Below are positions 1-64,000 of a stretch of 64,000 bases of DNA, one piece after another. Each line of letters begins with the position of its first letter. Within the stretch, counting starts at the first letter, position 1. The notes beneath the pieces are model-generated. The model was not told the origin of the DNA. It saw only the letters and a program-made list of their open reading frames with translations, and did no database searches. The stretch spans positions 4,603,001-4,667,000 of the forward strand of contig NZ_CP025791.1 in assembly GCF_002886045.1 (NCBI RefSeq). The letters run 5' to 3'. A program made the translations under genes and the position numbers. This stretch comes from Flavivirga eckloniae. GTDB taxonomy: Bacteria > Bacteroidota > Bacteroidia > Flavobacteriales > Flavobacteriaceae.

Positions 1-1610
1 CTCATATTACCGAAAGAGAGTTGTTTTCATTGTATTTACACCCTTTTAAAAGAGCTATTAAGGATGGCGGTGCCATGGGAGTTATGAGTTCGTACAACGA
101 TTATAACGGTGTGCCCGTAAGTTCATCAAAGTATTTTTTAACAGATATTTTACGAAAAGATTGGGGCTTTAAGGGCTATGTGGTATCAGATAGTCGTGCC
201 GTAGAATTTATTGCAGATAAGCACCACGTAGCAGAAGATCATAAAGATGCTGTTTTAAAAGCAGTAAAAGCAGGTCTAAATATTCGTACCGATTTCACCA
301 TGCCTGAAGATTATATCATGCCAGTTCGCGAACTTGTTAAGCAAGGAAAATTAAACATAGAAACCGTAAACGATAGAGTGCGCGACATTCTTAGAGTAAA
401 ATTTTGGCAAGGCCTTTTCGATAATCCCTATGGTAAAAATATGGAGGAAGCAAACAAAACTGTTGGTAATGAAGCACATCAAAAGATTGCATACCAAGCT
501 TCCTTAGAATCTATGGTATTGCTAAAAAATGAGAATAATATTTTACCATTAGACTTTTCAAAGTACAAATCGGTATTGGTTACAGGACCAAATGCCAAGG
601 CCATAAACCATTCTATTAGTCGTTATGGACCATCTAATATAGATGTGGTATCTGTTTTAGATGGAATAAAAGATAAATTCCCTAAAAATGTAAAAATCGA
701 ATATACAAAAGGTTGTGAATTTTTTGATGAGAATTGGCCAGATAGTGAGATTATCCCACAAGAACCAACGGCTTCAGATATTAAAGAAATGCAGAAAGCA
801 GTTAAGATGGCTAAAGCTGCAGACCTCGCCATTGTTGTGGTTGGGGATGATGAAGAAACAGTTGGAGAATCAAGATCAAGAACGTCCTTGAGTCTTCCAG
901 GTAACCAACAAAAATTTGTTGAAGCGATTCACAAAACAGGAACACCAGTTGTAGTGGTTTTGATTAATGGTAGACCAGCTACAATAAATTGGATAAATAA
1001 ATATGTGCCCGGAATTGTGGAAGGATGGTTTCAAGGAAAGTTTGGAGGTGCAGCAGTAGCTGATGTGTTGGTTGGAAATTATAATCCGGGGGGAAAACTG
1101 CCAATATCATTTCCAAAAACAATTGGACAGATTCCAATGAATTTTCCATCAAAACCGGGCGCACAAGCTAATCAACCTCAAAATGGAAATAATGGCTCCG
1201 GAAAAACTCGTGTTGGTGGATTTTTATACCCCTTTGGATACGGGTTAAGTTACACCACATTTAATTATTCTGAGCTCAAGGTGAAATCGAAAATTAAAAA
1301 AGGAACTGGAGAAGTACATGTATCTGTTGATGTAACAAATACAGGAAAGGTTAAAGGTGATGAGGTTGTGCAACTGTATTTTTCAGATGAAACCTCAAGT
1401 GTTACAGTGTACGAAAAACAGTTAAGAGGTTTTGAGCGTGTGTCGCTTGAACCTGGTGAAACAAAAACAGTTAAATTCACCTTAAATCAAGATGATTTGT
1501 CTCTTTATAATAAGAACATGGATTTTGTTTTTGAACCCGGGGTTTTTGAAATTAGTATAGGAAGTTCTTCAGAAGATATACGCTTAGCAAAAAAAATTAA
1601 CATTAAATAA
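1..1610 (+). CDS. GH3 family beta-glycosidase, 5' end cut by window
   Basis: Exo-acting glycoside hydrolase of family 3, probably secreted, releasing terminal sugars from oligosaccharides. The frame is open from base 3 (HITERELF...), so the start lies outside the window. Seen: the GH3 catalytic stretch VVSDSRAVEF, whose Asp (codon 189-191) is the expected nucleophile; Ser replaces the Trp commonly following it. Next comes the GH3 C-terminal alpha/beta domain (VVVGDDEETVGES, around 820-880) and a fibronectin-III-like tail (about 1200-1590; YPFGYGLSYTTF is a family hallmark). About 535 residues are visible, against roughly 750 for full-length relatives. It lies upstream of three GH29 genes on the same strand, suggesting a shared substrate. 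Exact sugar specificity cannot be read from sequence. Confidence 0.93.
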   Translation, partial: HITERELFSLYLHPFKRAIKDGGAMGVMSSYNDYNGVPVSSSKYFLTDILRKDWGFKGYVVSDSRAVEFIADKHHVAEDHKDAVLKAVKAGLNIRTDFTMPEDYIMPVRELVKQGKLNIETVNDRVRDILRVKFWQGLFDNPYGKNMEEANKTVGNEAHQKIAYQASLESMVLLKNENNILPLDFSKYKSVLVTGPNAKAINHSISRYGPSNIDVVSVLDGIKDKFPKNVKIEYTKGCEFFDENWPDSEIIPQEPTASDIKEMQKAVKMAKAADLAIVVVGDDEETVGESRSRTSLSLPGNQQKFVEAIHKTGTPVVVVLINGRPATINWINKYVPGIVEGWFQGKFGGAAVADVLVGNYNPGGKLPISFPKTIGQIPMNFPSKPGAQANQPQNGNNGSGKTRVGGFLYPFGYGLSYTTFNYSELKVKSKIKKGTGEVHVSVDVTNTGKVKGDEVVQLYFSDETSSVTVYEKQLRGFERVSLEPGETKTVKFTLNQDDLSLYNKNMDFVFEPGVFEISIGSSSEDIRLAKKINIK

Positions 1611-1818
1611 TAAATAAGTTAGTCAGTTGATCATGGCTAATGAAAAGTATAGCATCAAAAGCATTTAAAATAGCAGTTAGATTAAATTGAGGAAGATTGA
1701 AAAAGAATATTTTAACTGCGTATTGAATTTTGAAATAGTCATTGTTTTGAGTTTTGTGTATAAGAGTATTAAAAGCGGGAGAGACATAGCCTTTTAACGT
1801 TTATCACTCTTTATAAAC

Positions 1819-1855
1819 GGAGGGTTTAGGTTTTTTTATTTGAACCAAACCCTCC
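1819..1855 (+). terminator. stem-loop downstream of GH3 gene
   Basis: Arms 1819-1827 and 1847-1855 are complementary (GGAGGGTTT/AAACCCTCC), and the inner GGTT/AACC extends the stem to 13 bp with one bulged A. No T-run follows on the + strand, so this may be a processing or pause site rather than a classical terminator. It sits in the 317-bp gap between the GH3 and first GH29 gene; nothing else is seen in that gap. Confidence 0.5.
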
Positions 1856-1927
1856 ACACTGCAAAGCTCGAATAAGTCTATTATATTTATAGATTAGAGA
1901 ATTAGAAGATTTAAATTAATACCACAT

Positions 1928-3400
1928 ATGAAAATGATAAGAATTGTTACAATATTAGCATGTTTGCTAGTTGTTTTGTCTTGTAAGAAACAAGAAGAAA
2001 GTAATGATAAGCAAGAAGCAACCGATTTAAAATCGAAACCAAGGTCACTGGCAGAATTACAACATGAGTTTGTAAATACACGTTATCAGGCATATTTTCA
2101 CTACAATATGTGTACGTTTAAGAATTTGAACGAAGAAGAGCATCACGGAAGGTCAAAAGGAACAGAACCACCAGAAATGTTTGCGCCTACTGGTTTAGAT
2201 ATGGATAAGTGGGTAGAAGCTGTAAAAGTAGCTCGTATGGAAGGCGGGTGGTTAACAACCAAGCACCACGGAGGATTTTGTTTATGGGATAGTGCGTTTA
2301 CAGATTACGATGTAGCCTCTTCAAAAGATACAACAGATGTTGTAAAAGTTTTTACAGATGCCTTTCGTAAAGCAGGTTTAAAAATAGGGCTTTATTATTC
2401 TGTTTTAGATTATCATCACTCTATTAATAATGGTACGACATCTTCTAAAGATGTACAGTTTATGAAAAACCAAATAACAGAGTTATTAACCAACTACGGT
2501 AAAATAGATTATATCAATTTTGATGGTTGGAGTACTTGGCCAACAACACCAAGCTTTGATGATATTCATTATGGAGAAATTTTAGCTCTGGTTAAAAAAT
2601 TACAACCAGAGTGTTTAATAATTTCTCATACTTACGAATCTAACCTGTCTCATGCAGAAGTGCCTTTTGCCGATGCTGCAGGGAGAGATTATCCTTATCA
2701 CCCAGATTATTTACGTCCAACAGCAGCATCCGATTTTCTACAAATAGATTGGTGGTGGGACAACAATAATAATATGGGAGTTAAGAAGAGCGTAGATTAT
2801 ATACTGGGTAAACTAAATAGCTATAATTCTCATAACTCTGTATACATACTTAATATTTCACCAAATATAGATGGCAGCATTGATGATGATGTGTTTGTAC
2901 GTTTAAAAGAAGTTGCAGACGTATGGGAAAAACCTGCAGATTTGGAAATAGGAGATAACTGGGGATACCAATATAATACAGAAGAAAATCTGGCATTTAT
3001 GAAACCTTGTGTGCAATCCAGCACCGGGAATTTTATTCGGGATAAGCGTGCTTACCCAAGAGCAGAAATTGCAGTAGATGGGATAACTGAAGGTAATTGC
3101 GATATGGAACAAACCTCTTTGACTTCGGAAGAAATGAACCCATGGTGGCGTGTAGATTTAGAGTCTGTATATCCTATTTCTGAGATTACCATTTATAACC
3201 GCACCGATGTAGACCAAGCGCATATAAATGATTATACCGTTTCAATTTTAGACCCAGCAGGAAATAAAATTTGGAGTTTTGCAAAAAAGGAAAGCTCAAA
3301 ATCTATGAAGATTCCTGCGCCTAAAGTTAAAGGAAGATTTGTGAAAATTGAATCTAATACAAAAGGTACGTTGGCTTTGGCAGAGGTTATTATAAAATAG
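1928..3400 (+). CDS. GH29 alpha-L-fucosidase lipoprotein with C-terminal F5/8-type carbohydrate-binding domain
   Basis: Predicted to cleave terminal alpha-L-fucose by a retaining mechanism at the cell surface or in the periplasm. Seen: a lipoprotein signal with lipobox VLSC (Cys19); GH29 signatures TTKHHGGFCLW (about 111-120) and IDYINFDGW, where Asp199 is at the nucleophile position; and a C-terminal discoidin-like module (about 355-490, NPWWRVDLESVYPISEITIYNR-like core) of the kind that binds fucose or galactose. The acid/base residue is not assignable by eye. The ATG at 1928 gives an intact lipoprotein signal. The next gene begins 14-47 bases downstream, so they are probably cotranscribed. 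Family assignment is firm; linkage specificity is unknown. Confidence 0.9.
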   Translation: MKMIRIVTILACLLVVLSCKKQEESNDKQEATDLKSKPRSLAELQHEFVNTRYQAYFHYNMCTFKNLNEEEHHGRSKGTEPPEMFAPTGLDMDKWVEAVKVARMEGGWLTTKHHGGFCLWDSAFTDYDVASSKDTTDVVKVFTDAFRKAGLKIGLYYSVLDYHHSINNGTTSSKDVQFMKNQITELLTNYGKIDYINFDGWSTWPTTPSFDDIHYGEILALVKKLQPECLIISHTYESNLSHAEVPFADAAGRDYPYHPDYLRPTAASDFLQIDWWWDNNNNMGVKKSVDYILGKLNSYNSHNSVYILNISPNIDGSIDDDVFVRLKEVADVWEKPADLEIGDNWGYQYNTEENLAFMKPCVQSSTGNFIRDKRAYPRAEIAVDGITEGNCDMEQTSLTSEEMNPWWRVDLESVYPISEITIYNRTDVDQAHINDYTVSILDPAGNKIWSFAKKESSKSMKIPAPKVKGRFVKIESNTKGTLALAEVIIK

Positions 3401-3447
3401 CCTCAAATAAAAGAATGATTAAAAAAGTATTATTACAAGAGAAGAAA

Positions 3448-5901
3448 ATGAAAACCAGAGATCATTATAAATCTTATGTTTTACTGTTAATGGTTGCAAT
3501 AGCAAATATGGCTTTTGCACAAGATTCAGAAACCGAAGACTATAAACAACAACCTCACTCCTTTCCAGAATATAGCGAAAACTATACAAAAAACCTTTTT
3601 GCCCCTAAAGTAAAACCAGGAAAGACTTTTTATGTGTCTGTTAATAATGGTAATGATAAGAATAAAGGAACCAAAAAATCACCATTTAAAAGTATAGAAG
3701 CCGCACGAGATGCCATAAGAAATCTTAAAGCTAGTTCAGGGCTACCAAAAGGAGGTATTCATGTTATACTTTTAAAAGGGACTTATAATATTGAATCGAC
3801 TATTGAATTTACTTCAGAAGATACAGGAACAAGTACTTCACCTATTGTATATAAAGGTGAAAAAAAAGGTGAAGTTATTCTAACAGGAGGAGTTGGGATA
3901 GATACAAAACGCTTTCAAGTAGTTTCAGATGAGGTGTTGTTAAATCGTTTACATCCTAAAGCTAAAGGAAATGTAATAAGTGTTGACTTATCAAAAGATA
4001 ATCTTGCCTCATACTTTCCTGGAGATGGGAAATATGGACAAATAGCCCTAGATGGACATATGTTACAACTAGCACAATGGCCAAACAGAGGTTACCACCA
4101 TATAGCTAAAATACATGAGAGGGGACCTACGACGCGATGGCTTAAACCGGGAGAAAAACCAATGGGTTATAGCAAAGAAAATCCAACAGGAGGAAAGTTT
4201 TCATTTAAAGAGGAGCTTTCCCCCTTAGTGCAAGCAGAGTTTGAAAGAACTGGAGATATGTATGCGCAAGGATATTTTCATAATGATTGGTATTTTCAAC
4301 ATGAGCCTGTAGGGACGGTTAATGAAGATGTTATTCAATTATTGCATCATACACGTTACGGTATCGTTAATAAAATTAAATCTATACCCAGAAGAGTACG
4401 TCTTTTTAATGTTTTGGCAGAACTAGATCAACCCGGAGAATGGTATTTTGATAAAAAAGAACAAAGACTTTATGTATGGCCAATAAAAGGTTTCGAACCA
4501 GGTAAATCTACCATAAGATTTATTGGTACCAAAAATAAATCGATCAATGATAGTTATGCTCAACCTGGAGATGCAAAAACAAAACAACCAGCGCTTTCCT
4601 TAATTGCTATGGAAAATACGTCGTATTTTACATTAAGTGATTTTATTATTGAAAATACCGGGAATTTAGCCATTAGCATTAAAGGAGGAGAATATAACCT
4701 ACTAGCCAGTAACATTATTCGTAATGGTGCAGGTATGGGTGTTAAAATTAAAGATGGAAAGTATAATGGAATAACAGGCTGTGATTTCTATGCTTTGTAT
4801 GCCGCTTTTAGTATTTCTGGAGGGAATTATAAAACACTGGAAAAATCGAATAATTTTGCTACAAATAACATCATTAGAAACTGTAGATATAGAGGCTATG
4901 GTGTAATATCTTTATCGGGAGTAGGTATTTATTTTGCACATAACTTATTGCATAGTATGAATGGTGCGGTTGTATATAATACCACGAATCTTTTAATGGA
5001 GTATAACGAGTTTTATAACATTGGTTATGAAATGGGAGATTTTAATGTCGCTTATTGCGGAGCGAATTGGTATACCATGAATAATGTATTGCGTTACAAT
5101 TTTGTGCATCATTTAATAGAGCCAGGAGGGCATCCGGTTGCCGCTTTTAGGAATGATGATGGTGGAGCAGGTTTAAAAATTTATGGCAATGTATTCTATA
5201 GACCAGGAAGAGGAAGTTCTCAATTTGATGGGCCTCTAAATGATTTTCAGAATAATATCACTATGGATAGCTATATGGCTTGGTGGACACTTAAAAAAGA
5301 CACAACTAAAGAAGCCATACAAAAAAAATGGGATCAGTTGGCGTCTGTTTATGGGCACGAATTACCCAAGGGAGATAAAGGAGATTTCATATACATTATG
5401 GAGCAACTTATTGGAGGAAAAGGATGGCTTAAAAGCCCTTGGAAAGATACCTTTCCAGAGCTGAAAGCAATGATTGAAACTAACCCCTGGGCTCAAACCT
5501 TTGGAAACGTAAATCTTAATTATATGAATAAAGTAAGGAATCCATTTCATATTCATGGTGGGTCGGGTACTATAGAAGGTATGGAAAGCAAAAAGAAAGG
5601 ACGTTTTAAAGATTTGCCTTTAGAAGGATCGTTTGAATTACCAGTAGAAATTGATTTAGATGCTTTTGAAGATATTAGCGCGTTAGACTTTAGATTTAAA
5701 AAAGGTTTTAAACCAATGAAAAGTTTTAAACCAATTCCTTTTGAAAAAATTGGTCTGATTAAAGACGATTTTAGAAAAAAACCTTTAGATAAGAAAGTAT
5801 ATCGAAGCCAAATATACGAACGCTTTAAAAATGAAAAAGGAGGACGTTACAACGCCAAGATTGTTAGTGCCAGATATCCGCTTCCAGATTATTTAAAATA
5901 A
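3448..5901 (+). CDS. secreted right-handed beta-helix protein, possibly GH141-like
   Basis: About 817 residues. Seen: signal peptide ending near AFAQ; an opening FYVSVNNGNDKNKGT / SPFKSIEAARDAIR segment typical of bacterial pectate-lyase-fold proteins; then repeated N/I-rich coils (around residues 390-600 from this start; NIIRNGAGMGVKIKDG, NIIRNCRYRGYGVISL) that build a parallel beta-helix. An ATG at 3415 is also in frame, but 3448 gives a cleaner signal peptide. It lies between two GH29 genes. GH141, a beta-helix family with fucosidase members, is a reasonable candidate from context, but catalytic residues were not identified. A polysaccharide lyase or another beta-helix hydrolase remains possible. 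Confidence is high for the fold and low for the family. Confidence 0.75.
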   Translation: MKTRDHYKSYVLLLMVAIANMAFAQDSETEDYKQQPHSFPEYSENYTKNLFAPKVKPGKTFYVSVNNGNDKNKGTKKSPFKSIEAARDAIRNLKASSGLPKGGIHVILLKGTYNIESTIEFTSEDTGTSTSPIVYKGEKKGEVILTGGVGIDTKRFQVVSDEVLLNRLHPKAKGNVISVDLSKDNLASYFPGDGKYGQIALDGHMLQLAQWPNRGYHHIAKIHERGPTTRWLKPGEKPMGYSKENPTGGKFSFKEELSPLVQAEFERTGDMYAQGYFHNDWYFQHEPVGTVNEDVIQLLHHTRYGIVNKIKSIPRRVRLFNVLAELDQPGEWYFDKKEQRLYVWPIKGFEPGKSTIRFIGTKNKSINDSYAQPGDAKTKQPALSLIAMENTSYFTLSDFIIENTGNLAISIKGGEYNLLASNIIRNGAGMGVKIKDGKYNGITGCDFYALYAAFSISGGNYKTLEKSNNFATNNIIRNCRYRGYGVISLSGVGIYFAHNLLHSMNGAVVYNTTNLLMEYNEFYNIGYEMGDFNVAYCGANWYTMNNVLRYNFVHHLIEPGGHPVAAFRNDDGGAGLKIYGNVFYRPGRGSSQFDGPLNDFQNNITMDSYMAWWTLKKDTTKEAIQKKWDQLASVYGHELPKGDKGDFIYIMEQLIGGKGWLKSPWKDTFPELKAMIETNPWAQTFGNVNLNYMNKVRNPFHIHGGSGTIEGMESKKKGRFKDLPLEGSFELPVEIDLDAFEDISALDFRFKKGFKPMKSFKPIPFEKIGLIKDDFRKKPLDKKVYRSQIYERFKNEKGGRYNAKIVSARYPLPDYLK

Positions 5902-5940
5902 AAGTATAAAAGAGCGATTGAAATATAATCTTAAAAATAA

Positions 5941-7407
5941 ATGAGAAAAATAATACTACTATTAGTTATTATAATAAGCACAGGACAATCCTTTGCTCAA
6001 AAAAAATATGAAGCTAATTGGAAGTCTATCGATAGTCGACCAATACCATCCTGGTATACGGATGCAAAATTTGGAATATTTATTCACTGGGGGCCATATT
6101 CTGTACCAGCTTTCTCTAAAGTAGGAGCCTATTCAGAATGGTACTGGATGAATTTAGTAAATCCGAAAAGAGTAAGAAATGGTTATAATGAAACCAAAGA
6201 ATTTCATAATAGAGTTTATGGAGAAAACTTTACCTATCCAGACTTTGTTCCTTTGTTTACAGCAGACATGTATGACCCCGATCAATGGGCAGATATTTTT
6301 AAAAGAGCCGGAGCAAAATATGTAGTGTTAACTTCTAAACATCACGACGGTTATACCCTTTGGCCTAGTAAAGAATCGGATAAATCGTGGGGAAGACCAT
6401 GGAGCTCTACCAATTCTGGTCCAGGAAGAGATTTACTTGGAGAACTAACCGAAGCTGTTAGAAAAACAGATGTTAAGATGGGACTGTATTACTCGCTATA
6501 CGAATGGTTTAATCCATTATATACAGCAGATGTGAATCTATACGTAGAAAAACATATGGTACCACAGTTTAAGGATGTTGTTAATAAATATGCACCATCC
6601 TTGATTTTTACAGATGGTGAGTGGGATTATCCATATACCACGTGGAAAGCCACAGAATTACTTTCCTGGTTATATAATGACTCGCCTAGTAAAAATGACG
6701 TAGTGATTAATGATCGCTGGGGTAAAGAAACCCGTCATCATCATGGAGGCTATTACACTACCGAATATGGCTCAGGGATGCCGAATGCCGATGTGCCTTG
6801 GGAGGAGAATCGAGGCATGGCACATTCATTTGGGTTTAGTAAAACTGAAAATTTTGAAGATTATAATTCAACTCAGGAATTAGTATACATGCTTATAGAT
6901 ATTGTAAGTCGTGGCGGAAATTTTCTCTTAGACATAGGACCAACTGCAGATGGACGAATTCCTGTGATTATGCAAGAGCGTTTGTTAGAAATGGGGGATT
7001 GGTTAGATGTTAATGGAGAAGCTATTTATGGTACTACACTTTGGAAAAACACCTGTCAGTGGACAAAAGGAAAAATCGAAGATGCTAAAAGAGGACATTA
7101 TAAAGTAAAATACGATGTAATGAAATTAACAGTAAATCCAGACCCAGGATTTGCTTCTAAAGAAATATTTTTCACAAAAAAAGACAATGCGCTTTATTGT
7201 ATATGTCCTGTATATCCAGAAGGAAAACTAACAGTTAAAGGCGTTAAAGTTAAGCCTAATGCAAAAATCACTTTACTAGGGTACGACAAGCCATTGGAAT
7301 GGGAGAAATCTGGTAAAGATATAGTCATAAAGATGCCTTATTTAAGTCCATCTACAGCACCTTGTAAGTATGCATGGACTGTGAAGATTGATAAAATCGT
7401 AAAATAG
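5941..7407 (+). CDS. GH29 alpha-L-fucosidase, secreted
   Basis: Canonical GH29 enzyme of 488 residues with a cleavable signal peptide (residues 1-20, ending SFAQ). Seen in order: KFGIFIHWGPYSVPAF (about 43-58), TSKHHDGYTLW (131-141), and SLIFTDGEWDY, where Asp225 is the predicted nucleophile, then a C-terminal beta-sandwich. The full motif set and length suit a GH29-A type enzyme, which usually accepts simple aryl and oligosaccharide fucosides (family knowledge; specificity here is inferred). It starts 39 bases after the beta-helix gene and lies 95 bases before another GH29-family gene, all on one strand. Confidence 0.93.
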   Translation: MRKIILLLVIIISTGQSFAQKKYEANWKSIDSRPIPSWYTDAKFGIFIHWGPYSVPAFSKVGAYSEWYWMNLVNPKRVRNGYNETKEFHNRVYGENFTYPDFVPLFTADMYDPDQWADIFKRAGAKYVVLTSKHHDGYTLWPSKESDKSWGRPWSSTNSGPGRDLLGELTEAVRKTDVKMGLYYSLYEWFNPLYTADVNLYVEKHMVPQFKDVVNKYAPSLIFTDGEWDYPYTTWKATELLSWLYNDSPSKNDVVINDRWGKETRHHHGGYYTTEYGSGMPNADVPWEENRGMAHSFGFSKTENFEDYNSTQELVYMLIDIVSRGGNFLLDIGPTADGRIPVIMQERLLEMGDWLDVNGEAIYGTTLWKNTCQWTKGKIEDAKRGHYKVKYDVMKLTVNPDPGFASKEIFFTKKDNALYCICPVYPEGKLTVKGVKVKPNAKITLLGYDKPLEWEKSGKDIVIKMPYLSPSTAPCKYAWTVKIDKIVK

Positions 7408-7502
7408 TATTATAATTTTAATAATGAAAAAGCATTTAATAACATGTATACCGAACAGTGCAATAGTTATTAAAAAGAGCTCATTCATAAAATAATTAAA
7501 AT

Positions 7503-8618
7503 ATGTATAAAACAATGTTAATTTTTGGAATTGCCATAGTAATATGCGGATGCAATTTCGAGAAAAAGGAAGACGTTTTAAGCGTTTCAAAACCAGAAGA
7601 AACAAAACAATATGCGCAACGTTTAAGTAAAGAGAAATTAGAAGCCTGGCAAGACCTTAAGTATGGCATGTTTATTCATTACGGTATGAGTACTTTCCTT
7701 GGTGAAGAGTTACCAGATGGTAAGGCTCCAATTGATGCTTATGCTCCAACAAATCTAGATGTTTCGCAATGGATTAAAGTAGCAAAAGATGCAGGGATGA
7801 ATTATGCTGTATTGACTGCTAAACACGTTGCTGGTCATTGTCTTTGGCCTTCTAAATATACAGATTATGATGTTGCAAATAATGAGAACGACACAGATGT
7901 GGTGGGAGAGTTTGTAAAAGAATGTCGCAAACAAGGTATTGCGCCAGGTATATATTATTGTGCATGGGATAATCACCACGATTTTTTTAGTTTAATGCCA
8001 GACAAGAGTGAGAATTATGCTGGAGCTTTAATAACACCTACAGAAAAACACCTTCAGGAATCACCACCTCCGTTCACAACATCGCTATACCAAAACTTTA
8101 TGACGGCTCAAATAGATGAGTTGTTAGAAAACTATGGACCGTTAGTTCAATTTTGGATAGATATTCCAATTATTTTGGGTAACGGATATAGAGAGTATAT
8201 CTATAACCATATTACAGAAAAATATCCTGATATGTTGGTAATCATGAACCATGGAAAAAAACAAAAGGGAGATAAGCTAATCTTTTTAGAAGAAAAAGCA
8301 TGGCCTACAGATGCCCTTACTTTAGAAAGGTATTTTTCAGATAAACCTTATGATCCTATATGGACTATAAATGGAAAAGAAACGTATTTTCCAGCAGAAT
8401 CAAATCTACCAATTGGAAATGAGTGGTTTTGGGAAGATGATGATAAGGTTAAACCAATGGATGATTTAGTGAAAATATTTAATGGAAATTTAGAGAATAA
8501 TGTAAACTTTCTTTTAAACGTACCTCCCGATAAAACTGGACAAATTCCTGAAAAATGGATAAAACCTTTAATGGAATTAAAAACTAAAATGGGAGATAAA
8601 TTGACCCACAAAAAGTAA
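7503..8618 (+). CDS. divergent GH29-family lipoprotein
   Basis: A 371-residue lipoprotein (lipobox ICGC, Cys17) with the GH29 barrel: KYGMFIHYGMSTF (53-65), NYAVLTAKH (100-108) and VQFWIDIP, with Asp220 at the nucleophile position. The usual KHHDG is replaced by KHVAGHCLW, so the second His of the active-site pair is shifted or lost, and no C-terminal domain follows the barrel. Retention of the Asp argues it may still be an enzyme, perhaps with altered specificity. It is last in the cluster, directly followed by a strong terminator. Family placement is confident; activity as a fucosidase is uncertain. Confidence 0.82.
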   Translation: MYKTMLIFGIAIVICGCNFEKKEDVLSVSKPEETKQYAQRLSKEKLEAWQDLKYGMFIHYGMSTFLGEELPDGKAPIDAYAPTNLDVSQWIKVAKDAGMNYAVLTAKHVAGHCLWPSKYTDYDVANNENDTDVVGEFVKECRKQGIAPGIYYCAWDNHHDFFSLMPDKSENYAGALITPTEKHLQESPPPFTTSLYQNFMTAQIDELLENYGPLVQFWIDIPIILGNGYREYIYNHITEKYPDMLVIMNHGKKQKGDKLIFLEEKAWPTDALTLERYFSDKPYDPIWTINGKETYFPAESNLPIGNEWFWEDDDKVKPMDDLVKIFNGNLENNVNFLLNVPPDKTGQIPEKWIKPLMELKTKMGDKLTHKK

Positions 8619-8646
8619 TAGGATAAAATAGTATTAAAATTCAAAC

Positions 8647-8695
8647 AGTGATGTATTTATAGTTGAAATATGGCTATAAATGCATCACTTTTTTT
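8647..8695 (+). terminator. intrinsic terminator of the GH29 cluster
   Basis: A 16-bp stem (8647-8662 with 8674-8689, one G-U pair) is immediately followed by a run of seven T. It lies 28 bases after the last GH29 stop codon. Confidence 0.9.
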
Positions 8696-8827
8696 GATTT
8701 TGTGTTTTATCGATAATATACAAACACAAAAGAGTTTTTCTATATAGTATATTGGTATATCATTGCTTTGAATGATCTGTACTACCTATATGGTTTACTT
8801 GTAAGCGTGTTTAAGTACTTATTCATT

Positions 8828-8835
8828 TATTTTTG
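8828..8835 (+). promoter_or_regulatory. candidate -7 box of an orphan small RNA
   Basis: TATTTTTG matches the Bacteroidota -7 consensus TAnnTTTG exactly. No convincing TTTG -33 box is seen at the usual distance. It is followed about 100 bases later by an orphan terminator with no ORF between. Confidence 0.35.
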
Positions 8836-8841
8836 GGACAC

Positions 8842-8968
8842 CAAAAGTGTTTATTAAATATAAAAAAGTATAAAGAAAGAAAACTTTTCCATACTGTAAG
8901 CTAGTAAGCGGAAGTTTTAATTTTGAGTTTAGCTAACCAGAGGGACTTAAGTTCCTCTGGTTTTTTGT
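8842..8968 (+). ncRNA. candidate small RNA ending in an orphan terminator
   Basis: The 582-bp gap between the GH29 cluster terminator and trxB has no ORF but contains a second strong hairpin (AACCAGAGG 8935-8943 / CCTCTGGTT 8954-8962) followed by TTTTTTG. Upstream is another imperfect stem (AAAACTT..CC around 8880 with GGAAGTTTT around 8910) and the TAnnTTTG box at 8828. A terminator this far from any + strand gene implies a separate short transcript of about 125 nt. The start is inferred from the box. A 6S-like RNA is conceivable but not demonstrated. Confidence 0.35.
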
Positions 8969-9167
8969 TTTAAAGTTAGAGTCGTTTAAAAGGAGTTATG
9001 GTTTCAGAAAGACAGACTAGGTACTTTTAACATTAGTTATGACGAAAAACAATACTTTTTTTGAAGATTTACGTAACTTTATATCAGATTACAAGAACCA
9101 TAGATTTTAGATATGGAATTATAAAGAACTGTTAATAACTTCTATGTAAGTTTTGAACCAAAAATTC

Positions 9168-9175
9168 TACTTTTG
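9168..9175 (+). promoter_or_regulatory. -7 promoter box of trxB
   Basis: TACTTTTG fits TAnnTTTG and lies 25 bases before the trxB ATG, giving a plausible short leader. A TTTG at 9152-9155 is closer than the usual -33 spacing, so the upstream box is uncertain. Confidence 0.5.
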
Positions 9176-9200
9176 TTTCAATTAAAATTTAACAAACGTT

Positions 9201-10181
9201 ATGTCTGATACAATAGAAAAAGTTAAGTGCCTAATTATAGGTTCAGGGCCAGCAGGGTATACTGCGGCAATATATGCAGCGAGAGCGAATATGGCACCAG
9301 TTTTATATCAAGGAACACAGCCGGGGGGACAATTAACCACAACGAATGAGGTTGAGAATTTTCCAGGTTATCCAGAAGGGGTAACAGGACCGGAAATGAT
9401 GATACAATTACAGAAACAAGCTGAGCGTTTTGATACCGATGTAAGAGATGGATGGGTAACCAAAGTGGATTTCTCTGGAGATGTGCATAAAGTATGGGTA
9501 AACGATACTAAAGAAATTCATTGTGATACTGTAATCATTTCTACGGGAGCATCTGCAAAATATTTAGGATTAGAATCAGAACAAAAATATTTAAAGCTTG
9601 GAGGTGGTGTATCTGCTTGTGCGGTTTGTGATGGGTTCTTTTACAGAAATCAAGAAGTAGTGATAGTAGGAGCAGGAGATTCAGCTTGTGAAGAGGCACA
9701 TTATTTATCAAAACTTTGTAAAAAGGTAACCATGTTAGTGAGACGTGATGAATTTAGAGCATCTAAAATCATGGCAGCTAGAGTTAAGAATACAGAAAAT
9801 ATTGAAATATTATTTAACACAGAAACTGATGAAGTTGTCGGAGATGGACAAGTAGTAACTGGAGTTAAAGTTTTCAATAATAAAACTGATGAAAAGCATG
9901 AAATTCCAGCTACAGGGTTTTTCGTAGCGATTGGACACAAGCCCAATACCGATATCTTCAGAGGCTTTTTAGATTTAGATGAAACCGGCTATATTATAAA
10001 CGTACCTGGAACTTCTAAAACTAACATAGAAGGTGTTTTTGTATCTGGCGATGCAGCAGACCATGTTTATAGACAAGCTGTAACAGCAGCCGGAACAGGA
10101 TGTATGGCGGCATTGGATGCAGAACGTTATTTGGCTGCAAAAGATGCTACTTTCGATGTATCTACATCAACATATAATTAA
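9201..10181 (+). CDS. trxB: thioredoxin-disulfide reductase
   Basis: Cytosolic FAD/NADPH enzyme that reduces thioredoxin. Seen: FAD-binding GSGPAGYTAA (14-23), redox motif CAVCDG (Cys140/Cys143), NADPH-binding VGAGDSACEEA (about 156-166) and the second FAD motif GVFVSGDAAD near the C-terminus. The 326-residue length is slightly above the common 310-320. It has its own promoter box and stands alone on + between the sugar cluster and a tRNA, so it is a housekeeping gene rather than part of the catabolic locus. Confidence 0.97.
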   Translation: MSDTIEKVKCLIIGSGPAGYTAAIYAARANMAPVLYQGTQPGGQLTTTNEVENFPGYPEGVTGPEMMIQLQKQAERFDTDVRDGWVTKVDFSGDVHKVWVNDTKEIHCDTVIISTGASAKYLGLESEQKYLKLGGGVSACAVCDGFFYRNQEVVIVGAGDSACEEAHYLSKLCKKVTMLVRRDEFRASKIMAARVKNTENIEILFNTETDEVVGDGQVVTGVKVFNNKTDEKHEIPATGFFVAIGHKPNTDIFRGFLDLDETGYIINVPGTSKTNIEGVFVSGDAADHVYRQAVTAAGTGCMAALDAERYLAAKDATFDVSTSTYN

Positions 10182-10284
10182 TATTTGTTTTTTATAAAAA
10201 AAAGAAAAGCCGAAGTTTATGCTTTGGTTTTTTTCTTTTGTAATTATATTAAAAAGTGTTTTCTTTGGAAACCAAAATTTAAAA

Positions 10285-10359
10285 CGGGATGTGGCGCAGT
10301 CCGGTTAGCGTACACGGCTGGGGGCCGTGTGGTCGCAGGTTCAAATCCTGTCATCCCGA
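10285..10359 (+). tRNA. tRNA-Pro (anticodon GGG)
   Basis: Complete cloverleaf. The acceptor stem is 10285-10291 with 10352-10358 (CGGGATG/CATCCCG) and the D-stem GCGC/GCGT. The anticodon stem CACGG/CCGTG encloses loop CTGGGGG, placing GGG at 10320-10322 after U33. The T-arm is GCAGG-TTCAAAT-CCTGT. The discriminator is A; CCA is not encoded. A palindromic element starts 8 bases downstream. Confidence 0.97.
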
Positions 10360-10366
10360 CTAAATA

Positions 10367-10490
10367 ATAAGGTGATTTCACTTTTGTGAAATCACCTTAT
10401 CTGTTTCAGGAAGCGTTCAAAACTTTGTTTTGGCAGATGTATAGAAACAGATAAGGTAAAAACACTTAGGTGTTTTTACCTTATTATTTG
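10367..10490 (+). repeat. nested palindromic element (three stems) after tRNA-Pro
   Basis: Two perfect 15-bp hairpins flank a third pairing. Hairpin 1 is 10367-10381 with 10386-10400 (loop TTTT). Hairpin 2 is 10451-10465 with 10470-10484 (loop TTAG). Both stems begin ATAAGGT and end ACCTTAT. Between them CTGTTTC (10401-10407) pairs with GAAACAG (10444-10450). No poly-T follows, so this is not a simple terminator. A one-hairpin relative lies at 55282-55319, with the same tail CCTTATTATTT. Confidence 0.75.
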
Positions 10491-10958
10491 CAACGAGGAT
10501 TTGTTAGGATTATATAAATCCAGTCATTTCGACAAAATGAGCGTCAAGAGACATCTTTTAAAAGTTAATTAATTGGTTTTTTAGTAATTTAAATTTTAAT
10601 AATTTCATTTGATTAGCTTTAATATCAAAATACGAATATATTGACTCACTCTGTGACGAGTCCATTCTTCATTTAAAACATTTAATTCGTTATCCATACG
10701 AAGTACATTGCAAAAAAACAGCTACTGTCCTTTTCCTCTAAGCAACAGGGACAGGTCAGAAGAGCATGTCCTACTGCTTTTTTTAGTTGGGTTTTATGTG
10801 AGTTATTCAAATTGAGCATAACGTTTAGTGTATGCTTTCCTAAGGGATTGCGGACTTCAAACCTATCAAGTTACCGCCAAACTTGATGCGAGAGATAACA
10901 CTCGAAAACCTCTGAAACCCCTCTAGATTATTGGACACATTGTTGTAGTGTCGTTTTT
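10491..10958. repeat. 468-bp intergenic region with degenerate palindromic repeats
   Basis: No ORF is seen. 10521-10558 (GTCATTTCGAC...AGAGACATCT) resembles scattered flavobacterial intergenic repeats. Around 10710-10790 a GC-richer stretch with several ACTGTCC/GGACAG pairings ends in a T-run. Bases 10818-10955 hold an imperfect long palindrome whose ends read CATAACGTTTAGTGT and ACACATTGTTGTAGTG, a pattern often found beside accessory flavobacterial genes (recollection, not searched). Confidence 0.4.
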
Positions 10959-11411
10959 TTATTTTCTTTTAAAATAATTGTCGCAAATGTCCATATAGCT
11001 CTGATAGAAAAGAACTCTTCTTTCCGAAAAGAATATATTTCCATATAGTTGTTCTACAGGAGGAGAAACTTCCAATTCATAGATGTTTGAATTCAAAACT
11101 ACTTTCCATTCGGAATTCTGGGTAGGTTTTCCGTTTTGTTGAATCTCAAGGGAGCCATCAGTCTTAAATTCAATTGTCAATTCTTGCTTTTTGGCATATC
11201 TTGAATCTTCAGAATCCCAAAAACAACTAACATATTCCCATTCCCATTGCCCAATCAAAGTGTTCATAATCTTTGTCTCATTCCAATCCTTTTCACTGTG
11301 AAGGCTAATCATTTCAGCTTGTTTTACAGGAGGTTCAATGAAGTCATTCGAATTATCACATGCAAAAGTTATAATTAAAAGTCCGATTATAAGTAAAATT
11401 TTAGCTTTCAT
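10959..11411 (-). CDS. hypothetical lipoprotein, lipocalin-like
   Basis: A 150-residue lipoprotein (signal MKAKILLIIGLLIITFAC, Cys18). After a short linker, the segment TLIGQWEWEYVSCFWDS...ELTIEFKTDGSLEIQQNGK...SEWKVVLNSNIYEL resembles the small lipocalin-like domains common in Bacteroidota, where a start-strand GxW is followed by antiparallel strands. No catalytic motif is visible. It is flanked on both sides by palindromic intergenic sequence and appears to be a single-gene accessory unit. The function is unknown; fold assignment is by pattern only. Confidence 0.65.
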   Translation of the reverse strand: MKAKILLIIGLLIITFACDNSNDFIEPPVKQAEMISLHSEKDWNETKIMNTLIGQWEWEYVSCFWDSEDSRYAKKQELTIEFKTDGSLEIQQNGKPTQNSEWKVVLNSNIYELEVSPPVEQLYGNIFFSERRVLFYQSYMDICDNYFKRK

Positions 11412-11448
11412 AATCTGGGTTTTTATATAGATGCAAATTTAACTGAAA

Positions 11449-11606
11449 GGTTGCGGTCTACAGCGTTTTTTGTGTATGATTGGTTGCGTAGTTAAGCAAC
11501 TAATTTAGCAAAATGGAACGAACCAGAGGGAAATCCTGAGGATTTTCCGAGTAGGCTAGAACCAAGCAAGTATTTTCATAGGAGCTCTTGTTGATCATAA
11601 GGATTA
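11449..11606. repeat. degenerate intergenic element upstream of lipoprotein gene
   Basis: Contains CAGCGTTTTTTGTGTATGA, then GTTGCGTAGTTAAGCAACTAATTT (short stem GTTGC/GCAAC) and a further stem GAAATCCT/AGGATTTTC. It resembles elements seen between accessory cassettes in flavobacteria and forms a partner to the palindrome at 10818-10955, the two bracketing one gene. No integrase is present, and core sites do not match canonical attC. Confidence 0.35.
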
Positions 11607-11618
11607 AGCTCTCTGGCT

Positions 11619-12482
11619 TTATTCATTTTTGAAGTGTTGACCCAAGAAATCGTAAACCAGATTGAAATGTTCCAATGGGGCTATATGTCCACCATCAAGT
11701 TGGATATGCGAATAGTAATGTCCAAAATTATTTTCTTGCAATCGTTTTATAATTTGTGCTGACATTTCAGGAGCTGGCCATTGGTCATCATCTTTCCCTG
11801 AAATAATTAGTACTGGACCATTAATGTTTTCTACAGGAATTTCGGCATTCTTTACAGCCTCTTCATTTTCTAGCATCATGGCGTGAGCTGTATATAAATC
11901 TCCTTTGAGAGCTGGTGAAATTGTTTTTAACGAAGCTGGAACATAGGAAACTTCCTTGTTGTTATACATCCAAGAAGAGGTGTTTGCAGACCAAGTAATT
12001 GCAGGAAAGCTCACATTTGGTGTTGACATAGCGATAACACCTTTAAAATCCGAATATCTACTTGCTAAATTCAGTACGAGTTCTCCACCACGAGAACCAC
12101 CCATTAATATGATTTGAGATTTATCTATTTTAGGATGTTTTGCTGCAGATAAAATGGTATCTCTAATAGCGTTTAACGAAATTCTATCTAAATGTTTTGG
12201 TGTTCCATTTGATTTGAAGTAACCTATTGCTAATAAAGCATAGCCTTTTTGATTTAGGCTATCTCGCTTTCCTTTTAAGTAAGCCCTTGTCCAGTCATTT
12301 CCACCGCCACCGCCGCCAAAAGCGACAATTAACGGTTGTTTATCCGAATTGCCAAGATACAATTTTGAATCAACCATTCCATGTTGATTGGATAGGTTTG
12401 GGACATAAGTAAAAATAGCTATAAGACCAAAAACTAAAAATGATGCTATAACCAATATAGTGATTCTGATTTTTTTTCTCAT
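11619..12482 (-). CDS. membrane-anchored alpha/beta hydrolase (BAAT-type C-terminal domain)
   Basis: A 287-residue protein with an N-terminal membrane anchor (about 7-27) and an alpha/beta-hydrolase fold. Seen: Gly-rich oxyanion region FGGGGGGNDW (55-64); nucleophile elbow GGSRGG with Ser130; acidic residues in SGKDDDQWPA (about 229-237); catalytic His266 in LDGGHIAP. The acid-to-His layout and DQWPA match the acyl-CoA thioesterase/BAAT C-terminal family, often used for esters of unknown identity. The substrate is unknown. It is followed 67 bases downstream of a Crp-like gene on the same strand. Confidence 0.82.
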   Translation of the reverse strand: MRKKIRITILVIASFLVFGLIAIFTYVPNLSNQHGMVDSKLYLGNSDKQPLIVAFGGGGGGNDWTRAYLKGKRDSLNQKGYALLAIGYFKSNGTPKHLDRISLNAIRDTILSAAKHPKIDKSQIILMGGSRGGELVLNLASRYSDFKGVIAMSTPNVSFPAITWSANTSSWMYNNKEVSYVPASLKTISPALKGDLYTAHAMMLENEEAVKNAEIPVENINGPVLIISGKDDDQWPAPEMSAQIIKRLQENNFGHYYSHIQLDGGHIAPLEHFNLVYDFLGQHFKNE

Positions 12483-12549
12483 TTATAACAAGTTTAAAAA
12501 ACAAAGCTATTGAATAAGAATAATATAACTTTTGACCTATATCAAATAA

Positions 12550-13131
12550 TCATTTTTCAGTTCTTATTCTACTTAAGGTTTCTTGGGTAATTCCCAAATA
12601 GGAGGCCACCATTCCTAGTGGAATTCTTGGATAAATGTTAGCATAAACCTCCTTAAAGTGCAAGTATCTTTCTTTGGCAGAGGTAAATCGCATGGATACA
12701 ATCCTTTCCATCAAGTGTTCGAAGACGCTTCCCATAGATAATCGGGCATATCGTTCCATTTCGGGGAAATTGTCAAAGAGGAAAAGAAGGTCATTTATAT
12801 GTAATGAAAGAGCAGTAGTGTTTTCGATAGCATCGATATAGTAGATATCCGTTGTTCTTTGCATAAAACTTTTAGGAGAGTTTACCCATTCATTCACTCC
12901 ACAAAAGAACTCGCTTATTTCTTTACCATCTTTTAAAAAGTAAGTTCTTAAAATTCCTTTTTGAATAAAGTAACTTTCTTTACAAACTCTGTTTGCATTC
13001 AATACCAACGCTCCTTTTTTAAAGAGTATTGGTTTTAATCGGTTCGTCAATGCGGTCTTTAAATCTTGAGAAAGTTCAATATAAGTTTCAAAGTGTTGAT
13101 ATATATTCGTTATTTCTTCGTTGTAGCTCAT
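12550..13131 (-). CDS. Crp/Fnr-family transcriptional regulator, short form
   Basis: Cyclic-nucleotide-binding-like beta-roll (residues ~25-120: KKGALVLNANRVCKESYFIQKGILRTYFLKDGKE in pieces) joined by a long helix to a C-terminal helix-turn-helix that ends right after the recognition helix (MVASYLGITQETLSRIR), lacking the usual wing. About 193 residues, as is common for this Bacteroidota subgroup. The longer frame begins at a TTG (13137), and the ATG at 13131 is preferred. It follows the oxidoreductase gene by about 20 bases and carries an upstream motif (13140-13155) shared with the second Crp-like gene. The effector is unknown. Confidence 0.88.
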   Translation of the reverse strand: MSYNEEITNIYQHFETYIELSQDLKTALTNRLKPILFKKGALVLNANRVCKESYFIQKGILRTYFLKDGKEISEFFCGVNEWVNSPKSFMQRTTDIYYIDAIENTTALSLHINDLLFLFDNFPEMERYARLSMGSVFEHLMERIVSMRFTSAKERYLHFKEVYANIYPRIPLGMVASYLGITQETLSRIRTEK

Positions 13132-13139
13132 ATGCAATG

Positions 13140-13155
13140 TTATAGTCGGCTATTA
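13140..13155 (-). promoter_or_regulatory. 16-bp motif upstream of Crp-like gene, shared with 15711-15726
   Basis: On the + strand this reads TTATAGTCGGCTATTA, with 13 of 16 bases matching TTATAATTGGCTATAA at 15711-15726. Both lie within 10 bases of the start codon of a short Crp-like gene. It overlaps the stop of the oxidoreductase gene. It may be an operator or a leader element. Confidence 0.35.
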
Positions 13156-13734
13156 TTTGTTCAATTGACCTAATTTCTCAATTTTTTTTAACCATTTTGT
13201 CCGGAACTCCTCTTTGGATAGTCTTATTGGTCCTATAGTAGTAATTCGGATCTTTTTTACTCCGATAAAATTCATTGTTAATTTTTTCATGGCATTATGG
13301 CTAGGGCTTCCATAAATCCATTTATAATACCAACTAGGCTGGTCTAAAGTGCAAATTATTCTGGCTGTTTTACCAGTAAAATGTTTATCCCACCACAAAG
13401 AATCTTTTCTTTTATTAAAAGCAAATCCTGGAAGTAAAACTCTATCTAGAAACCCTTTCATAATAGCAGGTACAGAACCCCACCACACAGGATATATCCA
13501 TACTAGGTGATTGGCCCATTTCAGTTTTTTTTGAGCTTCTAACAAATCTAGCTCTAGTTCTGTTCTCTTTCTATATCCAAATTGCAGGTTAGGGTTAAAT
13601 TTTAAATCTGGAATTATTATTTCTTGAATTTCTGCACCAGAAGTTTGTACGCCCTTTTTATAGGCTTTGGCCAATGCGTAATTGTAGCTTTCCTTGTCTG
13701 GATGACCAACTATTATTGCTATTCGTTTATTCAT
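13153..13734 (-). CDS. NAD(P)H-dependent flavodoxin-fold oxidoreductase (KefF/MdaB/NQO1 type)
   Basis: A 193-residue cytosolic FMN/FAD-dependent quinone or nitro-compound reductase by family. Seen: GHPDKESYNYALA (10-22, phosphate-binding start of the flavodoxin fold), the family signature HLVWIYPVWWGSVPAIMKGFLDRV (split here; about 76-99) and PGFAFN. The C-terminal part resembles the NQO1-like FMN-reductase family. It is in tandem with a Crp-like regulator (downstream) and a small membrane protein gene 7 bases upstream, suggesting an operon with a redox or electrophile-response role (inference). Confidence 0.88.
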   Translation of the reverse strand: MNKRIAIIVGHPDKESYNYALAKAYKKGVQTSGAEIQEIIIPDLKFNPNLQFGYRKRTELELDLLEAQKKLKWANHLVWIYPVWWGSVPAIMKGFLDRVLLPGFAFNKRKDSLWWDKHFTGKTARIICTLDQPSWYYKWIYGSPSHNAMKKLTMNFIGVKKIRITTIGPIRLSKEEFRTKWLKKIEKLGQLNK

Positions 13735-13741
13735 TTTTGTT

Positions 13742-14140
13742 CTATTTTGAGGTTCCTGTTAGAGTTAAAATTCCAATTACTAAAAAAACGACCCACCCAG
13801 GATGTTTTCCTTTCGTTCCGATTAACACCAGGAAGGAGGAACAAAGCATTGAAACTGTAATTGAACTTATGATGAACTTTGCTATTTCTGTACTTTGCAA
13901 ATTTTGTTTGAGAGCTATTTTTATTAGTATAGCACCTATACACCAACCCAAAAAAGAAGCTAAATGCCAAGTGGCCCAAATAATTCTTAAATGTCTTTCT
14001 TTAAGGTCTGATTTTACGATAGTAGGGACTATTTTTTTATGACCTTTTTTGTGCTGAAAAATTAAAAGCTCACCAAGTATTGAGTGAGATAATCCTAAGA
14101 TAAAACAAAGGATTCCGGCGATAAGCAAATATATATTCAT
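13742..14140 (-). CDS. small four-helix membrane protein, unknown function
   Basis: A 132-residue protein with about four hydrophobic segments (near 3-21, 52-73, 90-106 and 114-129). It contains a HSILGE stretch in the first helix (about 19-24) and a WHLASFLGWCIGA stretch in the second. No known domain is recognised with confidence. It overlaps no other real gene and its stop lies 7 bases before the oxidoreductase start, so translation is probably coupled. Role inferred only from its neighbour: membrane partner or redox-related small protein. Confidence 0.65.
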   Translation of the reverse strand: MNIYLLIAGILCFILGLSHSILGELLIFQHKKGHKKIVPTIVKSDLKERHLRIIWATWHLASFLGWCIGAILIKIALKQNLQSTEIAKFIISSITVSMLCSSFLVLIGTKGKHPGWVVFLVIGILTLTGTSK

Positions 14141-14217
14141 ATTCTATGTATTAGGATTGCTTGTAAATATGATTATCTGAAATACAGCTATAATTTTAGA
14201 TTGATATACGGGGACAG

Positions 14218-14703
14218 TTACTTTTTATAGGCTCTTCTTACTACTTGTTTTACAATTAATCGATGAAAAGGTTTGACTATGGTCATATAAACTTTACCAA
14301 ATCTTTTATTGTATTGAACTATGGTAGAAACCTTTATATTATGAGTAGATTCTTGAGAATTAAAAACACTGACTCTAAAATCGAGGTGTTTATCATCAGC
14401 ACCTAAAATGATTTCATTATTCATTATTTCGTAAATCTTAAAGAACCCTACATAGCCTCCAACTTTAAAATCGGTATTATAATCTGGTGGTTTTTGAGTT
14501 TTTAAATCAAATATTTTTACGATTGTATTTCTAAGTTTCATTAGAATTATAATCCAATTAGGAAAATTGGCAAATACCATATTTGTAATTTTCTCTAGAC
14601 TATCTAAATGGTTAGTTGTAGAGTAAGTATCTGAATAATCCACCCGCTTTGAGGTGGTTTTAATCAAACTTTCGTTAGGTATATTTTCTGAAATGACCTT
14701 CAT
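14218..14703 (-). CDS. DUF2867 domain protein
   Basis: About 161 residues from the ATG at 14703; the longer frame starts with TTG. Seen: YVGFFKIYEIMNNEIILGADDKHLDFR in pieces and the C-terminal VKPFHRLIVKQVVRRA, both hallmarks of DUF2867 proteins. This START-like family often sits near NAD(P)-binding oxidoreductases. No catalytic residues are known. It lies between two small membrane protein genes on the same strand, with about 40 bases to the upstream one. Function unknown. Confidence 0.75.
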   Translation of the reverse strand: MKVISENIPNESLIKTTSKRVDYSDTYSTTNHLDSLEKITNMVFANFPNWIIILMKLRNTIVKIFDLKTQKPPDYNTDFKVGGYVGFFKIYEIMNNEIILGADDKHLDFRVSVFNSQESTHNIKVSTIVQYNKRFGKVYMTIVKPFHRLIVKQVVRRAYKK

Positions 14704-14744
14704 AATTAATAGCATTAGATGCAATGAGTTGGTTAGACAAATAA

Positions 14745-15071
14745 TTAGAAAAACCTTTTTATTCGCTCCTCAAATCTAACCTTTGTTAAATTATCTTCTT
14801 TAAAGAACTTATATAAAATAAAACAAGCAGGAATTGTTAAATAGAATGTACAAATAATGAAAGTAACTACACTGCAAAAGACAGCTAGGATTAGAGCGCC
14901 GATTTCCCCCAAATAATTTTGCTGTTCCATAAAATAAGAATGAACAGCTAGTGCATAATCATAAAAGCGAATTGTGACTTCATATATTAGCCACGCTGGA
15001 TAAAACCATTTTCTAATTGGTGTCCACCATTTTCCCCAAATGGATTTCGATTGTTTGTTATTTTTTTCCAT
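14745..15071 (-). CDS. hypothetical small membrane protein
   Basis: 108 residues. A charged N-terminus is followed by an amphipathic Trp/Tyr-rich stretch (WKWWTPIRKWFYPAW-like, about 13-28) and one or two membrane helices (about 56-88), with a basic C-terminal tail. No family is recognised. It lies 55 bases downstream of the second Crp-like gene and may be under its control. Real-gene status is supported by clean spacing, strand agreement and normal composition, but not by homology. Confidence 0.55.
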   Translation of the reverse strand: MEKNNKQSKSIWGKWWTPIRKWFYPAWLIYEVTIRFYDYALAVHSYFMEQQNYLGEIGALILAVFCSVVTFIICTFYLTIPACFILYKFFKEDNLTKVRFEERIKRFF

Positions 15072-15126
15072 TTTATTCCTTTTTCACAAAGGTGATTTAA
15101 ATGGAAGGAGTTTCATTTGATATAGA

Positions 15127-15708
15127 TCAAATTCGAGTTTTTGGATTTCTTATTCTGCTCAAAGTTTCAAGAGTAATTCCTAGGTAAGAAGCAATATGCA
15201 TAAGAGGGATTCTATTGGTGATGTCAGGATATATACTTAATAAGTGATTATACCTTTCTTCTGCTTTATTAAATTGAATTGTATATAATCTTTCGCAAAG
15301 ACCTAACATGGTTTCGGTGACCACTTTGCTAATAAAGCGTTCAAAATCGTGATGTTTGTTGGTAAGATAGTCCATAGAGTTTTTAGAAAACTCTAAAACC
15401 GTTGAGTCTTCAACGAATTCAACATAATGCGGACTTGGTTTTTCACTAAAAAAACTTACAATCGGAGCCATAAACTGATTTTCGAAAGTGAACCAATCTG
15501 AAATATCTTTACCGTCTTTTAAATAATAAGCCCTTGCACAGCCTTGTATTATTAAATGCGCTTTTTTGGAATATTGTCCTTCTCGAACTACAATCTCTCC
15601 TTTTTTGAAATTACTTAGTTTTGAATTGTCAATGAATTCCTTTTGACATTCAATAGATAAAGGTGAATATATTTCACCTAATTCATTTAAGATTTCCTCA
15701 CTGTTCAT
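15127..15708 (-). CDS. second short Crp/Fnr-family transcriptional regulator
   Basis: 193 residues with the same architecture as the Crp-like protein encoded at 12550-13131: cNMP-like beta-roll (KKGEIVVREGQYSKKAHLIIQG in parts, about 34-55), dimer helix and wingless C-terminal helix-turn-helix (HIASYLGITLETLSRIRNPK). Both end almost identically, so they are paralogues. First gene of the minus-strand accessory block. A motif at 15711-15726 precedes its ATG. Likely local regulator; ligand unknown. Confidence 0.88.
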   Translation of the reverse strand: MNSEEILNELGEIYSPLSIECQKEFIDNSKLSNFKKGEIVVREGQYSKKAHLIIQGCARAYYLKDGKDISDWFTFENQFMAPIVSFFSEKPSPHYVEFVEDSTVLEFSKNSMDYLTNKHHDFERFISKVVTETMLGLCERLYTIQFNKAEERYNHLLSIYPDITNRIPLMHIASYLGITLETLSRIRNPKTRI

Positions 15709-15710
15709 TT

Positions 15711-15726
15711 TTATAATTGGCTATAA
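15711..15726 (-). promoter_or_regulatory. 16-bp motif upstream of second Crp-like gene
   Basis: TTATAATTGGCTATAA (+ strand), with 5-bp inverted ends TTATA/TATAA; 13 of 16 bases match the motif at 13140-13155. Confidence 0.35.
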
Positions 15727-15992
15727 AGCACAAAGGTAATTAATGATAGTTTCTGTATTGAATAAACAGAAGATTATTATTCTAATTCTATACTATTTAT
15801 GTTTTCTTATACTATTCTCCAATGTAGATTCTAGTCAATATTATTACCAAATTAATCAAGAATTGGGAAAAGCAGAAGCCTCAGATTTAAATGGATTTTA
15901 ATGTGATGGAATTTCATGCTTTCTTGATGATGCGTAACCAACAAAAAACACGTAATTGATAACCAAAAAAACAGAAACTAGCTTAAACTTAT

Positions 15993-16601
15993 TTAAGATT
16001 TTTGGAGTCTAGCCATCATATTTTTAGCGCCAAAGGTTAAAAACAAAATATTTTTAAAGTGTTTTCCTGTATATCTTCTAAGTAAATAATAAGCTTTGGT
16101 AAGATGCCCTTCTACTGTTTTAGGAGAAATATCTAAATATTCGGCAATTTCAATGTTGGTAAGTCCTTCTTCCTTATTTAATAAAAAGGTTTGTTTGCAT
16201 TTTTTTGGCAATTGGGTAATTCCTTTTTTAATCAATTCGATTTTTTTTTCAAGAAGCTCAGTATTATCATCATCAACAACTTCATTTAGAGTTTCCATAT
16301 AAATACGCTCAAGATTAGAGATGGCCCTTTTTTTACGATACAAGTTGATGAATTTATTATAGGTGATCTTATACATGTAGTTTTTTAAGGAACGTTGTAT
16401 AAAAAGCTTCTTTCGGTTACTCCATAAAGAAATAAAAACTTCCTGTACAATATCTTGAGCCATAGCATGATCGTCTGTTAAACTTAGCGCATAAACAAAG
16501 AGCGGTTTATGGTACATTTTAACAAGGTAAATATATGCTTCCTCATCTCCTTTTTTAAGATGTAAGATCAAAACAGATTCGTTTTTGAACTTGGAAGCCA
16601 T
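15993..16601 (-). CDS. ECF sigma factor of locus A
   Basis: A 202-residue sigma-70 family protein of the FecI-like group. Seen: region 2 (AYIYLVKMYHKPLFVYALSL, about 21-40; DIVQEVFISLWSNR), where -10 recognition occurs, and region 4 helix-turn-helix (GLTNIEIAEYLDISPKTVEGHLTKA, about 148-172), here split. It is divergent from the FecR gene 134 bases away, the typical arrangement for receptor-controlled sigma switches, and should direct transcription of the SusC/SusD genes when released by FecR. Closely similar in layout and sequence to the sigma of locus C at 37043-37636. Confidence 0.93.
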   Translation of the reverse strand: MASKFKNESVLILHLKKGDEEAYIYLVKMYHKPLFVYALSLTDDHAMAQDIVQEVFISLWSNRKKLFIQRSLKNYMYKITYNKFINLYRKKRAISNLERIYMETLNEVVDDDNTELLEKKIELIKKGITQLPKKCKQTFLLNKEEGLTNIEIAEYLDISPKTVEGHLTKAYYLLRRYTGKHFKNILFLTFGAKNMMARLQKS

Positions 16602-16735
16602 AGAATTATTTTGGTTAGTAACACAACAATGTTAAGCAAATGATACAAAAAAATCAATAAATAGTAAAAAAAGATGAGAAAAAAGCAAGGGATATTGCAA
16701 TTTGCTTTGCCTTATATAAAATTAAACATAGTAAA

Positions 16736-17905
16736 ATGACCCAAAAAATTGATAATTTAATTGTCAAGTATATAACAAAATCTGCCACTGCAGAAGATTT
16801 AGATTTACTTTCTGAGTGGATTAAAGACCCAGAAAATAAAAAAGAATTTAAAGACTATGTACAAACGCATTACGCTATAACATATAACTTGGAAAATATA
16901 GACCCAGAAGAAACTATAGCATATCTTCTTAAAAGAATACAGAAGGAAAAATCTATAAGCTACAGACTTATAAATCAACCTGTGGTAAGATACATAGCAG
17001 CTGCTTCGGTGGTTCTTTTTATTACAATGGGGATATGGTTTACAAGAACAAATACTGTTATTTCTTCTGATGTAATAGAACCTATCATTGTAAACAACCA
17101 AATCGAGGCAGGTACCAATAAAGCTGTTCTTATATTAGAAGATGGTTCGAATATTATTTTACACAAAGATCGCCCGTATAATGGAGAACATGTTAGTAGC
17201 AATAATGAGGAACTAGTATATAATAACAATGCTACCAATGTTGCAGAAGTTGTTTACAATGTTTTATCTGTTCCGAGAGGCGGGCAATTTTCTGTTAAGC
17301 TTTCAGACGGTACAAAAGTTTGGCTTAATTCCGAATCGCGATTAAAATATCCGAAAAGCTTTATAGAAGGACAAGATCGAGATGTAGAATTAGTTTATGG
17401 AGAGGCCTATTTTGATGTGTCTCCCAGTACAGATCACAATGGAGCTACATTCAAAGTACATATGCAAAATCAAGAAGTTGAGGTGTTAGGTACCGAATTT
17501 AATATTAAAGCCTATCAAGATGAAACTAATATTTACACAACTTTAGTTGAAGGTAAAGTTGCGGTAACAACTAATGATAAAAACGAGATTTTAAAGCCAG
17601 GGGAACAGTCAAACCTTAATATAGAAACGAAAGTAGTACAAATTAATACTATTGATATTTTCAGAGAGATCGCATGGAAAGATGGTGTGTTTAGCTTTAA
17701 AGGCAAAAAGCTTAAGGATATCATGACCGTATTATCCCGATGGTACGATATGGAGGTTGTATATGAAAATAAATCATTAGAAAATAAGCGTTTCAATGGG
17801 ACACTATATAAAAATCAAAAAATCTATGATATCGTTAATTCTATGAAAGAAACTAATGTTATCAATACTTATGAAATTAGAAATAACACTTTAATTATAA
17901 AATAA
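16736..17905 (+). CDS. FecR-family anti-sigma factor of locus A
   Basis: 389 residues. Cytoplasmic N-terminus (1-80) that would hold the sigma factor, one membrane helix (about 81-103), then periplasmic FecR domain (about 175-275; VPRGGQFSVKLSDGTKVWLN, GEAYFDVSPS, VLGTEFNIKAY) and a C-terminal DUF4974-type domain (about 310-389). The C-terminal domain receives the signal from the STN domain of the cognate SusC receptor. Divergent from its sigma gene, 127 bases before the receptor gene, with a stem-loop between. Confidence 0.93.
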   Translation: MTQKIDNLIVKYITKSATAEDLDLLSEWIKDPENKKEFKDYVQTHYAITYNLENIDPEETIAYLLKRIQKEKSISYRLINQPVVRYIAAASVVLFITMGIWFTRTNTVISSDVIEPIIVNNQIEAGTNKAVLILEDGSNIILHKDRPYNGEHVSSNNEELVYNNNATNVAEVVYNVLSVPRGGQFSVKLSDGTKVWLNSESRLKYPKSFIEGQDRDVELVYGEAYFDVSPSTDHNGATFKVHMQNQEVEVLGTEFNIKAYQDETNIYTTLVEGKVAVTTNDKNEILKPGEQSNLNIETKVVQINTIDIFREIAWKDGVFSFKGKKLKDIMTVLSRWYDMEVVYENKSLENKRFNGTLYKNQKIYDIVNSMKETNVINTYEIRNNTLIIK

Positions 17906-17926
17906 AAAGCCTATGATATAAAAACA

Positions 17927-17981
17927 AAAGGAGGATAATAGTACTCATACTTTTCGAACGGTTCAAGACTATTTCCCCCTT
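17927..17981 (+). other. stem-loop in the FecR-SusC spacer, locus A
   Basis: AAAGGAGGATAATAGT (17927-17942) pairs with ACTATTTCCCCCTTT (about 17968-17982) with one bulge and one mismatch. No T-run follows. Comparable hairpins sit in all four FecR-SusC spacers of the window, with differing sequence. Confidence 0.5.
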
Positions 17982-18032
17982 TACAAGGTATTAATCAATT
18001 TAAAAATAAACCAACTAATAACACGTAAATTT

Positions 18033-21000
18033 ATGGAAATTAAATTAACTCATCCTCTTTTAATAACTAAAAGAGCTCTCATATTAATTATGATGCGAAC
18101 GTTTATATTTTTGTTTTGTACTTCTCTCTTTAGCTTAACACCAAATCACGTACTATCGCAAAAAGCAAGAATTACAATTGAGTCTGATATGAAAGTATCT
18201 GTTGATGAAGTATTCGACATGATAACAACTCAGACAAAATATGCTTTTATATATCATGAAAACCTATTTAAAGATTTTCCTAAAGTAGAGTTAAAAAAAG
18301 GAATCATTAGTCTTAATAGGCTTTTTAATAAGAGTTTACCAAAAAAACAAGATTTAAACATTATTGTTACCAAAGACAATACCATCCTTATTAGAGAAAG
18401 GAATAAAAACAACAACAGATTACAAACTATAATTACCGGAACAGTTACTGATGCTGGCGGACTTCCTATAGCTGGTGTCACCGTTTTAGTAAAAGGAACT
18501 ATTACGGGTACTGCTACCGATTTTGATGGCGGATACAGTATTAAAGTTTCAAGTACAGAAAATGTACTGGTATTTTCATCTCTGGGTTTTAAAACACAAG
18601 AGATTACTGTCGGTAATCAAAGCACTATTAATGTAGTTCTTAATGAACAAGCAGATGTATTAGATGAAGTTAAATTAGTATCAACGGGATATCAAAAAAT
18701 CTCAAGAGAAAGAGCAACTGGTTCTTTTGAAAAAGTATCCGAAGAGATTTTAGAAGTAAAAACGGCACAAAATATCCTCTCAAAATTAGAAGGAGAAGTA
18801 ACGGGCGTACTTTTTGATAATGATGGCAACATCACAGTAAGAGGTGAAAGCACCATAAATGCAGTAAACGAGCCTTTAATTGTGGTCGACGGATTCCCGA
18901 TACAACAGAGCTTGTCAACTATAAATCCTAATGATGTGCAGAGTATAACAGTCTTAAAAGATGCAGCCGCAGCATCCATTTGGGGTATACGAGCCGCTAA
19001 CGGAGTTATAGTAATTGTAACTAGAAAAGGAGGGAGGAATCAAAAAATTGCTGTCGATTATACAAGTAATTTCTCTATAACGCAAAAAAGAGATTTAAAC
19101 GATCTGCCTATTACACCTACAAATAGTCTTTTGGAGTTTGAAAAACATAGAGCCGACAATGCATGGCTTTTAGCGACTAGCTCTTTTAATTCATCGCCAG
19201 TTGGAGAAGCATATAAAACTTTTTTAGCGTTAGATTCAGGTGCGCTAACACAAGGAGAGGCAGATGCCATTATTAGTGGCTTAAGAGGTATAGATGTTCG
19301 AAATGAATTTGCAAACCTATTTATATCTAACGAAACTTGGATGCAACATAATCTTAGTATTACAGGAGGAGGTGAAAATAATAGTTTTCGAGCTTCAATA
19401 ACTTATAATGAAAATAAAAACTTAGAATCATCTACAGGAAACAATAGAGGTGATGTTATAGCCAATCTAAGTAATAATATTACCCTTTTGCCAAAATTAA
19501 GTCTTGATGCAAATATTAACTATGTTAATACTGTCTCTAAATCAAATGGAATAAGATGGGGAGAAGTTATTAGCTTACCACAATACCAGAGGATAGTTGA
19601 CGCTAATGGAAATTACGTAACGCAACCGAGAACCATTGATCAATCACTTAAAGATGGTTTTGCTTCAGATGGGTATCCGTATAGTTGGGATTACAATCTA
19701 AAACAAGAACTTGATAATAAAAACAATCGTACGGTTAATACACAACTAAGACTGCAAACCAGTTTAAAATATGATATTACAGATAACTTAAACGTTCAAG
19801 GTCTTTACCAATATGAATATGGATTTAGCAAAACTGAAAACCTTTTTAATGAAGATACATATCGAGTTCGTGATCTGGTAAACAGATTCACAACATTAAA
19901 TGGTACCAGTGGAGCATTAGAAAGTGCTATTCCTAAAGGTGAGATACTAGACCTAGGAGATTCAAATACGGAATCGCATACAGGGAGGTTTCAATTAAAT
20001 TATGATCAATCTTTTAATGATGGCTTACATCAAATCAATGCCATTGCAGGGTATGAGATAAGAAAAACGTTATTTAAAAGTTATCAATCTACGCTCTATG
20101 GTTTTGACTCAAGGTCACTTGCCCATGCTAATTTAAATTACAAGGACGAATTTAGCACTTCACCAAGCGGGGGTAATTCTAGAATTGATGATGGGGTAAA
20201 TATCGAAAATGATGAGAATAGATTTATATCCTATTATGTGAATGCAGCATACACCTACGATAATAAATATACCATAACAGGAAGTACCCGTTTGGATGAT
20301 ACCAATCTTTTTGGTGCTGATGAGGAATATAAGAACATTCCTCTGTACTCATTTGGGGTTAAATGGAATATAAGTAATGAAAACTTTTTCAAAAGTAAGG
20401 TTGTTAATAATCTTACGCTACGAATTACCAATGGTAGTAACGGTAATGTAGATAATAGCACAAGCCCTTTTGTACTATTGAAGCTTGACAATAACTTTAA
20501 TAGTGATATTCCTTTTGCGGGAATAAATAGTGTTAAAAACCCGGAATTGAGATTGGAAAGAGTGTTTGTGAATAATATTGGCCTTGATTTTGGCCTGTGG
20601 AATAATAGACTTAGTGGAAGTATTGAATATTATGAAAGGAAAAGTCAAGATTTATTGTCACAAGTGTCATTTCCATCAATTCTTGGATTTAATTCAGCAT
20701 TGATCAATGCTGGAGAAATGGAAAACAAAGGCTTTGAGATTGGTTTAAATGCTTTAGCAGTTAATGGAAAAAGTTTCAAATACAATACCTCTATTAATTT
20801 TAGTTATAATAAGAATGAGGTTACTAAAGTTGAAGTTCCAGAAGAAACAGTTGTACGTTTTCTGTTTTTTTCAGACCCCATATTAAACAAACCGTTACGA
20901 TACTTATATAGTTATAGATATAACGGGTTGGATAGTAATGGAGATCCGCAGTTTCTTAATGAAAATAACGAGGTAGTCAATGTAGAAGGGCAACTCGCCA

Positions 21001-21554
21001 ATGGAGATAATGCCTCTATTAATAATGTGGAAGGGCTTGTTTTTGAAGGTACAACAACGCCAAAATATTACGGTGCCTGGGTTAACAGGTTTTCGTATAA
21101 AAACTTCTTTATAAGAGCATTGACTACATTCAAATTCGGTCATGTGTTTAGAAATACCGATAATTTTCTGGATTATAGCGATACGAGATTGCCCTTTCTT
21201 ACGAACGTACACGCAGATTTTGATAATCGATGGAGAAACCCGGGAGACGAAAACAGTACAAACATACCAAGACTTCCTGATGCTCCAGGAGATTTAGATC
21301 GAGAGGGATACCGGTATTATAGGAGTGGCGATCATTTAGTAGATGATGCTTCACATATTCGATTGAGAGAAGTGGTGTTAGGTTATAATTTAAGCTCTAA
21401 AGTAGCTAATAAATTAGGACTTAACAGCTTAAGCTTAAGTGTTCAAGGCAATAATTTGGCCTTAATTAATTTCAACAAATGGAACGTAGATCCAGAAAAC
21501 CAATTGTTTGGATTAAGAAAAACATTCACACTAAGTGTTAACGCAAACTTTTAA
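18033..21554 (+). CDS. SusC/RagA TonB-dependent receptor with STN domain, locus A
   Basis: 1173-residue outer-membrane importer. Seen in order: signal sequence (MRTFIFLFCTSLF core; an internal ATG at Met21/22 is possible but the longer start matches locus C); STN signalling domain (about 50-120); carboxypeptidase-D-like domain (ITGTVTDAGGLPIAGVTVLVKG, 130-210); plug (about 215-335; LIVVDGFPIQQ, VLKDAAAASIWGIRAANGVIVIVT); then a beta-barrel ending in Phe (LSVNANF). The STN domain implies signalling to the upstream FecR. The plug motif STGYQKISRERATGSF differs strongly from the GYGATVKKKDLTG of loci B/C, so substrate probably differs. SusD follows 13 bases later. Confidence 0.95.
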   Translation: MEIKLTHPLLITKRALILIMMRTFIFLFCTSLFSLTPNHVLSQKARITIESDMKVSVDEVFDMITTQTKYAFIYHENLFKDFPKVELKKGIISLNRLFNKSLPKKQDLNIIVTKDNTILIRERNKNNNRLQTIITGTVTDAGGLPIAGVTVLVKGTITGTATDFDGGYSIKVSSTENVLVFSSLGFKTQEITVGNQSTINVVLNEQADVLDEVKLVSTGYQKISRERATGSFEKVSEEILEVKTAQNILSKLEGEVTGVLFDNDGNITVRGESTINAVNEPLIVVDGFPIQQSLSTINPNDVQSITVLKDAAAASIWGIRAANGVIVIVTRKGGRNQKIAVDYTSNFSITQKRDLNDLPITPTNSLLEFEKHRADNAWLLATSSFNSSPVGEAYKTFLALDSGALTQGEADAIISGLRGIDVRNEFANLFISNETWMQHNLSITGGGENNSFRASITYNENKNLESSTGNNRGDVIANLSNNITLLPKLSLDANINYVNTVSKSNGIRWGEVISLPQYQRIVDANGNYVTQPRTIDQSLKDGFASDGYPYSWDYNLKQELDNKNNRTVNTQLRLQTSLKYDITDNLNVQGLYQYEYGFSKTENLFNEDTYRVRDLVNRFTTLNGTSGALESAIPKGEILDLGDSNTESHTGRFQLNYDQSFNDGLHQINAIAGYEIRKTLFKSYQSTLYGFDSRSLAHANLNYKDEFSTSPSGGNSRIDDGVNIENDENRFISYYVNAAYTYDNKYTITGSTRLDDTNLFGADEEYKNIPLYSFGVKWNISNENFFKSKVVNNLTLRITNGSNGNVDNSTSPFVLLKLDNNFNSDIPFAGINSVKNPELRLERVFVNNIGLDFGLWNNRLSGSIEYYERKSQDLLSQVSFPSILGFNSALINAGEMENKGFEIGLNALAVNGKSFKYNTSINFSYNKNEVTKVEVPEETVVRFLFFSDPILNKPLRYLYSYRYNGLDSNGDPQFLNENNEVVNVEGQLANGDNASINNVEGLVFEGTTTPKYYGAWVNRFSYKNFFIRALTTFKFGHVFRNTDNFLDYSDTRLPFLTNVHADFDNRWRNPGDENSTNIPRLPDAPGDLDREGYRYYRSGDHLVDDASHIRLREVVLGYNLSSKVANKLGLNSLSLSVQGNNLALINFNKWNVDPENQLFGLRKTFTLSVNANF

Positions 21555-21567
21555 AATTTAACTCATT

Positions 21568-22962
21568 ATGAAAAAAATAGTCTATATAATTCTAAGCACA
21601 ATAATATTATGTGCTTGTGATAGAGAAGAGTACCTTGACATTGAGCCTAAAGGGGTAGTAATTCCTAGTAAAGTAATTGATTACAGATTGTTATTGGATC
21701 AAGAAGAATCAGATTTTGATGCTATATCCCCAGGGTTTTTAAGAACCTATTCCAATACTAATTTGATGTCTGATGATGCTACTTCTGTAGGTGTAGAATT
21801 GAATTTTGATGGCGGAGTATCTAAAAATATGTTCACGTTTGCTGATAATATTTATGAGGAAACTCAAGAAGATCCAGATTGGCAAGCTACTTATGGGCAA
21901 ATTTATGCCTGTAATATAGTTCTCGAAGGCGTATTGGATGCCACCGGTGGTACAGAAGCAGAAAAACGTCAATTATATGCTGAAGCCCTTGTACATAGAG
22001 CATTTGCGTACTTTGTACTTGTTAATCTTTATGGCGTGCATTATAACCCTGCTACAGCAAGTTCAGACCCTGGTGTACCCTTCAGACTAGATACAGAATT
22101 AACCGATGTACAATTTCCTAGACAAAGTATACAAGCAGTCTATGATTTAATATTAAGCGATTTGGATAGCGCTATTAATGACTTACCTGATACTCCGGTG
22201 TATAGTTTTCGCCCTTCAAAAGCAGGGGTATATGCTTTCTTGGCGAGAATTTATCTGTACATGGGGCGTTTTGATGAGGCTAAAACGGCAGCTGATAATT
22301 CCTTGGCACTGCACAATACCATATTGGATTATAGTGCATTTCCAGACATAATTTTTCCTGGTTCTGGTATTGTAACTCTTCCGAGCTATTTAGATGATGT
22401 TCAAATCACTTGGGCCAAGAGTGGTATTCAACCAGCAACAGAATCATTTGCCTTATCTACAGATCTTATAAACCTTATATCCTTTACCGATCAACGTAGG
22501 CGCCTTTTAGCACCCTTTTGGTTGTTTGGTCTTTCAGGAGCCGGTAGTTTCTATGCCGCAGAAAGCTTTAGGATTTACAGAAATGTAGGTTTCTCTGTGC
22601 CTGAAATATTATTAATACGTGCAGAGTGCTATGCAAGAGAAGGAAATGCAGCCATGGCACTTGCTGATTTAAATACGTTACGTGAGGCTAGGTTTACAGG
22701 ACCTTATACACCTTTGGCAAGTACAGATGCAAACGAAGTATTGGATTGGGTAAAGACTGAGCGTCGTGTGGAATTAATGGGTAATGGGATGCGTTACTTT
22801 GATTTAAAGCGTTATAATGTGTTTGATACGCCTACAGATCTTGTGCACACACTAAATGGAACCACATACACATTACCAGCCAATAGTAAAAACTGGGCAC
22901 TACCAATAGCTAGAAGATATATTTTGGCAAACCCAGAAATAGGAGAGAATATTAGGGATTAA
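21568..22962 (+). CDS. SusD/RagB-family surface lipoprotein, locus A
   Basis: 464-residue lipoprotein (lipobox ILCAC, Cys17) that caps the SusC barrel and binds ligand. Typical features: N-terminal DREEYLDIEPKG segment, TPR-like helical core (AEALVHRAFAYFVLVNLYG, VYDLILSDLDSAINDLP, AFLARIYLYMGRFDEA) and a C-terminal region with RRVELMGNGMRYFDLKRYN. Forms an operon with the upstream receptor. A 16-bp hairpin follows directly, before the TlpA-like genes. The ligand is unknown; the lack of glycosidases in this locus makes a glycan less certain than for loci B/C. Confidence 0.94.
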   Translation: MKKIVYIILSTIILCACDREEYLDIEPKGVVIPSKVIDYRLLLDQEESDFDAISPGFLRTYSNTNLMSDDATSVGVELNFDGGVSKNMFTFADNIYEETQEDPDWQATYGQIYACNIVLEGVLDATGGTEAEKRQLYAEALVHRAFAYFVLVNLYGVHYNPATASSDPGVPFRLDTELTDVQFPRQSIQAVYDLILSDLDSAINDLPDTPVYSFRPSKAGVYAFLARIYLYMGRFDEAKTAADNSLALHNTILDYSAFPDIIFPGSGIVTLPSYLDDVQITWAKSGIQPATESFALSTDLINLISFTDQRRRLLAPFWLFGLSGAGSFYAAESFRIYRNVGFSVPEILLIRAECYAREGNAAMALADLNTLREARFTGPYTPLASTDANEVLDWVKTERRVELMGNGMRYFDLKRYNVFDTPTDLVHTLNGTTYTLPANSKNWALPIARRYILANPEIGENIRD

Positions 22963-22974
22963 TCCTCAATAAGA

Positions 22975-23010
22975 AATGTTTAGAGGATATTAGTATATCC
23001 TCTAAACATT
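22975..23010 (+). terminator. 16-bp perfect hairpin after SusD, locus A
   Basis: Arms 22975-22990 and 22995-23010 with a TAGT loop are perfectly complementary. No T-run follows on +, so it may attenuate or protect the mRNA between SusD and the thioredoxin-like genes. Confidence 0.65.
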
Positions 23011-23046
23011 AAAATATAAACCTAAAATCTTATCCAAATACTATTC

Positions 23047-24132
23047 ATGAAAAATCTTTTTTATTTAATATTTAGTATAACATTATGCCTACTAAGTGCT
23101 TGTGTTAACAATAAAGAGAAAGAGGTAAGCGATTCTTGTACCATACATGTAAAAGTAGACGGTAATAGTACAGGTGAGCTTATAATTGCTCCTTACCAAT
23201 CTATAACCTCAATAGAGGTGTACGATAGCTTAAAAATAGTTTCCCCAATAAATAAAAAAACAAATACACTTAAAATTGATACGGTAAAGGCACTAAGAAG
23301 ACTAACACTTAATTACAACAAAAAAACATATCGTACAAAAATATTTACTGCTCCTGGAACATATACATTAACGCTCAAGGACGATAGCATTCATGTAGAT
23401 GGGACTAGTACACATAATGAGTATCTTAAATTAGATATGCTTCTTGAGGGAGACAAAATGGAACGTATTAGATACAAAAGAGAACTTACAAAAGAAGAGA
23501 GTCTATTTAAAAAAAACTATAGTAAAAGTTTAATAGAAGGTATAAAAAAATACCCTAAAAGCTCACCCTTAGCCCAGTTGGTCTATAATCAATTTTGGAT
23601 GACAGATCTAGATACGATTAATACAATTATTAATAGCTTTGATAAAGACTTACAATCAAGTTATTTTTTAAAACAATTAATCGAACGAAAAAATAATTTA
23701 GAACGCGTAGCTATTGGCAAAAAATCGCCTGCATTTTCTCTCCCCACATATCATAATAAAATAATCTCTCTAAACGACTTTAAAGGAAAATATGTATTAA
23801 TAGATTTTTGGGCCTCCTGGTGTCCGCCTTGTATAAAAGGAATTCCTAACCTAAAAAGAATAAGAAAAAGGTTTCCAGAAGAATCGCTTTCAATTATTAG
23901 TATAAGTATAGATGCAAAAAAAGACGATTGGATTAAAGCAGTACAAAAACATGAGATGCCATGGCCACAACTCTTAGATGAATCACCTAAAGTTGCCGAT
24001 ATGTTTGCTGTTACTGCCATTCCCCATTTAGTTATTATATCTCCATCAGGAAAAATAGTATACAAAACTACTGGAGAAGATGAACACCTTGAAATGGTTA
24101 TAGACAATTTCATCAATTCAAAGAACAAATAA
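23047..24132 (+). CDS. TlpA-like thioredoxin lipoprotein 1
   Basis: 361 residues, lipoprotein (LLSAC, Cys19). The N-terminal half (about 30-215) resembles the beta-rich DUF4369-type region plus helices. The C-terminal half is an AhpC/TSA/TlpA-type thioredoxin fold with FWASWCPPC (Cys259/Cys262), DFKGKYVLIDFW and TAIPHLVIISPSGKIV, where the cis-Pro is expected. It should act as a membrane-anchored periplasmic or surface thiol-disulfide oxidoreductase. It is the first of three tandem paralogues after a SusC/SusD pair. The partner protein is not identifiable here. Confidence 0.9.
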   Translation: MKNLFYLIFSITLCLLSACVNNKEKEVSDSCTIHVKVDGNSTGELIIAPYQSITSIEVYDSLKIVSPINKKTNTLKIDTVKALRRLTLNYNKKTYRTKIFTAPGTYTLTLKDDSIHVDGTSTHNEYLKLDMLLEGDKMERIRYKRELTKEESLFKKNYSKSLIEGIKKYPKSSPLAQLVYNQFWMTDLDTINTIINSFDKDLQSSYFLKQLIERKNNLERVAIGKKSPAFSLPTYHNKIISLNDFKGKYVLIDFWASWCPPCIKGIPNLKRIRKRFPEESLSIISISIDAKKDDWIKAVQKHEMPWPQLLDESPKVADMFAVTAIPHLVIISPSGKIVYKTTGEDEHLEMVIDNFINSKNK

Positions 24133-24154
24133 TAAAATAGAAACACTAAAAAGA

Positions 24155-25561
24155 ATGAAACAAACCCTTTATCTAATAAGTTTTGCATTCGTTTTACTCG
24201 GTTGTAAAAAAGAACCAACCCCGGTGGTTGATTATGCCATAATAACGGGACTGGTGAAAAATGTTAAATCTTCTAGCCCAAAACTATCTGTAACCTCAGG
24301 CAAGCGTAGTGATGCTCAAGAATTATCAATAGATGAGAATGGCAAAATCATGGATACTATAAAATCAAATTTTGGAAATTTAACATATTCAAATGGTATA
24401 GATGAATATACAGTTCTCAATGTAAAAAAAGGAGATAGTATTCATATATCATATGATGCCAATGATTTCTCTAATTCATTAACGTTTTCCGGTAAAAACT
24501 ATGAAATAAGCCAATATTTATTTGAAAAAAGAAAAAAAAGAGATACTTACCACTTCCAGGAGCCACGTCCATACAGTTATGGAGAAACGGAATTTAAAAA
24601 GAAACGTAATAAGCTAAAAAGTGATCTGGAAACCTTAATAGCGGATGCTACAAACATTCCGGAAGCATACAAACAAAAGGAAATCAAAAATTTACATTAC
24701 GAGTATCTTTTAGATTTAATCCATTATGAAAGCATGCATATTTATGCGACTAAAAAAGAAGGATTCAAAGTGTCGGATGATTTTCTGAATGAAATGGATA
24801 ACTTTTCATACACCAATGGTAAGGACTTTTTATTTTCTTCAACCTTTTTCCATAAAGGTTATTGGAAACTACTTCAGGAATACTACCAAAAAAAAGCGGC
24901 TTTACAAGCGTCTACAGATTCTATTTCATTCGACTTAGCCCTTGTGAAAATTTTATCAACCAATACGAATGATACCATACGGAATGGTTTGTTAATGGAT
25001 AGAGGCAGAGCCGTTACATATGTAAAAGAGTTACATGAATATTACGATCTTTTTATGAGTACCTCTACTAACGAAAAAGACAAAGAAAAAGTAACAAAAC
25101 TGTATAACAGGGTAAAAAAATTTAGTAGAGGAGAACCTTCGCCGGAATTTCATAATTATGAAAATTATGCCGGGGGAACGACATCATTAAGTGATTTTAA
25201 AGGGAAATATGTCTACATAGATGTATGGGCCACCTGGTGTGGGCCTTGTATGTATGAATTTCCTTTTTTAAAAAAAATTGAAGAAAAATATCATGGTAAA
25301 AACATTGAGTTTGTTGGTATATCTATAGATAAAGCAAAAGACCGTGAGAAATGGAAAAAGACTATTGAAGATAAAGAACTAGGTGGTGTTCAACTCTTAG
25401 CAGACAAAGCTAATTATGATTCGGATTTTATGAAAAGCTATGTGGTACAGGCGGTTCCTAAATTTATTTTGATAGATCCCGAAGGCAAGATTGTACAAAA
25501 TAATGCACCGCGACCATCAGAAACCGAAGCCTTGTCAAAGTTACTAGATGAGGTGCTTTGA
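24155..25561 (+). CDS. TlpA-like thioredoxin lipoprotein 2
   Basis: 468 residues, lipoprotein (LLGC, Cys17). A long N-terminal region (about 20-330, charged and helical; probable DUF4369-like strands at its start) precedes a thioredoxin domain with VWATWCGPC (Cys362/Cys365), GGTTSLSDFKGKYVYIDVW in front, and QAVPKFILIDPEGKIVQ. This domain closely resembles that of the next gene (VDANAPRPSD versus VQNNAPRPSE), indicating recent duplication, while the first paralogue is more distant. 22 bases after the preceding gene, so cotranscribed. Confidence 0.9.
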   Translation: MKQTLYLISFAFVLLGCKKEPTPVVDYAIITGLVKNVKSSSPKLSVTSGKRSDAQELSIDENGKIMDTIKSNFGNLTYSNGIDEYTVLNVKKGDSIHISYDANDFSNSLTFSGKNYEISQYLFEKRKKRDTYHFQEPRPYSYGETEFKKKRNKLKSDLETLIADATNIPEAYKQKEIKNLHYEYLLDLIHYESMHIYATKKEGFKVSDDFLNEMDNFSYTNGKDFLFSSTFFHKGYWKLLQEYYQKKAALQASTDSISFDLALVKILSTNTNDTIRNGLLMDRGRAVTYVKELHEYYDLFMSTSTNEKDKEKVTKLYNRVKKFSRGEPSPEFHNYENYAGGTTSLSDFKGKYVYIDVWATWCGPCMYEFPFLKKIEEKYHGKNIEFVGISIDKAKDREKWKKTIEDKELGGVQLLADKANYDSDFMKSYVVQAVPKFILIDPEGKIVQNNAPRPSETEALSKLLDEVL

Positions 25562-25595
25562 CCAAAATAATAATTTTAAAAATTAACTTAATATC

Positions 25596-26618
25596 ATGAT
25601 TCTTATGACGAATAAAATTGCAAACATGTGTGTTGTTTTACTCTTTATTTTTTTATCCTGTAAAGAGGCACCTAAAAAAGATTATGTAACCATATCTGGT
25701 ACTATTACAAGCAAAAATTCCGATACTTTGTATATACTTGGTAGAGGCTTTACAAAAAGGATGCTTGTGGATGACAACGGTTTTTTTTCAGATACGCTTA
25801 AAGTTACAAACGGAGAACATACATTGTACGACGGAAAAGAACTATCGGCCATGCATTTAAACAACGGGTACAACTTAAAGATTACCCTTGATACCGAAGC
25901 TTTTGATGAAACCATAACCTATGAAGGAGTAGGGGCAGAAACGAATAACTACTTAGTTGAAAGAACACTGTTACATGAAAAGTTGCTTTCAGATACTTCT
26001 ATAATTAAGTTAGAAAAAGAAGCCTTTAATATAAAAACTACTGAAATTTTTAAGCAATTTCATGATTTATTGAAAAGTAAAAAAGGTCTCGATACTAATT
26101 TTGTGACATCGCAAAAAAAGCAATTGGCAGAATTGGAAAAGAAAATGCAAAAACAACGTGAAAAACAACAATACTTTGTTACCGCTTTTGCTAAAGGGAA
26201 AGTCTCGCCAAAATTTACAGATTACGAGAATTACTTAGGAGGTACCACTTCACTGGATGATTTTAATGGTAAATATGTCTACATAGATATCTGGGCCACC
26301 TGGTGTGGGCCTTGTAAAAAAGAAATTCCTTATTTAAAGAAAGTAGAGGAGCAATATCGAAACAAGAATATCGAATTTGTTAGTATTTCCACAGATCGAG
26401 CTAAAGATTATGACACATGGAAGAATATGGTCAAAGAAGAAGAACTTTCTGGTGTTCAATTATACGCAAAGGAAGACACCACATTTACAAATGCTTATAA
26501 AGTTAATGGGATACCCCGATTCATTCTAATTGATCCTCAGGGTAACATTGTGGATGCCAATGCACCGAGGCCTTCAGATAAAACATTAGTTGAATTATTA
26601 AACGAACTGAGTCTTTAA
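25596..26618 (+). CDS. TlpA-like thioredoxin lipoprotein 3
   Basis: 340 residues, lipoprotein (FLSC, Cys22 from the first ATG; Met4 is an alternative start). A shorter N-terminal region than paralogue 2 is followed by a thioredoxin domain with IWATWCGPC (Cys237/Cys240), GGTTSLDDFNGKYVYIDIW and NGIPRFILIDPQGNIV. Last gene of the locus, ending just before a strong terminator. Together the three proteins suggest a surface or periplasmic redox task linked to the locus A importer (inference). Confidence 0.9.
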   Translation: MILMTNKIANMCVVLLFIFLSCKEAPKKDYVTISGTITSKNSDTLYILGRGFTKRMLVDDNGFFSDTLKVTNGEHTLYDGKELSAMHLNNGYNLKITLDTEAFDETITYEGVGAETNNYLVERTLLHEKLLSDTSIIKLEKEAFNIKTTEIFKQFHDLLKSKKGLDTNFVTSQKKQLAELEKKMQKQREKQQYFVTAFAKGKVSPKFTDYENYLGGTTSLDDFNGKYVYIDIWATWCGPCKKEIPYLKKVEEQYRNKNIEFVSISTDRAKDYDTWKNMVKEEELSGVQLYAKEDTTFTNAYKVNGIPRFILIDPQGNIVDANAPRPSDKTLVELLNELSL

Positions 26619-26622
26619 TTCC

Positions 26623-26675
26623 CTAGCTAATAGATTTATGATTTAAAAATCTATTAGTTAGAATGAGTTTTTTTA
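26623..26675 (+). terminator. intrinsic terminator of locus A
   Basis: CTAGCTAATAGATTT (26623-26637) pairs with AAATCTATTAGTTAG (26647-26661; one G-U), and a T7 run follows about 7 bases later. Confidence 0.8.
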
Positions 26676-26755
26676 AACCAAAAAGACTAAAGTAAGAATA
26701 TAGAATCTTTTCTTTAGTGTAAATTATTTGAGTTAGTCACAAAAAGCTAAAGATG

Positions 26756-26788
26756 AAAAAATGGAACCGCATTAGAGGTTCCATTTTT
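26756..26788. terminator. bidirectional terminator between locus A and locus B
   Basis: AAAAATGGAACC (26756-26767) pairs with GGTTCCATTTTT (26777-26788), giving U-rich 3' ends on both strands. It lies downstream of the minus-strand DUF5703 gene and the + strand locus A. Confidence 0.8.
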
Positions 26789-26850
26789 GTTATTAAATAT
26801 ATTAGTAATAGCCTAAATCTAGAATAGACTATTCTAAACATTTTTATATA

Positions 26851-29301
26851 CTAGTGCTTATTTTGGAATTCTTTATTTACAATTTGTATATCTTTTGCTC
26901 TACTTTCTGGGGTTACTTTAAGTTTTGTAATTTGTCCATCTTTTAAAACGCCTTCTACAATTGTATTTTTAGGTGCGTGAAGCTTAAAATCAACATTCCA
27001 ATGTTTCGGCCAAGCAGGAAACAAAAGAATTCGATCATCAAAACATTGCATTAACATTTCCTGCAAGCCAATCATACCAGATCCTCCCCAATTGTGGTCA
27101 GGTACCCAATCATGGCCTGGTCCCCAAAACGTAGGGTATTTTCGTTTAGAATTGGCAAGTTTTTTAGTATTATAATCTACAGCCTCTTCCATCATACCCA
27201 TTCTTGCAAAGAAAATACCATCTTGGTGCCAACTAATCACTATATTCTTTGGAAACTTACCATGCTTCCATGTGTTCTTAAAAGTGGTCATATCATCTTT
27301 TTCAACATCAAAACGATTAAAGGGGAACAAAGGATAAAACTGAGGGCACTCAATATTTTTATATGAAAGCCAGCTTTCTGCAGGTTTTAAAATAGTATCT
27401 CCTTCAACTTTGTCATAATAATAGTTTGGTAAGCTCTCGAGGAAGCTTTTAAAGTATTCTTTTTCCGAAGGTGTTACATAATCAGCTTCTAGTTTAAGTA
27501 ACGATGTTAGGCAAGCTTGCAGACCAGAAACAATATCCACAGGGTTTTTGGCTCCTCTATAAGATTCACATGAGGTAGAAGGGAAAATAACTAACTGTCC
27601 GTTGGCATCGAGCTCTTTGCCACTTCGCAATTTTTCTCTTGCCCTATAATGTTTATCAAAAAAGATAACAGACTGTTTTATAAAGGGTAAATATTTAGTA
27701 ATATCCTTTCCTGTATAACGGTGGTATTCCATTATCATATAGGCATTTTCCAGTTGGGACTCCCAATGATATGATATAACTGGATTTGCCATAACACCTT
27801 TTTCAACTATTTGATTATAGTCCTTATTACCATCTACTTTTGGGTCTCCAAAAGGTACTTCTGTTCCTCGTTTTCTATCTCCTTCTTCCCAGCCATAACC
27901 TGCTCCAAGTGCTAAACCGGGAACATTTGTGTACTCACTATAAACAGCACCATCATGACCAAAATGTTCCTTAACTCGAGCTTTTGCTCCAGGCAATGCT
28001 TTTCGAAACAATTCGAAATGAGGCAGGATAGCATCAAAATCACCCGTTTTTAGCATAGGCCAATGTAGGAGTCGTTGATTTTGAGCTGTGAATACGCCGC
28101 CACCCCAAGCCCTATAATCTGGACCGTAATTTACGTTGCTATTTCTTGAATTAAGATTTGATTTTACAAGTCCAGCATCAAAGGTAAAGTTACCTCCATT
28201 GAACCTTGTGGGATATTCTCCAGATACATTACACCCCATTTGATAACGAAATAGTTGATAATTGCGCGCAGTAACCCATCCTGAGTCTTTTTTATTATCA
28301 ATATCAGGATTAATTAAAATATGGCTTCTGTTCCAGAAATTGTGCCACCAGGCTTTGTTGGACTTAAAAGTATTCTTTAAATCTTTAGTTTCTTCTTGGT
28401 CAATGGTTTGCTCAAGACCTTTTTTCCAATCTTTAATTGTTTTGGTTTGGGCTATATGCGTAACTAGTTTTAACCGATGTGCTTTTTTGGGCTTAGAAAT
28501 TAAATGCCAAGCATTGAAGTCTACATTTTGGTATGTGCCTTTAGTTGTATATATTGAGGTGAAGCCACTGTTGTAAATTTTACCGCCAAATGTACGGCCT
28601 TTAAGATCGTCAACAATCGAGTCTTTATGTTTTTGAAGACCTTGCTGTTCGATTAAAAGTTGAGGTAGTATTTTATCATCAGGGTTGCGGTGGTAAAAAA
28701 CAATACCCTTGTCTTCTTTCTCTACAACATCTTTTTTTAAGAGAACTTCACCAGGGTAGGCGTGTAAGTTGAAAGTAGAATGCCTTCTCATGGTGTTAGG
28801 AATCACTTGGTCTTTCATGCGCCAGTTTTCATAAGATGTGTTTATTTTTATTTTTTTGTTAGCATCTACATCAATATGAACTACTGGGCTGTTAACATCT
28901 ACCCAAACTTTAATTTTGGCTTTAATTGGGTTGCTTCCCGATGTAACCTCTCCCTTAATTTCAATATACCCATCTTTAAGTTTTAATTGTTGTTGGAAGA
29001 GATCGGCTTCCTCAGAAAATGGGTTAGGGCTAAACTTTAAACGCATACGCCCAAGTTTAAGGTATTCATTGGTTTCGGCGATACTTCCGCTTCTTTGCAC
29101 ATATAATAGTAATTCACCATTTTCAACCCAAACATTGCAGCCTATATCGCCTCCACCTACTGGCATAGACTCACTACTGTTTTTACTCTGTTCTGTCCAA
29201 ACGATATTGTATTCGTCTAAATCTGGTTGTTGTGGGGCGGCACTTTGTATGCTCATGAGCAAGTATAAAAGTACGATTATATGTAACCTTATTATTTTCA
29301 T
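26851..29301 (-). CDS. DUF5703 / GH95-like alpha/alpha-toroid glycoside hydrolase, locus B
   Basis: 816 residues with signal peptide (about 1-23). Seen: N-terminal DUF5703-type beta-domain (EYNIVWTEQSKNSSESMPVGGGDIG, split; about 31-280), a linker, then a six-hairpin helical barrel (about 330-740; RNYQLFRYQMGCN, FNGGNFTFDAG, SYHWESQLENAYMIMEYHRYTG) and a C-terminal beta-domain (WPKHWNVDFKLHAPKNT). GMIGLQEMLMQ and the tail resemble GH95 fucosidases/galactosidases. Acidic candidates such as the Glu in HWESQLENAY are conserved with the locus C copy. Follows SusD after a terminator, so probably expressed at a lower level. Exact activity unknown. Confidence 0.85.
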   Translation of the reverse strand: MKIIRLHIIVLLYLLMSIQSAAPQQPDLDEYNIVWTEQSKNSSESMPVGGGDIGCNVWVENGELLLYVQRSGSIAETNEYLKLGRMRLKFSPNPFSEEADLFQQQLKLKDGYIEIKGEVTSGSNPIKAKIKVWVDVNSPVVHIDVDANKKIKINTSYENWRMKDQVIPNTMRRHSTFNLHAYPGEVLLKKDVVEKEDKGIVFYHRNPDDKILPQLLIEQQGLQKHKDSIVDDLKGRTFGGKIYNSGFTSIYTTKGTYQNVDFNAWHLISKPKKAHRLKLVTHIAQTKTIKDWKKGLEQTIDQEETKDLKNTFKSNKAWWHNFWNRSHILINPDIDNKKDSGWVTARNYQLFRYQMGCNVSGEYPTRFNGGNFTFDAGLVKSNLNSRNSNVNYGPDYRAWGGGVFTAQNQRLLHWPMLKTGDFDAILPHFELFRKALPGAKARVKEHFGHDGAVYSEYTNVPGLALGAGYGWEEGDRKRGTEVPFGDPKVDGNKDYNQIVEKGVMANPVISYHWESQLENAYMIMEYHRYTGKDITKYLPFIKQSVIFFDKHYRAREKLRSGKELDANGQLVIFPSTSCESYRGAKNPVDIVSGLQACLTSLLKLEADYVTPSEKEYFKSFLESLPNYYYDKVEGDTILKPAESWLSYKNIECPQFYPLFPFNRFDVEKDDMTTFKNTWKHGKFPKNIVISWHQDGIFFARMGMMEEAVDYNTKKLANSKRKYPTFWGPGHDWVPDHNWGGSGMIGLQEMLMQCFDDRILLFPAWPKHWNVDFKLHAPKNTIVEGVLKDGQITKLKVTPESRAKDIQIVNKEFQNKH

Positions 29302-29330
29302 GAATAAGTTTTTTACGGTATTATTAAAAG

Positions 29331-29364
29331 AAAGTTGAGACTGCCAATTGGCAGCCTCAACTTT
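29331..29364 (-). terminator. stem-loop with U-rich tail between SusD and enzyme, locus B
   Basis: On the minus strand, a 15-bp stem (one G-U pair; on the + strand this position is an A/C mismatch) encloses loop AATT and is followed by a T-rich stretch (CTTTTAATAA). It functions only in the minus orientation, matching the operon. Confidence 0.75.
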
Positions 29365-29411
29365 GTAAAAACTAACTAAACTCTCTATACGTTATTAGGT
29401 ACAGATAGCTT

Positions 29412-31088
29412 TTAATCATATCCTATATTCTGTTCTAAAACTGCTTCAGAATTTCGCTCAATGTCTGAGTTTGGTATTGGCCATATATTTTGGTGATCAT
29501 TAATACCATTAGATGCATATGTACCATTATGCATAGGATCGTACATTCTCACTCTCTCTACAATATTACCCATTCGCATTAAAGTTAAAAGACGTAATTC
29601 TTCTCCAAAAAGTTCTCTTGCGCGTTCATCAAGAATGTAATCTATATCTACATCTGCAGCATCTACTAGAGGAGCATTTGCTCGTGTTCTTACGGCATTT
29701 ATATCATTAGCAGCACTACCAGCATCTCCATTAAGTAAATGGGCTTCAGCTCTTAATAAATATGTTTCAGGTAATCTCATTAAATAACGGTCTCGGTATG
29801 AATGATTTGCATCATTGTTGGTTAAACCTGTTACAGGGTCTACTATGAGCTCATCTGGATAATTACCTATTGGTGCTGCTTTTGCAACTATCGCACTCCA
29901 TTTTCTATTAAAAAGATTAAGGTTTTCTTCATCTTTATCGTTCGCAAATGCGCCGCTAGCTACAATGGGTTGCCCAAAAAAGGCAGATGCAGGGTTGTTA
30001 GCAACTATATCGCGAATAATGTTAAAATCAGAGTTTCTCATATCGTTTGCATTAGTACCTGCCCAAACATCTTCTAACCAATACTTTGAAGGAGCCCACC
30101 AACCTATTCCGCGGCCTCCGAAATTTTCATTAGGTCCAGTAAAAAGAGTTTCACCATTAACATCTTTTAATTGCCAGTACAAAGGCATTAAAAATCTAAT
30201 ATTATCTCCGTTACCTCCTCCTGGAGTAAGGTACTCATATTGACTTACCCAAATACTTTCGGTATTGCCAGATTTTCTATTTTGGTTACCTCTTCTAAAA
30301 AGATCCCAATACACATCTCCAGGTTCTGTACTTCTAGACCCAAAACGATTCTGCATTAATGCAAATCCTGAGTTATCGATAACTTCTGTAGCCGCAGCTA
30401 TGGCTTTATCGTAATCTTTTACTATAATGTATACTTCTGCTAAAAGATGGTTTCCTGCTCCCTTGGTTACTCGTCCATCTACTACTTCATCTGTTCCTGG
30501 CAAATCGGGAATGGCCTCAGTTAAATCCTGAATAACCAAATTCCAAACTTCTTGTTTAGAGGCTCTAACAAAATCTCTTTTAGCTTCTGTTGTTTCTTCT
30601 AAAGTTATAGGTACGCCTCCATAAATAATATTTAAGCCTCTATAAGCCCAAGCTCTAAAAAACTTGGCTTCAGCAATGTGTGCTTTACGTTCCTGTTCAG
30701 AAGTATAGTCTACTTGATCTATTCTTCCTAAAATAATGTTGGCATTAGCAATTATTTTATAAAATCTATCCCATGCCCATTCTACCTCTCCAGCATCTGG
30801 AGTCACTTTATCTTCCCATGAATTTAATGCATGAGTAGGATTGATGGCATCATATCCATAATCTGTAGTATAATGAAAAATAGCACTATTATCGGCTTGT
30901 TCGAACAACATAGCTCTTACATTCTCGTGCAACTTAGTAATTGCTGATTCTATAATTACTGGCTCTACGAACAAATTTTCTGGAGTATAAAAATCAAATG
31001 CTTCTTCCTTTAAAAATTCTTGTTCATTGCAGGAGCCTAATGTAACTAAGACTAAACTAATCCATATTAATTTTCTTAAATTTTTCAT
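29412..31088 (-). CDS. SusD/RagB-family lipoprotein, locus B
   Basis: 558-residue lipoprotein (LGSC, Cys20). Features of SusD: FLKEEAFDFYTPENLF start, AEAKFFRAWAYRGLNIIYGGVPI (about 125-148, TPR-like), VWNLVIQDLTEAIPDLPGTDEV, and a C-terminal ERARELFGEELRLLTLMRMG. Nearly collinear with the SusD of locus C (same length), with most blocks identical; differences cluster around residues 25-45 and 370-410. It lies 12 bases downstream of its SusC. Surface ligand-capture partner of the receptor. Confidence 0.95.
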   Translation of the reverse strand: MKNLRKLIWISLVLVTLGSCNEQEFLKEEAFDFYTPENLFVEPVIIESAITKLHENVRAMLFEQADNSAIFHYTTDYGYDAINPTHALNSWEDKVTPDAGEVEWAWDRFYKIIANANIILGRIDQVDYTSEQERKAHIAEAKFFRAWAYRGLNIIYGGVPITLEETTEAKRDFVRASKQEVWNLVIQDLTEAIPDLPGTDEVVDGRVTKGAGNHLLAEVYIIVKDYDKAIAAATEVIDNSGFALMQNRFGSRSTEPGDVYWDLFRRGNQNRKSGNTESIWVSQYEYLTPGGGNGDNIRFLMPLYWQLKDVNGETLFTGPNENFGGRGIGWWAPSKYWLEDVWAGTNANDMRNSDFNIIRDIVANNPASAFFGQPIVASGAFANDKDEENLNLFNRKWSAIVAKAAPIGNYPDELIVDPVTGLTNNDANHSYRDRYLMRLPETYLLRAEAHLLNGDAGSAANDINAVRTRANAPLVDAADVDIDYILDERARELFGEELRLLTLMRMGNIVERVRMYDPMHNGTYASNGINDHQNIWPIPNSDIERNSEAVLEQNIGYD

Positions 31089-31100
31089 AATCCTGTTTTT

Positions 31101-34100
31101 TTAAAATTCAACATTTAACCCTAATGAATAACTTTTCATTGTAGGCACACCGCCTGCTCCGAAACCGGCACCAGTTTCCGGGTCCCATCCGTTCCACTTG
31201 GTCCAGGTATAAAGGTTTTTGCCACTAACGAATATCTTAGCATTGCTAATTCCAAGTGTATTCATCGCTTTATTCGGAATATTATAGGATAGCGTTACAT
31301 CTTGTAATCTAACAAAGCTTCTTGATGAATATCGTGTTCCTCCACGTTGCGAACCGGTATCTAATCTTCTGTATTTCGCATTCGGGTTTTCCGGTGTCCA
31401 AAAATCAAAGCCACCGCTAGGTATATTAGTAAACGACAACTGCTCTCTTCTAGAGTGAATAGCATCATCTCCTAAATAATAGTCATCGCCTCCTTGTATA
31501 GAGTTAACAAATGCATAAAAAGTAAAATCTTTGTAAGTGATCGTATTAGCTATACCAAATCTATACGATGGATCTTGGTATCCAACAATTTTTCTATCAT
31601 CTATTGAAGAAATATTACCGTCATTGTTTAAATCTCTAAGTTTGTACGTTCCTGGAAAAAAACCAGCAGGTAAGGTTCCGTCTGCCTCATCTGCTATTTG
31701 CCACATTCCTATGATGTCATAATTGTAGAGAACATTTTGAGGCTCGCCTATAAAGAGTTCGTTTCTTGCTAAGTCATCTTCTTTTCCATCATTATCGCTA
31801 TCATTAGAAATTCCTAAAATAGACACGATCTCATTTCTAACTCTGTTAAAATTAAAGGATGTATTCCATTGAAAATCCTTATTTTTTACAATAGTTCCAT
31901 TTAAAGTAAGCTCAATTCCATTGTTTGCAACCTCAGCAATATTAGCATTAATACCACTAAAACCAGTAATCCTAGGAATTGCAATACCAAAAAGAATATT
32001 CTCTGTTTTATTGTTGTAGTACTCAACACTACCACTTAATCGAGAATTTAACATTTCAAAATCTAGTCCGAAATTAACACCAGTTGTGGTTTCCCAAGTC
32101 AATGAATTACTTGCTAATCTGGAAATAAATCGCCCTATTGACGGGTCGTTTCCGTCACCAAAAACAACAGATGGATCAGAATCTACTTTGGCACGAGTTT
32201 GTAAACGTTCAACTCCTCGTCTACCGGATTGTCCATAAGACCCTCGAAGCTTTAAAAAATTTAGCCATGAAGAATCATTAGCAAAACCTTCTTCGGTAAG
32301 CACCCAAGCAACCGCTCCAGTTGGAAATACAGCAGTTTTGTCATTTATACCAAATCCTGAGAAGCCATCGCGACGTACCGTACCTGTTAAGAAATATTTG
32401 TTTTTGTAGTTATACATTAACCTTGCCATTTGGTATAAACTACTTTCCTCTTCTTTTGCCGTTTCTATTTTTCTCAGTGTTGCATCTCCGTCTTGCAATC
32501 TATTATATCCTAAAACTTTTATATCAAAATTACTACCTTCAGCTCTGGTACTATTTATATGTCTATTTTCTATACCATATAATAGCGTAACATTCAAATT
32601 ATGAACATTGTTAAAACTTTTTCTATATGAAACAATATTATCCAAAGTTTGATCCCAACCAATATTATGTTGTTTGAAACCTGTTCCAACTTGTCCAACT
32701 CCTCCATATGGATCAAAATTAAATTGATTGGTTGTTCTATAAGCATTTGAATAATTCAGCCTATAGTTAAGTCCATCTATAGGTAAATCAATATCTGCAT
32801 ACAATGTGCTTGATAGATTTAATCGTATGTCTGAATTGTCTTGTTGAAGTACAAGAAAAGGGTTAATTCCATCTACCGGATTTATAATAAATTCTCCCTC
32901 ATCATCTTTTATAGGTGCCCACGGTTGTATACGAAATATATCTCTTGAAGTGGGACTAACTCCTGAATAATCACTAACAACAGCAAAGGTTTGTGTACCT
33001 ATTTTTAACCAGTCTGTTACTTTAGATTCTAGATTTACCCTAAAGTTGTATCTAGTATAATCATCCCCAACAAGGAATCCTTTTTGATCTGTAATACCCG
33101 CAGATACGAAATAATTGAAATTATCAGTTTTTTGCCTAATACTAATATTATGCATATTTATGCTACCAGTTCTAGTTAATTGATCCCACCAATCTACATC
33201 TAAACCAGCATTATATCCATCAACTAAAAAGGTACTCTTTAAATTCGCCGAAAAATCATAATTAGGATTTCTTTGAAGATAATCGGGGGCTATTCTCGCT
33301 CCTTCTTGCCAGAAAATCTCCGGATAAAACTCTGCATATTCTGCTGATCGCATTGGACGCATTTTATTTGATGGACTTTGCACAGAATAACTAGATGTAT
33401 AGTTTATTATAGGTTTTTGATCTGAACTTCCTCCACTCTTAGTTGTTATCACTAAAACACCATTTGCTGCCTGTGATCCGTAGATTGCTGCAGAACTAGC
33501 ATCTTTAAGCACATCTATTGCTTTAATATCAGAAGGGTTGATATCAACTAAGTTTCCTCTATAAATTATTCCATCTAATATAATAAGTGGTTGATTGGTA
33601 CTTGATTCATCTGTTTCCCTTCTATTGTCTTTATTATTATGCAACGTATTTCTTCCTCTAACAGATATGGTAGGGTTTTGACCGGCATCAGTCACTGCAT
33701 TTATATTAACTCCGGCAATAGCTCCTTGCAGTGCTTGAAGTATTGAAACATTTGTTGTTTGTACGGCATTGTCAAGATTAGCACTAGCTATTGAACCAGT
33801 TAAATCTTTTTTCTTCACTGTAGCTCCATAACCAACTACAACGACTTCTTCTAAAGTTGTAATGTTTTCTTTTAATGCTATTTCTAAGTTGGTTTTGCCA
33901 TCAAGCGGTATTTCTTGCGAAATAAAACCTACATAAGATGCAACTATAGTTACTCTATCGCTTGAAACATATAGGGTAAAGGTTCCGTCGAAGTCGGTTT
34001 GTGCTCCATTGGTAGTTCCTTTTTCTAAAACATTGGCACCGGGTAAAGGGCTACCATATTCATCTGTTACTTTTCCTTTAAGAGTAATATTTTGAGGGCT

Positions 34101-34505
34101 ATTTGCATCAAGCTTTAATCCAGCCTCTTCAGGCGCATTCTTTTTTGTTATAACAACTTGTCTATCGTCAATTAAATAGCCTAAGTTCGTATTAGAGAAT
34201 GCACTATTTAATACTTCAGAAAGCTTAGCGTTTTTAAGTTGTAACGAAATTTTTACATCTGGATTTAGAATCCCGTCTTTGTAAAAGATAATGTATTTGC
34301 TTTTGCTTTGAATTTCATTAAAAAGTTCCTCTAATGTTACATTGCTAACTTCAATGTCAATTTTTGTCTGGGCATGGTATGTATTAGCATAAACAGAACT
34401 AAATCCTATACTGATACATAAAAGAAATATTCTCATAATGATTTTTGCGCATAGGGACAGGAGATAATTACCCCGCATGGCAGTGCATTTAATAAAATTA
34501 TTCAT
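31101..34505 (-). CDS. SusC TonB-dependent receptor with STN domain, locus B
   Basis: 1134-residue outer-membrane receptor. Signal region (MRIFLLCISIGFSS core), STN domain (about 45-115; EVSNVTLEELFNEIQSKSKY, split), carboxypeptidase-D-like domain (ITLKGKVTDEYGSPLPGANV), plug (VVVGYGATVKKKDLTGS; LIILDGIIYRG; VLKDASSAAIYGSQAANGVLVITT) and a long barrel ending LGLNVEF. From about the plug on it is nearly identical to the locus C receptor, down to the DNA level at the 3' end, but its STN end is unlike that of locus C. FecR lies 127 bases upstream. Substrate presumably the same as locus C. Confidence 0.95.
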   Translation of the reverse strand: MNNFIKCTAMRGNYLLSLCAKIIMRIFLLCISIGFSSVYANTYHAQTKIDIEVSNVTLEELFNEIQSKSKYIIFYKDGILNPDVKISLQLKNAKLSEVLNSAFSNTNLGYLIDDRQVVITKKNAPEEAGLKLDANSPQNITLKGKVTDEYGSPLPGANVLEKGTTNGAQTDFDGTFTLYVSSDRVTIVASYVGFISQEIPLDGKTNLEIALKENITTLEEVVVVGYGATVKKKDLTGSIASANLDNAVQTTNVSILQALQGAIAGVNINAVTDAGQNPTISVRGRNTLHNNKDNRRETDESSTNQPLIILDGIIYRGNLVDINPSDIKAIDVLKDASSAAIYGSQAANGVLVITTKSGGSSDQKPIINYTSSYSVQSPSNKMRPMRSAEYAEFYPEIFWQEGARIAPDYLQRNPNYDFSANLKSTFLVDGYNAGLDVDWWDQLTRTGSINMHNISIRQKTDNFNYFVSAGITDQKGFLVGDDYTRYNFRVNLESKVTDWLKIGTQTFAVVSDYSGVSPTSRDIFRIQPWAPIKDDEGEFIINPVDGINPFLVLQQDNSDIRLNLSSTLYADIDLPIDGLNYRLNYSNAYRTTNQFNFDPYGGVGQVGTGFKQHNIGWDQTLDNIVSYRKSFNNVHNLNVTLLYGIENRHINSTRAEGSNFDIKVLGYNRLQDGDATLRKIETAKEEESSLYQMARLMYNYKNKYFLTGTVRRDGFSGFGINDKTAVFPTGAVAWVLTEEGFANDSSWLNFLKLRGSYGQSGRRGVERLQTRAKVDSDPSVVFGDGNDPSIGRFISRLASNSLTWETTTGVNFGLDFEMLNSRLSGSVEYYNNKTENILFGIAIPRITGFSGINANIAEVANNGIELTLNGTIVKNKDFQWNTSFNFNRVRNEIVSILGISNDSDNDGKEDDLARNELFIGEPQNVLYNYDIIGMWQIADEADGTLPAGFFPGTYKLRDLNNDGNISSIDDRKIVGYQDPSYRFGIANTITYKDFTFYAFVNSIQGGDDYYLGDDAIHSRREQLSFTNIPSGGFDFWTPENPNAKYRRLDTGSQRGGTRYSSRSFVRLQDVTLSYNIPNKAMNTLGISNAKIFVSGKNLYTWTKWNGWDPETGAGFGAGGVPTMKSYSLGLNVEF

Positions 34506-34532
34506 AATTTTGATTTTTAGGTTGTTTCTATT

Positions 34533-34597
34533 GCCGCATATTGCGGTGATGTTACTTCTTTGGCCGGGAGATGCTGCAACATCGTCCGGCTTTTTTT
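34533..34597 (-). other. two hairpins in the FecR-SusC spacer, locus B
   Basis: A GC-clamped stem GCCGG (34563-34567)/CCGGC (34586-34590) with inner GATG/CATC is followed on the + strand by T7, but on the operon (minus) strand by no U-run. A second short stem CCGCA/TGCGG lies at 34533-34546. Possible pause or processing sites. Confidence 0.45.
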
Positions 34598-34632
34598 ATT
34601 GATTTTGTGTTTTTATGTCATGTAGTTGTATT

Positions 34633-35694
34633 TTAATTGGTTATATTAATTTGATTATGGTTTATCTTTTTATATTTTAAATCTGTAGTTTTCGAAATTA
34701 TTTCGATAACTTTTTCTACGTCTTCCTTTAAATCGAGATACCCAGTAAATGTTTGTTTAGCCAAGTCTTTGTCTTGTATCGTAATAGGGACATTGTAATA
34801 TCTGGAGAGACGTTTCATGATATATTGAAGGTCATGTTTTTTCAAAACTAAAATTCCATCTCTCCAAGCGAAATAGTGATTTACATCTACTATTTTAGAA
34901 CTAACTTTTTTGGTCTTAATACTAACATTGGCCTTCGTGCCTGGCGAAATAGTCATGCTTTTGTTCGATAGGTTTTCATCGTAAGTTATATGAACGCTTC
35001 CACTCTCTAGTACAACAAAATTATTATCTTCATCAGGGTAACTACTTACATTAAATACTGTACCCAATACTTTAATTTTTTGGTTTTGAGATAGTACCAT
35101 AAAAGGACTGTTTGCATTATGGGTAACATCAAAAATGGCCTCTCCTTCTAAGTAAACTTCTCGTTTATCTGTTTCGAATAGAGCTGGGTATATTAATTTA
35201 GAACCAGAATTTAGCCATACCAAACTACCATCTGAAAGCTTTATTTTCGATCTCTTGCCATATGGGACCAATACAGTATTAAAAGCAGCTTTTTTGTTTT
35301 TGGAAGTCTTTTGGGCAATTGTTTTTGAATTGCCAATGTTTACTTTTTCGCCAGTTTTAGAGTAGCTTATCGAAGTAGAGTCACCCTCTATATTTACATC
35401 TTCGTTATTAGCTAGTATAAGTGTTACCTTATTGGATTCGTTAACATTAATGCCCTTTGAAGATTTTACAAAGTCTGTAATAGATGGTTTTTCATTATTG
35501 TACATAATGTATAGGCCAGTTCCCATTAAAACAGTAATTGAAGCAGCTATTTTTAGAGTATATTGAAGTCGGCGTTTTTTCCTGTTTAAGGCATGTATAG
35601 AATGAAAGATTCGCTCCTTCAACTGCTTTTTTTCCTGTTCGGAAAAAGGCTGAGGATTTATATTTTTTAAAGAATCTTTTTTCATAGTGTCCAT
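34633..35694 (-). CDS. FecR-family anti-sigma factor, locus B
   Basis: 353 residues. Basic N-terminal cytoplasmic segment (1-44), one membrane helix (about 45-65, IAASITVLMGTGLYIMY), then the FecR domain (VPYGKRSKIKLSDGSLVWLNSG, GEAIFDVTHNANSPF, VLGTVFNVSSY) and a C-terminal DUF4974-type domain (RYYNVPITIQDKDLAKQTFTGYLDLKED in pieces). VPYGKR instead of VPRGGQ places it in another subgroup than the FecR of loci A and C, closer to locus D. An ATG at 35685 is an alternative start. Confidence 0.92.
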   Translation of the reverse strand: MDTMKKDSLKNINPQPFSEQEKKQLKERIFHSIHALNRKKRRLQYTLKIAASITVLMGTGLYIMYNNEKPSITDFVKSSKGINVNESNKVTLILANNEDVNIEGDSTSISYSKTGEKVNIGNSKTIAQKTSKNKKAAFNTVLVPYGKRSKIKLSDGSLVWLNSGSKLIYPALFETDKREVYLEGEAIFDVTHNANSPFMVLSQNQKIKVLGTVFNVSSYPDEDNNFVVLESGSVHITYDENLSNKSMTISPGTKANVSIKTKKVSSKIVDVNHYFAWRDGILVLKKHDLQYIMKRLSRYYNVPITIQDKDLAKQTFTGYLDLKEDVEKVIEIISKTTDLKYKKINHNQINITN

Positions 35695-35822
35695 AATAAG
35701 ATTAATAGCCGCTTTTTTGACTTATCAAGGAGCTGTTATTAGTATAAGCACCTTATACTTTGTTTATAGACAAATTTTTTTAATTTTTTTTAAGAAAAAT
35801 TTAATAAGGCATTAACACAAGC

Positions 35823-36455
35823 TTAAAAAAGCCATTTAATGAATGACATTCCGGAAGCTGTAAAGATTAGAAATAAGATGGGGGACTTTCTTAGAAGTTT
35901 TAAAGCTCTATAAATATTAGTTCTAACAGAAGGTACGGAAATGCCCATTATTTGGGCAATTTCTTCATAAGGCATATCTTCAACTATTCTAAGTATAACA
36001 CTTTTTCTTTGCTTTTCGGTTAGCTCTTTTAAAGCACCTTCGAGCATCATGCTTTGTTTTAGTATGGACTCTGAGTTAATAATTTTAGATTCTTCAGATT
36101 CTATACTATTGGTAGAAGATTGTAGAATGGAAAGTGAATCGTCGCTTTGAATAGGAACCACCTTTTTATTATATTTTTTAATTATTTTTCTTTTTAAGGA
36201 TTTTAACAGATAGTATTTTACATTATCCGTATCGGCTAATTTTGCTTTGTATTTGTACAAATCCAGAAATAAGTCATGAATACAATCTTCTATATAGTCT
36301 TTTTCTTTGGTTTGCTTCAAACCATAAAGAAATAAATCGTCAACATACCGATCGTATAACTCTCCTAGCGCACCAGTGTCTCCTTGCTTTATTTTTGCCC
36401 AAATAATACTATCAGACAGATTATGTTCTAGATATGCTTTTTTATCTGCTTTCAT
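35823..36455 (-). CDS. ECF sigma factor, locus B
   Basis: About 210 residues from the ATG at 36455; a longer frame opens with a TTG at 36506. Sigma region 2 (ALGELYDRYVDDLFLYGLKQ; DCIHDLFLDLYKYK) and region 4 (MPYEEIAQIMGISVPSVRTNIYRALKLLR) are recognisable, with a longer spacer between them (about 100-145) than in the locus A/C sigma factors. Same strand as FecR and 128 bases upstream of it, unlike loci A and C where sigma is divergent. A distinct sigma clade from locus C despite the near-identical receptors. Confidence 0.9.
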   Translation of the reverse strand: MKADKKAYLEHNLSDSIIWAKIKQGDTGALGELYDRYVDDLFLYGLKQTKEKDYIEDCIHDLFLDLYKYKAKLADTDNVKYYLLKSLKRKIIKKYNKKVVPIQSDDSLSILQSSTNSIESEESKIINSESILKQSMMLEGALKELTEKQRKSVILRIVEDMPYEEIAQIMGISVPSVRTNIYRALKLLRKSPILFLIFTASGMSFIKWLF

Positions 36456-37042
36456 TAGTTTAGACGTACTTGTTTTTTTGAATACCTTTAAACTACATTG
36501 TAACAATTCTGCGTTAATAGCGTGTTAAAGTTCTTACCCCTTCATGTTGGCAAATATCATAATTTTTTTTAAAAATTAATCCATTGAAACATAGTTGTGT
36601 TACATAATTAATAAAAAAATGCTTTTCATCGTTTACTTTTATATTTTTTGTAAATATTTTAGGATTGTGTTTTAATTTAATACTTCAGATTTTTTATTTA
36701 CGGCTATAAATTCTTTAGGCATAGATATTTTTAAATTTATGATATAGTTTCCGCAAAACTTAAAATGTATTAACCTTTGTTAAAGAAGGAGGTTCTAGTA
36801 ATGTAGCACAATATTTTTCTAATTTTTTGTAATTCTATTATAAAAAACGAGGCTATTTGTTGCTAGTACCAATAAATAACTAGCTGAGTTATTTTATAAA
36901 ATAATATTGAATATATCTCCAGAGATTATTGTGAATAAGGTGTTGCTCAGAAGAAGTACTATATAAATTTTATCGATATAACTTTTTGTAATACAGTAGC
37001 TTTTGTGAATCCGTTCTGCTGCTTTTTAGGAAGATATATAAA
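36456..37042. other. 587-bp AT-rich spacer between the two sigma genes
   Basis: Very AT-rich and without a supported ORF. It must contain the promoter of the locus B sigma gene (minus) and the 3' end of the locus C sigma transcript (minus). No strong hairpin, repeat or exact promoter consensus was identified by eye. Confidence 0.6.
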
Positions 37043-37636
37043 TTACGGATTGATCTTTTTCATTCTAAACAATAAAAACATCAAAGAAATCATCTTTTCT
37101 TTCATTCTTTTACGAAGAATAGAAAAGGCCTTGACCATTTGTTTTTCAACTGTATTTACGGATACGTTTTGAAATTCTGCAATTTCAATATAAGTGAGTC
37201 CTTCCTTTTTACTTAATAAGAAGGTTTCTCTGCACTTATTGGGTAATTGTTCTATTTCTTTATTTATGAAGTGCATTATCCTTTTGGTCTCATCTTCATC
37301 TTTCACCATAGTCACGAAATCTAAACCTTCAATATATTTTTTTTCTAATGCAGTAATGGCAATTTCTTTTCGATATTGATCAACAAATTCGTTATAAACA
37401 GATTTATATAAATAATTTTTAATCGAAATGTCAGCTTTTAATTTTTCTCGCTGTTGCCACATTCTAACAATTACATTTTGCACAATATCTTCCGACTTAA
37501 AATCATCTCTGGCCAGATTAGTCGCGTAATCACATAGCTTTTCATAGTAAAGCTCTACGAGATAAGTATAGGCATGAGTATTACCTTTTCTTAATGATCG
37601 TATAAGTTTTTTTTGACTTAAAAACTGCTTTTTCAA
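37043..37636 (-). CDS. ECF sigma factor, locus C
   Basis: 197 residues. Starts with TTG (no in-frame ATG or GTG at the right place). Region 2 (AYTYLVELYYEKLCDYATNL; DIVQNVIVRMWQQREK) and region 4 (GLTYIEIAEFQNVSVNTVEKQMVKA, split) are clear. It resembles the locus A sigma factor in both sequence (LPNKCRETFLLSKKEGLTYIEIAE versus LPKKCKQTFLLNKEEGLTNIEIAE, shown as split blocks) and divergent position 104 bases from FecR. It likely transcribes the locus C receptor operon when freed from FecR. Confidence 0.92.
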   Translation of the reverse strand: MKKQFLSQKKLIRSLRKGNTHAYTYLVELYYEKLCDYATNLARDDFKSEDIVQNVIVRMWQQREKLKADISIKNYLYKSVYNEFVDQYRKEIAITALEKKYIEGLDFVTMVKDEDETKRIMHFINKEIEQLPNKCRETFLLSKKEGLTYIEIAEFQNVSVNTVEKQMVKAFSILRKRMKEKMISLMFLLFRMKKINP

Positions 37637-37740
37637 AGGGTTAGAGAGAATTTTTATTTTAACAAATTTAATTTTTTTTTACAAAAAGTGGTGGTACAGC
37701 AATTTTAGTTTCGTTATAAGAGTATAAATGTTATGAAAAA

Positions 37741-38910
37741 GTGAATATAAATATTGAGAAATTAATTGTAAAATTTCTAGCAAAGGAGGCTGATCTTGAA
37801 GAACTCAAACAATTGGAAGTATGGATCAGTAACCCAGAGAATGAGGCCCTATTTTTTGAATTCATAAAGACGAATGCTTTTATAAAAATGACGATGAGCA
37901 ACTATGATAAAAAGAGGGCGAAAGCAAATATAATACGTCGCATAAAACAAGAAAAAAGTATTTTCTATAATAAACATAAGGGCAATAATATATTTAAGTA
38001 TGCAGCAGCAGCAATGATTATAGGAGTTTTGGCTGCTACCTATATCTTTAGAAATGATTTATTTGAAGAGCCCATAGAAACGCCTTCTGTGGTTGTTGAA
38101 GAACCTATAGAAATGGGCACAGATAAAGCCATCCTTACATTAGAAGATGGTTCTTTTATTGAATTGGATGAAGATGCTGTGTTCGCAACAAAAAATTTGA
38201 ATAGTAATGGCAAACAAATAGTATATGACACAGAGAGTAAAAGCGCTGAAAAAATAGAATATAACTATTTAACAATTCCGAGAGGAGGTCAATACGCTGT
38301 GAAGTTGTCTGATGGTACCCAAGTATGGTTAAATTCAGAATCTCAACTAAAGTACCCAGTAAGCTTTGAAGCTGGAAAGCCCCGTCAAGTGGAGTTGATA
38401 TATGGAGAAGCCTATTTTGATGTGTCTCCAAGTGCCAAACATGAAGGTTCAAAATTTAAGGTATTTAATAAATCTCAAGAAATTGAGGTGTTAGGAACAG
38501 AATTTAATGTAACAGCATATAAGGATGAAACAATTATTTATACCACATTGGTAGAAGGTAGGGTGGTGATTAACACTTCGACCTCTAAGCAAACACTTAA
38601 ACCAAATGAACAGTCAAGTTTGAATACTGCAAACAACAGTATAGATATAGCAAAGGTTGATGTAAAAGTTGTAACGGCTTGGGTTAATGGCAAATTCATT
38701 TTTAAAGGTAAGTCACTAAAAGATATCACCAAAGTACTATCTAGATGGTATGATGTAGATTTTGAATTTGAAAACAAATCGCTCGAAGAAGCTAAATTTA
38801 TAGGAGAGCTAGGTAAGCGTCAAAATCTGGAAAAAATATTACAATTAATTAAAAACACAAATTATATAAATGCCTATGAAATAAAAGGAAAAAAAGTAAT
38901 ACTAAAATAA
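37741..38910 (+). CDS. FecR-family anti-sigma factor, locus C
   Basis: 389 residues with a GTG start. A three-codon mini-ORF (ATG AAA AAG TGA, 37733-37744) overlaps the start region, which may lower initiation. Domains as in locus A: N-terminal sigma-binding part, membrane helix (about 82-102), FecR domain (IPRGGQYAVKLSDGTQVWLN; GEAYFDVSPSAKH; VLGTEFNVTAY) and DUF4974-type C-terminus. Length and blocks nearly match the locus A FecR, not the locus B one, although the receptor barrel matches locus B. Confidence 0.93.
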   Translation: MNINIEKLIVKFLAKEADLEELKQLEVWISNPENEALFFEFIKTNAFIKMTMSNYDKKRAKANIIRRIKQEKSIFYNKHKGNNIFKYAAAAMIIGVLAATYIFRNDLFEEPIETPSVVVEEPIEMGTDKAILTLEDGSFIELDEDAVFATKNLNSNGKQIVYDTESKSAEKIEYNYLTIPRGGQYAVKLSDGTQVWLNSESQLKYPVSFEAGKPRQVELIYGEAYFDVSPSAKHEGSKFKVFNKSQEIEVLGTEFNVTAYKDETIIYTTLVEGRVVINTSTSKQTLKPNEQSSLNTANNSIDIAKVDVKVVTAWVNGKFIFKGKSLKDITKVLSRWYDVDFEFENKSLEEAKFIGELGKRQNLEKILQLIKNTNYINAYEIKGKKVILK

Positions 38911-38914
38911 AAAA

Positions 38915-38961
38915 AGAGGGATAGAACTATCTGCATGCGACCGCGAATAAGTCTTCCCTCT
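38915..38961 (+). other. stem-loop in the FecR-SusC spacer, locus C
   Basis: AGAGGGA (38915-38921) pairs with TCCCTCT (38955-38961), with a palindromic TGCATGC in the loop. No T-run. Positioned like the hairpins of the other three loci. Confidence 0.45.
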
Positions 38962-39011
38962 CAAGTCGATCAATTAATTAAATGTTTAACTAACTAATAC
39001 CATGCAAATTT

Positions 39012-42000
39012 ATGGAAATTAAATTAACCAATGTCTGCTTTCCGTTAGGAAAAAGACTTTTACTGATCATTATGAGAACATTCATATTCTTATGTTTTTT
39101 TTCAGGATTCGGTGTTACCCCCAATAACGTTCTATCCCAAAATGTTAAAATTGTTATAGATACTGATAAGACGGTAACTGTGGACGAGATCTTTATGATG
39201 ATCAGCGATCAAACAGATTATGAGTTTATTTATCATGAAGATCTTTTTAAAAACCTCCCCAAAGTACAATTAAAAAAGGGAGTGATTAGAGCCAATAAAC
39301 TATTGAAGGAAAGTATTTCTAACGATAACGTGCTTTTTGAGTTTACTAGCAATAATACCATTATTATTAAGGAAAAGGATACCACTTCATCTGGTTTAGT
39401 AAGTGTACAACAAGGCCACGAAGTATCTGGTACTATTAATGATGTAAATGGACAACCCTTACCAGGTGCTACTATTCTTGAAAAAGGTACAACCAATGGC
39501 GTTACAACAGATTTTGATGGTAAATATTCATTAGGACTTTCTAGTGATAATGCAACTTTGGTAATATCCTACATTGGTTTTGCTACTCAGGAAATACCGG
39601 TAGCCGGACAGTCTCAGATAGATGTTGTTCTTAGAGAGGTTGTATCGTCTTTAGAAGAAGTTGTAGTAATTGGTTATGGAGCCACGGTGAAGAAAAAAGA
39701 TTTAACAGGGTCTGTAGCAAGTGCCAATTTAGATAATGCTCTTGAGACCACTAATGTTTCCATAGTTCAAGCATTACAAGGAGCTATTGCTGGTGTTAAC
39801 ATAAGTGCAGTAACTTCTGCCGGTTCAAACCCAGTCATATCTGTAAGAGGACGAAATACGTTGCATAATAATGATGACCGAAACCCGGCTACAGACGAGT
39901 CGAATACAAATTTACCACTTATTGTATTGGATGGAATAATATATAGAGGAAGTTTGGTTGATATCAACCCTTCTGATATTAAAGCAATAGATGTGCTTAA
40001 AGATGCCAGTTCTGCAGCAATCTACGGATCACAGGCAGCAAATGGTGTTATAGTAATAACGACTAAGAGTGGAGATACTTCAAATAGAAAACCTATAATA
40101 AACTATACATCAAGTTATTCAATACAAAGCCCATCCAATAAAATGCGCCCAATGCGTGCGGCAGAATATGAAGAGTTTTATCCGGAAATTTTCTGGCAAG
40201 AAGGAGCGAGAATAGCTCCCGATTATCTTCAACGAGATCCTAATTATGATTTTTCAGGAAATCTAAAAAGTACTTTTTTAAGAGACGGGTATAATGCTGG
40301 CATAGATGTAGATTGGTGGGATCAGCTAACAAGAAATGGTACCGTAAACATGCATAATATTAGTATTAGGCAAAAAAGAGAGAACTTTAGTTATTTCGTA
40401 TCTGCTGGTATTACAGACCAAAAAGGGTTTCTGGTAGGTGATGATTATACCAGATATAACTTTAGGGTAAATTTAGAATCAAAAATAAACGATTGGCTAA
40501 AAATAGGGACACAAACCTATGCCGTTGTTAGTGATTACTCAGGAGTTAGTCCCACTTCAAGAGATATATTTCGTGTACAACCGTGGGCACCTATAAGAGA
40601 TGATGAGGGAGAATTTATTGTTGCTCCGGTAGATGGAATTAACCCTTTTCTTGTACTTCAACAAGACAATTCAGATATACGGTTAAACCTATCAAGTACA
40701 TTGTATGCAGATATTGATTTACCTATAGATGGCCTTAATTACCGAATGAATTATTCAAATGCTTATCGTACTACAAATCAATTCAATTTTGATGCTTTTG
40801 GAGCTAGTCAAACAGGATTGGGTTTTAAAGAATATAGAATTGGTTGGGATCAAACTTTGGATAATATTGTTTCATATAGAAAAAGTTTTAACGATGTCCA
40901 TAATTTGAATGTTACGTTATTATATGGTATAGAAAAAAGACATATCAATATTACAGATTCAGAAGCCAGTAACTTTGAATTAGACATTTTGGGGTATAAC
41001 AGATTGCAAGCTGGTGACCCTACACTTAACAAAATAGAAACGAGAAAAGAAGAAGAAAGTAGTTTATACCAAATGGCAAGAGTTTTGTATAACTACAAAA
41101 ACAAATATTTCTTAACAGGTACGGTACGTCGCGACGGTTTCTCTGGTTTTGGTGTAAATGACAAAACTGCTGTATTTCCAACTGGAGCGGTTGCTTGGGT
41201 GCTTACCGAAGAAGATTTTGCCAATGACTCTTCATGGCTAAATTTCTTAAAACTTCGAGGGTCTTATGGACAATCGGGTAGACGTGGTATTGAACGACTG
41301 CAAACGCTTGCTAGAGTAGGATCTGACCCATCTGTAGTATTCGGAGATGGAGCAACCCCATCGCAAGGACAATCTATTACCAGTTTGGCAAGTAATACGT
41401 TAACATGGGAAACTACTACAGGTCTTAATGTTGGAGTTGATTTTCAGGTCATGGATTCTCGACTTGGTGGTAGCATTGAATATTATAATAATAAAACAGA
41501 AAATATTCTTTTTGGTATTGCACTGCCTAGAACAAGTGGTTTTAGTGGTATTAATGCTAATATTGCCGAGGTAGCTAATAATGGAATTGAGCTTACTTTA
41601 AATGGAACCATCGTGAAGAATGATGATTTCCAATGGAATGCATCTTTTAATTTCAATAGAGTAAGAAATGAAATAGTCTCTATTTTAGGACCTTCTAATG
41701 ATAGCGATAACGATGGGCAAGAAGATGATTTAGTTGGAAACCGGTTATTTATAGGAGAACCTCAAAATGTTGTTTACGATTATGACATTATAGGGATGTG
41801 GCAAATAGCAGATGAGACCAATGGAAATTTACCAGATGGTTTTTTTCCTGGAACATATAAGCTTGGGGATTTAAACGGAGATGGCGACATTTCTTCATTA
41901 GACGATAGAAGAGTTATTGGGTATGCCGATCCATCATATAGATTTGGTATAGCTAATACCATTACTTATAAAGATTTCACTTTTTATGCATTTATTAACT

Positions 42001-42401
42001 CTATTCAAGGAGGCGATAATTATTATTTAGGAGATGATGCTATTCACTCAGTAAGGGAACAGTTATCCTTTACTAACATCCCTAGCGGAGGTTTCGACTT
42101 TTGGACTCCTGAAAATCCGAATGCACGATACAGAAGGTTGGATACCGGTTCACAATTTGGTGGACGACCATATTCATCAAGAAGTTTTGTTAGACTACAA
42201 GATGTTACGCTATCCTACAATATTCCAAATAAGGTAAAGGACATGATTGGGCTTAGCAGCGCTAAATTATTTATTAGCGGTAAAAACCTTTATACCTGGA
42301 CCAAGTGGAACGGATGGGACCCGGAAACAGGCGCCGGTTTCGGAGCAGGCGGTGTGCCTACAATGAAAAGTTATTCATTAGGGTTAAATGTAGAATTTTA
42401 A
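39012..42401 (+). CDS. SusC TonB-dependent receptor with STN domain, locus C (mosaic)
   Basis: 1129 residues. The first ~115 residues (MEIKLTN..., MRTFIFLCFFSGFGVTPNNVLSQ in pieces; STN with FIYHEDLFKNLPKVQLKKGVI) align with the locus A receptor (FIYHENLFKDFPKVELKKGII), including near-identical DNA around the start codon. From the carboxypeptidase-D-like domain (LPGATILEKGTTNG) and plug (GYGATVKKKDLTGS) to the last residue (LGLNVEF) it aligns with the locus B receptor at very high identity. The switch lies between STN and plug. Imports the same type of ligand as locus B but should signal through the locus A-type FecR/sigma pair (inference). Confidence 0.95.
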   Translation: MEIKLTNVCFPLGKRLLLIIMRTFIFLCFFSGFGVTPNNVLSQNVKIVIDTDKTVTVDEIFMMISDQTDYEFIYHEDLFKNLPKVQLKKGVIRANKLLKESISNDNVLFEFTSNNTIIIKEKDTTSSGLVSVQQGHEVSGTINDVNGQPLPGATILEKGTTNGVTTDFDGKYSLGLSSDNATLVISYIGFATQEIPVAGQSQIDVVLREVVSSLEEVVVIGYGATVKKKDLTGSVASANLDNALETTNVSIVQALQGAIAGVNISAVTSAGSNPVISVRGRNTLHNNDDRNPATDESNTNLPLIVLDGIIYRGSLVDINPSDIKAIDVLKDASSAAIYGSQAANGVIVITTKSGDTSNRKPIINYTSSYSIQSPSNKMRPMRAAEYEEFYPEIFWQEGARIAPDYLQRDPNYDFSGNLKSTFLRDGYNAGIDVDWWDQLTRNGTVNMHNISIRQKRENFSYFVSAGITDQKGFLVGDDYTRYNFRVNLESKINDWLKIGTQTYAVVSDYSGVSPTSRDIFRVQPWAPIRDDEGEFIVAPVDGINPFLVLQQDNSDIRLNLSSTLYADIDLPIDGLNYRMNYSNAYRTTNQFNFDAFGASQTGLGFKEYRIGWDQTLDNIVSYRKSFNDVHNLNVTLLYGIEKRHINITDSEASNFELDILGYNRLQAGDPTLNKIETRKEEESSLYQMARVLYNYKNKYFLTGTVRRDGFSGFGVNDKTAVFPTGAVAWVLTEEDFANDSSWLNFLKLRGSYGQSGRRGIERLQTLARVGSDPSVVFGDGATPSQGQSITSLASNTLTWETTTGLNVGVDFQVMDSRLGGSIEYYNNKTENILFGIALPRTSGFSGINANIAEVANNGIELTLNGTIVKNDDFQWNASFNFNRVRNEIVSILGPSNDSDNDGQEDDLVGNRLFIGEPQNVVYDYDIIGMWQIADETNGNLPDGFFPGTYKLGDLNGDGDISSLDDRRVIGYADPSYRFGIANTITYKDFTFYAFINSIQGGDNYYLGDDAIHSVREQLSFTNIPSGGFDFWTPENPNARYRRLDTGSQFGGRPYSSRSFVRLQDVTLSYNIPNKVKDMIGLSSAKLFISGKNLYTWTKWNGWDPETGAGFGAGGVPTMKSYSLGLNVEF

Positions 42402-42413
42402 AAAAGTGTGATT

Positions 42414-44084
42414 ATGAAAAATTTAAGAAAATTAATATGGATTAGTTTAATCTTGATCACTGCAGGTTCTTGTGATGAACAAGATTTTTTAAAGGAAGAA
42501 GCATTCGATTTTTACTCTCCTGGAAACTCATATACTTCACCAGTACAAATAGAAGCAGCAATTACTAAGTTACACGAGAATGTAAGAGTTATGTTATTCG
42601 AAAATACCGATAACAGTTTTATTTTTCAGTATACTGCAGATTATGCGTATGATGCCATAGCGCCGACCCATGCATTAAACTCTTGGGCAGATAAAGTGAC
42701 TCCAGAAGCTGGAGAAGTAGATTGGATGTGGGACAGATTTTATAAAATTATCTTTAATACGAATGTTATTATAGGAAGAATAGATGCTGTAGCGTATAGT
42801 TCTGAGCAGGAACGAGCGGCACATATAGCCGAAGCCAAGTTTTTCAGAGCTTGGGCCTATAGAGGATTAGGTATTATTTTTGGAGGCGTACCTATTGTTT
42901 TAGAGGAGACTACAAGCCCAAAAAGAGATTTTGTTAGAGCCCCTAGGCAAGATGTTTGGAATTTGATTATTCAGGATTTAACTGAGGCTATTCCTAATTT
43001 ACCTGGAACAGATGAAGTGGCAGATGGGCGAGTAACCAAAGGAGCAGGAAATCATCTTTTAGCAGAAATGTACATTATAGTACAAGATTATGTTAAAGCC
43101 ATTGCTGCTGCTACAGAAGTTATCGATAACTCAGGATTTACATTAATGCAGAATCGTTTTGGGTCTAGAAGTACAGAACCGGGAGATGTGTATTGGGATC
43201 TTTTTAGAAGAGGTAACCAAAATAGAGGCTCTGGCAATACCGAAAGTATTTGGGTAAGTCAATATGAGTACCTTACTCCAGGAGGAGGTAACGGAGATAA
43301 CTTACCTAGGTTTTTAATGCCCTTGTACTGGCAACTAGAAGATAATAACGGAGAAAGTTTGTTCACAGGACCTAATGAGAATTTTGGTGGACGTGGCATA
43401 GGTTGGTGGGCTCCTACGGAATATTGGCTAGTTGATGTTTGGGCAGGTGGTAATGCAAACGATATGAGAAACTCAGAGTATAACATTATTCGCGATATAG
43501 TTGCCAACAACCCCGCATCTACCTTTTTTGGGCAACCCATTGTAGCTAGTGGAGCAATCCAAAATTTTAAAGACAATAGAGACCCTTTTGATAGATGGTG
43601 GAACGTCATCGTTGCAAAAGGTGCTCCTTTAGGTAATTTCCCTGAAGAAGTCGTAGCAGATCCAGTAACTGGTTTAAATACTAATGATGCAAATCATTCT
43701 TACCGTGATCGCTATTTAATGCGATTAGCTGAGACCTATTTACTAAGAGCAGAAGCACATTTGCTTAATGGAGATACTGGTAGTGCGGCTAATGATATAA
43801 ATGCCGTAAGAACACGAGCAAATGCTCCTCTAGTAGATGCAGCAGATGTAGATATGAATTACATTCTCGATGAACGCGCTAGGGAACTTTTTGGAGAAGA
43901 ACTACGTCTTTTAACCTTAATGCGAATGGGGAATATTGTAGAGAGAGTGAGAATGTACGACCCTATGCATAATGGAACATTTGCATCTAATAACATTAAC
44001 GATCACCAAAATCTATGGCCTATACCAAATTCTGAAATTGAACGAAATACCGAAGCAGTTTTAGAACAAAATATAGGATACTAA
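42414..44084 (+). CDS. SusD/RagB-family lipoprotein, locus C
   Basis: Begins at the ATG at 42414, matching the locus B homologue (MKNLRKLIWISL); a GTG two codons earlier is also in frame. Lipoprotein signal (AGSC). Same length class and blocks as the locus B SusD (AEAKFFRAWAYRGLGIIFGGVPI; GAGNHLLAEMYIIVQDY; ELFGEELRLLTLMRMG). It lies 12 bases after SusC, so translationally close. Ends AVLEQNIGY, one Asp shorter than locus B. Surface glycan-binding partner of the receptor. Confidence 0.95.
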   Translation: MKNLRKLIWISLILITAGSCDEQDFLKEEAFDFYSPGNSYTSPVQIEAAITKLHENVRVMLFENTDNSFIFQYTADYAYDAIAPTHALNSWADKVTPEAGEVDWMWDRFYKIIFNTNVIIGRIDAVAYSSEQERAAHIAEAKFFRAWAYRGLGIIFGGVPIVLEETTSPKRDFVRAPRQDVWNLIIQDLTEAIPNLPGTDEVADGRVTKGAGNHLLAEMYIIVQDYVKAIAAATEVIDNSGFTLMQNRFGSRSTEPGDVYWDLFRRGNQNRGSGNTESIWVSQYEYLTPGGGNGDNLPRFLMPLYWQLEDNNGESLFTGPNENFGGRGIGWWAPTEYWLVDVWAGGNANDMRNSEYNIIRDIVANNPASTFFGQPIVASGAIQNFKDNRDPFDRWWNVIVAKGAPLGNFPEEVVADPVTGLNTNDANHSYRDRYLMRLAETYLLRAEAHLLNGDTGSAANDINAVRTRANAPLVDAADVDMNYILDERARELFGEELRLLTLMRMGNIVERVRMYDPMHNGTFASNNINDHQNLWPIPNSEIERNTEAVLEQNIGY

Positions 44085-44133
44085 ATTTGTAATTATTATA
44101 TTATTTTGAGTTGGTTCGATTTAGTAGTGAAGA

Positions 44134-44166
44134 TGAGACTTGACCTGTTCAAGTCTCATTTTTTTT
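44134..44166 (+). terminator. intrinsic terminator between SusD and enzyme, locus C
   Basis: Perfect 10-bp stem TGAGACTTGA (44134-44143)/TCAAGTCTCA (44149-44158) followed by eight T. It lies 13 bases before the enzyme ATG. Confidence 0.9.
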
Positions 44167-44179
44167 AATAAAATTTAAT

Positions 44180-46600
44180 ATGAAAAAATTAAGAATACCC
44201 TTACTATTACTGTGTTTTTTTATAAGCACAAAGGGCGTTTCTGCTCAGCCTAAGTGTACTAATCTTGACTCGTACAATGTTGTTTGGCATGAACAAAGTA
44301 AAAACAGTGCAGAATCTATGCCCGTTGGAGGCGGAGATATTGGATGTAATGTATGGGTAGAAAATGGCGAATTAATATTATATGTACAACGAAGTGGGAG
44401 TATTGCAGAGACCAACGAATATTTAAAATTAGGTCGTGTACGTGTGAAATTAAGCCCAAATCCTTTTTCAGCTCGTGGAGATCACCATAAGTTTAGTCAG
44501 GAGTTAAAGCTTCACGATGGTTATATAGAGATTCAAGGAGAAAAACAACACAAAGGAAAAACATTAAAGTCAACATTGCGTATATGGGTAGATGTTCACC
44601 GGCCTATGGTTCACATAGAGGTTGAAGCAAACCAAAAGATTAAAGTAGATGTTGCTTATGAAAATTGGAGAATGAAGGATGAAGTTATCACCAACGATGG
44701 TCGAAGACATTCTACCTTTAATTTAGATAGCTATCCTGGGAAAGTTTTGCTTTCTAAAGATGATGTTGAACAGCAAAAAGAACATATTGTTTTTTACCAT
44801 CGTAATCCAGATGATAAATTGCTTCCAGACCTACTAATTGAACAGCAAGGATTAGAGGCATATAAAGCAGAGATAACAGACGATCTTAAAGGACGTATTT
44901 TTGGAGGTATGCTTTACGGCGATGGTTTTATAGCATCAAAAACCACCACTGACGAATATCAAGGTAAGCATTTTACCGCGTGGCATATGGTTTCTAAGAA
45001 AAAGAAAAAAAAGCATCATATTAAATTGGTTTCCCATATCTCACAAACAAATACTGTAGAAAATTGGCAAAAAGGTTTGGATGAGATATTAATGGATCCA
45101 ATAGCTAAGAATACAGAACAAGCCTATAGTGCTTCTAAAGCATGGTGGCATGAGTTTTGGTCCAGAAGTCATATTTTCATTAAGCCCGAAACACCTGATA
45201 AAAAGGATAAAGCATGGGTAATAGCACGTAACTATCAATTATTTCGTTATCAATTGGGATGCAATGCCTTTGGGGAGTACCCTACAAGGTTTAACGGCGG
45301 AAACTTTACTGTAGATTCTGGATTAATTGAAAAAAGAAGAGATTTCGGTCCAGATTTTCGTGCATGGGGCGGTGGCGTCTTTACAGCTCAGAACCAGAGG
45401 TTAATTCATTGGCCGATGCTAAAAACGGGTGATTTTGATGCTATTCTACCTCATTTCGAATTGTTTCGTAAAGGGTTGCCAGGAGCAAAAGCTCGAGTAA
45501 AGGAACATTTTGGTCATGATGGTGCTGTTTATAGTGAGTATACTAATGTACCGGGATTAGCATTGGGTGCTGGTTACGGATGGTCGGAAGGATCTCGAAA
45601 AAGAGGAACAGAAGTGGCTCTGGGAGATGAACGGGCAAATGGCGCAAAAGGATATAATAGTATCGTAGAAAAGGGTGTTATGGCTAATCCTGCTATTTCT
45701 TACCATTGGGAGTCCCAATTGGAAAATGCGTACATGATCATGGAATATCACCGCTATACAGGTAAGGATATTACTAAATATTTACCCTTTATAAAACAAT
45801 CTGTAATCTTTTTCGATGAGCACTATCGTATGCGGGAAAAGATACGTAGAGGTAAAGAGTTGAACGACTCGGGTAAATTAGTGTTTTACCCATCCACATC
45901 TTGTGAAACCTATCGGGGCGCAAAAGATCCTGTAGATGTAGTATCCGGGTTGGAAGCTTGTTTAACGTCTTTATTAAAATTGGATGAAGCTTATGTGAGC
46001 ACAGCAGAAAAGAAATACTATAAAGCATATCTGGATAGACTGCCTGGATATTATTATGATGAAGTAAAGGGAGATACCATTTTAAAACCTGCTGAAAGCT
46101 GGAAATTTTATCTAAACTCTGAATGCCCACAATTCTACCCGCTGTTTCCTTTTAATAGATTCGATATGGGAAAAGACGATATGACGGTTTTTCATAACAC
46201 ATGGAAGCATGGCGAGTTTCCAAAGAACATGGTGATTAGCTGGCATCAGGATGGTATTTTCTTTGCCCGTATGGGGATGACGGCAGAAGCAGAAGATTAC
46301 AATACCAAAAAATTAATGAGCTCAGAACGTAGATTCCCTACCTTTTGGGGCCCCGGACATGATTGGGTACCTGATCATAATTGGGGAGGATCTGGAATGA
46401 TTGGCTTGCAGGAAATGTTGATGCAATGTTTTGAAGACAGAATCCTATTGTTTCCTTCTTGGCCCAAACATTGGGATGTTGATTTTAAACTTCACGCACC
46501 TAAAAATACAACCATAGAAGGCATCTTAAAAAATGGAAAACTTATTGAACTTAAAGTAACTCCCGAAAGCAGGAGAAAGGATGTCGTTGTGCTAAATTAG
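44180..46600 (+). CDS. DUF5703 / GH95-like glycoside hydrolase, locus C
   Basis: 806 residues with signal peptide (about 1-22, ending VSAQ). Same domains as the locus B enzyme: DUF5703-type N-terminal beta-domain (SMPVGGGDIGCNVWVENGE), helical toroid (RNYQLFRYQLGCN; YHWESQLENAYMIMEYHRYTG, split; FWGPGHDWVPDHNWGGSG) and C-terminal beta-domain. High identity in the barrel; larger differences in the N-terminal domain and the loop after GYGW (GERANGAKG region). Preceded by a strong intrinsic terminator, so expression depends on read-through or its own promoter. Likely cell-surface or periplasmic exo-enzyme; fucose or galactose specificity is only an inference from GH95 similarity. Confidence 0.85.
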   Translation: MKKLRIPLLLLCFFISTKGVSAQPKCTNLDSYNVVWHEQSKNSAESMPVGGGDIGCNVWVENGELILYVQRSGSIAETNEYLKLGRVRVKLSPNPFSARGDHHKFSQELKLHDGYIEIQGEKQHKGKTLKSTLRIWVDVHRPMVHIEVEANQKIKVDVAYENWRMKDEVITNDGRRHSTFNLDSYPGKVLLSKDDVEQQKEHIVFYHRNPDDKLLPDLLIEQQGLEAYKAEITDDLKGRIFGGMLYGDGFIASKTTTDEYQGKHFTAWHMVSKKKKKKHHIKLVSHISQTNTVENWQKGLDEILMDPIAKNTEQAYSASKAWWHEFWSRSHIFIKPETPDKKDKAWVIARNYQLFRYQLGCNAFGEYPTRFNGGNFTVDSGLIEKRRDFGPDFRAWGGGVFTAQNQRLIHWPMLKTGDFDAILPHFELFRKGLPGAKARVKEHFGHDGAVYSEYTNVPGLALGAGYGWSEGSRKRGTEVALGDERANGAKGYNSIVEKGVMANPAISYHWESQLENAYMIMEYHRYTGKDITKYLPFIKQSVIFFDEHYRMREKIRRGKELNDSGKLVFYPSTSCETYRGAKDPVDVVSGLEACLTSLLKLDEAYVSTAEKKYYKAYLDRLPGYYYDEVKGDTILKPAESWKFYLNSECPQFYPLFPFNRFDMGKDDMTVFHNTWKHGEFPKNMVISWHQDGIFFARMGMTAEAEDYNTKKLMSSERRFPTFWGPGHDWVPDHNWGGSGMIGLQEMLMQCFEDRILLFPSWPKHWDVDFKLHAPKNTTIEGILKNGKLIELKVTPESRRKDVVVLN

Positions 46601-47100
46601 CGTGAGTTCGACATAAGAACAAGCCTGTTTTAGGTGTGAAAGTCAATAATATAAAGTGTTTGTCTCCTTGAGCATTATCGAAATATAAAATGTATTTTAT
46701 ATTGAAGATACCTAGCGAAGCTTAACGAAAGGTCATTAAAACCTGAAAGTTTAAATAGGTTTCGATTGCGCTCTTGATATAAATCGTAAGTTGTTTATTT
46801 TTAATAAAATAACGTGAATCATGGATAAGAGAATTTATGTTGGTGTGTGACCCAGACTTGTTTCAGAACTATTTTTTTACTGTCACAGTGCTCTCCTCTT
46901 TAAATTAAAGCCGGGAAATGAATTTCGATTTTGATAAAAATTGGAAGAAAGAGGCGTTTTATTAAAAATAACAAACAAATATAACCCTCCGAATCCCGAT
47001 CTCATCGGGATCCACTTCCCTTTTTAAAAGGGAGGAACACCTTGAATTCTTAAGCAAGATTCACCTTTAGTTTAGCCTAAGATAAAAATCAATAGATTTC
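46601..47100. repeat. 500-bp non-coding region with scattered intergenic repeats
   Basis: No supported gene. Contains CGTGAGTTCGACATAAG at 46601-46617 (inverted partner at 48304-48318), repeat-like GAGCATTATCGAAAT and TTGCGCTCTTGATATAA segments, ACTTGTTTCAGAACT around 46857-46871, a stem ATCCCGAT/ATCGGGAT near 46993-47011 and CCCTTTTT/AAAAGGG near 47019-47034. A mini-ORF MDKRIYVGV (46820) looks like a transposase N-terminus but stops after nine codons. It may be a graveyard of mobile-element ends. Confidence 0.5.
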
Positions 47101-47245
47101 AAAAGGAAAAAGAAGGGTGAACTTTCGAATTCACTAGATAAAGATCTATTTAACGTATTAGTCCCTTCTATTTTCCTTTTAGAGTTGCAAGAACCAATTA
47201 GAATTTTAGTTTTTAAGGACTTTTAAAGGTCTTAGTTAACGCAAC
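47101..47245 (+). ncRNA. candidate bridge RNA in IS110 left end
   Basis: Two consecutive stem-loops precede the transposase ATG. Stem 1 is 17 bp with one bulge, 47101-47117 with 47163-47180, around a 45-nt loop. Stem 2 has outer GTTGC (47184-47188)/GCAAC (47241-47245) with inner AAGAACC (47189-47195)/GGTCTT (47228-47233). IS110-group elements are known to encode a bridge RNA with two internal guide loops in the non-coding end 5' of the recombinase. Location and architecture fit; guide pairing to target and donor was not established. Confidence 0.5.
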
Positions 47246-47272
47246 ATTTTTGTTTAATCTAAAAGTAAAAAT

Positions 47273-48259
47273 ATGAAATTCAGAGAAGTCTTAGGGATAG
47301 ATGTTAGTAAAAAGACATTGGACATTTATTTGCATTGTTCGTCCAAACACAAGGTTTTCGCCAATGACTGTCAAGGTTATCTTTTATTAATTGAGTGGTT
47401 GGGCAAACAAGGGATACCCAGGGAGGCTTTGTTGGTTTGTTTTGAGAACACTGGGATCTACTCCAGGTCTCTAGCTGATTTTCTTTGGCATAATGGGTTT
47501 AATTATGTGATGGAGAATGCACTACAGATCAAGCGTTCTATGGGAATAGTCAGGGGCAAAACAGATAAGGTAGATGCCCGGTTAATAGCCAAATATGCGT
47601 ATTTACGAAAAGAGGAACTTGAACTAAGCCAGCCAAAGGGGCAACTAATAAAAGCCGTAAGTGACTTATTAACCCTTAGGGACCGTATGGTTAAACAACG
47701 TGCAGGCTATAAAGCTTTTTTAAAGGAATTACTGTTAGGGCAAGATCATTCAGATTTATTAGTTGGAATACATCAAAGGCTTATAGAAACGCTTTCCGAA
47801 GAAATCCAAAGTATACACACCCAAATCTTAGCTTTAATAAAATCCGACGCAATGATCGAAAATCAATATCAATTGATCTCCAGCATCAAGGGAGTAGGCT
47901 TTGTGGCAGCCTGTTACTTTATTGTATCGACAGATGCTTTTAAACGATTTAAAAATCATAGAAGATTTGCTTCTTATTGTGGTGTAGCTCCTTTTAAACA
48001 CCAATCGGGGAGCAGTATTAAAGGAAAAACCAGAATCAGCCATTTGGCCAACAAGAAGATGAAAAACATTTTGAACATGACAGCTATGGCTGCAATTAAC
48101 CACAATAAAGAACTTAAAAGATATTATCAGAACAGAGTCGAGCAGGGAAAAAACAAAATGAGTACAATCAACATTATAAGGAATAAAATAATAGCCAGAG
48201 TCTTTGCCGTGATTAACAGAAACTCACCTTATGTAGAGATTAATAAATTCGCAGCTTAA
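47273..48259 (+). CDS. IS110-family transposase (DEDD recombinase)
   Basis: 328 residues. N-terminal RuvC-like DEDD domain: LGIDVSKKTLDIYL (Asp at about residue 9), CFENTGIYSR (Glu), and KTDKVDARLIAKYA (the DxxDA motif). C-terminal Transposase_20 domain: LISSIKGVGFVAACYFI, FASYCGVAPFKHQSGSSIKG with the conserved Ser. Full length without frameshift, hence potentially active. Catalyses circularisation and integration of the element with a serine-containing second domain (family knowledge). Confidence 0.93.
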   Translation: MKFREVLGIDVSKKTLDIYLHCSSKHKVFANDCQGYLLLIEWLGKQGIPREALLVCFENTGIYSRSLADFLWHNGFNYVMENALQIKRSMGIVRGKTDKVDARLIAKYAYLRKEELELSQPKGQLIKAVSDLLTLRDRMVKQRAGYKAFLKELLLGQDHSDLLVGIHQRLIETLSEEIQSIHTQILALIKSDAMIENQYQLISSIKGVGFVAACYFIVSTDAFKRFKNHRRFASYCGVAPFKHQSGSSIKGKTRISHLANKKMKNILNMTAMAAINHNKELKRYYQNRVEQGKNKMSTINIIRNKIIARVFAVINRNSPYVEINKFAA

Positions 48260-48303
48260 TTATTTGGTTTTATCTTAGAACACGTTAAAATACAATCATT
48301 TTT

Positions 48304-48318
48304 CTTACATCGAACTCA
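48304..48318. repeat. inverted partner of the 46603-46617 repeat
   Basis: CTTACATCGAACTCA is the reverse complement of TGAGTTCGATGTAAG; 13 of 15 bases match TGAGTTCGACATAAG at 46603-46617. The pair encloses the IS110 element. Confidence 0.5.
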
Positions 48319-48413
48319 TGTTGATTAACAACAACAAATAACTCCCAATCCACCATAATAAAAGACTTTATGGCTAAATGATTATATGACTGTTGTTTTG
48401 ATAGAATTATGAG

Positions 48414-50930
48414 CTAAAACTCATTTATACTAACTTGTAAAAATGAATTGAAGTCGTAAGGAAATTTAGAATTATTTACAGATTTGTATGTCTTACAAAA
48501 TTTATCAAATATAAACCGCGCTTTGTTGCTACTACCAGAGTCAACCATATTGTGTATTAAATAAAACAAAGCTGTTTCATTTTGATCGTCTAATTCTAGA
48601 ATATAGTTGCAAGCAAAATACACGAGTTCAGGTTGGTTTTCACTTTTATTATTTTTTATCAGAAAAATTAATTTGTCGATAAGCTCAAAATTAAATGCAG
48701 TACGAAAATCCAGAAGCCATTCTTTTTTCACTACAGGCAAAAAACGTCCTTTCTTTATATAAGGAACAAGATTGTTTAATGTTGTTGTATTATTTTGGAT
48801 TAACGAAACGACTTCTTTGTAATCGCAAGGAATGGTTGAAATATCGCTCAGCTTCCAAAAATTATTTTCAAAAGCTACATCAATTCCGTCTAGGTGTTTT
48901 AATGCTTTTTTTAGCCGATTTAAAGTAACACTTCTATTATTCGATATTTTCGAACTCGTTAAATTACCCCATATAATCTGTGTGAGTTCATCTTTAGCAA
49001 TACCCTTTGGGTTTTTAATGGTATTGAAAAGTAGCAATAAAAAAAGCTCTCTGGGTTTTGGTGTGAAGGATGAAGTTATGTTTTCGCCCACAGCATTGAG
49101 GACTTTAAACCCACCAAATAGATTAATGGACCCTTGCGGAGAAGCATTAGAAGGATTAACAGAACCATGCTTTCGTTTAATTGAAAACACGTTTTTCTTA
49201 AAAACTAGAAAAACTAAGATTAGCAGCAGAATAACAATAAAAACTCCAATTACTATGTCTAATAGTGTTCCTTCATTTATATTTTCAACATTCCTAATAC
49301 TCAATATTTTTATTTCTTCATCACTAAGTGCCCTATCCCATATATATAAATCATCGAGCAAACCATCAAAGAAATTATTTTGCTTAATGCTATGCCCCAA
49401 AAGCAAGGGGCCTTTTCCATTAAAGGAAGGATGATTCCACGATACACCAACTTTTTTTCCATCAATAAAAATACTCTGTTCTCCATTATCTATATTATAT
49501 CGAGCAACGATATGATACCATTTTGACGGTAGTAAAGTATCTGAAGAAGAAATATCTGTGGTAAAAAAACCAAAATAAGGCTTCCCGTTTCTAATATTTA
49601 TATGAAGCCCTTTACGGTACGAGTTAGAGGTGCTACCCAGAATACAATAATCTTGATAATTCCCTTTATTCGAAAGCTTAGCATAAATGCTTATTGTAAA
49701 ACTATTATTTACAATGTTATATTTTTCTACATGGCTTAATTCCAGAAATGTCTTATTTTCAAATTTTAGTACAGAACCTCTTTCAAGATCATTAACAAAC
49801 ACGCCTCCCTCATGTTTTTGAAAAGGAGACACTGAATTTTCCAGACTACTATCAAATTTATAATAAGCAGAAATCCCTTGATTAACACCCAATTGTTCTC
49901 CAACAAATTTTATATGTTGTTTATCAAGATCGATATGTAATGGTAACGGTTGAGGCGAAAAGCGGTACCCGGTTTTAATAGGGGTAAGGTTAATGTCTTC
50001 TTTTTCATCAATCGGAAAAGAAAAAACACCATCTGTTAGGCATTGATCATTATGTTTCCAGGTTATTTGTGATAGTGTAACGCCATTAGAACTTACCGTA
50101 CCATACACTCTTGGTTGATCATTAAGCAAAGGAGTTAGTTTATGGATTACATTCCCAGGTTTGTTGTTTGAATAAAAAATAAAATTAGGGACTTTGCCGG
50201 CTTTTTTCCAACACTCTAGGAAATGTTCAAGAAAATATGCATTTGTGCTTAAATTATATATGTTATCGGGTAAGTCTTTTTCTTTAAAAAAAGGGCTAGC
50301 AAAACTTTTAAGAGACATGAACTGCTGTGTTTTACTATTTTTACTCAGTACAGATGCCCCTTCCCATATAACAGAAGTGTGGACAGGATATTCGTAAACG
50401 TGATCATCAAAATTTACCCAATACTTACTCGCAACCGATTTATCTGATGTATTAAAAATAACTAGCTTTTTATTATTTAATAAAAGGTTGCTTATGTCTG
50501 GCCATGTTTTATTCTTAGGTAGAACAAATATTTGATTTAAAAGATTTTGTTTGTTTAATGCACTAACAAAATTTTCCTCACTTCCATTATAATGAATGAA
50601 TAAAGGAAATATCATGTTTTTTTGTTTCAGATAATCACCAATTTTATTCAGTACAACAGAAAAAGGGACTTGAGAAGAGTCCTTAAACACAACATTTATG
50701 GTCTTATTATCCGTATCGTTCTTTAGTGATAACGAAAGTCCCGGATTTTGCACCTCCAATAAAGAATGCAAAGAACGATTTAAACTTTTAATATTGGTAA
50801 ACTCTCCAATGGCAAAGCAGTAATCGGTAATGTTATCCGCCTTTACATTTAACTTACAAAACAGAACACAAAATAAGGTGCAGGCAATATGAATAATTTT
50901 TTTATGTCTGTATTTGTTCGGGTGGTTCAT
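48414..50930 (-). CDS. membrane-spanning regulator: degenerate PLC-like + LamG outside, SARP-like DNA-binding domain inside
   Basis: 838 residues. Signal/anchor at 11-31; residues about 35-325 resemble a phosphoinositide-PLC-like TIM barrel (MIFPLFIHYNGSEENFV, TWPDISNLLLNNKKLVIFN) without the two catalytic His; LamG/concanavalin-like jelly roll about 354-540 (ISAYYKFDSSLENSV, FTISIYAKLS, KWYHIVARYN, DGLLDDLYIWDRALSDEEI); one membrane helix 556-577; basic stop-transfer; then a cytoplasmic winged-helix/SARP-type domain 601-697 (INLFGGFKVLNAVGENIT, FTPKPRELFLLLLFN, GIAKDELTQIIWG, RLKKALKHL) and a helical BTAD-like tail (700-838). It should sense an external ligand and control transcription directly. 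Divergent from the ApbE operon, which it probably regulates. Confidence 0.85.
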   Translation of the reverse strand: MNHPNKYRHKKIIHIACTLFCVLFCKLNVKADNITDYCFAIGEFTNIKSLNRSLHSLLEVQNPGLSLSLKNDTDNKTINVVFKDSSQVPFSVVLNKIGDYLKQKNMIFPLFIHYNGSEENFVSALNKQNLLNQIFVLPKNKTWPDISNLLLNNKKLVIFNTSDKSVASKYWVNFDDHVYEYPVHTSVIWEGASVLSKNSKTQQFMSLKSFASPFFKEKDLPDNIYNLSTNAYFLEHFLECWKKAGKVPNFIFYSNNKPGNVIHKLTPLLNDQPRVYGTVSSNGVTLSQITWKHNDQCLTDGVFSFPIDEKEDINLTPIKTGYRFSPQPLPLHIDLDKQHIKFVGEQLGVNQGISAYYKFDSSLENSVSPFQKHEGGVFVNDLERGSVLKFENKTFLELSHVEKYNIVNNSFTISIYAKLSNKGNYQDYCILGSTSNSYRKGLHINIRNGKPYFGFFTTDISSSDTLLPSKWYHIVARYNIDNGEQSIFIDGKKVGVSWNHPSFNGKGPLLLGHSIKQNNFFDGLLDDLYIWDRALSDEEIKILSIRNVENINEGTLLDIVIGVFIVILLLILVFLVFKKNVFSIKRKHGSVNPSNASPQGSINLFGGFKVLNAVGENITSSFTPKPRELFLLLLFNTIKNPKGIAKDELTQIIWGNLTSSKISNNRSVTLNRLKKALKHLDGIDVAFENNFWKLSDISTIPCDYKEVVSLIQNNTTTLNNLVPYIKKGRFLPVVKKEWLLDFRTAFNFELIDKLIFLIKNNKSENQPELVYFACNYILELDDQNETALFYLIHNMVDSGSSNKARFIFDKFCKTYKSVNNSKFPYDFNSFLQVSINEF

Positions 50931-50975
50931 TTTTTATTCACCTAAAATAGTAGTTCGAGTATTTTACGAGGCTAA

Positions 50976-51006
50976 CAAATATAAGCCATATATTATATAT
51001 AAGCCA
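50976..51006 (-). promoter_or_regulatory. promoter of the regulator gene with two 10-bp direct repeats
   Basis: On the minus strand TATATTTG (50983 to 50976) matches TAnnTTTG exactly, giving a leader of about 40 nt. Two identical copies of ATATAAGCCA (+ strand 50979-50988 and 50997-51006, period 18 bp) overlap and precede it and may be an autoregulatory operator. Confidence 0.5.
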
Positions 51007-51104
51007 GTCGGAACTAAATGGAATACATGCTTTAAAATTTACTCAACTAAAAGCCCTCTCAAGGTATTTAATCTAAAAAAGTAAATTAATTCTTAAGTCG
51101 CATT

Positions 51105-51128
51105 AAAACAGCGCTGTATGGCTGTTTT
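51105..51128 (+). other. hairpin upstream of ApbE operon
   Basis: AAAACAGC (51105-51112) pairs with GCTGTTTT (51121-51128). Located about 25 bases upstream of the direct-repeat triplet; it may insulate the divergent promoters. Confidence 0.4.
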
Positions 51129-51150
51129 TGTATGGGCTAGATTTGTTTTT

Positions 51151-51183
51151 TAAGGCTTTTGTAAGGTTTATGTAAGGGCTATT
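51151..51183 (+). promoter_or_regulatory. three 11-bp-spaced direct repeats (candidate SARP operator)
   Basis: TAAGGCTTTTG (51151-51161), TAAGGTTTATG (51162-51172) and TAAGGGCTATT (51173-51183) are consecutive with exactly one helical turn period. They lie 14 bases before a -7-like TACATTTA (51198-51205) of the ApbE operon. SARP regulators are known to bind direct repeats with an 11-bp period just upstream of promoters, and the divergently encoded protein has such a domain. Confidence 0.5.
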
Positions 51184-51244
51184 TATAATCATGAAACTAC
51201 ATTTAGATTAAAATTAACAATCAAACTTTTCGAACTTGTTTAAT

Positions 51245-52249
51245 ATGTTATTAGGAGTACTAAAGTACATAGGTTTAATTCAATTTGCTGTCATGATTTT
51301 TTCATTTCCGAATGTAAATGAAGAAGCAAAACGTTTTGAATTTAACAAGGTTAAAATGGGAGGCGATTTTCGAATTATTGTTTATGAGAAAGAAGAGGAG
51401 AAGGTATTAGCTCCAATAGAAAAAGCCTATCAACTTGTAGATTCTTTGGTCGAAATATTTAGCAGTTATTCAAACGATAGTTACTTAAGTAAATTAAATA
51501 CATATAAAACACTAACTGCACCGCCAGCCGATTTGGTAAAGTTGATGGCTCGTTCTCAAGAGGCTTTTGAGAATAGCAATGGATACTTTGATATTTCCAT
51601 ACAACCCGTTATCGATATTTGGAATCAGGCAGCTAAGACATCTCGATTACCAACAAAACGTAAATTGAAAAGAATTGGAACTTCCATTGGATTTTCTAAT
51701 GCTGTGCTTAGGCTGGATTCACTTAGCTTAGAAATAAGTAAAAGTTCAAAAGTGAATTTAGGAGGCATCGCAAAAGGATATATTATTGATAAAGTATATC
51801 AACATTTATATAATCTTGGATTTAATAATTTTTTAATTGAAGCAGCAGGAGATATAAGAGTTTTTGGTGCCCCTCCAGAAAAACCGTATTGGGAAATAAG
51901 TGTTTCGTCGGACGACAATTCAAAGTTTAATGTAAAACTATTATCGGGTCAAGCGATTGCAACATCTGGAAGTACTTATAGATTTAGATGTATAGAGGGA
52001 CGTAAATATTCTCATATTGTTAACCCTAAAACCTTAACTCCGGTTACTCATAACAATACATCAACCGTAATTGCAAATGATGCCACAACTGCAGATTATT
52101 TGGCATCAGCTTTAAATATAGTTCGAGATTCCAAAACGATTAATACTATAATAAAAAAAGAAGAAAACTCAGAGTTTATAATCTTCTCAAACAATGGCAT
52201 TATTCTAAAGAGTAAATTATTTCCATTTATAGAACAATCACTGAATTAG
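51245..52249 (+). CDS. ApbE-family FAD:protein FMN transferase
   Basis: About 334 residues from the ATG at 51245; the open frame starts with a TTG three codons earlier. N-terminal hydrophobic export signal, then the ApbE fold: FSSYSNDSYLSKLN (early), FDISIQPVIDIWN (about 116-128), VNLGGIAKGYIIDK (nucleotide-binding signature), IATSGSTYRF, YSHIVNPKT and ATTADYLASALNIV (metal site region). It would attach FMN to a Thr of a partner flavoprotein in the periplasm; no obvious acceptor is encoded in the window. First gene of a four-gene operon. Confidence 0.92.
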   Translation: MLLGVLKYIGLIQFAVMIFSFPNVNEEAKRFEFNKVKMGGDFRIIVYEKEEEKVLAPIEKAYQLVDSLVEIFSSYSNDSYLSKLNTYKTLTAPPADLVKLMARSQEAFENSNGYFDISIQPVIDIWNQAAKTSRLPTKRKLKRIGTSIGFSNAVLRLDSLSLEISKSSKVNLGGIAKGYIIDKVYQHLYNLGFNNFLIEAAGDIRVFGAPPEKPYWEISVSSDDNSKFNVKLLSGQAIATSGSTYRFRCIEGRKYSHIVNPKTLTPVTHNNTSTVIANDATTADYLASALNIVRDSKTINTIIKKEENSEFIIFSNNGIILKSKLFPFIEQSLN

Positions 52250-52283
52250 TAAAAAAGAATACGAAAGATTAAAATATATAACT

Positions 52284-52886
52284 ATGATTAAAATGAAAAT
52301 GATTTTTACCGTCTTGTTGATAACTCTCGGATTTCAACTTAATGGGCAAAGCATTTTTACACTAGGTGAAAACACAAAGATACATGTTAAAGGAGCTTCT
52401 AATGTTAGCGATTGGGAACTTGAGGCTTTAGGGTATAACTGTGAACTAGAATTAAACGATTCAACCCCTTTGGAAGTAGGGCTTAAGTCTATTTCGAAGT
52501 TGAATTTCGAAATACCAGTTGATAAGATTGTAAGTGAAAGAGGGCCGATTATGGACAAAAAAGTTCGAAATGCTTTAAAGTTTGAACAACATCCGAGGGT
52601 GACATACACTTCAACCTCAAATGAACTTACAGAAGTTGATGGCCATAAAGTTACTATACTATTTCATGGTATTTTGAGCATGGCTGGGGTAGAAAAAAAT
52701 GTAGACATTAAAGTAAGGGGAGAATTTAGCAACGATCAAAAAACGTTAAAAATGCAAGGGGAAAAGGCCTTGAAATTATCAATGTTTGATATTGAGAGAC
52801 CAACAGCATTTTTTGGGAAGCTTACTACAAACGATGATATAGAAATTAAATTAGATTTAACCTTTACTAAGACAATAAAACAATGA
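52284..52886 (+). CDS. YceI-family periplasmic protein
   Basis: 200 residues with signal peptide (to about residue 22). YceI lipocalin-like fold: IHVKGASNVSDWELEALGY, SISKLNFEIPVDKI, MDKKVRNALKFEQHPRVTY (all near family consensus), FHGILSMAGVEKNVDI, and a C-terminal DDIEIKLDLTF strand. YceI proteins bind isoprenoid quinone-like or amphipathic molecules. 34 bases after ApbE and overlapping the next gene by four bases (ATGA), so translationally coupled. This suggests a redox- or quinone-linked task shared with the FMN transferase (inference). Confidence 0.93.
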   Translation: MIKMKMIFTVLLITLGFQLNGQSIFTLGENTKIHVKGASNVSDWELEALGYNCELELNDSTPLEVGLKSISKLNFEIPVDKIVSERGPIMDKKVRNALKFEQHPRVTYTSTSNELTEVDGHKVTILFHGILSMAGVEKNVDIKVRGEFSNDQKTLKMQGEKALKLSMFDIERPTAFFGKLTTNDDIEIKLDLTFTKTIKQ

Positions 52887-53839
52887 GAATAACTGGCTTT
52901 TTATTTTGTATGGTACTGTGGTGTCATTATACAATAGGACAGAGTGATTTTAAAGCATACAACCAAAGTATAGATGGAACAGATGTTACATTTAAAATGG
53001 TACCCATAGAAGGAGGTGTTTTTACAGTTGGAGCATCAACAAAGGATAAGAATGCAGAGGCCGATGAATTACCGCGAAAACAAGTTGAGGTTGAATCTTT
53101 TTGGATGGGGGCATTCGAAGTTACTCGTGCCGAATTTTTTCTTTTTAGAGATGCCACGCGGGACTTATTACCAGATGGAAAAATGAACGCTAATGTTATT
53201 TCCAGACCTTCCAGTCCATATGAGGATCCATCAAAAGGTTTAGGAGATAAGGATAAAGAACCCGCAGTAGGAATGACACAATATGGTGCACTTTCGTATT
53301 GCAGGTGGTTGTATCAAAGAACAGGTGTTTTTTATCGCTTACCCACAGAATGCGAATGGGAATACGCGGCTGGGAAAGGCATTGACAAGCCTTACTTTTT
53401 CGGCAAGAAAAAAAGCAAACTTAAGGAGTATGCCTGGTATAGTAAAAACTCGAATGGTGAGTTTCATGAGGTTGGACTAAAAGCACCAAACCCCAATGGT
53501 TTGTACGACATATACGGAAATGTGGCCGAATGGTGTTTAGATCAATACTATGCTGATTTTTATGCAACTATTAAAGAGCATGAAAAGGGGCCTTGGGGAA
53601 TGCCAAATGCTTTGTATCCGCGATCTGTTAGGGGAGGTTCTTTTAAGGATGATGCTTTGGGGTGTAGAACATCTAACAGAATAAGTTCTACAGACGATTG
53701 GAAAGCACGTGATCCGCAAATCCCGAAAAGCTTTTGGTGGAATACAGATTCTGAATTTGTAGGCTTTCGTTTGGTGCGACCATTGAAGCAGCCTACAGAA
53801 GAAGAGGCAGAGGAATTTTTCTCCTCATTTTTAGAATAA
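52883..53839 (+). CDS. SUMF1/FGE-fold protein, likely not a sulfatase activator
   Basis: 318 residues, signal peptide (to about 19). FGE-sulfatase fold: MVPIEGGVFTVGAS, SFWMGAFEVTRAEF, YRLPTECEWEYAA, GLYDIYGNVAEWCLD, RSVRGGSFKDDALGCR and GFRLVRP. In true formylglycine-generating enzymes a Cys pair lies after RGGS; here the first Cys position is Asp and only the second Cys remains, and no sulfatase is encoded nearby. It therefore more likely serves as a structural or binding module, as do many Bacteroidota SUMF1 proteins. Start overlaps the YceI stop. Confidence 0.9.
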   Translation: MRITGFLFCMVLWCHYTIGQSDFKAYNQSIDGTDVTFKMVPIEGGVFTVGASTKDKNAEADELPRKQVEVESFWMGAFEVTRAEFFLFRDATRDLLPDGKMNANVISRPSSPYEDPSKGLGDKDKEPAVGMTQYGALSYCRWLYQRTGVFYRLPTECEWEYAAGKGIDKPYFFGKKKSKLKEYAWYSKNSNGEFHEVGLKAPNPNGLYDIYGNVAEWCLDQYYADFYATIKEHEKGPWGMPNALYPRSVRGGSFKDDALGCRTSNRISSTDDWKARDPQIPKSFWWNTDSEFVGFRLVRPLKQPTEEEAEEFFSSFLE

Positions 53840-53876
53840 AACAAATACTAATTAGGAATCAATAAAACATTATATA

Positions 53877-55208
53877 ATGAAAAGACGTGAGTTTATAAAA
53901 TCGGCGGCAATTACAGGAACAGGGATGTTAGCTGCACCTAATGTATTAGGAGCAAGTGTTGGAATAGGAAATCAGGATCGACTTAAAATAGCTTTAATTG
54001 GTTGTGGAGGAAGAGGAACAAGTGCTGCATTAGATGCACTTAGGTGTGGTGTGCCATCAGAACTTGTAGCCATGGCAGATTTGTTTTCAGATGTAATAGA
54101 AAAGCAGTACAAAGCATTAAGCGACAGGGTAGATGATAAAACACAATTAAAGGTTACAGAAAAGACTAAGTTTATTGGACTTCAGGGATTTAAAGAAGCT
54201 ATTGCTTTGTGCGACATTGCTTTTATAACAACACCAGCCGCATTTAAACCAGTAATATTTGAAGAAGCCATTAAACAAGGAAAACATGTTTTTATGGAAA
54301 AACCGGTTTGTGTAGATGCATATGGGTTTAAAAAAATTCTGGAAACAGCTGCATTAGCTAAAAAGAATAAACGATATGTGGCTGCAGGACTTCAAAGAAG
54401 GTATTCGCAAGGCTATCAAAAAATAGTAGAATTGATTCATGATGGTACTATAGGTGATGTGTTTTCGGCAGAATGTTATTGGTTTGGAGGGCCTATTGGT
54501 GATTTAAGCAGACCACGAAAAGATTCGTGGACAGAAATGGAATTTCAAAACAGACATTGGCGTTCCTTTTCATGGGTAAGTGGTGGTAACATCATAGAAT
54601 ATCATGTACACAATCTGGATGTTATAAACTGGGCATTGAAGCAGGATAATCCATTATCAGTGACAGCACATGGAGGAAAAACACCAGAAAAATTATACTC
54701 AGGCTCGCTTGGTGGTTTCGACAGTGTTTCATCGAACTTTAAGTACGAGAATGGCATATCTGTTCATAGTTACAGTCGTAACCTTCCAAATTGTTCAAGC
54801 AAGAATGGCGAGTGGTTTTATGGAACCAAAGGAAGAGTTGTGATTACCGGAAATGATGCAAAGGCTTATAACAATAAAGGAAAGCTGATTTTTGATATCA
54901 AAGAAGAATACGAAGGGAAATTTCATGGGGTACATAGTGCGGTACAAAAGACTTTATTAGAAGCGATTTATCATAAGAAGAAATACATAAACGAAGCATT
55001 TTATGCCGCCAATTCGTGCATGACAGGGGTATTTGGACGTATGTCGGCATGGTCTGGGAAAACTTTAAATTGGGAAGACGCTATTGCTTCAGAAATAAAA
55101 TTGTTTGATTATACAAGTGAAACAGACTTTAACAGCACACCTCCAATTGTACCATTGGCAAATGGGGATTATCCGGTTCCGGTACCCGGTAAAACGAAAG
55201 TGATATAA
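53877..55208 (+). CDS. Gfo/Idh/MocA-family NAD(P)-dependent oxidoreductase, Tat-exported
   Basis: 443 residues. Twin-Arg start MKRREFIKSAAITGTG points to Tat export with a bound cofactor. NAD-binding Rossmann motif IALIGCGGRG (about 38-47), substrate motif EKPVC (Lys in the active site, about 141-145), and a C-terminal alpha/beta domain. Resembles the oxidoreductase family including GH109 and inositol/sugar dehydrogenases found in marine Bacteroidota. Last gene of the ApbE operon, 37 bases after SUMF1. An exported NAD-dependent enzyme could use cofactor as a catalytic prosthetic group. Substrate unknown. Confidence 0.92.
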   Translation: MKRREFIKSAAITGTGMLAAPNVLGASVGIGNQDRLKIALIGCGGRGTSAALDALRCGVPSELVAMADLFSDVIEKQYKALSDRVDDKTQLKVTEKTKFIGLQGFKEAIALCDIAFITTPAAFKPVIFEEAIKQGKHVFMEKPVCVDAYGFKKILETAALAKKNKRYVAAGLQRRYSQGYQKIVELIHDGTIGDVFSAECYWFGGPIGDLSRPRKDSWTEMEFQNRHWRSFSWVSGGNIIEYHVHNLDVINWALKQDNPLSVTAHGGKTPEKLYSGSLGGFDSVSSNFKYENGISVHSYSRNLPNCSSKNGEWFYGTKGRVVITGNDAKAYNNKGKLIFDIKEEYEGKFHGVHSAVQKTLLEAIYHKKKYINEAFYAANSCMTGVFGRMSAWSGKTLNWEDAIASEIKLFDYTSETDFNSTPPIVPLANGDYPVPVPGKTKVI

Positions 55209-55280
55209 TAATTAAAAACAAATAGAAGAAATACATTGTGATTAGAATTATTTAAAATCTAATCACGCCTACTTAGTTAC

Positions 55281-55319
55281 GAGGTGATTTCGCTTTCGCG
55301 AAATCACCTTATTATTTAC
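55281..55319. repeat. single-hairpin copy of the tRNA-side palindromic element
   Basis: AGGTGATTTCGC (55282-55293) pairs with GCGAAATCACCT (55298-55309), followed by TATTATTTACA. Core AGGTGATTTC and tail CCTTATTATTT match the element at 10367-10490, with compensatory changes in the stem (CAC/GTG versus CGC/GCG). Confidence 0.7.
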
Positions 55320-55470
55320 AGCATAGGTTGGGTTGTATTATAAAAGCCGATTGTTTCTATTTCCGAAGAAGGAAAACGAAAACCAAAAGTCTTTTAGGTT
55401 GGCAGATATTCTTTTGAGGGAATGTCTTCTGGACTTATATGATGTTCATGATACAGCATAGGATGAACGA

Positions 55471-56175
55471 TTAAATTTTTGCAAAAATCAGTACATAATA
55501 GACCCCTGTCAAAATAAAAACACTACCAGCAACATAGCGCATAACCTTTTCAATTTTTGCTATTCTATTATAAAAAAGGCCTATGCTATTAGCTGCGAAC
55601 GCCAACAAATATGTAAAAAGAAGTACAGGAAGTCCAGTGCCAAATGCAAAGATAACCGGTAAATAAAGACCATTACCGTTAGATATGGTCATGGGTATAA
55701 GTATACCAAAAAATAATGCACCACTATAAGGGCAAAAAGCCAATGCAAAGACAACCCCAATTAAAAAAGAACCTAATAAACCTTTATTTTTAAAGGTTTC
55801 CGAAAGTTTGCTGGAAAAACTAAATTGACCTAAAAAATTAAGTTTGATTATATTGAGCATGATCAATCCAATAAAGATAAGCAATGGTCCTAAGTATTTT
55901 TCACCATTTTGATTAAAGAAGCGTGCTATGTGGAATTTACTAGCCCCAAAGTAAAGTATTAAGCCTATGGTTGTATAACTAAATGCTCTGCCAAGGGAAT
56001 ACATTAAACCACTTAAAAGCACTTTCTTTTTACTTGATATATTTTTAGATATAAATGCTGTCGCAGTAATATTTGTAGCCAAAGGACACGGGCTAATGGC
56101 CGTCATTAGTCCTAATACCAAAGCAGATAAAAAAGGTAAGTTTGTGCTTTCTAATAATGATTGCAAATGATCCAT
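55471..56175 (-). CDS. ArsG-like / CcdA-DsbD-family permease
   Basis: 234 residues with six or so membrane helices. Two conserved Cys motifs: AISPCPLATNITA in helix 1 (about 26-38) and AFCPYSGALFFGI in helix 4 (about 145-157), as in CcdA/DsbD-type electron carriers and in ArsG-type aromatic-arsenical efflux permeases. Its start overlaps the upstream stop by one base (TAATG), so translation is coupled to the ArsF-like gene. Either export of an arsenical/thiol-reactive compound or transfer of reducing power to the ArsF-like protein fits. Last gene in the operon. Confidence 0.82.
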   Translation of the reverse strand: MDHLQSLLESTNLPFLSALVLGLMTAISPCPLATNITATAFISKNISSKKKVLLSGLMYSLGRAFSYTTIGLILYFGASKFHIARFFNQNGEKYLGPLLIFIGLIMLNIIKLNFLGQFSFSSKLSETFKNKGLLGSFLIGVVFALAFCPYSGALFFGILIPMTISNGNGLYLPVIFAFGTGLPVLLFTYLLAFAANSIGLFYNRIAKIEKVMRYVAGSVFILTGVYYVLIFAKI

Positions 56176-56612
56176 TAAAGATTCATTAACTCGTTTTCGA
56201 TTTTTAATTTCAACTCTTTTACAAATGCCTCTTTTTCATTACCCTTCATGAATGCAAATTCAGTTAAATTAATATGCTTGTCTTTGCCATTTTGGATAAC
56301 ATTTAAAAAAAGAGATGTACCAGAAGCTTCAAAAGTTTCAGCTATTTTTTCATTTTCCTTTTTATCTACATTGATGACCAGAAAAGTTATTTTTCCTTCT
56401 TTTAATTCTTTTGAGAAGTAAGTTTGTAGTGTGTATTCAGTATTTGCTTCTATGGCATTGCATGTCATACATCTATGCGTGGAATGAAAATCTACGACCT
56501 CGATTTTAGAAATGGTTTTATCTGTGGTTGAGGTAGAGCTTTTATTTTGACCATTACAGGATGTTAAGATCAAGCTTAAAGTTAAAATTGATAAGAATTT
56601 AAATGATTTCAT
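56175..56612 (-). CDS. ArsF-like thioredoxin-fold lipoprotein
   Basis: 145 residues, lipoprotein (LTSC, Cys19). Thioredoxin-like segment VVDFHSTHRCMTCNAIEANT with a CxxC (about Cys48/Cys51), TFLVINVDKKENEKI and SLFLNVIQNG. This pattern matches the family known as nitrophenyl-compound nitroreductase subunit ArsF. The CxxC could receive electrons from the CcdA-like neighbour, translationally coupled downstream. Function by context: reduction of an organic or metalloid toxicant. Confidence for fold is high, for role moderate. Confidence 0.75.
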   Translation of the reverse strand: MKSFKFLSILTLSLILTSCNGQNKSSTSTTDKTISKIEVVDFHSTHRCMTCNAIEANTEYTLQTYFSKELKEGKITFLVINVDKKENEKIAETFEASGTSLFLNVIQNGKDKHINLTEFAFMKGNEKEAFVKELKLKIENELMNL

Positions 56613-56630
56613 TTTTATTTGTTTTTTAAT

Positions 56631-57608
56631 TTATAAGATTAAATTGAATACGTATCCCGATAGTATTATACAAAGAGTCACTACTCCGAAAAAAATACCA
56701 ATAAGTTTAATCGACATCACTTTTTTTAGCAACATCGCCTCGGGTAATGAAAGACCAACAACGCCCATCATAAAAGCAATTGCAGTTCCTAATGGTATGC
56801 CTTTTGCCACTAACACTTGAACAATAGGAAGTATACCAGAAGCATTGGAATACATTGGAATGGCAAGAATCGTAGCAACAGGTACAGCAAACAAATGTTC
56901 TTTACTCATATATTGCTCAAAGAAACCTTCTGGAATATAGCCATGCATCAATCCACCTATTGCAATCCCTACAATAACATAGGGGATAATGCCTTTTAAT
57001 ATTTTTAAGACCTCATTCCAGATAATAGGAAGCCGCCTTATAAAAGGTTGTTTTTCCTTCAGGAATTTATCTTGCTCTCTTTGTGCATTTGCTAAGACCT
57101 CTTTAACCCAGGGAGTTAGTAAATGCTCCAAATTCAGTTTTTGAAGAATAAAACCAGAAATAGTTCCTAACAATACACCGCTTAGTATATAAAGTATTGT
57201 TATCTTGACCCCGAACAACCCCACAAAAAGACCTATGGCCACTTCATTGACCAAAGGGGATGTAATTAGGAAAGCAAAGGTCACACCAAGAGGTATTCCA
57301 CCCCTTACAAAGCCAATAAATAAAGGTACCGACGAACAAGAACAAAATGGGGTTACTACGCCAAAAAGACTCGCGAATAAATATTCCAGACCATATAACT
57401 TATGCCTCGAAAGGTAGTTTTTAACCTTATCAATAGGAAAGTAACTATTAACGATTCCCATAAGAAAGATTACCACAAAAAGGAGCATTAAAATCTTGGT
57501 GGTATCGTAAATAAAAAAGTTTAGAGCTTCAGCCAGATGGTTTTTGGCTTCCATTTTTAAAATATCATATACCAACCAATTGGCTATATTTTGTATCCAA
57601 TCGAACAT
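56631..57608 (-). CDS. ArsP-type permease (PF03773 / DUF318-like)
   Basis: 325 residues, 8-10 membrane helices. The hallmark TPFCSCSSVPLF (about 87-98) holds closely spaced Cys used by ArsP permeases to bind trivalent organoarsenicals; two further repeats of a GxPLG-type turn (GGIPLGVTFAFLITSPLVNE; KGIPLGTAIAFMMGVVGLS) are typical. A central cytoplasmic loop is rich in charged residues (about 170-190). Lies between the small thioredoxin and ArsF-like genes in one operon. Likely exports methylated or aromatic arsenicals; other metal or thiol substrates are possible. Confidence 0.85.
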   Translation of the reverse strand: MFDWIQNIANWLVYDILKMEAKNHLAEALNFFIYDTTKILMLLFVVIFLMGIVNSYFPIDKVKNYLSRHKLYGLEYLFASLFGVVTPFCSCSSVPLFIGFVRGGIPLGVTFAFLITSPLVNEVAIGLFVGLFGVKITILYILSGVLLGTISGFILQKLNLEHLLTPWVKEVLANAQREQDKFLKEKQPFIRRLPIIWNEVLKILKGIIPYVIVGIAIGGLMHGYIPEGFFEQYMSKEHLFAVPVATILAIPMYSNASGILPIVQVLVAKGIPLGTAIAFMMGVVGLSLPEAMLLKKVMSIKLIGIFFGVVTLCIILSGYVFNLIL

Positions 57609-57646
57609 TTAAGATGAAGCTTTAATATGATGATTTAAAAAAGCTT

Positions 57647-57883
57647 TTAGTTAAGCAATTCCAGGACTTCTTGTTTGGATGGGATTCTACCTTTTGTGGT
57701 AACAACATCATCAATAACTATGGCAGGAGTTACCATAACATTAAAGGTCATTATTTCCACAATATCCTCAACCTTTTCAACAGTAGCGTCAATATTATTT
57801 TCTTTTACAACCTCCTCAACAAGGTTGGTTAATGTTTTACATTTTGGGCATCCCGTTCCTAAAATTTTAATCGATTTAGTCAT
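57647..57883 (-). CDS. small thioredoxin-like protein (TM0996/MTH895 family)
   Basis: 78 residues. Core IKILGTGCPKCKTLTNLVEEV with CPKC near the N-terminus (Cys13/Cys16), then FNVMVTPAIVIDDVVTTKGRIPS carrying the cis-Pro (VTPA). No signal peptide, so cytosolic. Family members accompany ArsP-like permeases and ArsR regulators in many bacteria and may reduce the substrate or permease Cys. Second gene of the operon. Confidence 0.9.
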   Translation of the reverse strand: MTKSIKILGTGCPKCKTLTNLVEEVVKENNIDATVEKVEDIVEIMTFNVMVTPAIVIDDVVTTKGRIPSKQEVLELLN

Positions 57884-57929
57884 AATTCTATAATTTGTTT
57901 ACTGCCAATAAGCAATATGTTTTAAAAAA

Positions 57930-58235
57930 TCAATCAAAAAAATTATTGAATAAAGACTTGGCTGTGTTCCAATTTTCCTGATTAATACAATATTTTATTT
58001 TTGGAGGTTTTAATTCGCCTTGAATTAAACCGGCATTTTTTAATTCTTTTAAATGTTGGGAAACAGTAGATTGAGCTAAAGGAAACACATCGACCAAATC
58101 ACCAGTAAAACAACAAGATTGAGCTCCAAGATGCTTTAAAATTGCAATACGGGTAGGATGGCTTAAAGCTTTTGCAAATTTGGCTAAAACTTCAGTGTTT
58201 TCACTGTATTCTATATCCTCTAAATGTCTCTTCAT
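57930..58235 (-). CDS. arsR: ArsR-family repressor
   Basis: About 101 residues from the ATG at 58235 ([13 protein letters not shown]); the longer frame to 58331 is unlikely because the palindromic operator lies just upstream of 58235. Winged helix-turn-helix: [48 protein letters not shown]. Cys pair in AQSCCFTG and another Cys in IKYCIN are candidate metalloid/thiol ligands. First gene of the operon; it should repress its own promoter until the inducer binds. Confidence 0.9.
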
Positions 58236-58242
58236 ATTCTTT

Positions 58243-58258
58243 ATCGTAAATGTACGAT
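58243..58258. promoter_or_regulatory. ArsR operator candidate (palindrome 1)
   Basis: ATCGTA-AATG-TACGAT is a perfect 6-bp inverted repeat beginning 7 bases upstream of the arsR ATG. On the minus strand it contains TACATTTA, close to the -7 consensus. Confidence 0.6.
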
Positions 58259-58277
58259 GGATAGAAGCCCATAAACG

Positions 58278-58291
58278 ATGACATTTGTCAT
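58278..58291. promoter_or_regulatory. second palindrome upstream of arsR
   Basis: ATGACA-TT-TGTCAT is a perfect 14-bp palindrome centred about 34 bases upstream of palindrome 1. It could be a second repressor site. Confidence 0.45.
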
Positions 58292-58347
58292 GCTCGTTTA
58301 ATTTTAACAAAAAGAGATCTGAAAAGTTCATTCAGAACAAAATGAAG

Positions 58348-58389
58348 AATCTCTTAGCAAATAAACACTAGCTTATTTACTAAGAGATT
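58348..58389 (-). terminator. hairpin downstream of rsgA
   Basis: 17-bp stem 58348-58364 with 58373-58389, one G-U pair, loop about 8 nt. Follows the rsgA stop by 87 bases on the minus strand. The U-rich tail is weak. Confidence 0.65.
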
Positions 58390-58475
58390 CAATTACTTAT
58401 TATTTGTGTATTCGTGACATCCGGATTCATTTTCATTTCTGGCAATACAGTCCGGATCTCAATTCAATAAATCAA

Positions 58476-59540
58476 CTAAAATTTCGAATCCTTACGCCTC
58501 TTTTTTACTTGTTTAACCATTTTACCAAATGCCTTATCCTTCTTTCTACGCTCGGATACATCCATTTCAAAATGCTGTTTTTCTTTAACCATCTTACTAA
58601 AATTATGGTATGCACCCTCGTCGATGTCACCATTTTCAATAGCTTCAATTACAGCACACCCTTTTTCCCCGGTATGAGAACAATCTTTAAATTTACAGTT
58701 TTGGGCATGTTCCAGAATAGACTCAAAAGTAGTTTCCAAACCGTCAAAAGTATCAGCAATACCTAGTTCCCGCATACCTGGAGTATCTATAATCACACCA
58801 CCGCTTTTTAAAACAATTAATGCTCTGTGTGTAGTAGTATGCTTTCCTTTGTTTACACTAGAGCTAATTTTGTTAACCTTCATTTGAACGCTCCCCGCAA
58901 TTGCATTTAATATGGTTGATTTTCCAACTCCCGAAGACCCTAAAAGGCAATAGGTTTTGCCTTTTTCTATAAGTTTAGTTATCTGGCTATATCCTTCTGT
59001 TAAATTACTGGAAGTAATTATTGAGGTGTTTTTTATTCTACGGGCTATGTTATCTATAATTGTTTCTAAGGCACTTTCCGTAATTAAATCTACCTTATTT
59101 AAAATAATTACAGGAGTAACATGCGATGCATTGCAAATAGTTAAATACCGTTCCAACCTATTTATATTGAAATCCCGATCAACAGCCTGAACAATAAATC
59201 CAAAATCTATATTTGTAGCAATAATTTGAACCTGCCCCGTTTTACCAACAGCCTGCCTTTCTATTATAGAACTTCTAGGATAAATGGCATAAATTAAAGC
59301 TTTATTATCATCGTATTCTGTAAATGCAACCCAATCACCAACAGCAGGCAAGTCGTATCGGTTATTTGCACTGTATCTTAAATTACCAATAAGCTCACCA
59401 TCAAAAACAGCAATATCGTTTTTAATAATGTAGCGTTCTCTGTGTTCTTTAATGATTCTACCAACTTTAAAAGAAGTCAGGTTTTGTTCAATTTTATGGT
59501 GTTCTAATGTTTTATTAAACCCTAAATCGTATAGTGTCAT
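58476..59540 (-). CDS. rsgA: ribosome small subunit-dependent GTPase A
   Basis: 354 residues, slightly longer than the 290-330 usual in this family. OB-fold N-terminal domain (VGRIIKEHRERYIIKND..., about 26-110), circularly permuted GTPase with NKVDL (about 148-152) before P-loop LGSSGVGKSTILNAI (about 200-214) and DTPGMRELGI, then a Zn-binding C-terminal domain (CKFKDCSHTGEKGCAV). Assists 30S subunit maturation. Single housekeeping gene, minus strand, unrelated to the neighbouring loci. Confidence 0.97.
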   Translation of the reverse strand: MTLYDLGFNKTLEHHKIEQNLTSFKVGRIIKEHRERYIIKNDIAVFDGELIGNLRYSANNRYDLPAVGDWVAFTEYDDNKALIYAIYPRSSIIERQAVGKTGQVQIIATNIDFGFIVQAVDRDFNINRLERYLTICNASHVTPVIILNKVDLITESALETIIDNIARRIKNTSIITSSNLTEGYSQITKLIEKGKTYCLLGSSGVGKSTILNAIAGSVQMKVNKISSSVNKGKHTTTHRALIVLKSGGVIIDTPGMRELGIADTFDGLETTFESILEHAQNCKFKDCSHTGEKGCAVIEAIENGDIDEGAYHNFSKMVKEKQHFEMDVSERRKKDKAFGKMVKQVKKRRKDSKF

Positions 59541-60323
59541 TTCTATTGTGGCGGAAGAAAATATGTTTGTTAATTATTAAAATATTTTTCTAACATGAAA
59601 AAATATAAAACAAAGCGAATAAGGCATTATAAACATAATGCATTTTACTTTATATAAAATTCTCAAAATAGGCTATAAATCCAACTGCCTGTCCATCCTG
59701 TTGTAGTAAATAAAATAACCCTTTAACAATCAAAAAAAGAAGTTGTTGTTAAACGCGTTTAGATGGTAAATATATTTAGGAAGTTTTCTTCCTTTTTTAC
59801 TTCACTTAAAATTATTTATTAGGCAATCGGATTAAATCCCGCATCCACAATAAATGTTTTCATAAAAATTTAAAATAATATTAGTATGCTACAAAGGTAA
59901 TTATTTATAGGTACAACAAGGATGTTTTACCAAGACAATTATAGCTTCAAAACAATTAAAATTTAAAAATAATCAGATGTTTAAGGATTATTTTGACAAT
60001 TTATCTTAAATTGAAGAGGAACTTATCTAGTTGTTTCTGTTTTTTGAATGGGTTATAATAGCTTGTAATCATCTGTATTATTGGATTTATACATTAAATT
60101 AAAAACCAATAATGAAGTTATTTAAGTAAATACGTATCAAAAAAATAAGAAACCGTTTTCGAAACGTAGTAAAAACCATATGTTGTGCTTTTCTGCATTT
60201 TTCTATTGCACATATAGGTTGAAATAAAATAAATTTAAGACCATGAATTAGCATTATTGCTTTTTAAAAACTCTAGCCCTGAAAGAATATAACATAAATA
60301 TTGAGTCAGATTCATTTATCCGA
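59541..60323. other. 783-bp AT-rich intergenic region with one orphan terminator-like hairpin
   Basis: No ORF supported. AGGAAG (59778-59783)/CTTCCT (59788-59793) followed by T6 on the + strand resembles a short terminator without an upstream + gene. The rest is AT-rich and must contain the rsgA promoter (minus) and the locus D sigma promoter (+). Confidence 0.5.
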
Positions 60324-60881
60324 TTGTTGCAAAAAGGGGACAAGGTGGCTCATGAAGTGTTATTCCGTCTTTATTACGATAAGCTTTTACATATAGCAAA
60401 AGGATATTTGGATTCGGTTGAAGATGCCGAGGGAATTGTTCAAAATATCTTTTTAAAAGTATGGGAAAAGAAAAAAAACGTCATTAAAATAAGAAGTATT
60501 AATAACTACCTGCATACTATGACAAAGAATGCTTGTCTGGATCTGTTAAAGCACCAACGCGTTAGGAATACCTTTTCAAATGATTATTACAAAGAAAAAA
60601 TAGCCATACAACATCAGTTTATAAAAGACGAAGCTGCTTCTTTAGTTTTGGAAACCGAATTGGAAAAAAAAATAAACGAAGCGATAGAAGCCCTTCCAGA
60701 AAAATGTAAAAGAGTATTTATAAAAAGCAGATTTGAAGGATTAAAACACTCTGAAATAGCAGAAACACTACATATTTCCAAAAGAACTGTAGATAATCAT
60801 ATCTCAAATGCATTGCATCATATGAGGCTCCATTTAAAGGAGTATATCACCCTAATCATTATTTTTTTCAAATTAAATTAG
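60324..60881 (+). CDS. ECF sigma factor, locus D
   Basis: 185 residues from the TTG at 60324. Region 2 (VLFRLYYDKLLHIAKGYL; EGIVQNIFLKVWEKK) and region 4 (GLKHSEIAETLHISKRTVDNHISNAL, split) are clear. The start is uncertain: the frame stays open to 60252 and codes a plausible sigma N-terminus (ESDSFIRLLQKGD) but has no ATG, GTG or TTG before 60324; a CTG at 60279 is the only near-cognate candidate at the expected place. Same strand as FecR, 43 bases upstream. Confidence 0.9.
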   Translation: MLQKGDKVAHEVLFRLYYDKLLHIAKGYLDSVEDAEGIVQNIFLKVWEKKKNVIKIRSINNYLHTMTKNACLDLLKHQRVRNTFSNDYYKEKIAIQHQFIKDEAASLVLETELEKKINEAIEALPEKCKRVFIKSRFEGLKHSEIAETLHISKRTVDNHISNALHHMRLHLKEYITLIIIFFKLN

Positions 60882-60924
60882 GTATAGTTTAAGAGTTGGT
60901 CGTCTATATAGTATGTAAGTACAT

Positions 60925-62085
60925 ATGGAGACCAAAAAAATCATAAAATATATCAAAGGCATAGCCTCTGGGGAAGAAGCAATAGAAGTTCAAAGATGGA
61001 TTAATGCTTCGCAGGAAAATGCACAAAAGTTTAACCTTTTAAAGGCAGAACACATAGCGTCTACTTTCGATGAAACTTCACGTAGCGCGAATGCAAATAA
61101 AAGCTATAATAACTATAGAGCACGAATTGATAAAAGCTCAAGAAACCAAAAAAGGACATTATGGAGTAAAACCTTGAAATATGCAGCTATGGTAGCTGTA
61201 ATTTTAAGTGCCGCATATCTTTATAATAAAGGAGGTTTTAAAGCTAATGAAGTGCCAATTCCTAAAGACGCTATCGTTTTAGAGCTAGATAATGGCGCTA
61301 TTAAAATAATTAACGAAGCAAGCTCTGCCAAGTTTGTTGATGCCAAAGGTAACACTATAGGTACCCAAAAAGGAAGCAAACTAGAATACAATAACAACAG
61401 TCCAGAATCCGAAAAATTAGTTTACAATACGTTAAGAGTTCCCTATGGTAAACGATTTGATATCGTTTTATCAGACAATACCCTAGTGACATTAAATGCC
61501 GGAACGTCTCTTAAATATCCTGTGAAATTTATAAAAGGACAAAAACGAGAAGTGTTTATAAATGGAGAAGCACTTTTTAATGTTGCTAAAGATGAAGCAC
61601 ATCCGTTTGTAGTAAACGCAAAAGATATAAACGTAAGGGTTTTAGGTACAGTATTTAATGTGTCATCCTATCCTGAGGACTTAAATGCCAAAACGGTATT
61701 GGTTGAAGGATCGGTAAGCCTTTATCAAGAAGAAAACTACCAGCCCGATAAAGCCGTGCTTTTAAAACCCGGGCAAATGGCTTCGTTAAATAAATCTGAG
61801 CAATCTATGTCTGTTAAGGAAGTAGACGTTTCCTTATATACTGCATGGACAAATGGAACAATTAGTTTTAAACATGAACCATTTAAGAATATTATAAAGC
61901 AACTGGAAAGGCACTACGATGTTGTTATACACTGTAATAACAAGGAATTAAACCAAACTTTTTATACAGCTAGTTTTAACAATGTGTCACTGGAGTACAT
62001 TCTTCAAACCTTCAAAAATATTTACGATATAAAATACACTATCGAAAAGCCTACTAACAAGAAAATAATAACAATTAACCAATAA
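60925..62085 (+). CDS. FecR-family anti-sigma factor, locus D
   Basis: 386 residues. N-terminal sigma-binding part, membrane helix (about 87-103, LKYAAMVAVILSAAYLY), FecR domain (VPYGKRFDIVLSDNTLVTLNAGT; GEALFNVAKDEAHPF; VLGTVFNVSSY) and DUF4974-type C-terminus (TFYTASFNNVSLEYILQTF). The VPYGKR subgroup is shared with locus B. Followed by a stem-loop and a SusC-type receptor. Confidence 0.93.
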   Translation: METKKIIKYIKGIASGEEAIEVQRWINASQENAQKFNLLKAEHIASTFDETSRSANANKSYNNYRARIDKSSRNQKRTLWSKTLKYAAMVAVILSAAYLYNKGGFKANEVPIPKDAIVLELDNGAIKIINEASSAKFVDAKGNTIGTQKGSKLEYNNNSPESEKLVYNTLRVPYGKRFDIVLSDNTLVTLNAGTSLKYPVKFIKGQKREVFINGEALFNVAKDEAHPFVVNAKDINVRVLGTVFNVSSYPEDLNAKTVLVEGSVSLYQEENYQPDKAVLLKPGQMASLNKSEQSMSVKEVDVSLYTAWTNGTISFKHEPFKNIIKQLERHYDVVIHCNNKELNQTFYTASFNNVSLEYILQTFKNIYDIKYTIEKPTNKKIITINQ

Positions 62086-62178
62086 TTAAAAACCCAAACT
62101 ATATGAACTAACAAACAATCAGACCACAAAATCGACTATTCAACTTAATTACGTCACCTAATTTTATCTAATAAAAAA

Positions 62179-62213
62179 TAAACCGGAAAATGCTGGCACA
62201 TTTTACCGGTTTA
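62179..62213 (+). other. stem-loop in the FecR-SusC spacer, locus D
   Basis: TAAACCGGAAAATG (62179-62192) pairs with CATTTTACCGGTTTA (62199-62213) with one bulged A. No T-run on the + strand. Confidence 0.55.
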
Positions 62214-62258
62214 AGACGCGATTAAATTAATAACCAACGTAAACGAACTATAAAAATA

Positions 62259-64000
62259 ATGAAAAACCTTGTTATTCAAAGGGTTTCTACACCCTTTATT
62301 TTGCAACGCAATTTAAAAATGAAATTTACCGCAATTTTTTTAATCGTTGCCTTGTTCCAAACCCATGCTAATCCTACAGACACAACGAAAGATGTTGAGG
62401 TTACTATAAAATTCAAAAATGTTAGTTTGGAAAAGGTATTAAATCGGATAGAATCCCTAACCGATTTTAAATTCATCTATAAAGATGACGACGTAGACTA
62501 TAATATGCGGGTTACTGTTAAGGCTTATAAAAAGCCACTTTCAAGAGTGTTGGATCAATTATTTACGGGAACCAATATAAATTATAGCTTTTTCGACAAA
62601 CAAATCGTTTTAAAACCCAGACCAGCAATAAAACGAATAAAAATACCAATACCTAAAATACAAACAAAGTTTCAGGTAAGTGGTGTTGTAGTAGATCAGA
62701 AAGGCGAACCGCTAACAGGAGCCAATGTTATAGAAAAAGGGGTCTCTAATGGAACTACTGTCGATTTCGACGGTAAATTTACACTTAGAGTTTCAAGTGA
62801 AAAAGCCACCTTAGTAATATCCTTTCTTGGATTTGTAACAAAAGAAATTCCCGTAAACGGACAATCTCAAATTCGAGTCGAGTTACAAGAAAGTTTATCA
62901 GAATTAGATGAAGTCGTCGTCGTAGGCTTCGGTAGCCAGAAAAAGGAAACCGTGGTTGGCTCTATTACCCAGGCAAAAGGAGAAGAACTTCTTAGAACCG
63001 GTAATGTTACTACAGTATCTGAAGCACTAACAGGAATCATGCCTGGAGTTTCTACTATGCAGGCCGCTGGACAACCAGGATCGACCCAGTCCAATATTTT
63101 AATTCGCGGGCAGTCTACCTGGACCAGTAACACCCCCTTATTTGTAGTAGATGGTGTTGAGCGCGATTTTAACGATCTCGATCCTAACGAAATAGAATCT
63201 ATTTCGGTTTTAAAAGACGCCTCTGCCACAGCAGTATTTGGAGTTAAAGCAGCAAATGGAGTTGTTTTAGTTACCACCAAACGAGGAAAACAAGGCGATA
63301 CCAGGGTGAGCTTTACAACCAGTTGGGGGCTTAAAGAACCTACTATGAATACAGATTATTATGCCGATTACGCCACCACGTTAGAGCATTATAATATGGC
63401 TCTAATGAACGATCGTTTGTATGCCGATTTGGTACCGCAAAGTGAAATAGATATGTGGAGAAACCCAGATCGAGACAGACGGTTTTACACATATACCACT
63501 TGGATTAACGAACTATTAACTACGGGTGTTTCTTCGCAACACAACTTGAATGTTTCTGGAGGAAACGACTTTGTTACATATTTTACTTCGCTGGGATATC
63601 AGTATGACGGAGACATTTTTAATTTAGAAAAACAAGCAGAATTCGATCCGCGTACCTACCAAAAAAGATACAATTGGCGTACCAATTTGGATTTCAATTT
63701 TAGTGAAACCACGAAATTCAAAGTAGGATTATCCGGTAATTTTAAGCAATGGAACGGTAATGTGATTACCCAAGGAAATAGAAATGGTATTGCTACTGGT
63801 AATGGAGATAGTTTTACCCGTATTTGGCAAACCCCACTTATAGGCCCTATTCCAGTTCTTGAAGATGGTCGGTTAACCACAGAAGAAGGTGCCGTTGTAA
63901 ACCCTAATTTTTACAGAATGGAAAAAGAAGGGCAATGGAGACGGCGCACTAATACCATGTATACAGACTTTACATTGGTTCAGGACATTACAGAAGACTT
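62259..64000 (+). CDS. SusC TonB-dependent receptor, locus D, 3' end outside window
   Basis: Open from ATG 62259 to the window end (580 codons visible). Signal peptide with core FTAIFLIVALFQTHA (Met21 at 62319 is an alternative start), STN domain (about 45-115; VTIKFKNVSLEKVLNRIESL), carboxypeptidase-D-like domain (VSGVVVDQKGEPLTGANVIEKG; about 145-225), then plug (DEVVVVGFGSQKKETVVGS; LFVVDGVERDFND; VLKDASATAVFGVKAANGVVLVTT) and the first barrel strands. FecR lies 173 bases upstream. The plug and early barrel differ from loci A-C, so a separate substrate is likely. Confidence 0.93.
   Translation, partial: MKNLVIQRVSTPFILQRNLKMKFTAIFLIVALFQTHANPTDTTKDVEVTIKFKNVSLEKVLNRIESLTDFKFIYKDDDVDYNMRVTVKAYKKPLSRVLDQLFTGTNINYSFFDKQIVLKPRPAIKRIKIPIPKIQTKFQVSGVVVDQKGEPLTGANVIEKGVSNGTTVDFDGKFTLRVSSEKATLVISFLGFVTKEIPVNGQSQIRVELQESLSELDEVVVVGFGSQKKETVVGSITQAKGEELLRTGNVTTVSEALTGIMPGVSTMQAAGQPGSTQSNILIRGQSTWTSNTPLFVVDGVERDFNDLDPNEIESISVLKDASATAVFGVKAANGVVLVTTKRGKQGDTRVSFTTSWGLKEPTMNTDYYADYATTLEHYNMALMNDRLYADLVPQSEIDMWRNPDRDRRFYTYTTWINELLTTGVSSQHNLNVSGGNDFVTYFTSLGYQYDGDIFNLEKQAEFDPRTYQKRYNWRTNLDFNFSETTKFKVGLSGNFKQWNGNVITQGNRNGIATGNGDSFTRIWQTPLIGPIPVLEDGRLTTEEGAVVNPNFYRMEKEGQWRRRTNTMYTDFTLVQDITED

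What the first reader, a model, noticed from the sequence alone, without database searches (positions are those of the whole stretch)
31101..42401. Mosaic SusC: receptor/transport core from one locus, signalling end from another
The locus C receptor (39012-42401) carries an STN end nearly matching locus A (18033) but a carboxypeptidase-like domain, plug and barrel nearly matching locus B (31101). Its sigma and FecR also match locus A in length, VPRGGQ/IPRGGQ motif and divergent layout, while locus B uses a different FecR (VPYGKR) and sigma clade in tandem layout. This suggests exchange of a complete signalling cassette (sigma + FecR + STN) across a breakpoint inside the receptor gene, rewiring the same importer to another signal.
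Basis: partly seen in the sequence, partly recalled or inferred. Interest (0 to 1): 0.72.

Follow-up and report, generated by a model that had tools for sequence, protein, structure and literature searches.

The report
Swappable sensor and importer gene modules
A bacterium's sugar-import-type receptor is a natural hybrid whose signalling end and transport end have different ancestries, and relatives show such parts being exchanged repeatedly inside the genes, at joints between domains that touch different partners.

Summary
The mosaic is real. Receptor C (39012-42401) matches B at 86% from the plug onward (SusD 84%, DUF5703 71%) but at 29% in its N-terminal STN segment. Module trees conflict: barrels join C, B and a Flavivirga rizhaonensis receptor (100/100), while STN (p-AU 1.9e-7) and FecR (9.8e-7) reject that clade.

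Corrections. A is not C's closest sensor relative: its STN is 50% identical and row 50 of 119 genus matches. C's carboxypeptidase-like domain closely matches neither A nor B; identity to B jumps at the Ton box. The exchanged unit is not one sigma+FecR+STN cassette.

Across 83 genus systems three units appear: sigma + cytoplasmic FecR; periplasmic FecR + STN; plug-barrel + SusD. One seam lies inside FecR near the membrane segment, the other inside SusC between STN and Ton box. At one F. rizhaonensis site, upstream genes, sigma, FecR and STN are syntenic with congeners while barrel and SusD differ: importers change behind a resident sensor. Published PupA/PupB chimeras suggest that the barrel sets the inducer and STN the listener, so 'rewired to another signal' is probably the wrong way round. 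New variant of known cell-surface signalling; the sample was not unbiased.

The parts
37043..37636 (-). ECF sigma of locus C (module 1, with FecR cytoplasmic part)
   Evidence: Pfam Sigma70_r2 38.5 and r4_2 37.5 bits; nearest sigma 59% in L273 and L277
37741..37986 (+). FecR-C cytoplasmic part, residues 1-82 (module 1)
   Evidence: SIG-FECN rho 0.65 and FECN-FECC -0.12 within C-type; nearest L277 56%
37996..38910 (+). FecR-C membrane segment (placed by eye from residue 86) and periplasmic part (module 2)
   Evidence: FecR and FecR_C Pfam domains; STN-FECC rho 0.74-0.75 over the genus sets; nearest L208 68%
38911..39011 (+). fecR-susC spacer: short hairpin and a leader shared by C-type systems
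39012..39416 (+). SusC-C signal peptide and divergent STN segment, residues 1-135 (module 2)
   Evidence: 50% to A, 29% to B; profile match to B/X-type STN Prob 98.3; fold match to PupA signalling domain
39423..39668 (+). carboxypeptidase-like domain (residues 138-219), a hinge tied closely to neither side
   Evidence: CarbopepD_reg_2; 53% to B, 48% to A
39649..39680 (+). junction at the Ton box (codons 213-223) where DNA identity to B rises
   Evidence: inverted-repeat arm starts at 39649; codon windows
39678..42398 (+). plug and barrel of SusC-C (module 3)
   Evidence: 85.6% to B; 100/100 clade with B and L202
42408..44084 (+). SusD-C (module 3)
   Evidence: 84.1% to SusD-B; SusD_RagB
44180..46600 (+). 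DUF5703 protein of locus C (duplicated with the importer)
   Evidence: 71.4% to B copy; PF18961; relatives 9hyq, 9hmb in the PDB
35823..36506 (-). ECF sigma of locus B
   Evidence: clade with L194 and L205, 98/95, in the sigma tree
34633..35694 (-). FecR-B
   Evidence: clade with L194 and L205 100/99.9
34089..34505 (-). signal peptide and STN segment of SusC-B
   Evidence: Pfam STN 32.1 bits at residues 71-122
31104..33827 (-). plug and barrel of SusC-B
29412..31088 (-). SusD-B
26851..29301 (-). DUF5703 protein of locus B
15993..21554 (.). locus A sigma (-), FecR and SusC (+): same sigma clade and STN class as C, unrelated barrel

Best explanation
SusC-C is one product of recurrent recombination among cell-surface-signalling SusC systems. 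The chain from substrate to transcription is built of three exchangeable units: (1) ECF sigma plus the cytoplasmic part of FecR; (2) the periplasmic part of FecR plus the fecR-susC leader and the STN segment of SusC; (3) the SusC plug-barrel plus SusD, sometimes with neighbouring genes. Exchange occurs inside genes: in fecR near the membrane segment, and in susC between the end of STN and the Ton box, with the carboxypeptidase-like domain as a loose hinge. Each seam lies between domains that touch different partners, so every unit keeps its own interface. Shown: the mosaics, the discordant trees, the block structure and, at the F. rizhaonensis site, a syntenic sensor with a different barrel and SusD behind it. 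Inferred: that B and C arose by copying one import unit in inverted orientation behind two different sensors, homologous or homeologous recombination as the process, function of the hybrids, and that the barrel sets the inducer while STN and FecR choose the sigma.
For: Identity profiles of C/A/B. Trees of 28 systems: barrel {C,B,L202} 100/100, STN rejects it (p-AU 1.9e-7), FecR rejects it (9.8e-7), barrel rejects the STN classes (5.5e-56, 5.4e-6, 1.1e-50). Class labels taken from the STN and FecR trees need 5 changes there (the minimum for six classes, partly by construction), 7 on sigma and 11 on the barrel tree. FecR halves: the sigma clade of 7 appears in FecR-N (82/83, not starred) and is rejected by FecR-C (1.9e-58); the 11-member STN class appears in FecR-C (100/99.9) and is rejected by FecR-N (0.019) and sigma (4.2e-7). 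Mantel over 83 genus systems after dropping six orthologues: FECC-STN 0.75, BAR-SUSD 0.51, SIG-FECN 0.50; STN-BAR 0.13, FECC-BAR 0.11, SIG-BAR -0.03; along SusC the correlation with FecR-C falls from 0.73 (residues 91-130) to 0.09 (121-160). Synteny of F. rizhaonensis with G248: 21 upstream ORFs at 74-100% (19 above 90%), sigma 93%, FecR 89%, then the receptor 40% overall; receptor DNA 0.93-0.97 over codons 1-60 and 0.51 beyond codon 420. Other pairs: L287/L293 STN 0.90, barrel 0.37; Cyclobacterium L045/L046 barrel 0.87, STN 0.24.
Against: Systems were picked by STN likeness (C, B and L202 types) or barrel likeness, so frequencies are not unbiased. Permutations numbered 200-300 and pairs are not independent. 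Within C-type the link of single FecR windows to STN is weak (-0.08 to 0.25, rising only to 0.37-0.45 at residues 326-380) and FECC-BAR is 0.26 (p 0.010); within the other types the FecR halves are still linked (0.31) and STN-SIG is 0.30. The FecR-N rejection rests on about 82 residues (p 0.019). STN-BAR over the genus is weak but not zero (0.13, p 0.003). Some relatives keep all modules together (for instance L294/L298, L286/L299, L289/L315), and of 23 reciprocal best barrel pairs 14 have STN identity of 0.5 or more. Long branches were flagged in the STN, barrel, FecR and sigma trees. No mechanism of exchange was seen at the junctions. Three downstream ORFs at the F. rizhaonensis site are shared with F. 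amylovorans (74-83%), so the right edge of the importer unit is unclear.
Confidence: 0.82

Rival explanations
1. One breakpoint only: a complete sigma+FecR+STN cassette was exchanged against the importer.
For: Fits the L202 group and the B group, where sigma, FecR and STN trees agree; outside C-type, SIG, FECN, FECC and STN are all positively linked, 0.25-0.74.
Against: Within C-type, which holds C and A, SIG-FECC is -0.17 and FECN-FECC -0.12; pairs such as L251/L267 have FecR-C 0.76 and STN 0.70 but FecR-N 0.19 and sigma 0.26; AU tests on the FecR halves.
Confidence: 0.12
2. No exchange: STN segments simply evolve much faster than barrels.
For: STN segments are short and variable; some pairs have lower STN than barrel identity with all modules still alike (L043/L048: 0.76 against 0.96).
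Against: C's STN is close (60-64%) to other receptors of which the five put into the barrel tree have unrelated barrels, and the reverse contrast occurs (L287/L293: STN 0.90, barrel 0.37). AU tests reject a shared history both ways.
Confidence: 0.02
3. B/C is a slow invertible switch: two inverted copies of the import unit flank two back-to-back sensors, and inversion would trade sensors between importers.
For: Inverted arms of 186-1727 nt at 75-87% identity enclose both sensors; exact runs up to 71 bp; SusC shufflons exist in Bacteroides (PMC5729914 and PMC12548429, passages).
Against: None of the 10 further window ORFs scanned is an invertase; the one mobile-element gene seen is an IS110-type transposase at 47273-48259. 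The arms differ at 13-25% of sites; reads were not available, so no second orientation could be looked for.
Confidence: 0.05
4. Convergence or partner co-evolution makes STN and FecR-C look alike without transfer.
For: STN and FecR-C of E. coli bind each other (review PMC9249621, passages).
Against: Likeness spans the periplasmic half of FecR, the non-coding leader and the susC start; in F. rizhaonensis against G248 two DNA stretches reach 86.9 and 92.4% and are syntenic.
Confidence: 0.03

Closest known systems
FecIRA / PupB-type cell-surface signalling (FecI, FecR, FecA; PupA-PupB chimeras)
   Same: Same chain: TonB-dependent receptor with STN, FecR anti-sigma, ECF sigma. The review (PMC9249621, passages) reports that FecR's N-terminal part binds sigma region 4 of FecI, residues 101-317 bind the FecA signalling domain, residues 85-100 span the membrane, and that a PupBA chimera keeps transport and inducer specificity of PupA while signalling through the PupB domain.
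   Different: Those chimeras were made in the laboratory on siderophore receptors; here natural hybrids recur in SusC systems, with an added carboxypeptidase-like domain and a second seam inside FecR.
SusC/SusD allele variation in the Bacteroides thetaiotaomicron fructan PUL (Joglekar 2018, PMC5967196; abstract and outline seen)
   Same: The importer pair of a PUL differs between strains and changes substrate use.
   Different: What I saw does not mention STN segments, FecR or breakpoints inside susC.
SusC shufflons of Bacteroides (PMC5729914, PMC12548429; passages)
   Same: Alternative SusC/D pairs are brought under one controller.
   Different: Those are DNA inversions, in B. fragilis at repeats overlapping the susC start behind an invertible promoter; here the hybrids differ between species and loci, with seams inside genes, and no inversion was shown.

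Membership tests
SusC/RagA TonB-linked transporter | TIGR04056 above its cut-off | tested here: met
   C 747.9, B 748.8, A 588.9 against 368.25 bits
SusC/RagA TonB-linked transporter | SusD gene directly downstream | tested here: met
   SusD_RagB in 21568-22962, 29412-31088 and 42408-44084
Cell-surface-signalling transducer | Pfam STN domain (PF07660) | tested here: not met
   met by B (32.1 against 28.4 bits), not by A or C, nor by any of 8 C-type segments
Cell-surface-signalling transducer | STN fold at the N-terminus | tested here: met
   profile-profile Prob 98.3 against B/X-type STN, aligned columns 20-120 including part of the signal peptide; model of 4 sequences, mean pLDDT 63.5, block means 69-86 over residues 41-120; Foldseek rank 4 is PupA signalling domain 2a02, prob 1.00, E 0.01, TM by target 0.66, with FpvA, PupB and FecA domains also listed. 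Rank 1 by E-value was a Legionella Dot protein with 11.8 A rmsd
Cell-surface-signalling transducer | FecR-type anti-sigma gene upstream | tested here: met
   PF04773 and PF16344 in all three FecR
Cell-surface-signalling transducer | ECF sigma gene adjacent | tested here: met
   Pfam sigma domains in all three; no Sigma70_r2 hit in B; TIGR02985 met by A, below cut-off for B, C not scanned there
Cell-surface-signalling transducer | substrate-dependent sigma release | not testable with these tools
   needs expression data
Phase-variable SusC shufflon | site-specific recombinase and inverting segment | tested here: inconclusive
   inverted arms present; no invertase among the 10 ORFs, IS110-type transposase present; not every window ORF was scanned, and reversibility cannot be tested

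The most novel reading that the evidence does not exclude
In Flavobacteriia, signalling SusC systems are a natural three-piece kit, assembled by recombination at two recurrent intragenic seams (FecR near the membrane segment; SusC between STN and Ton box). Sensors can stay at chromosomal sockets while importers are exchanged behind them, so new uptake circuits arise by crossover at interface boundaries rather than by point mutation.
Probability: 0.67. Interest if true: 0.78.

Novelty: new variant of a known kind. Interest (0 to 1): 0.68.

Why it matters
Bacteroidota can carry dozens of SusC systems, and how each keeps matching partners while new uptake circuits arise is open. Seams between contact surfaces, inside genes, give a simple answer and a prediction: natural hybrids already show where chimeras should work. 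It also warns against assigning regulators or substrates from one end of SusC or FecR only, since the two ends can have different relatives.

Tried and rejected
Rejected: A as the closest source of C's signalling end; carboxypeptidase-like domain as part of the B-like block; rate-based divergence. A Bacteroides-type promoter in the fecR-susC spacer was not found: the exact pattern TTG-N18-22-TAnnTTTG occurred in 0 of 41 C-type and 0 of 48 other genus spacers, but only 0.2 and 0.1 were expected by chance and no variant was tried, so whether a sigma-dependent promoter travels with module 2 is open. No orthologous socket for locus C itself was looked for beyond the loci fetched. The B/C inversion switch has no positive support beyond anatomy. 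Ten paper searches (open-access library only; listings seen, 43 and 69 returned nothing) named no report of natural STN/barrel or FecR-half exchange; subscription papers may. PMC7782687 (passages) says that the CPD-type extension precedes STN in SusCs; in these receptors STN comes first (B).

Selection and dropped rows: 115 loci (93 of the genus set, 22 others) gave 112 systems with a FecR gene within -60 to 900 nt of a SusC ORF of 850 aa or more; 111 had a sigma and 94 a SusD; loci without such a pair dropped out. The genus loci were chosen from the hits (236 rows in all, some places in more than one list), mostly the best rows, plus the barrel relatives. Six whole-system orthologues were dropped. 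In one search five loci were left out as copies of G-handle contigs. Module boundaries are those of receptor C. FECN is FecR residues 1-82; FECC runs from residue 171 and 105. The FecR split was thought of after sigma and STN proved unlinked. The 11-member class was named from the STN tree, and the sigma clade of 7 from the sigma tree, before either was tested on the other modules.
Full report
What is there. The window lies in a 5.67 Mb single-contig genome, probably a Flavivirga: same-genus genomes G401 and G398 match named Flavivirga contigs in length and coordinates (inference). Three sigma/FecR/SusC systems concern the finding. Locus A is sigma 15993-16601 (-), FecR 16736-17905, SusC 18033-21554. 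Locus B runs leftward: sigma 35823-36506, FecR 34633-35694, SusC 31101-34505, SusD 29412-31088, DUF5703 26851-29301. Locus C is sigma 37043-37636 (-), then rightward FecR 37741-38910, SusC 39012-42401, SusD 42408-44084, DUF5703 44180-46600, with an IS110-type transposase at 47273-48259. B and C are inverted copies from about the plug to near the end of DUF5703.

The observation. C against B is 29.2% in the N-terminal segment, 52.9% in the carboxypeptidase-like domain (CPD) and 85.6% in plug plus barrel; SusD 84.1%, DUF5703 71.4%. C against A is 50.0%, 48.2% and 31.5%; FecR 46.1%, sigma 42.8%. In windows of 25 residues C/B identity jumps between 201-225 (13/25) and 226-250 (22/25), at the Ton box as placed by likeness to that of Bt1763, which follows the CPD (PMC7782687, passages). 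So a mosaic exists, but 'nearly matching A' and 'CPD matching B' do not hold. C's STN segment has 119 matches in 12 of 12 genus genomes, 15 of them in its own genome and itself included; A is row 50. B's segment has 39 matches in 9 of 12 genomes, the best after itself 57% and then 36%.

The STN label. Pfam STN is found in B, not in A or C, nor in 8 of 8 C-type segments. Profile comparison with B/X-type segments gives probability 98.3. A model from four sequences (mean pLDDT 63.5; block means 69-86 over residues 41-120) matches the PupA signalling domain (prob 1.00, TM by target 0.66, E 0.01, rank 4; rank 1 is a Legionella Dot protein at 11.8 A rmsd). It is best called a divergent STN.

Trees. 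On 28 systems the barrel tree joins C, B and L202 (F. rizhaonensis) at 100/100, and rejects {L202 with its three STN kin} (5.5e-56), the 11-member C-type (5.4e-6), {B, L205, L194} (1.1e-50) and {C, A} (1.4e-68) (LG+G4, long branches flagged). STN rejects {C, B, L202} (1.9e-7) and {C, B} (3.4e-6). FecR rejects the same two (9.8e-7, 3.1e-8) and recovers the 11-member class and the B class. Six classes named from the STN and FecR trees need 5 changes on those trees (the minimum, partly by construction), 7 on sigma and 11 on barrels; the nine closest barrels taken alone need 4.

A case with direction. The F. rizhaonensis importer (barrel 80% and SusD 83% to C) sits behind sigma, FecR and STN that are syntenic with G248: 21 upstream ORFs at 74-100% (19 above 90%), sigma 93%, FecR 89%. 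The receptor begins at 0.93-0.97 DNA identity (codons 1-60), falls to 0.52 at codons 121-140 and is 0.51 beyond codon 420. F. amylovorans shares two upstream ORFs (82-85%) and the sensor; the window's own genome has the same sensor at 300434-302948 without the upstream synteny, and these two carry yet another receptor (57% alike). So at that site the sensor stayed and the receptor barrel and SusD differ between species; which importer came last is not known. Three downstream ORFs are shared between F. amylovorans and F. rizhaonensis (74-83%), and a DUF5703 relative (45%) lies at 146598-148964 of the F. rizhaonensis contig, so the right edge is not settled.

Genus-wide pattern. From 115 loci, 112 systems were read, 89 of them of the genus set. 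After dropping six whole-system orthologues, 83 gave Mantel correlations: FECC-STN 0.75, BAR-SUSD 0.51, SIG-FECN 0.50, against STN-BAR 0.13, FECC-BAR 0.11, SIG-BAR -0.03 and FECN-FECC 0.20. Within C-type (40) SIG-FECN is 0.65, FECC-STN 0.48, SIG-FECC -0.17 and FECN-FECC -0.12, but FECC-BAR 0.26 (p 0.010); among the other 43 the sensor parts remain partly linked (FECN-FECC 0.31, SIG-STN 0.30), with STN-BAR 0.01. Along SusC the link to FecR-C falls from 0.73 to 0.09 between residues 91-130 and 121-160; along FecR the link to STN rises across residues 76-130, though within C-type alone single FecR windows are only weakly linked to STN. Explicit FecR hybrids exist: L251/L267 have FecR-C 0.76 and STN 0.70, but FecR-N 0.19 and sigma 0.26. 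On the 28 systems the sigma clade of 7 appears in FecR-N (82/83) and is rejected by FecR-C (1.9e-58), while the STN class appears in FecR-C (100/99.9) and is rejected by sigma (4.2e-7) and FecR-N (0.019). Among 23 reciprocal best barrel pairs SusD is also a nearest neighbour in 21 and STN in 11; STN identity is below 0.35 in 5 and at least 0.5 in 14. Among 22 reciprocal best STN pairs FecR-C is at least 0.5 in 22; the barrel is below 0.35 in 9 and at least 0.5 in 11. These frequencies come from a sample chosen by STN or barrel likeness.

Where the seams fall. L287/L293 switch after the CPD (STN 0.90, CPD 0.91, barrel 0.37); Cyclobacterium L045/L046 switch before it (CPD 0.82, STN 0.24). The CPD therefore goes with either side. 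The fecR-susC spacers of C-type systems share a leader just before the start codon (CAAATTT in 32 of 41, TAACTAA in 37 of 41; shuffled means 1.6 and 3.8), and spacers fold more stably than coding controls (21 of 96 against 3 of 96 with z below -2; 15 shuffles each). So the spacer appears to belong to the STN unit.

How it most likely works. In FecR of E. coli the N-terminal part binds sigma region 4 and residues 101-317 bind the FecA signalling domain, with the membrane segment at 85-100; a PupBA chimera keeps the barrel's inducer but signals through the PupB domain (review PMC9249621, passages). The seams found here lie at those divisions. Hence the likely reading: the barrel and SusD set what is imported and sensed, STN plus FecR-C carry the message, FecR-N plus sigma set the output. 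Changing STN alters who listens, not what is heard. That reading rests on other bacteria and is inference here.

Known and new. The parts are known families. Laboratory chimeras, strain-level SusC/D differences (PMC5967196, abstract and outline) and SusC shufflons (PMC5729914, PMC12548429, passages) are the nearest known things. Ten searches of an open-access library listed no report of natural exchange at these two seams; this is not proof of absence.

Noticed in passing
G000:C1:2724506-2727577 (L011, L039): A third paralogue of the B/C importer (48%) lacks an STN segment; no FecR or sigma was found in the 18 kb of L039, and the ORF upstream looks AraC-like by eye (no family search run); SusD follows.
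   Followed up: partly
window 38911-39011 and the spacers of related systems: fecR-susC spacers often carry a short hairpin after the fecR stop and, in C-type systems, a conserved leader before the susC start, whatever the barrel.
   Followed up: partly
L045 and L046 (Cyclobacterium): Two Cyclobacterium receptors share barrel (0.87), CPD (0.82) and SusD (0.80) but not STN (0.24), FecR (0.35) or sigma (0.28): an independent exchange outside Flavobacteriaceae.
   Followed up: partly
L287 (G405) and L293 (G402): Sigma, FecR, STN and CPD are 0.90-0.92 alike, with barrels at 0.37: a sharp switch at the Ton box.
   Followed up: partly
window 60324-63998 (L318): A fourth sigma/FecR/SusC system with VPYGKRF in its FecR; among the 112 systems its only sigma partner at 0.55 or more is the F. 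amylovorans L203 sensor (sigma 0.62, STN 0.42).
   Followed up: no
window 47273-48259: An IS110-type transposase follows the duplicated C import unit; other copies were not searched.
   Followed up: no
window 23047-26618: Three consecutive thioredoxin-like/AhpC-TSA proteins follow SusC/SusD of locus A, so A may not be a sugar locus.
   Followed up: no
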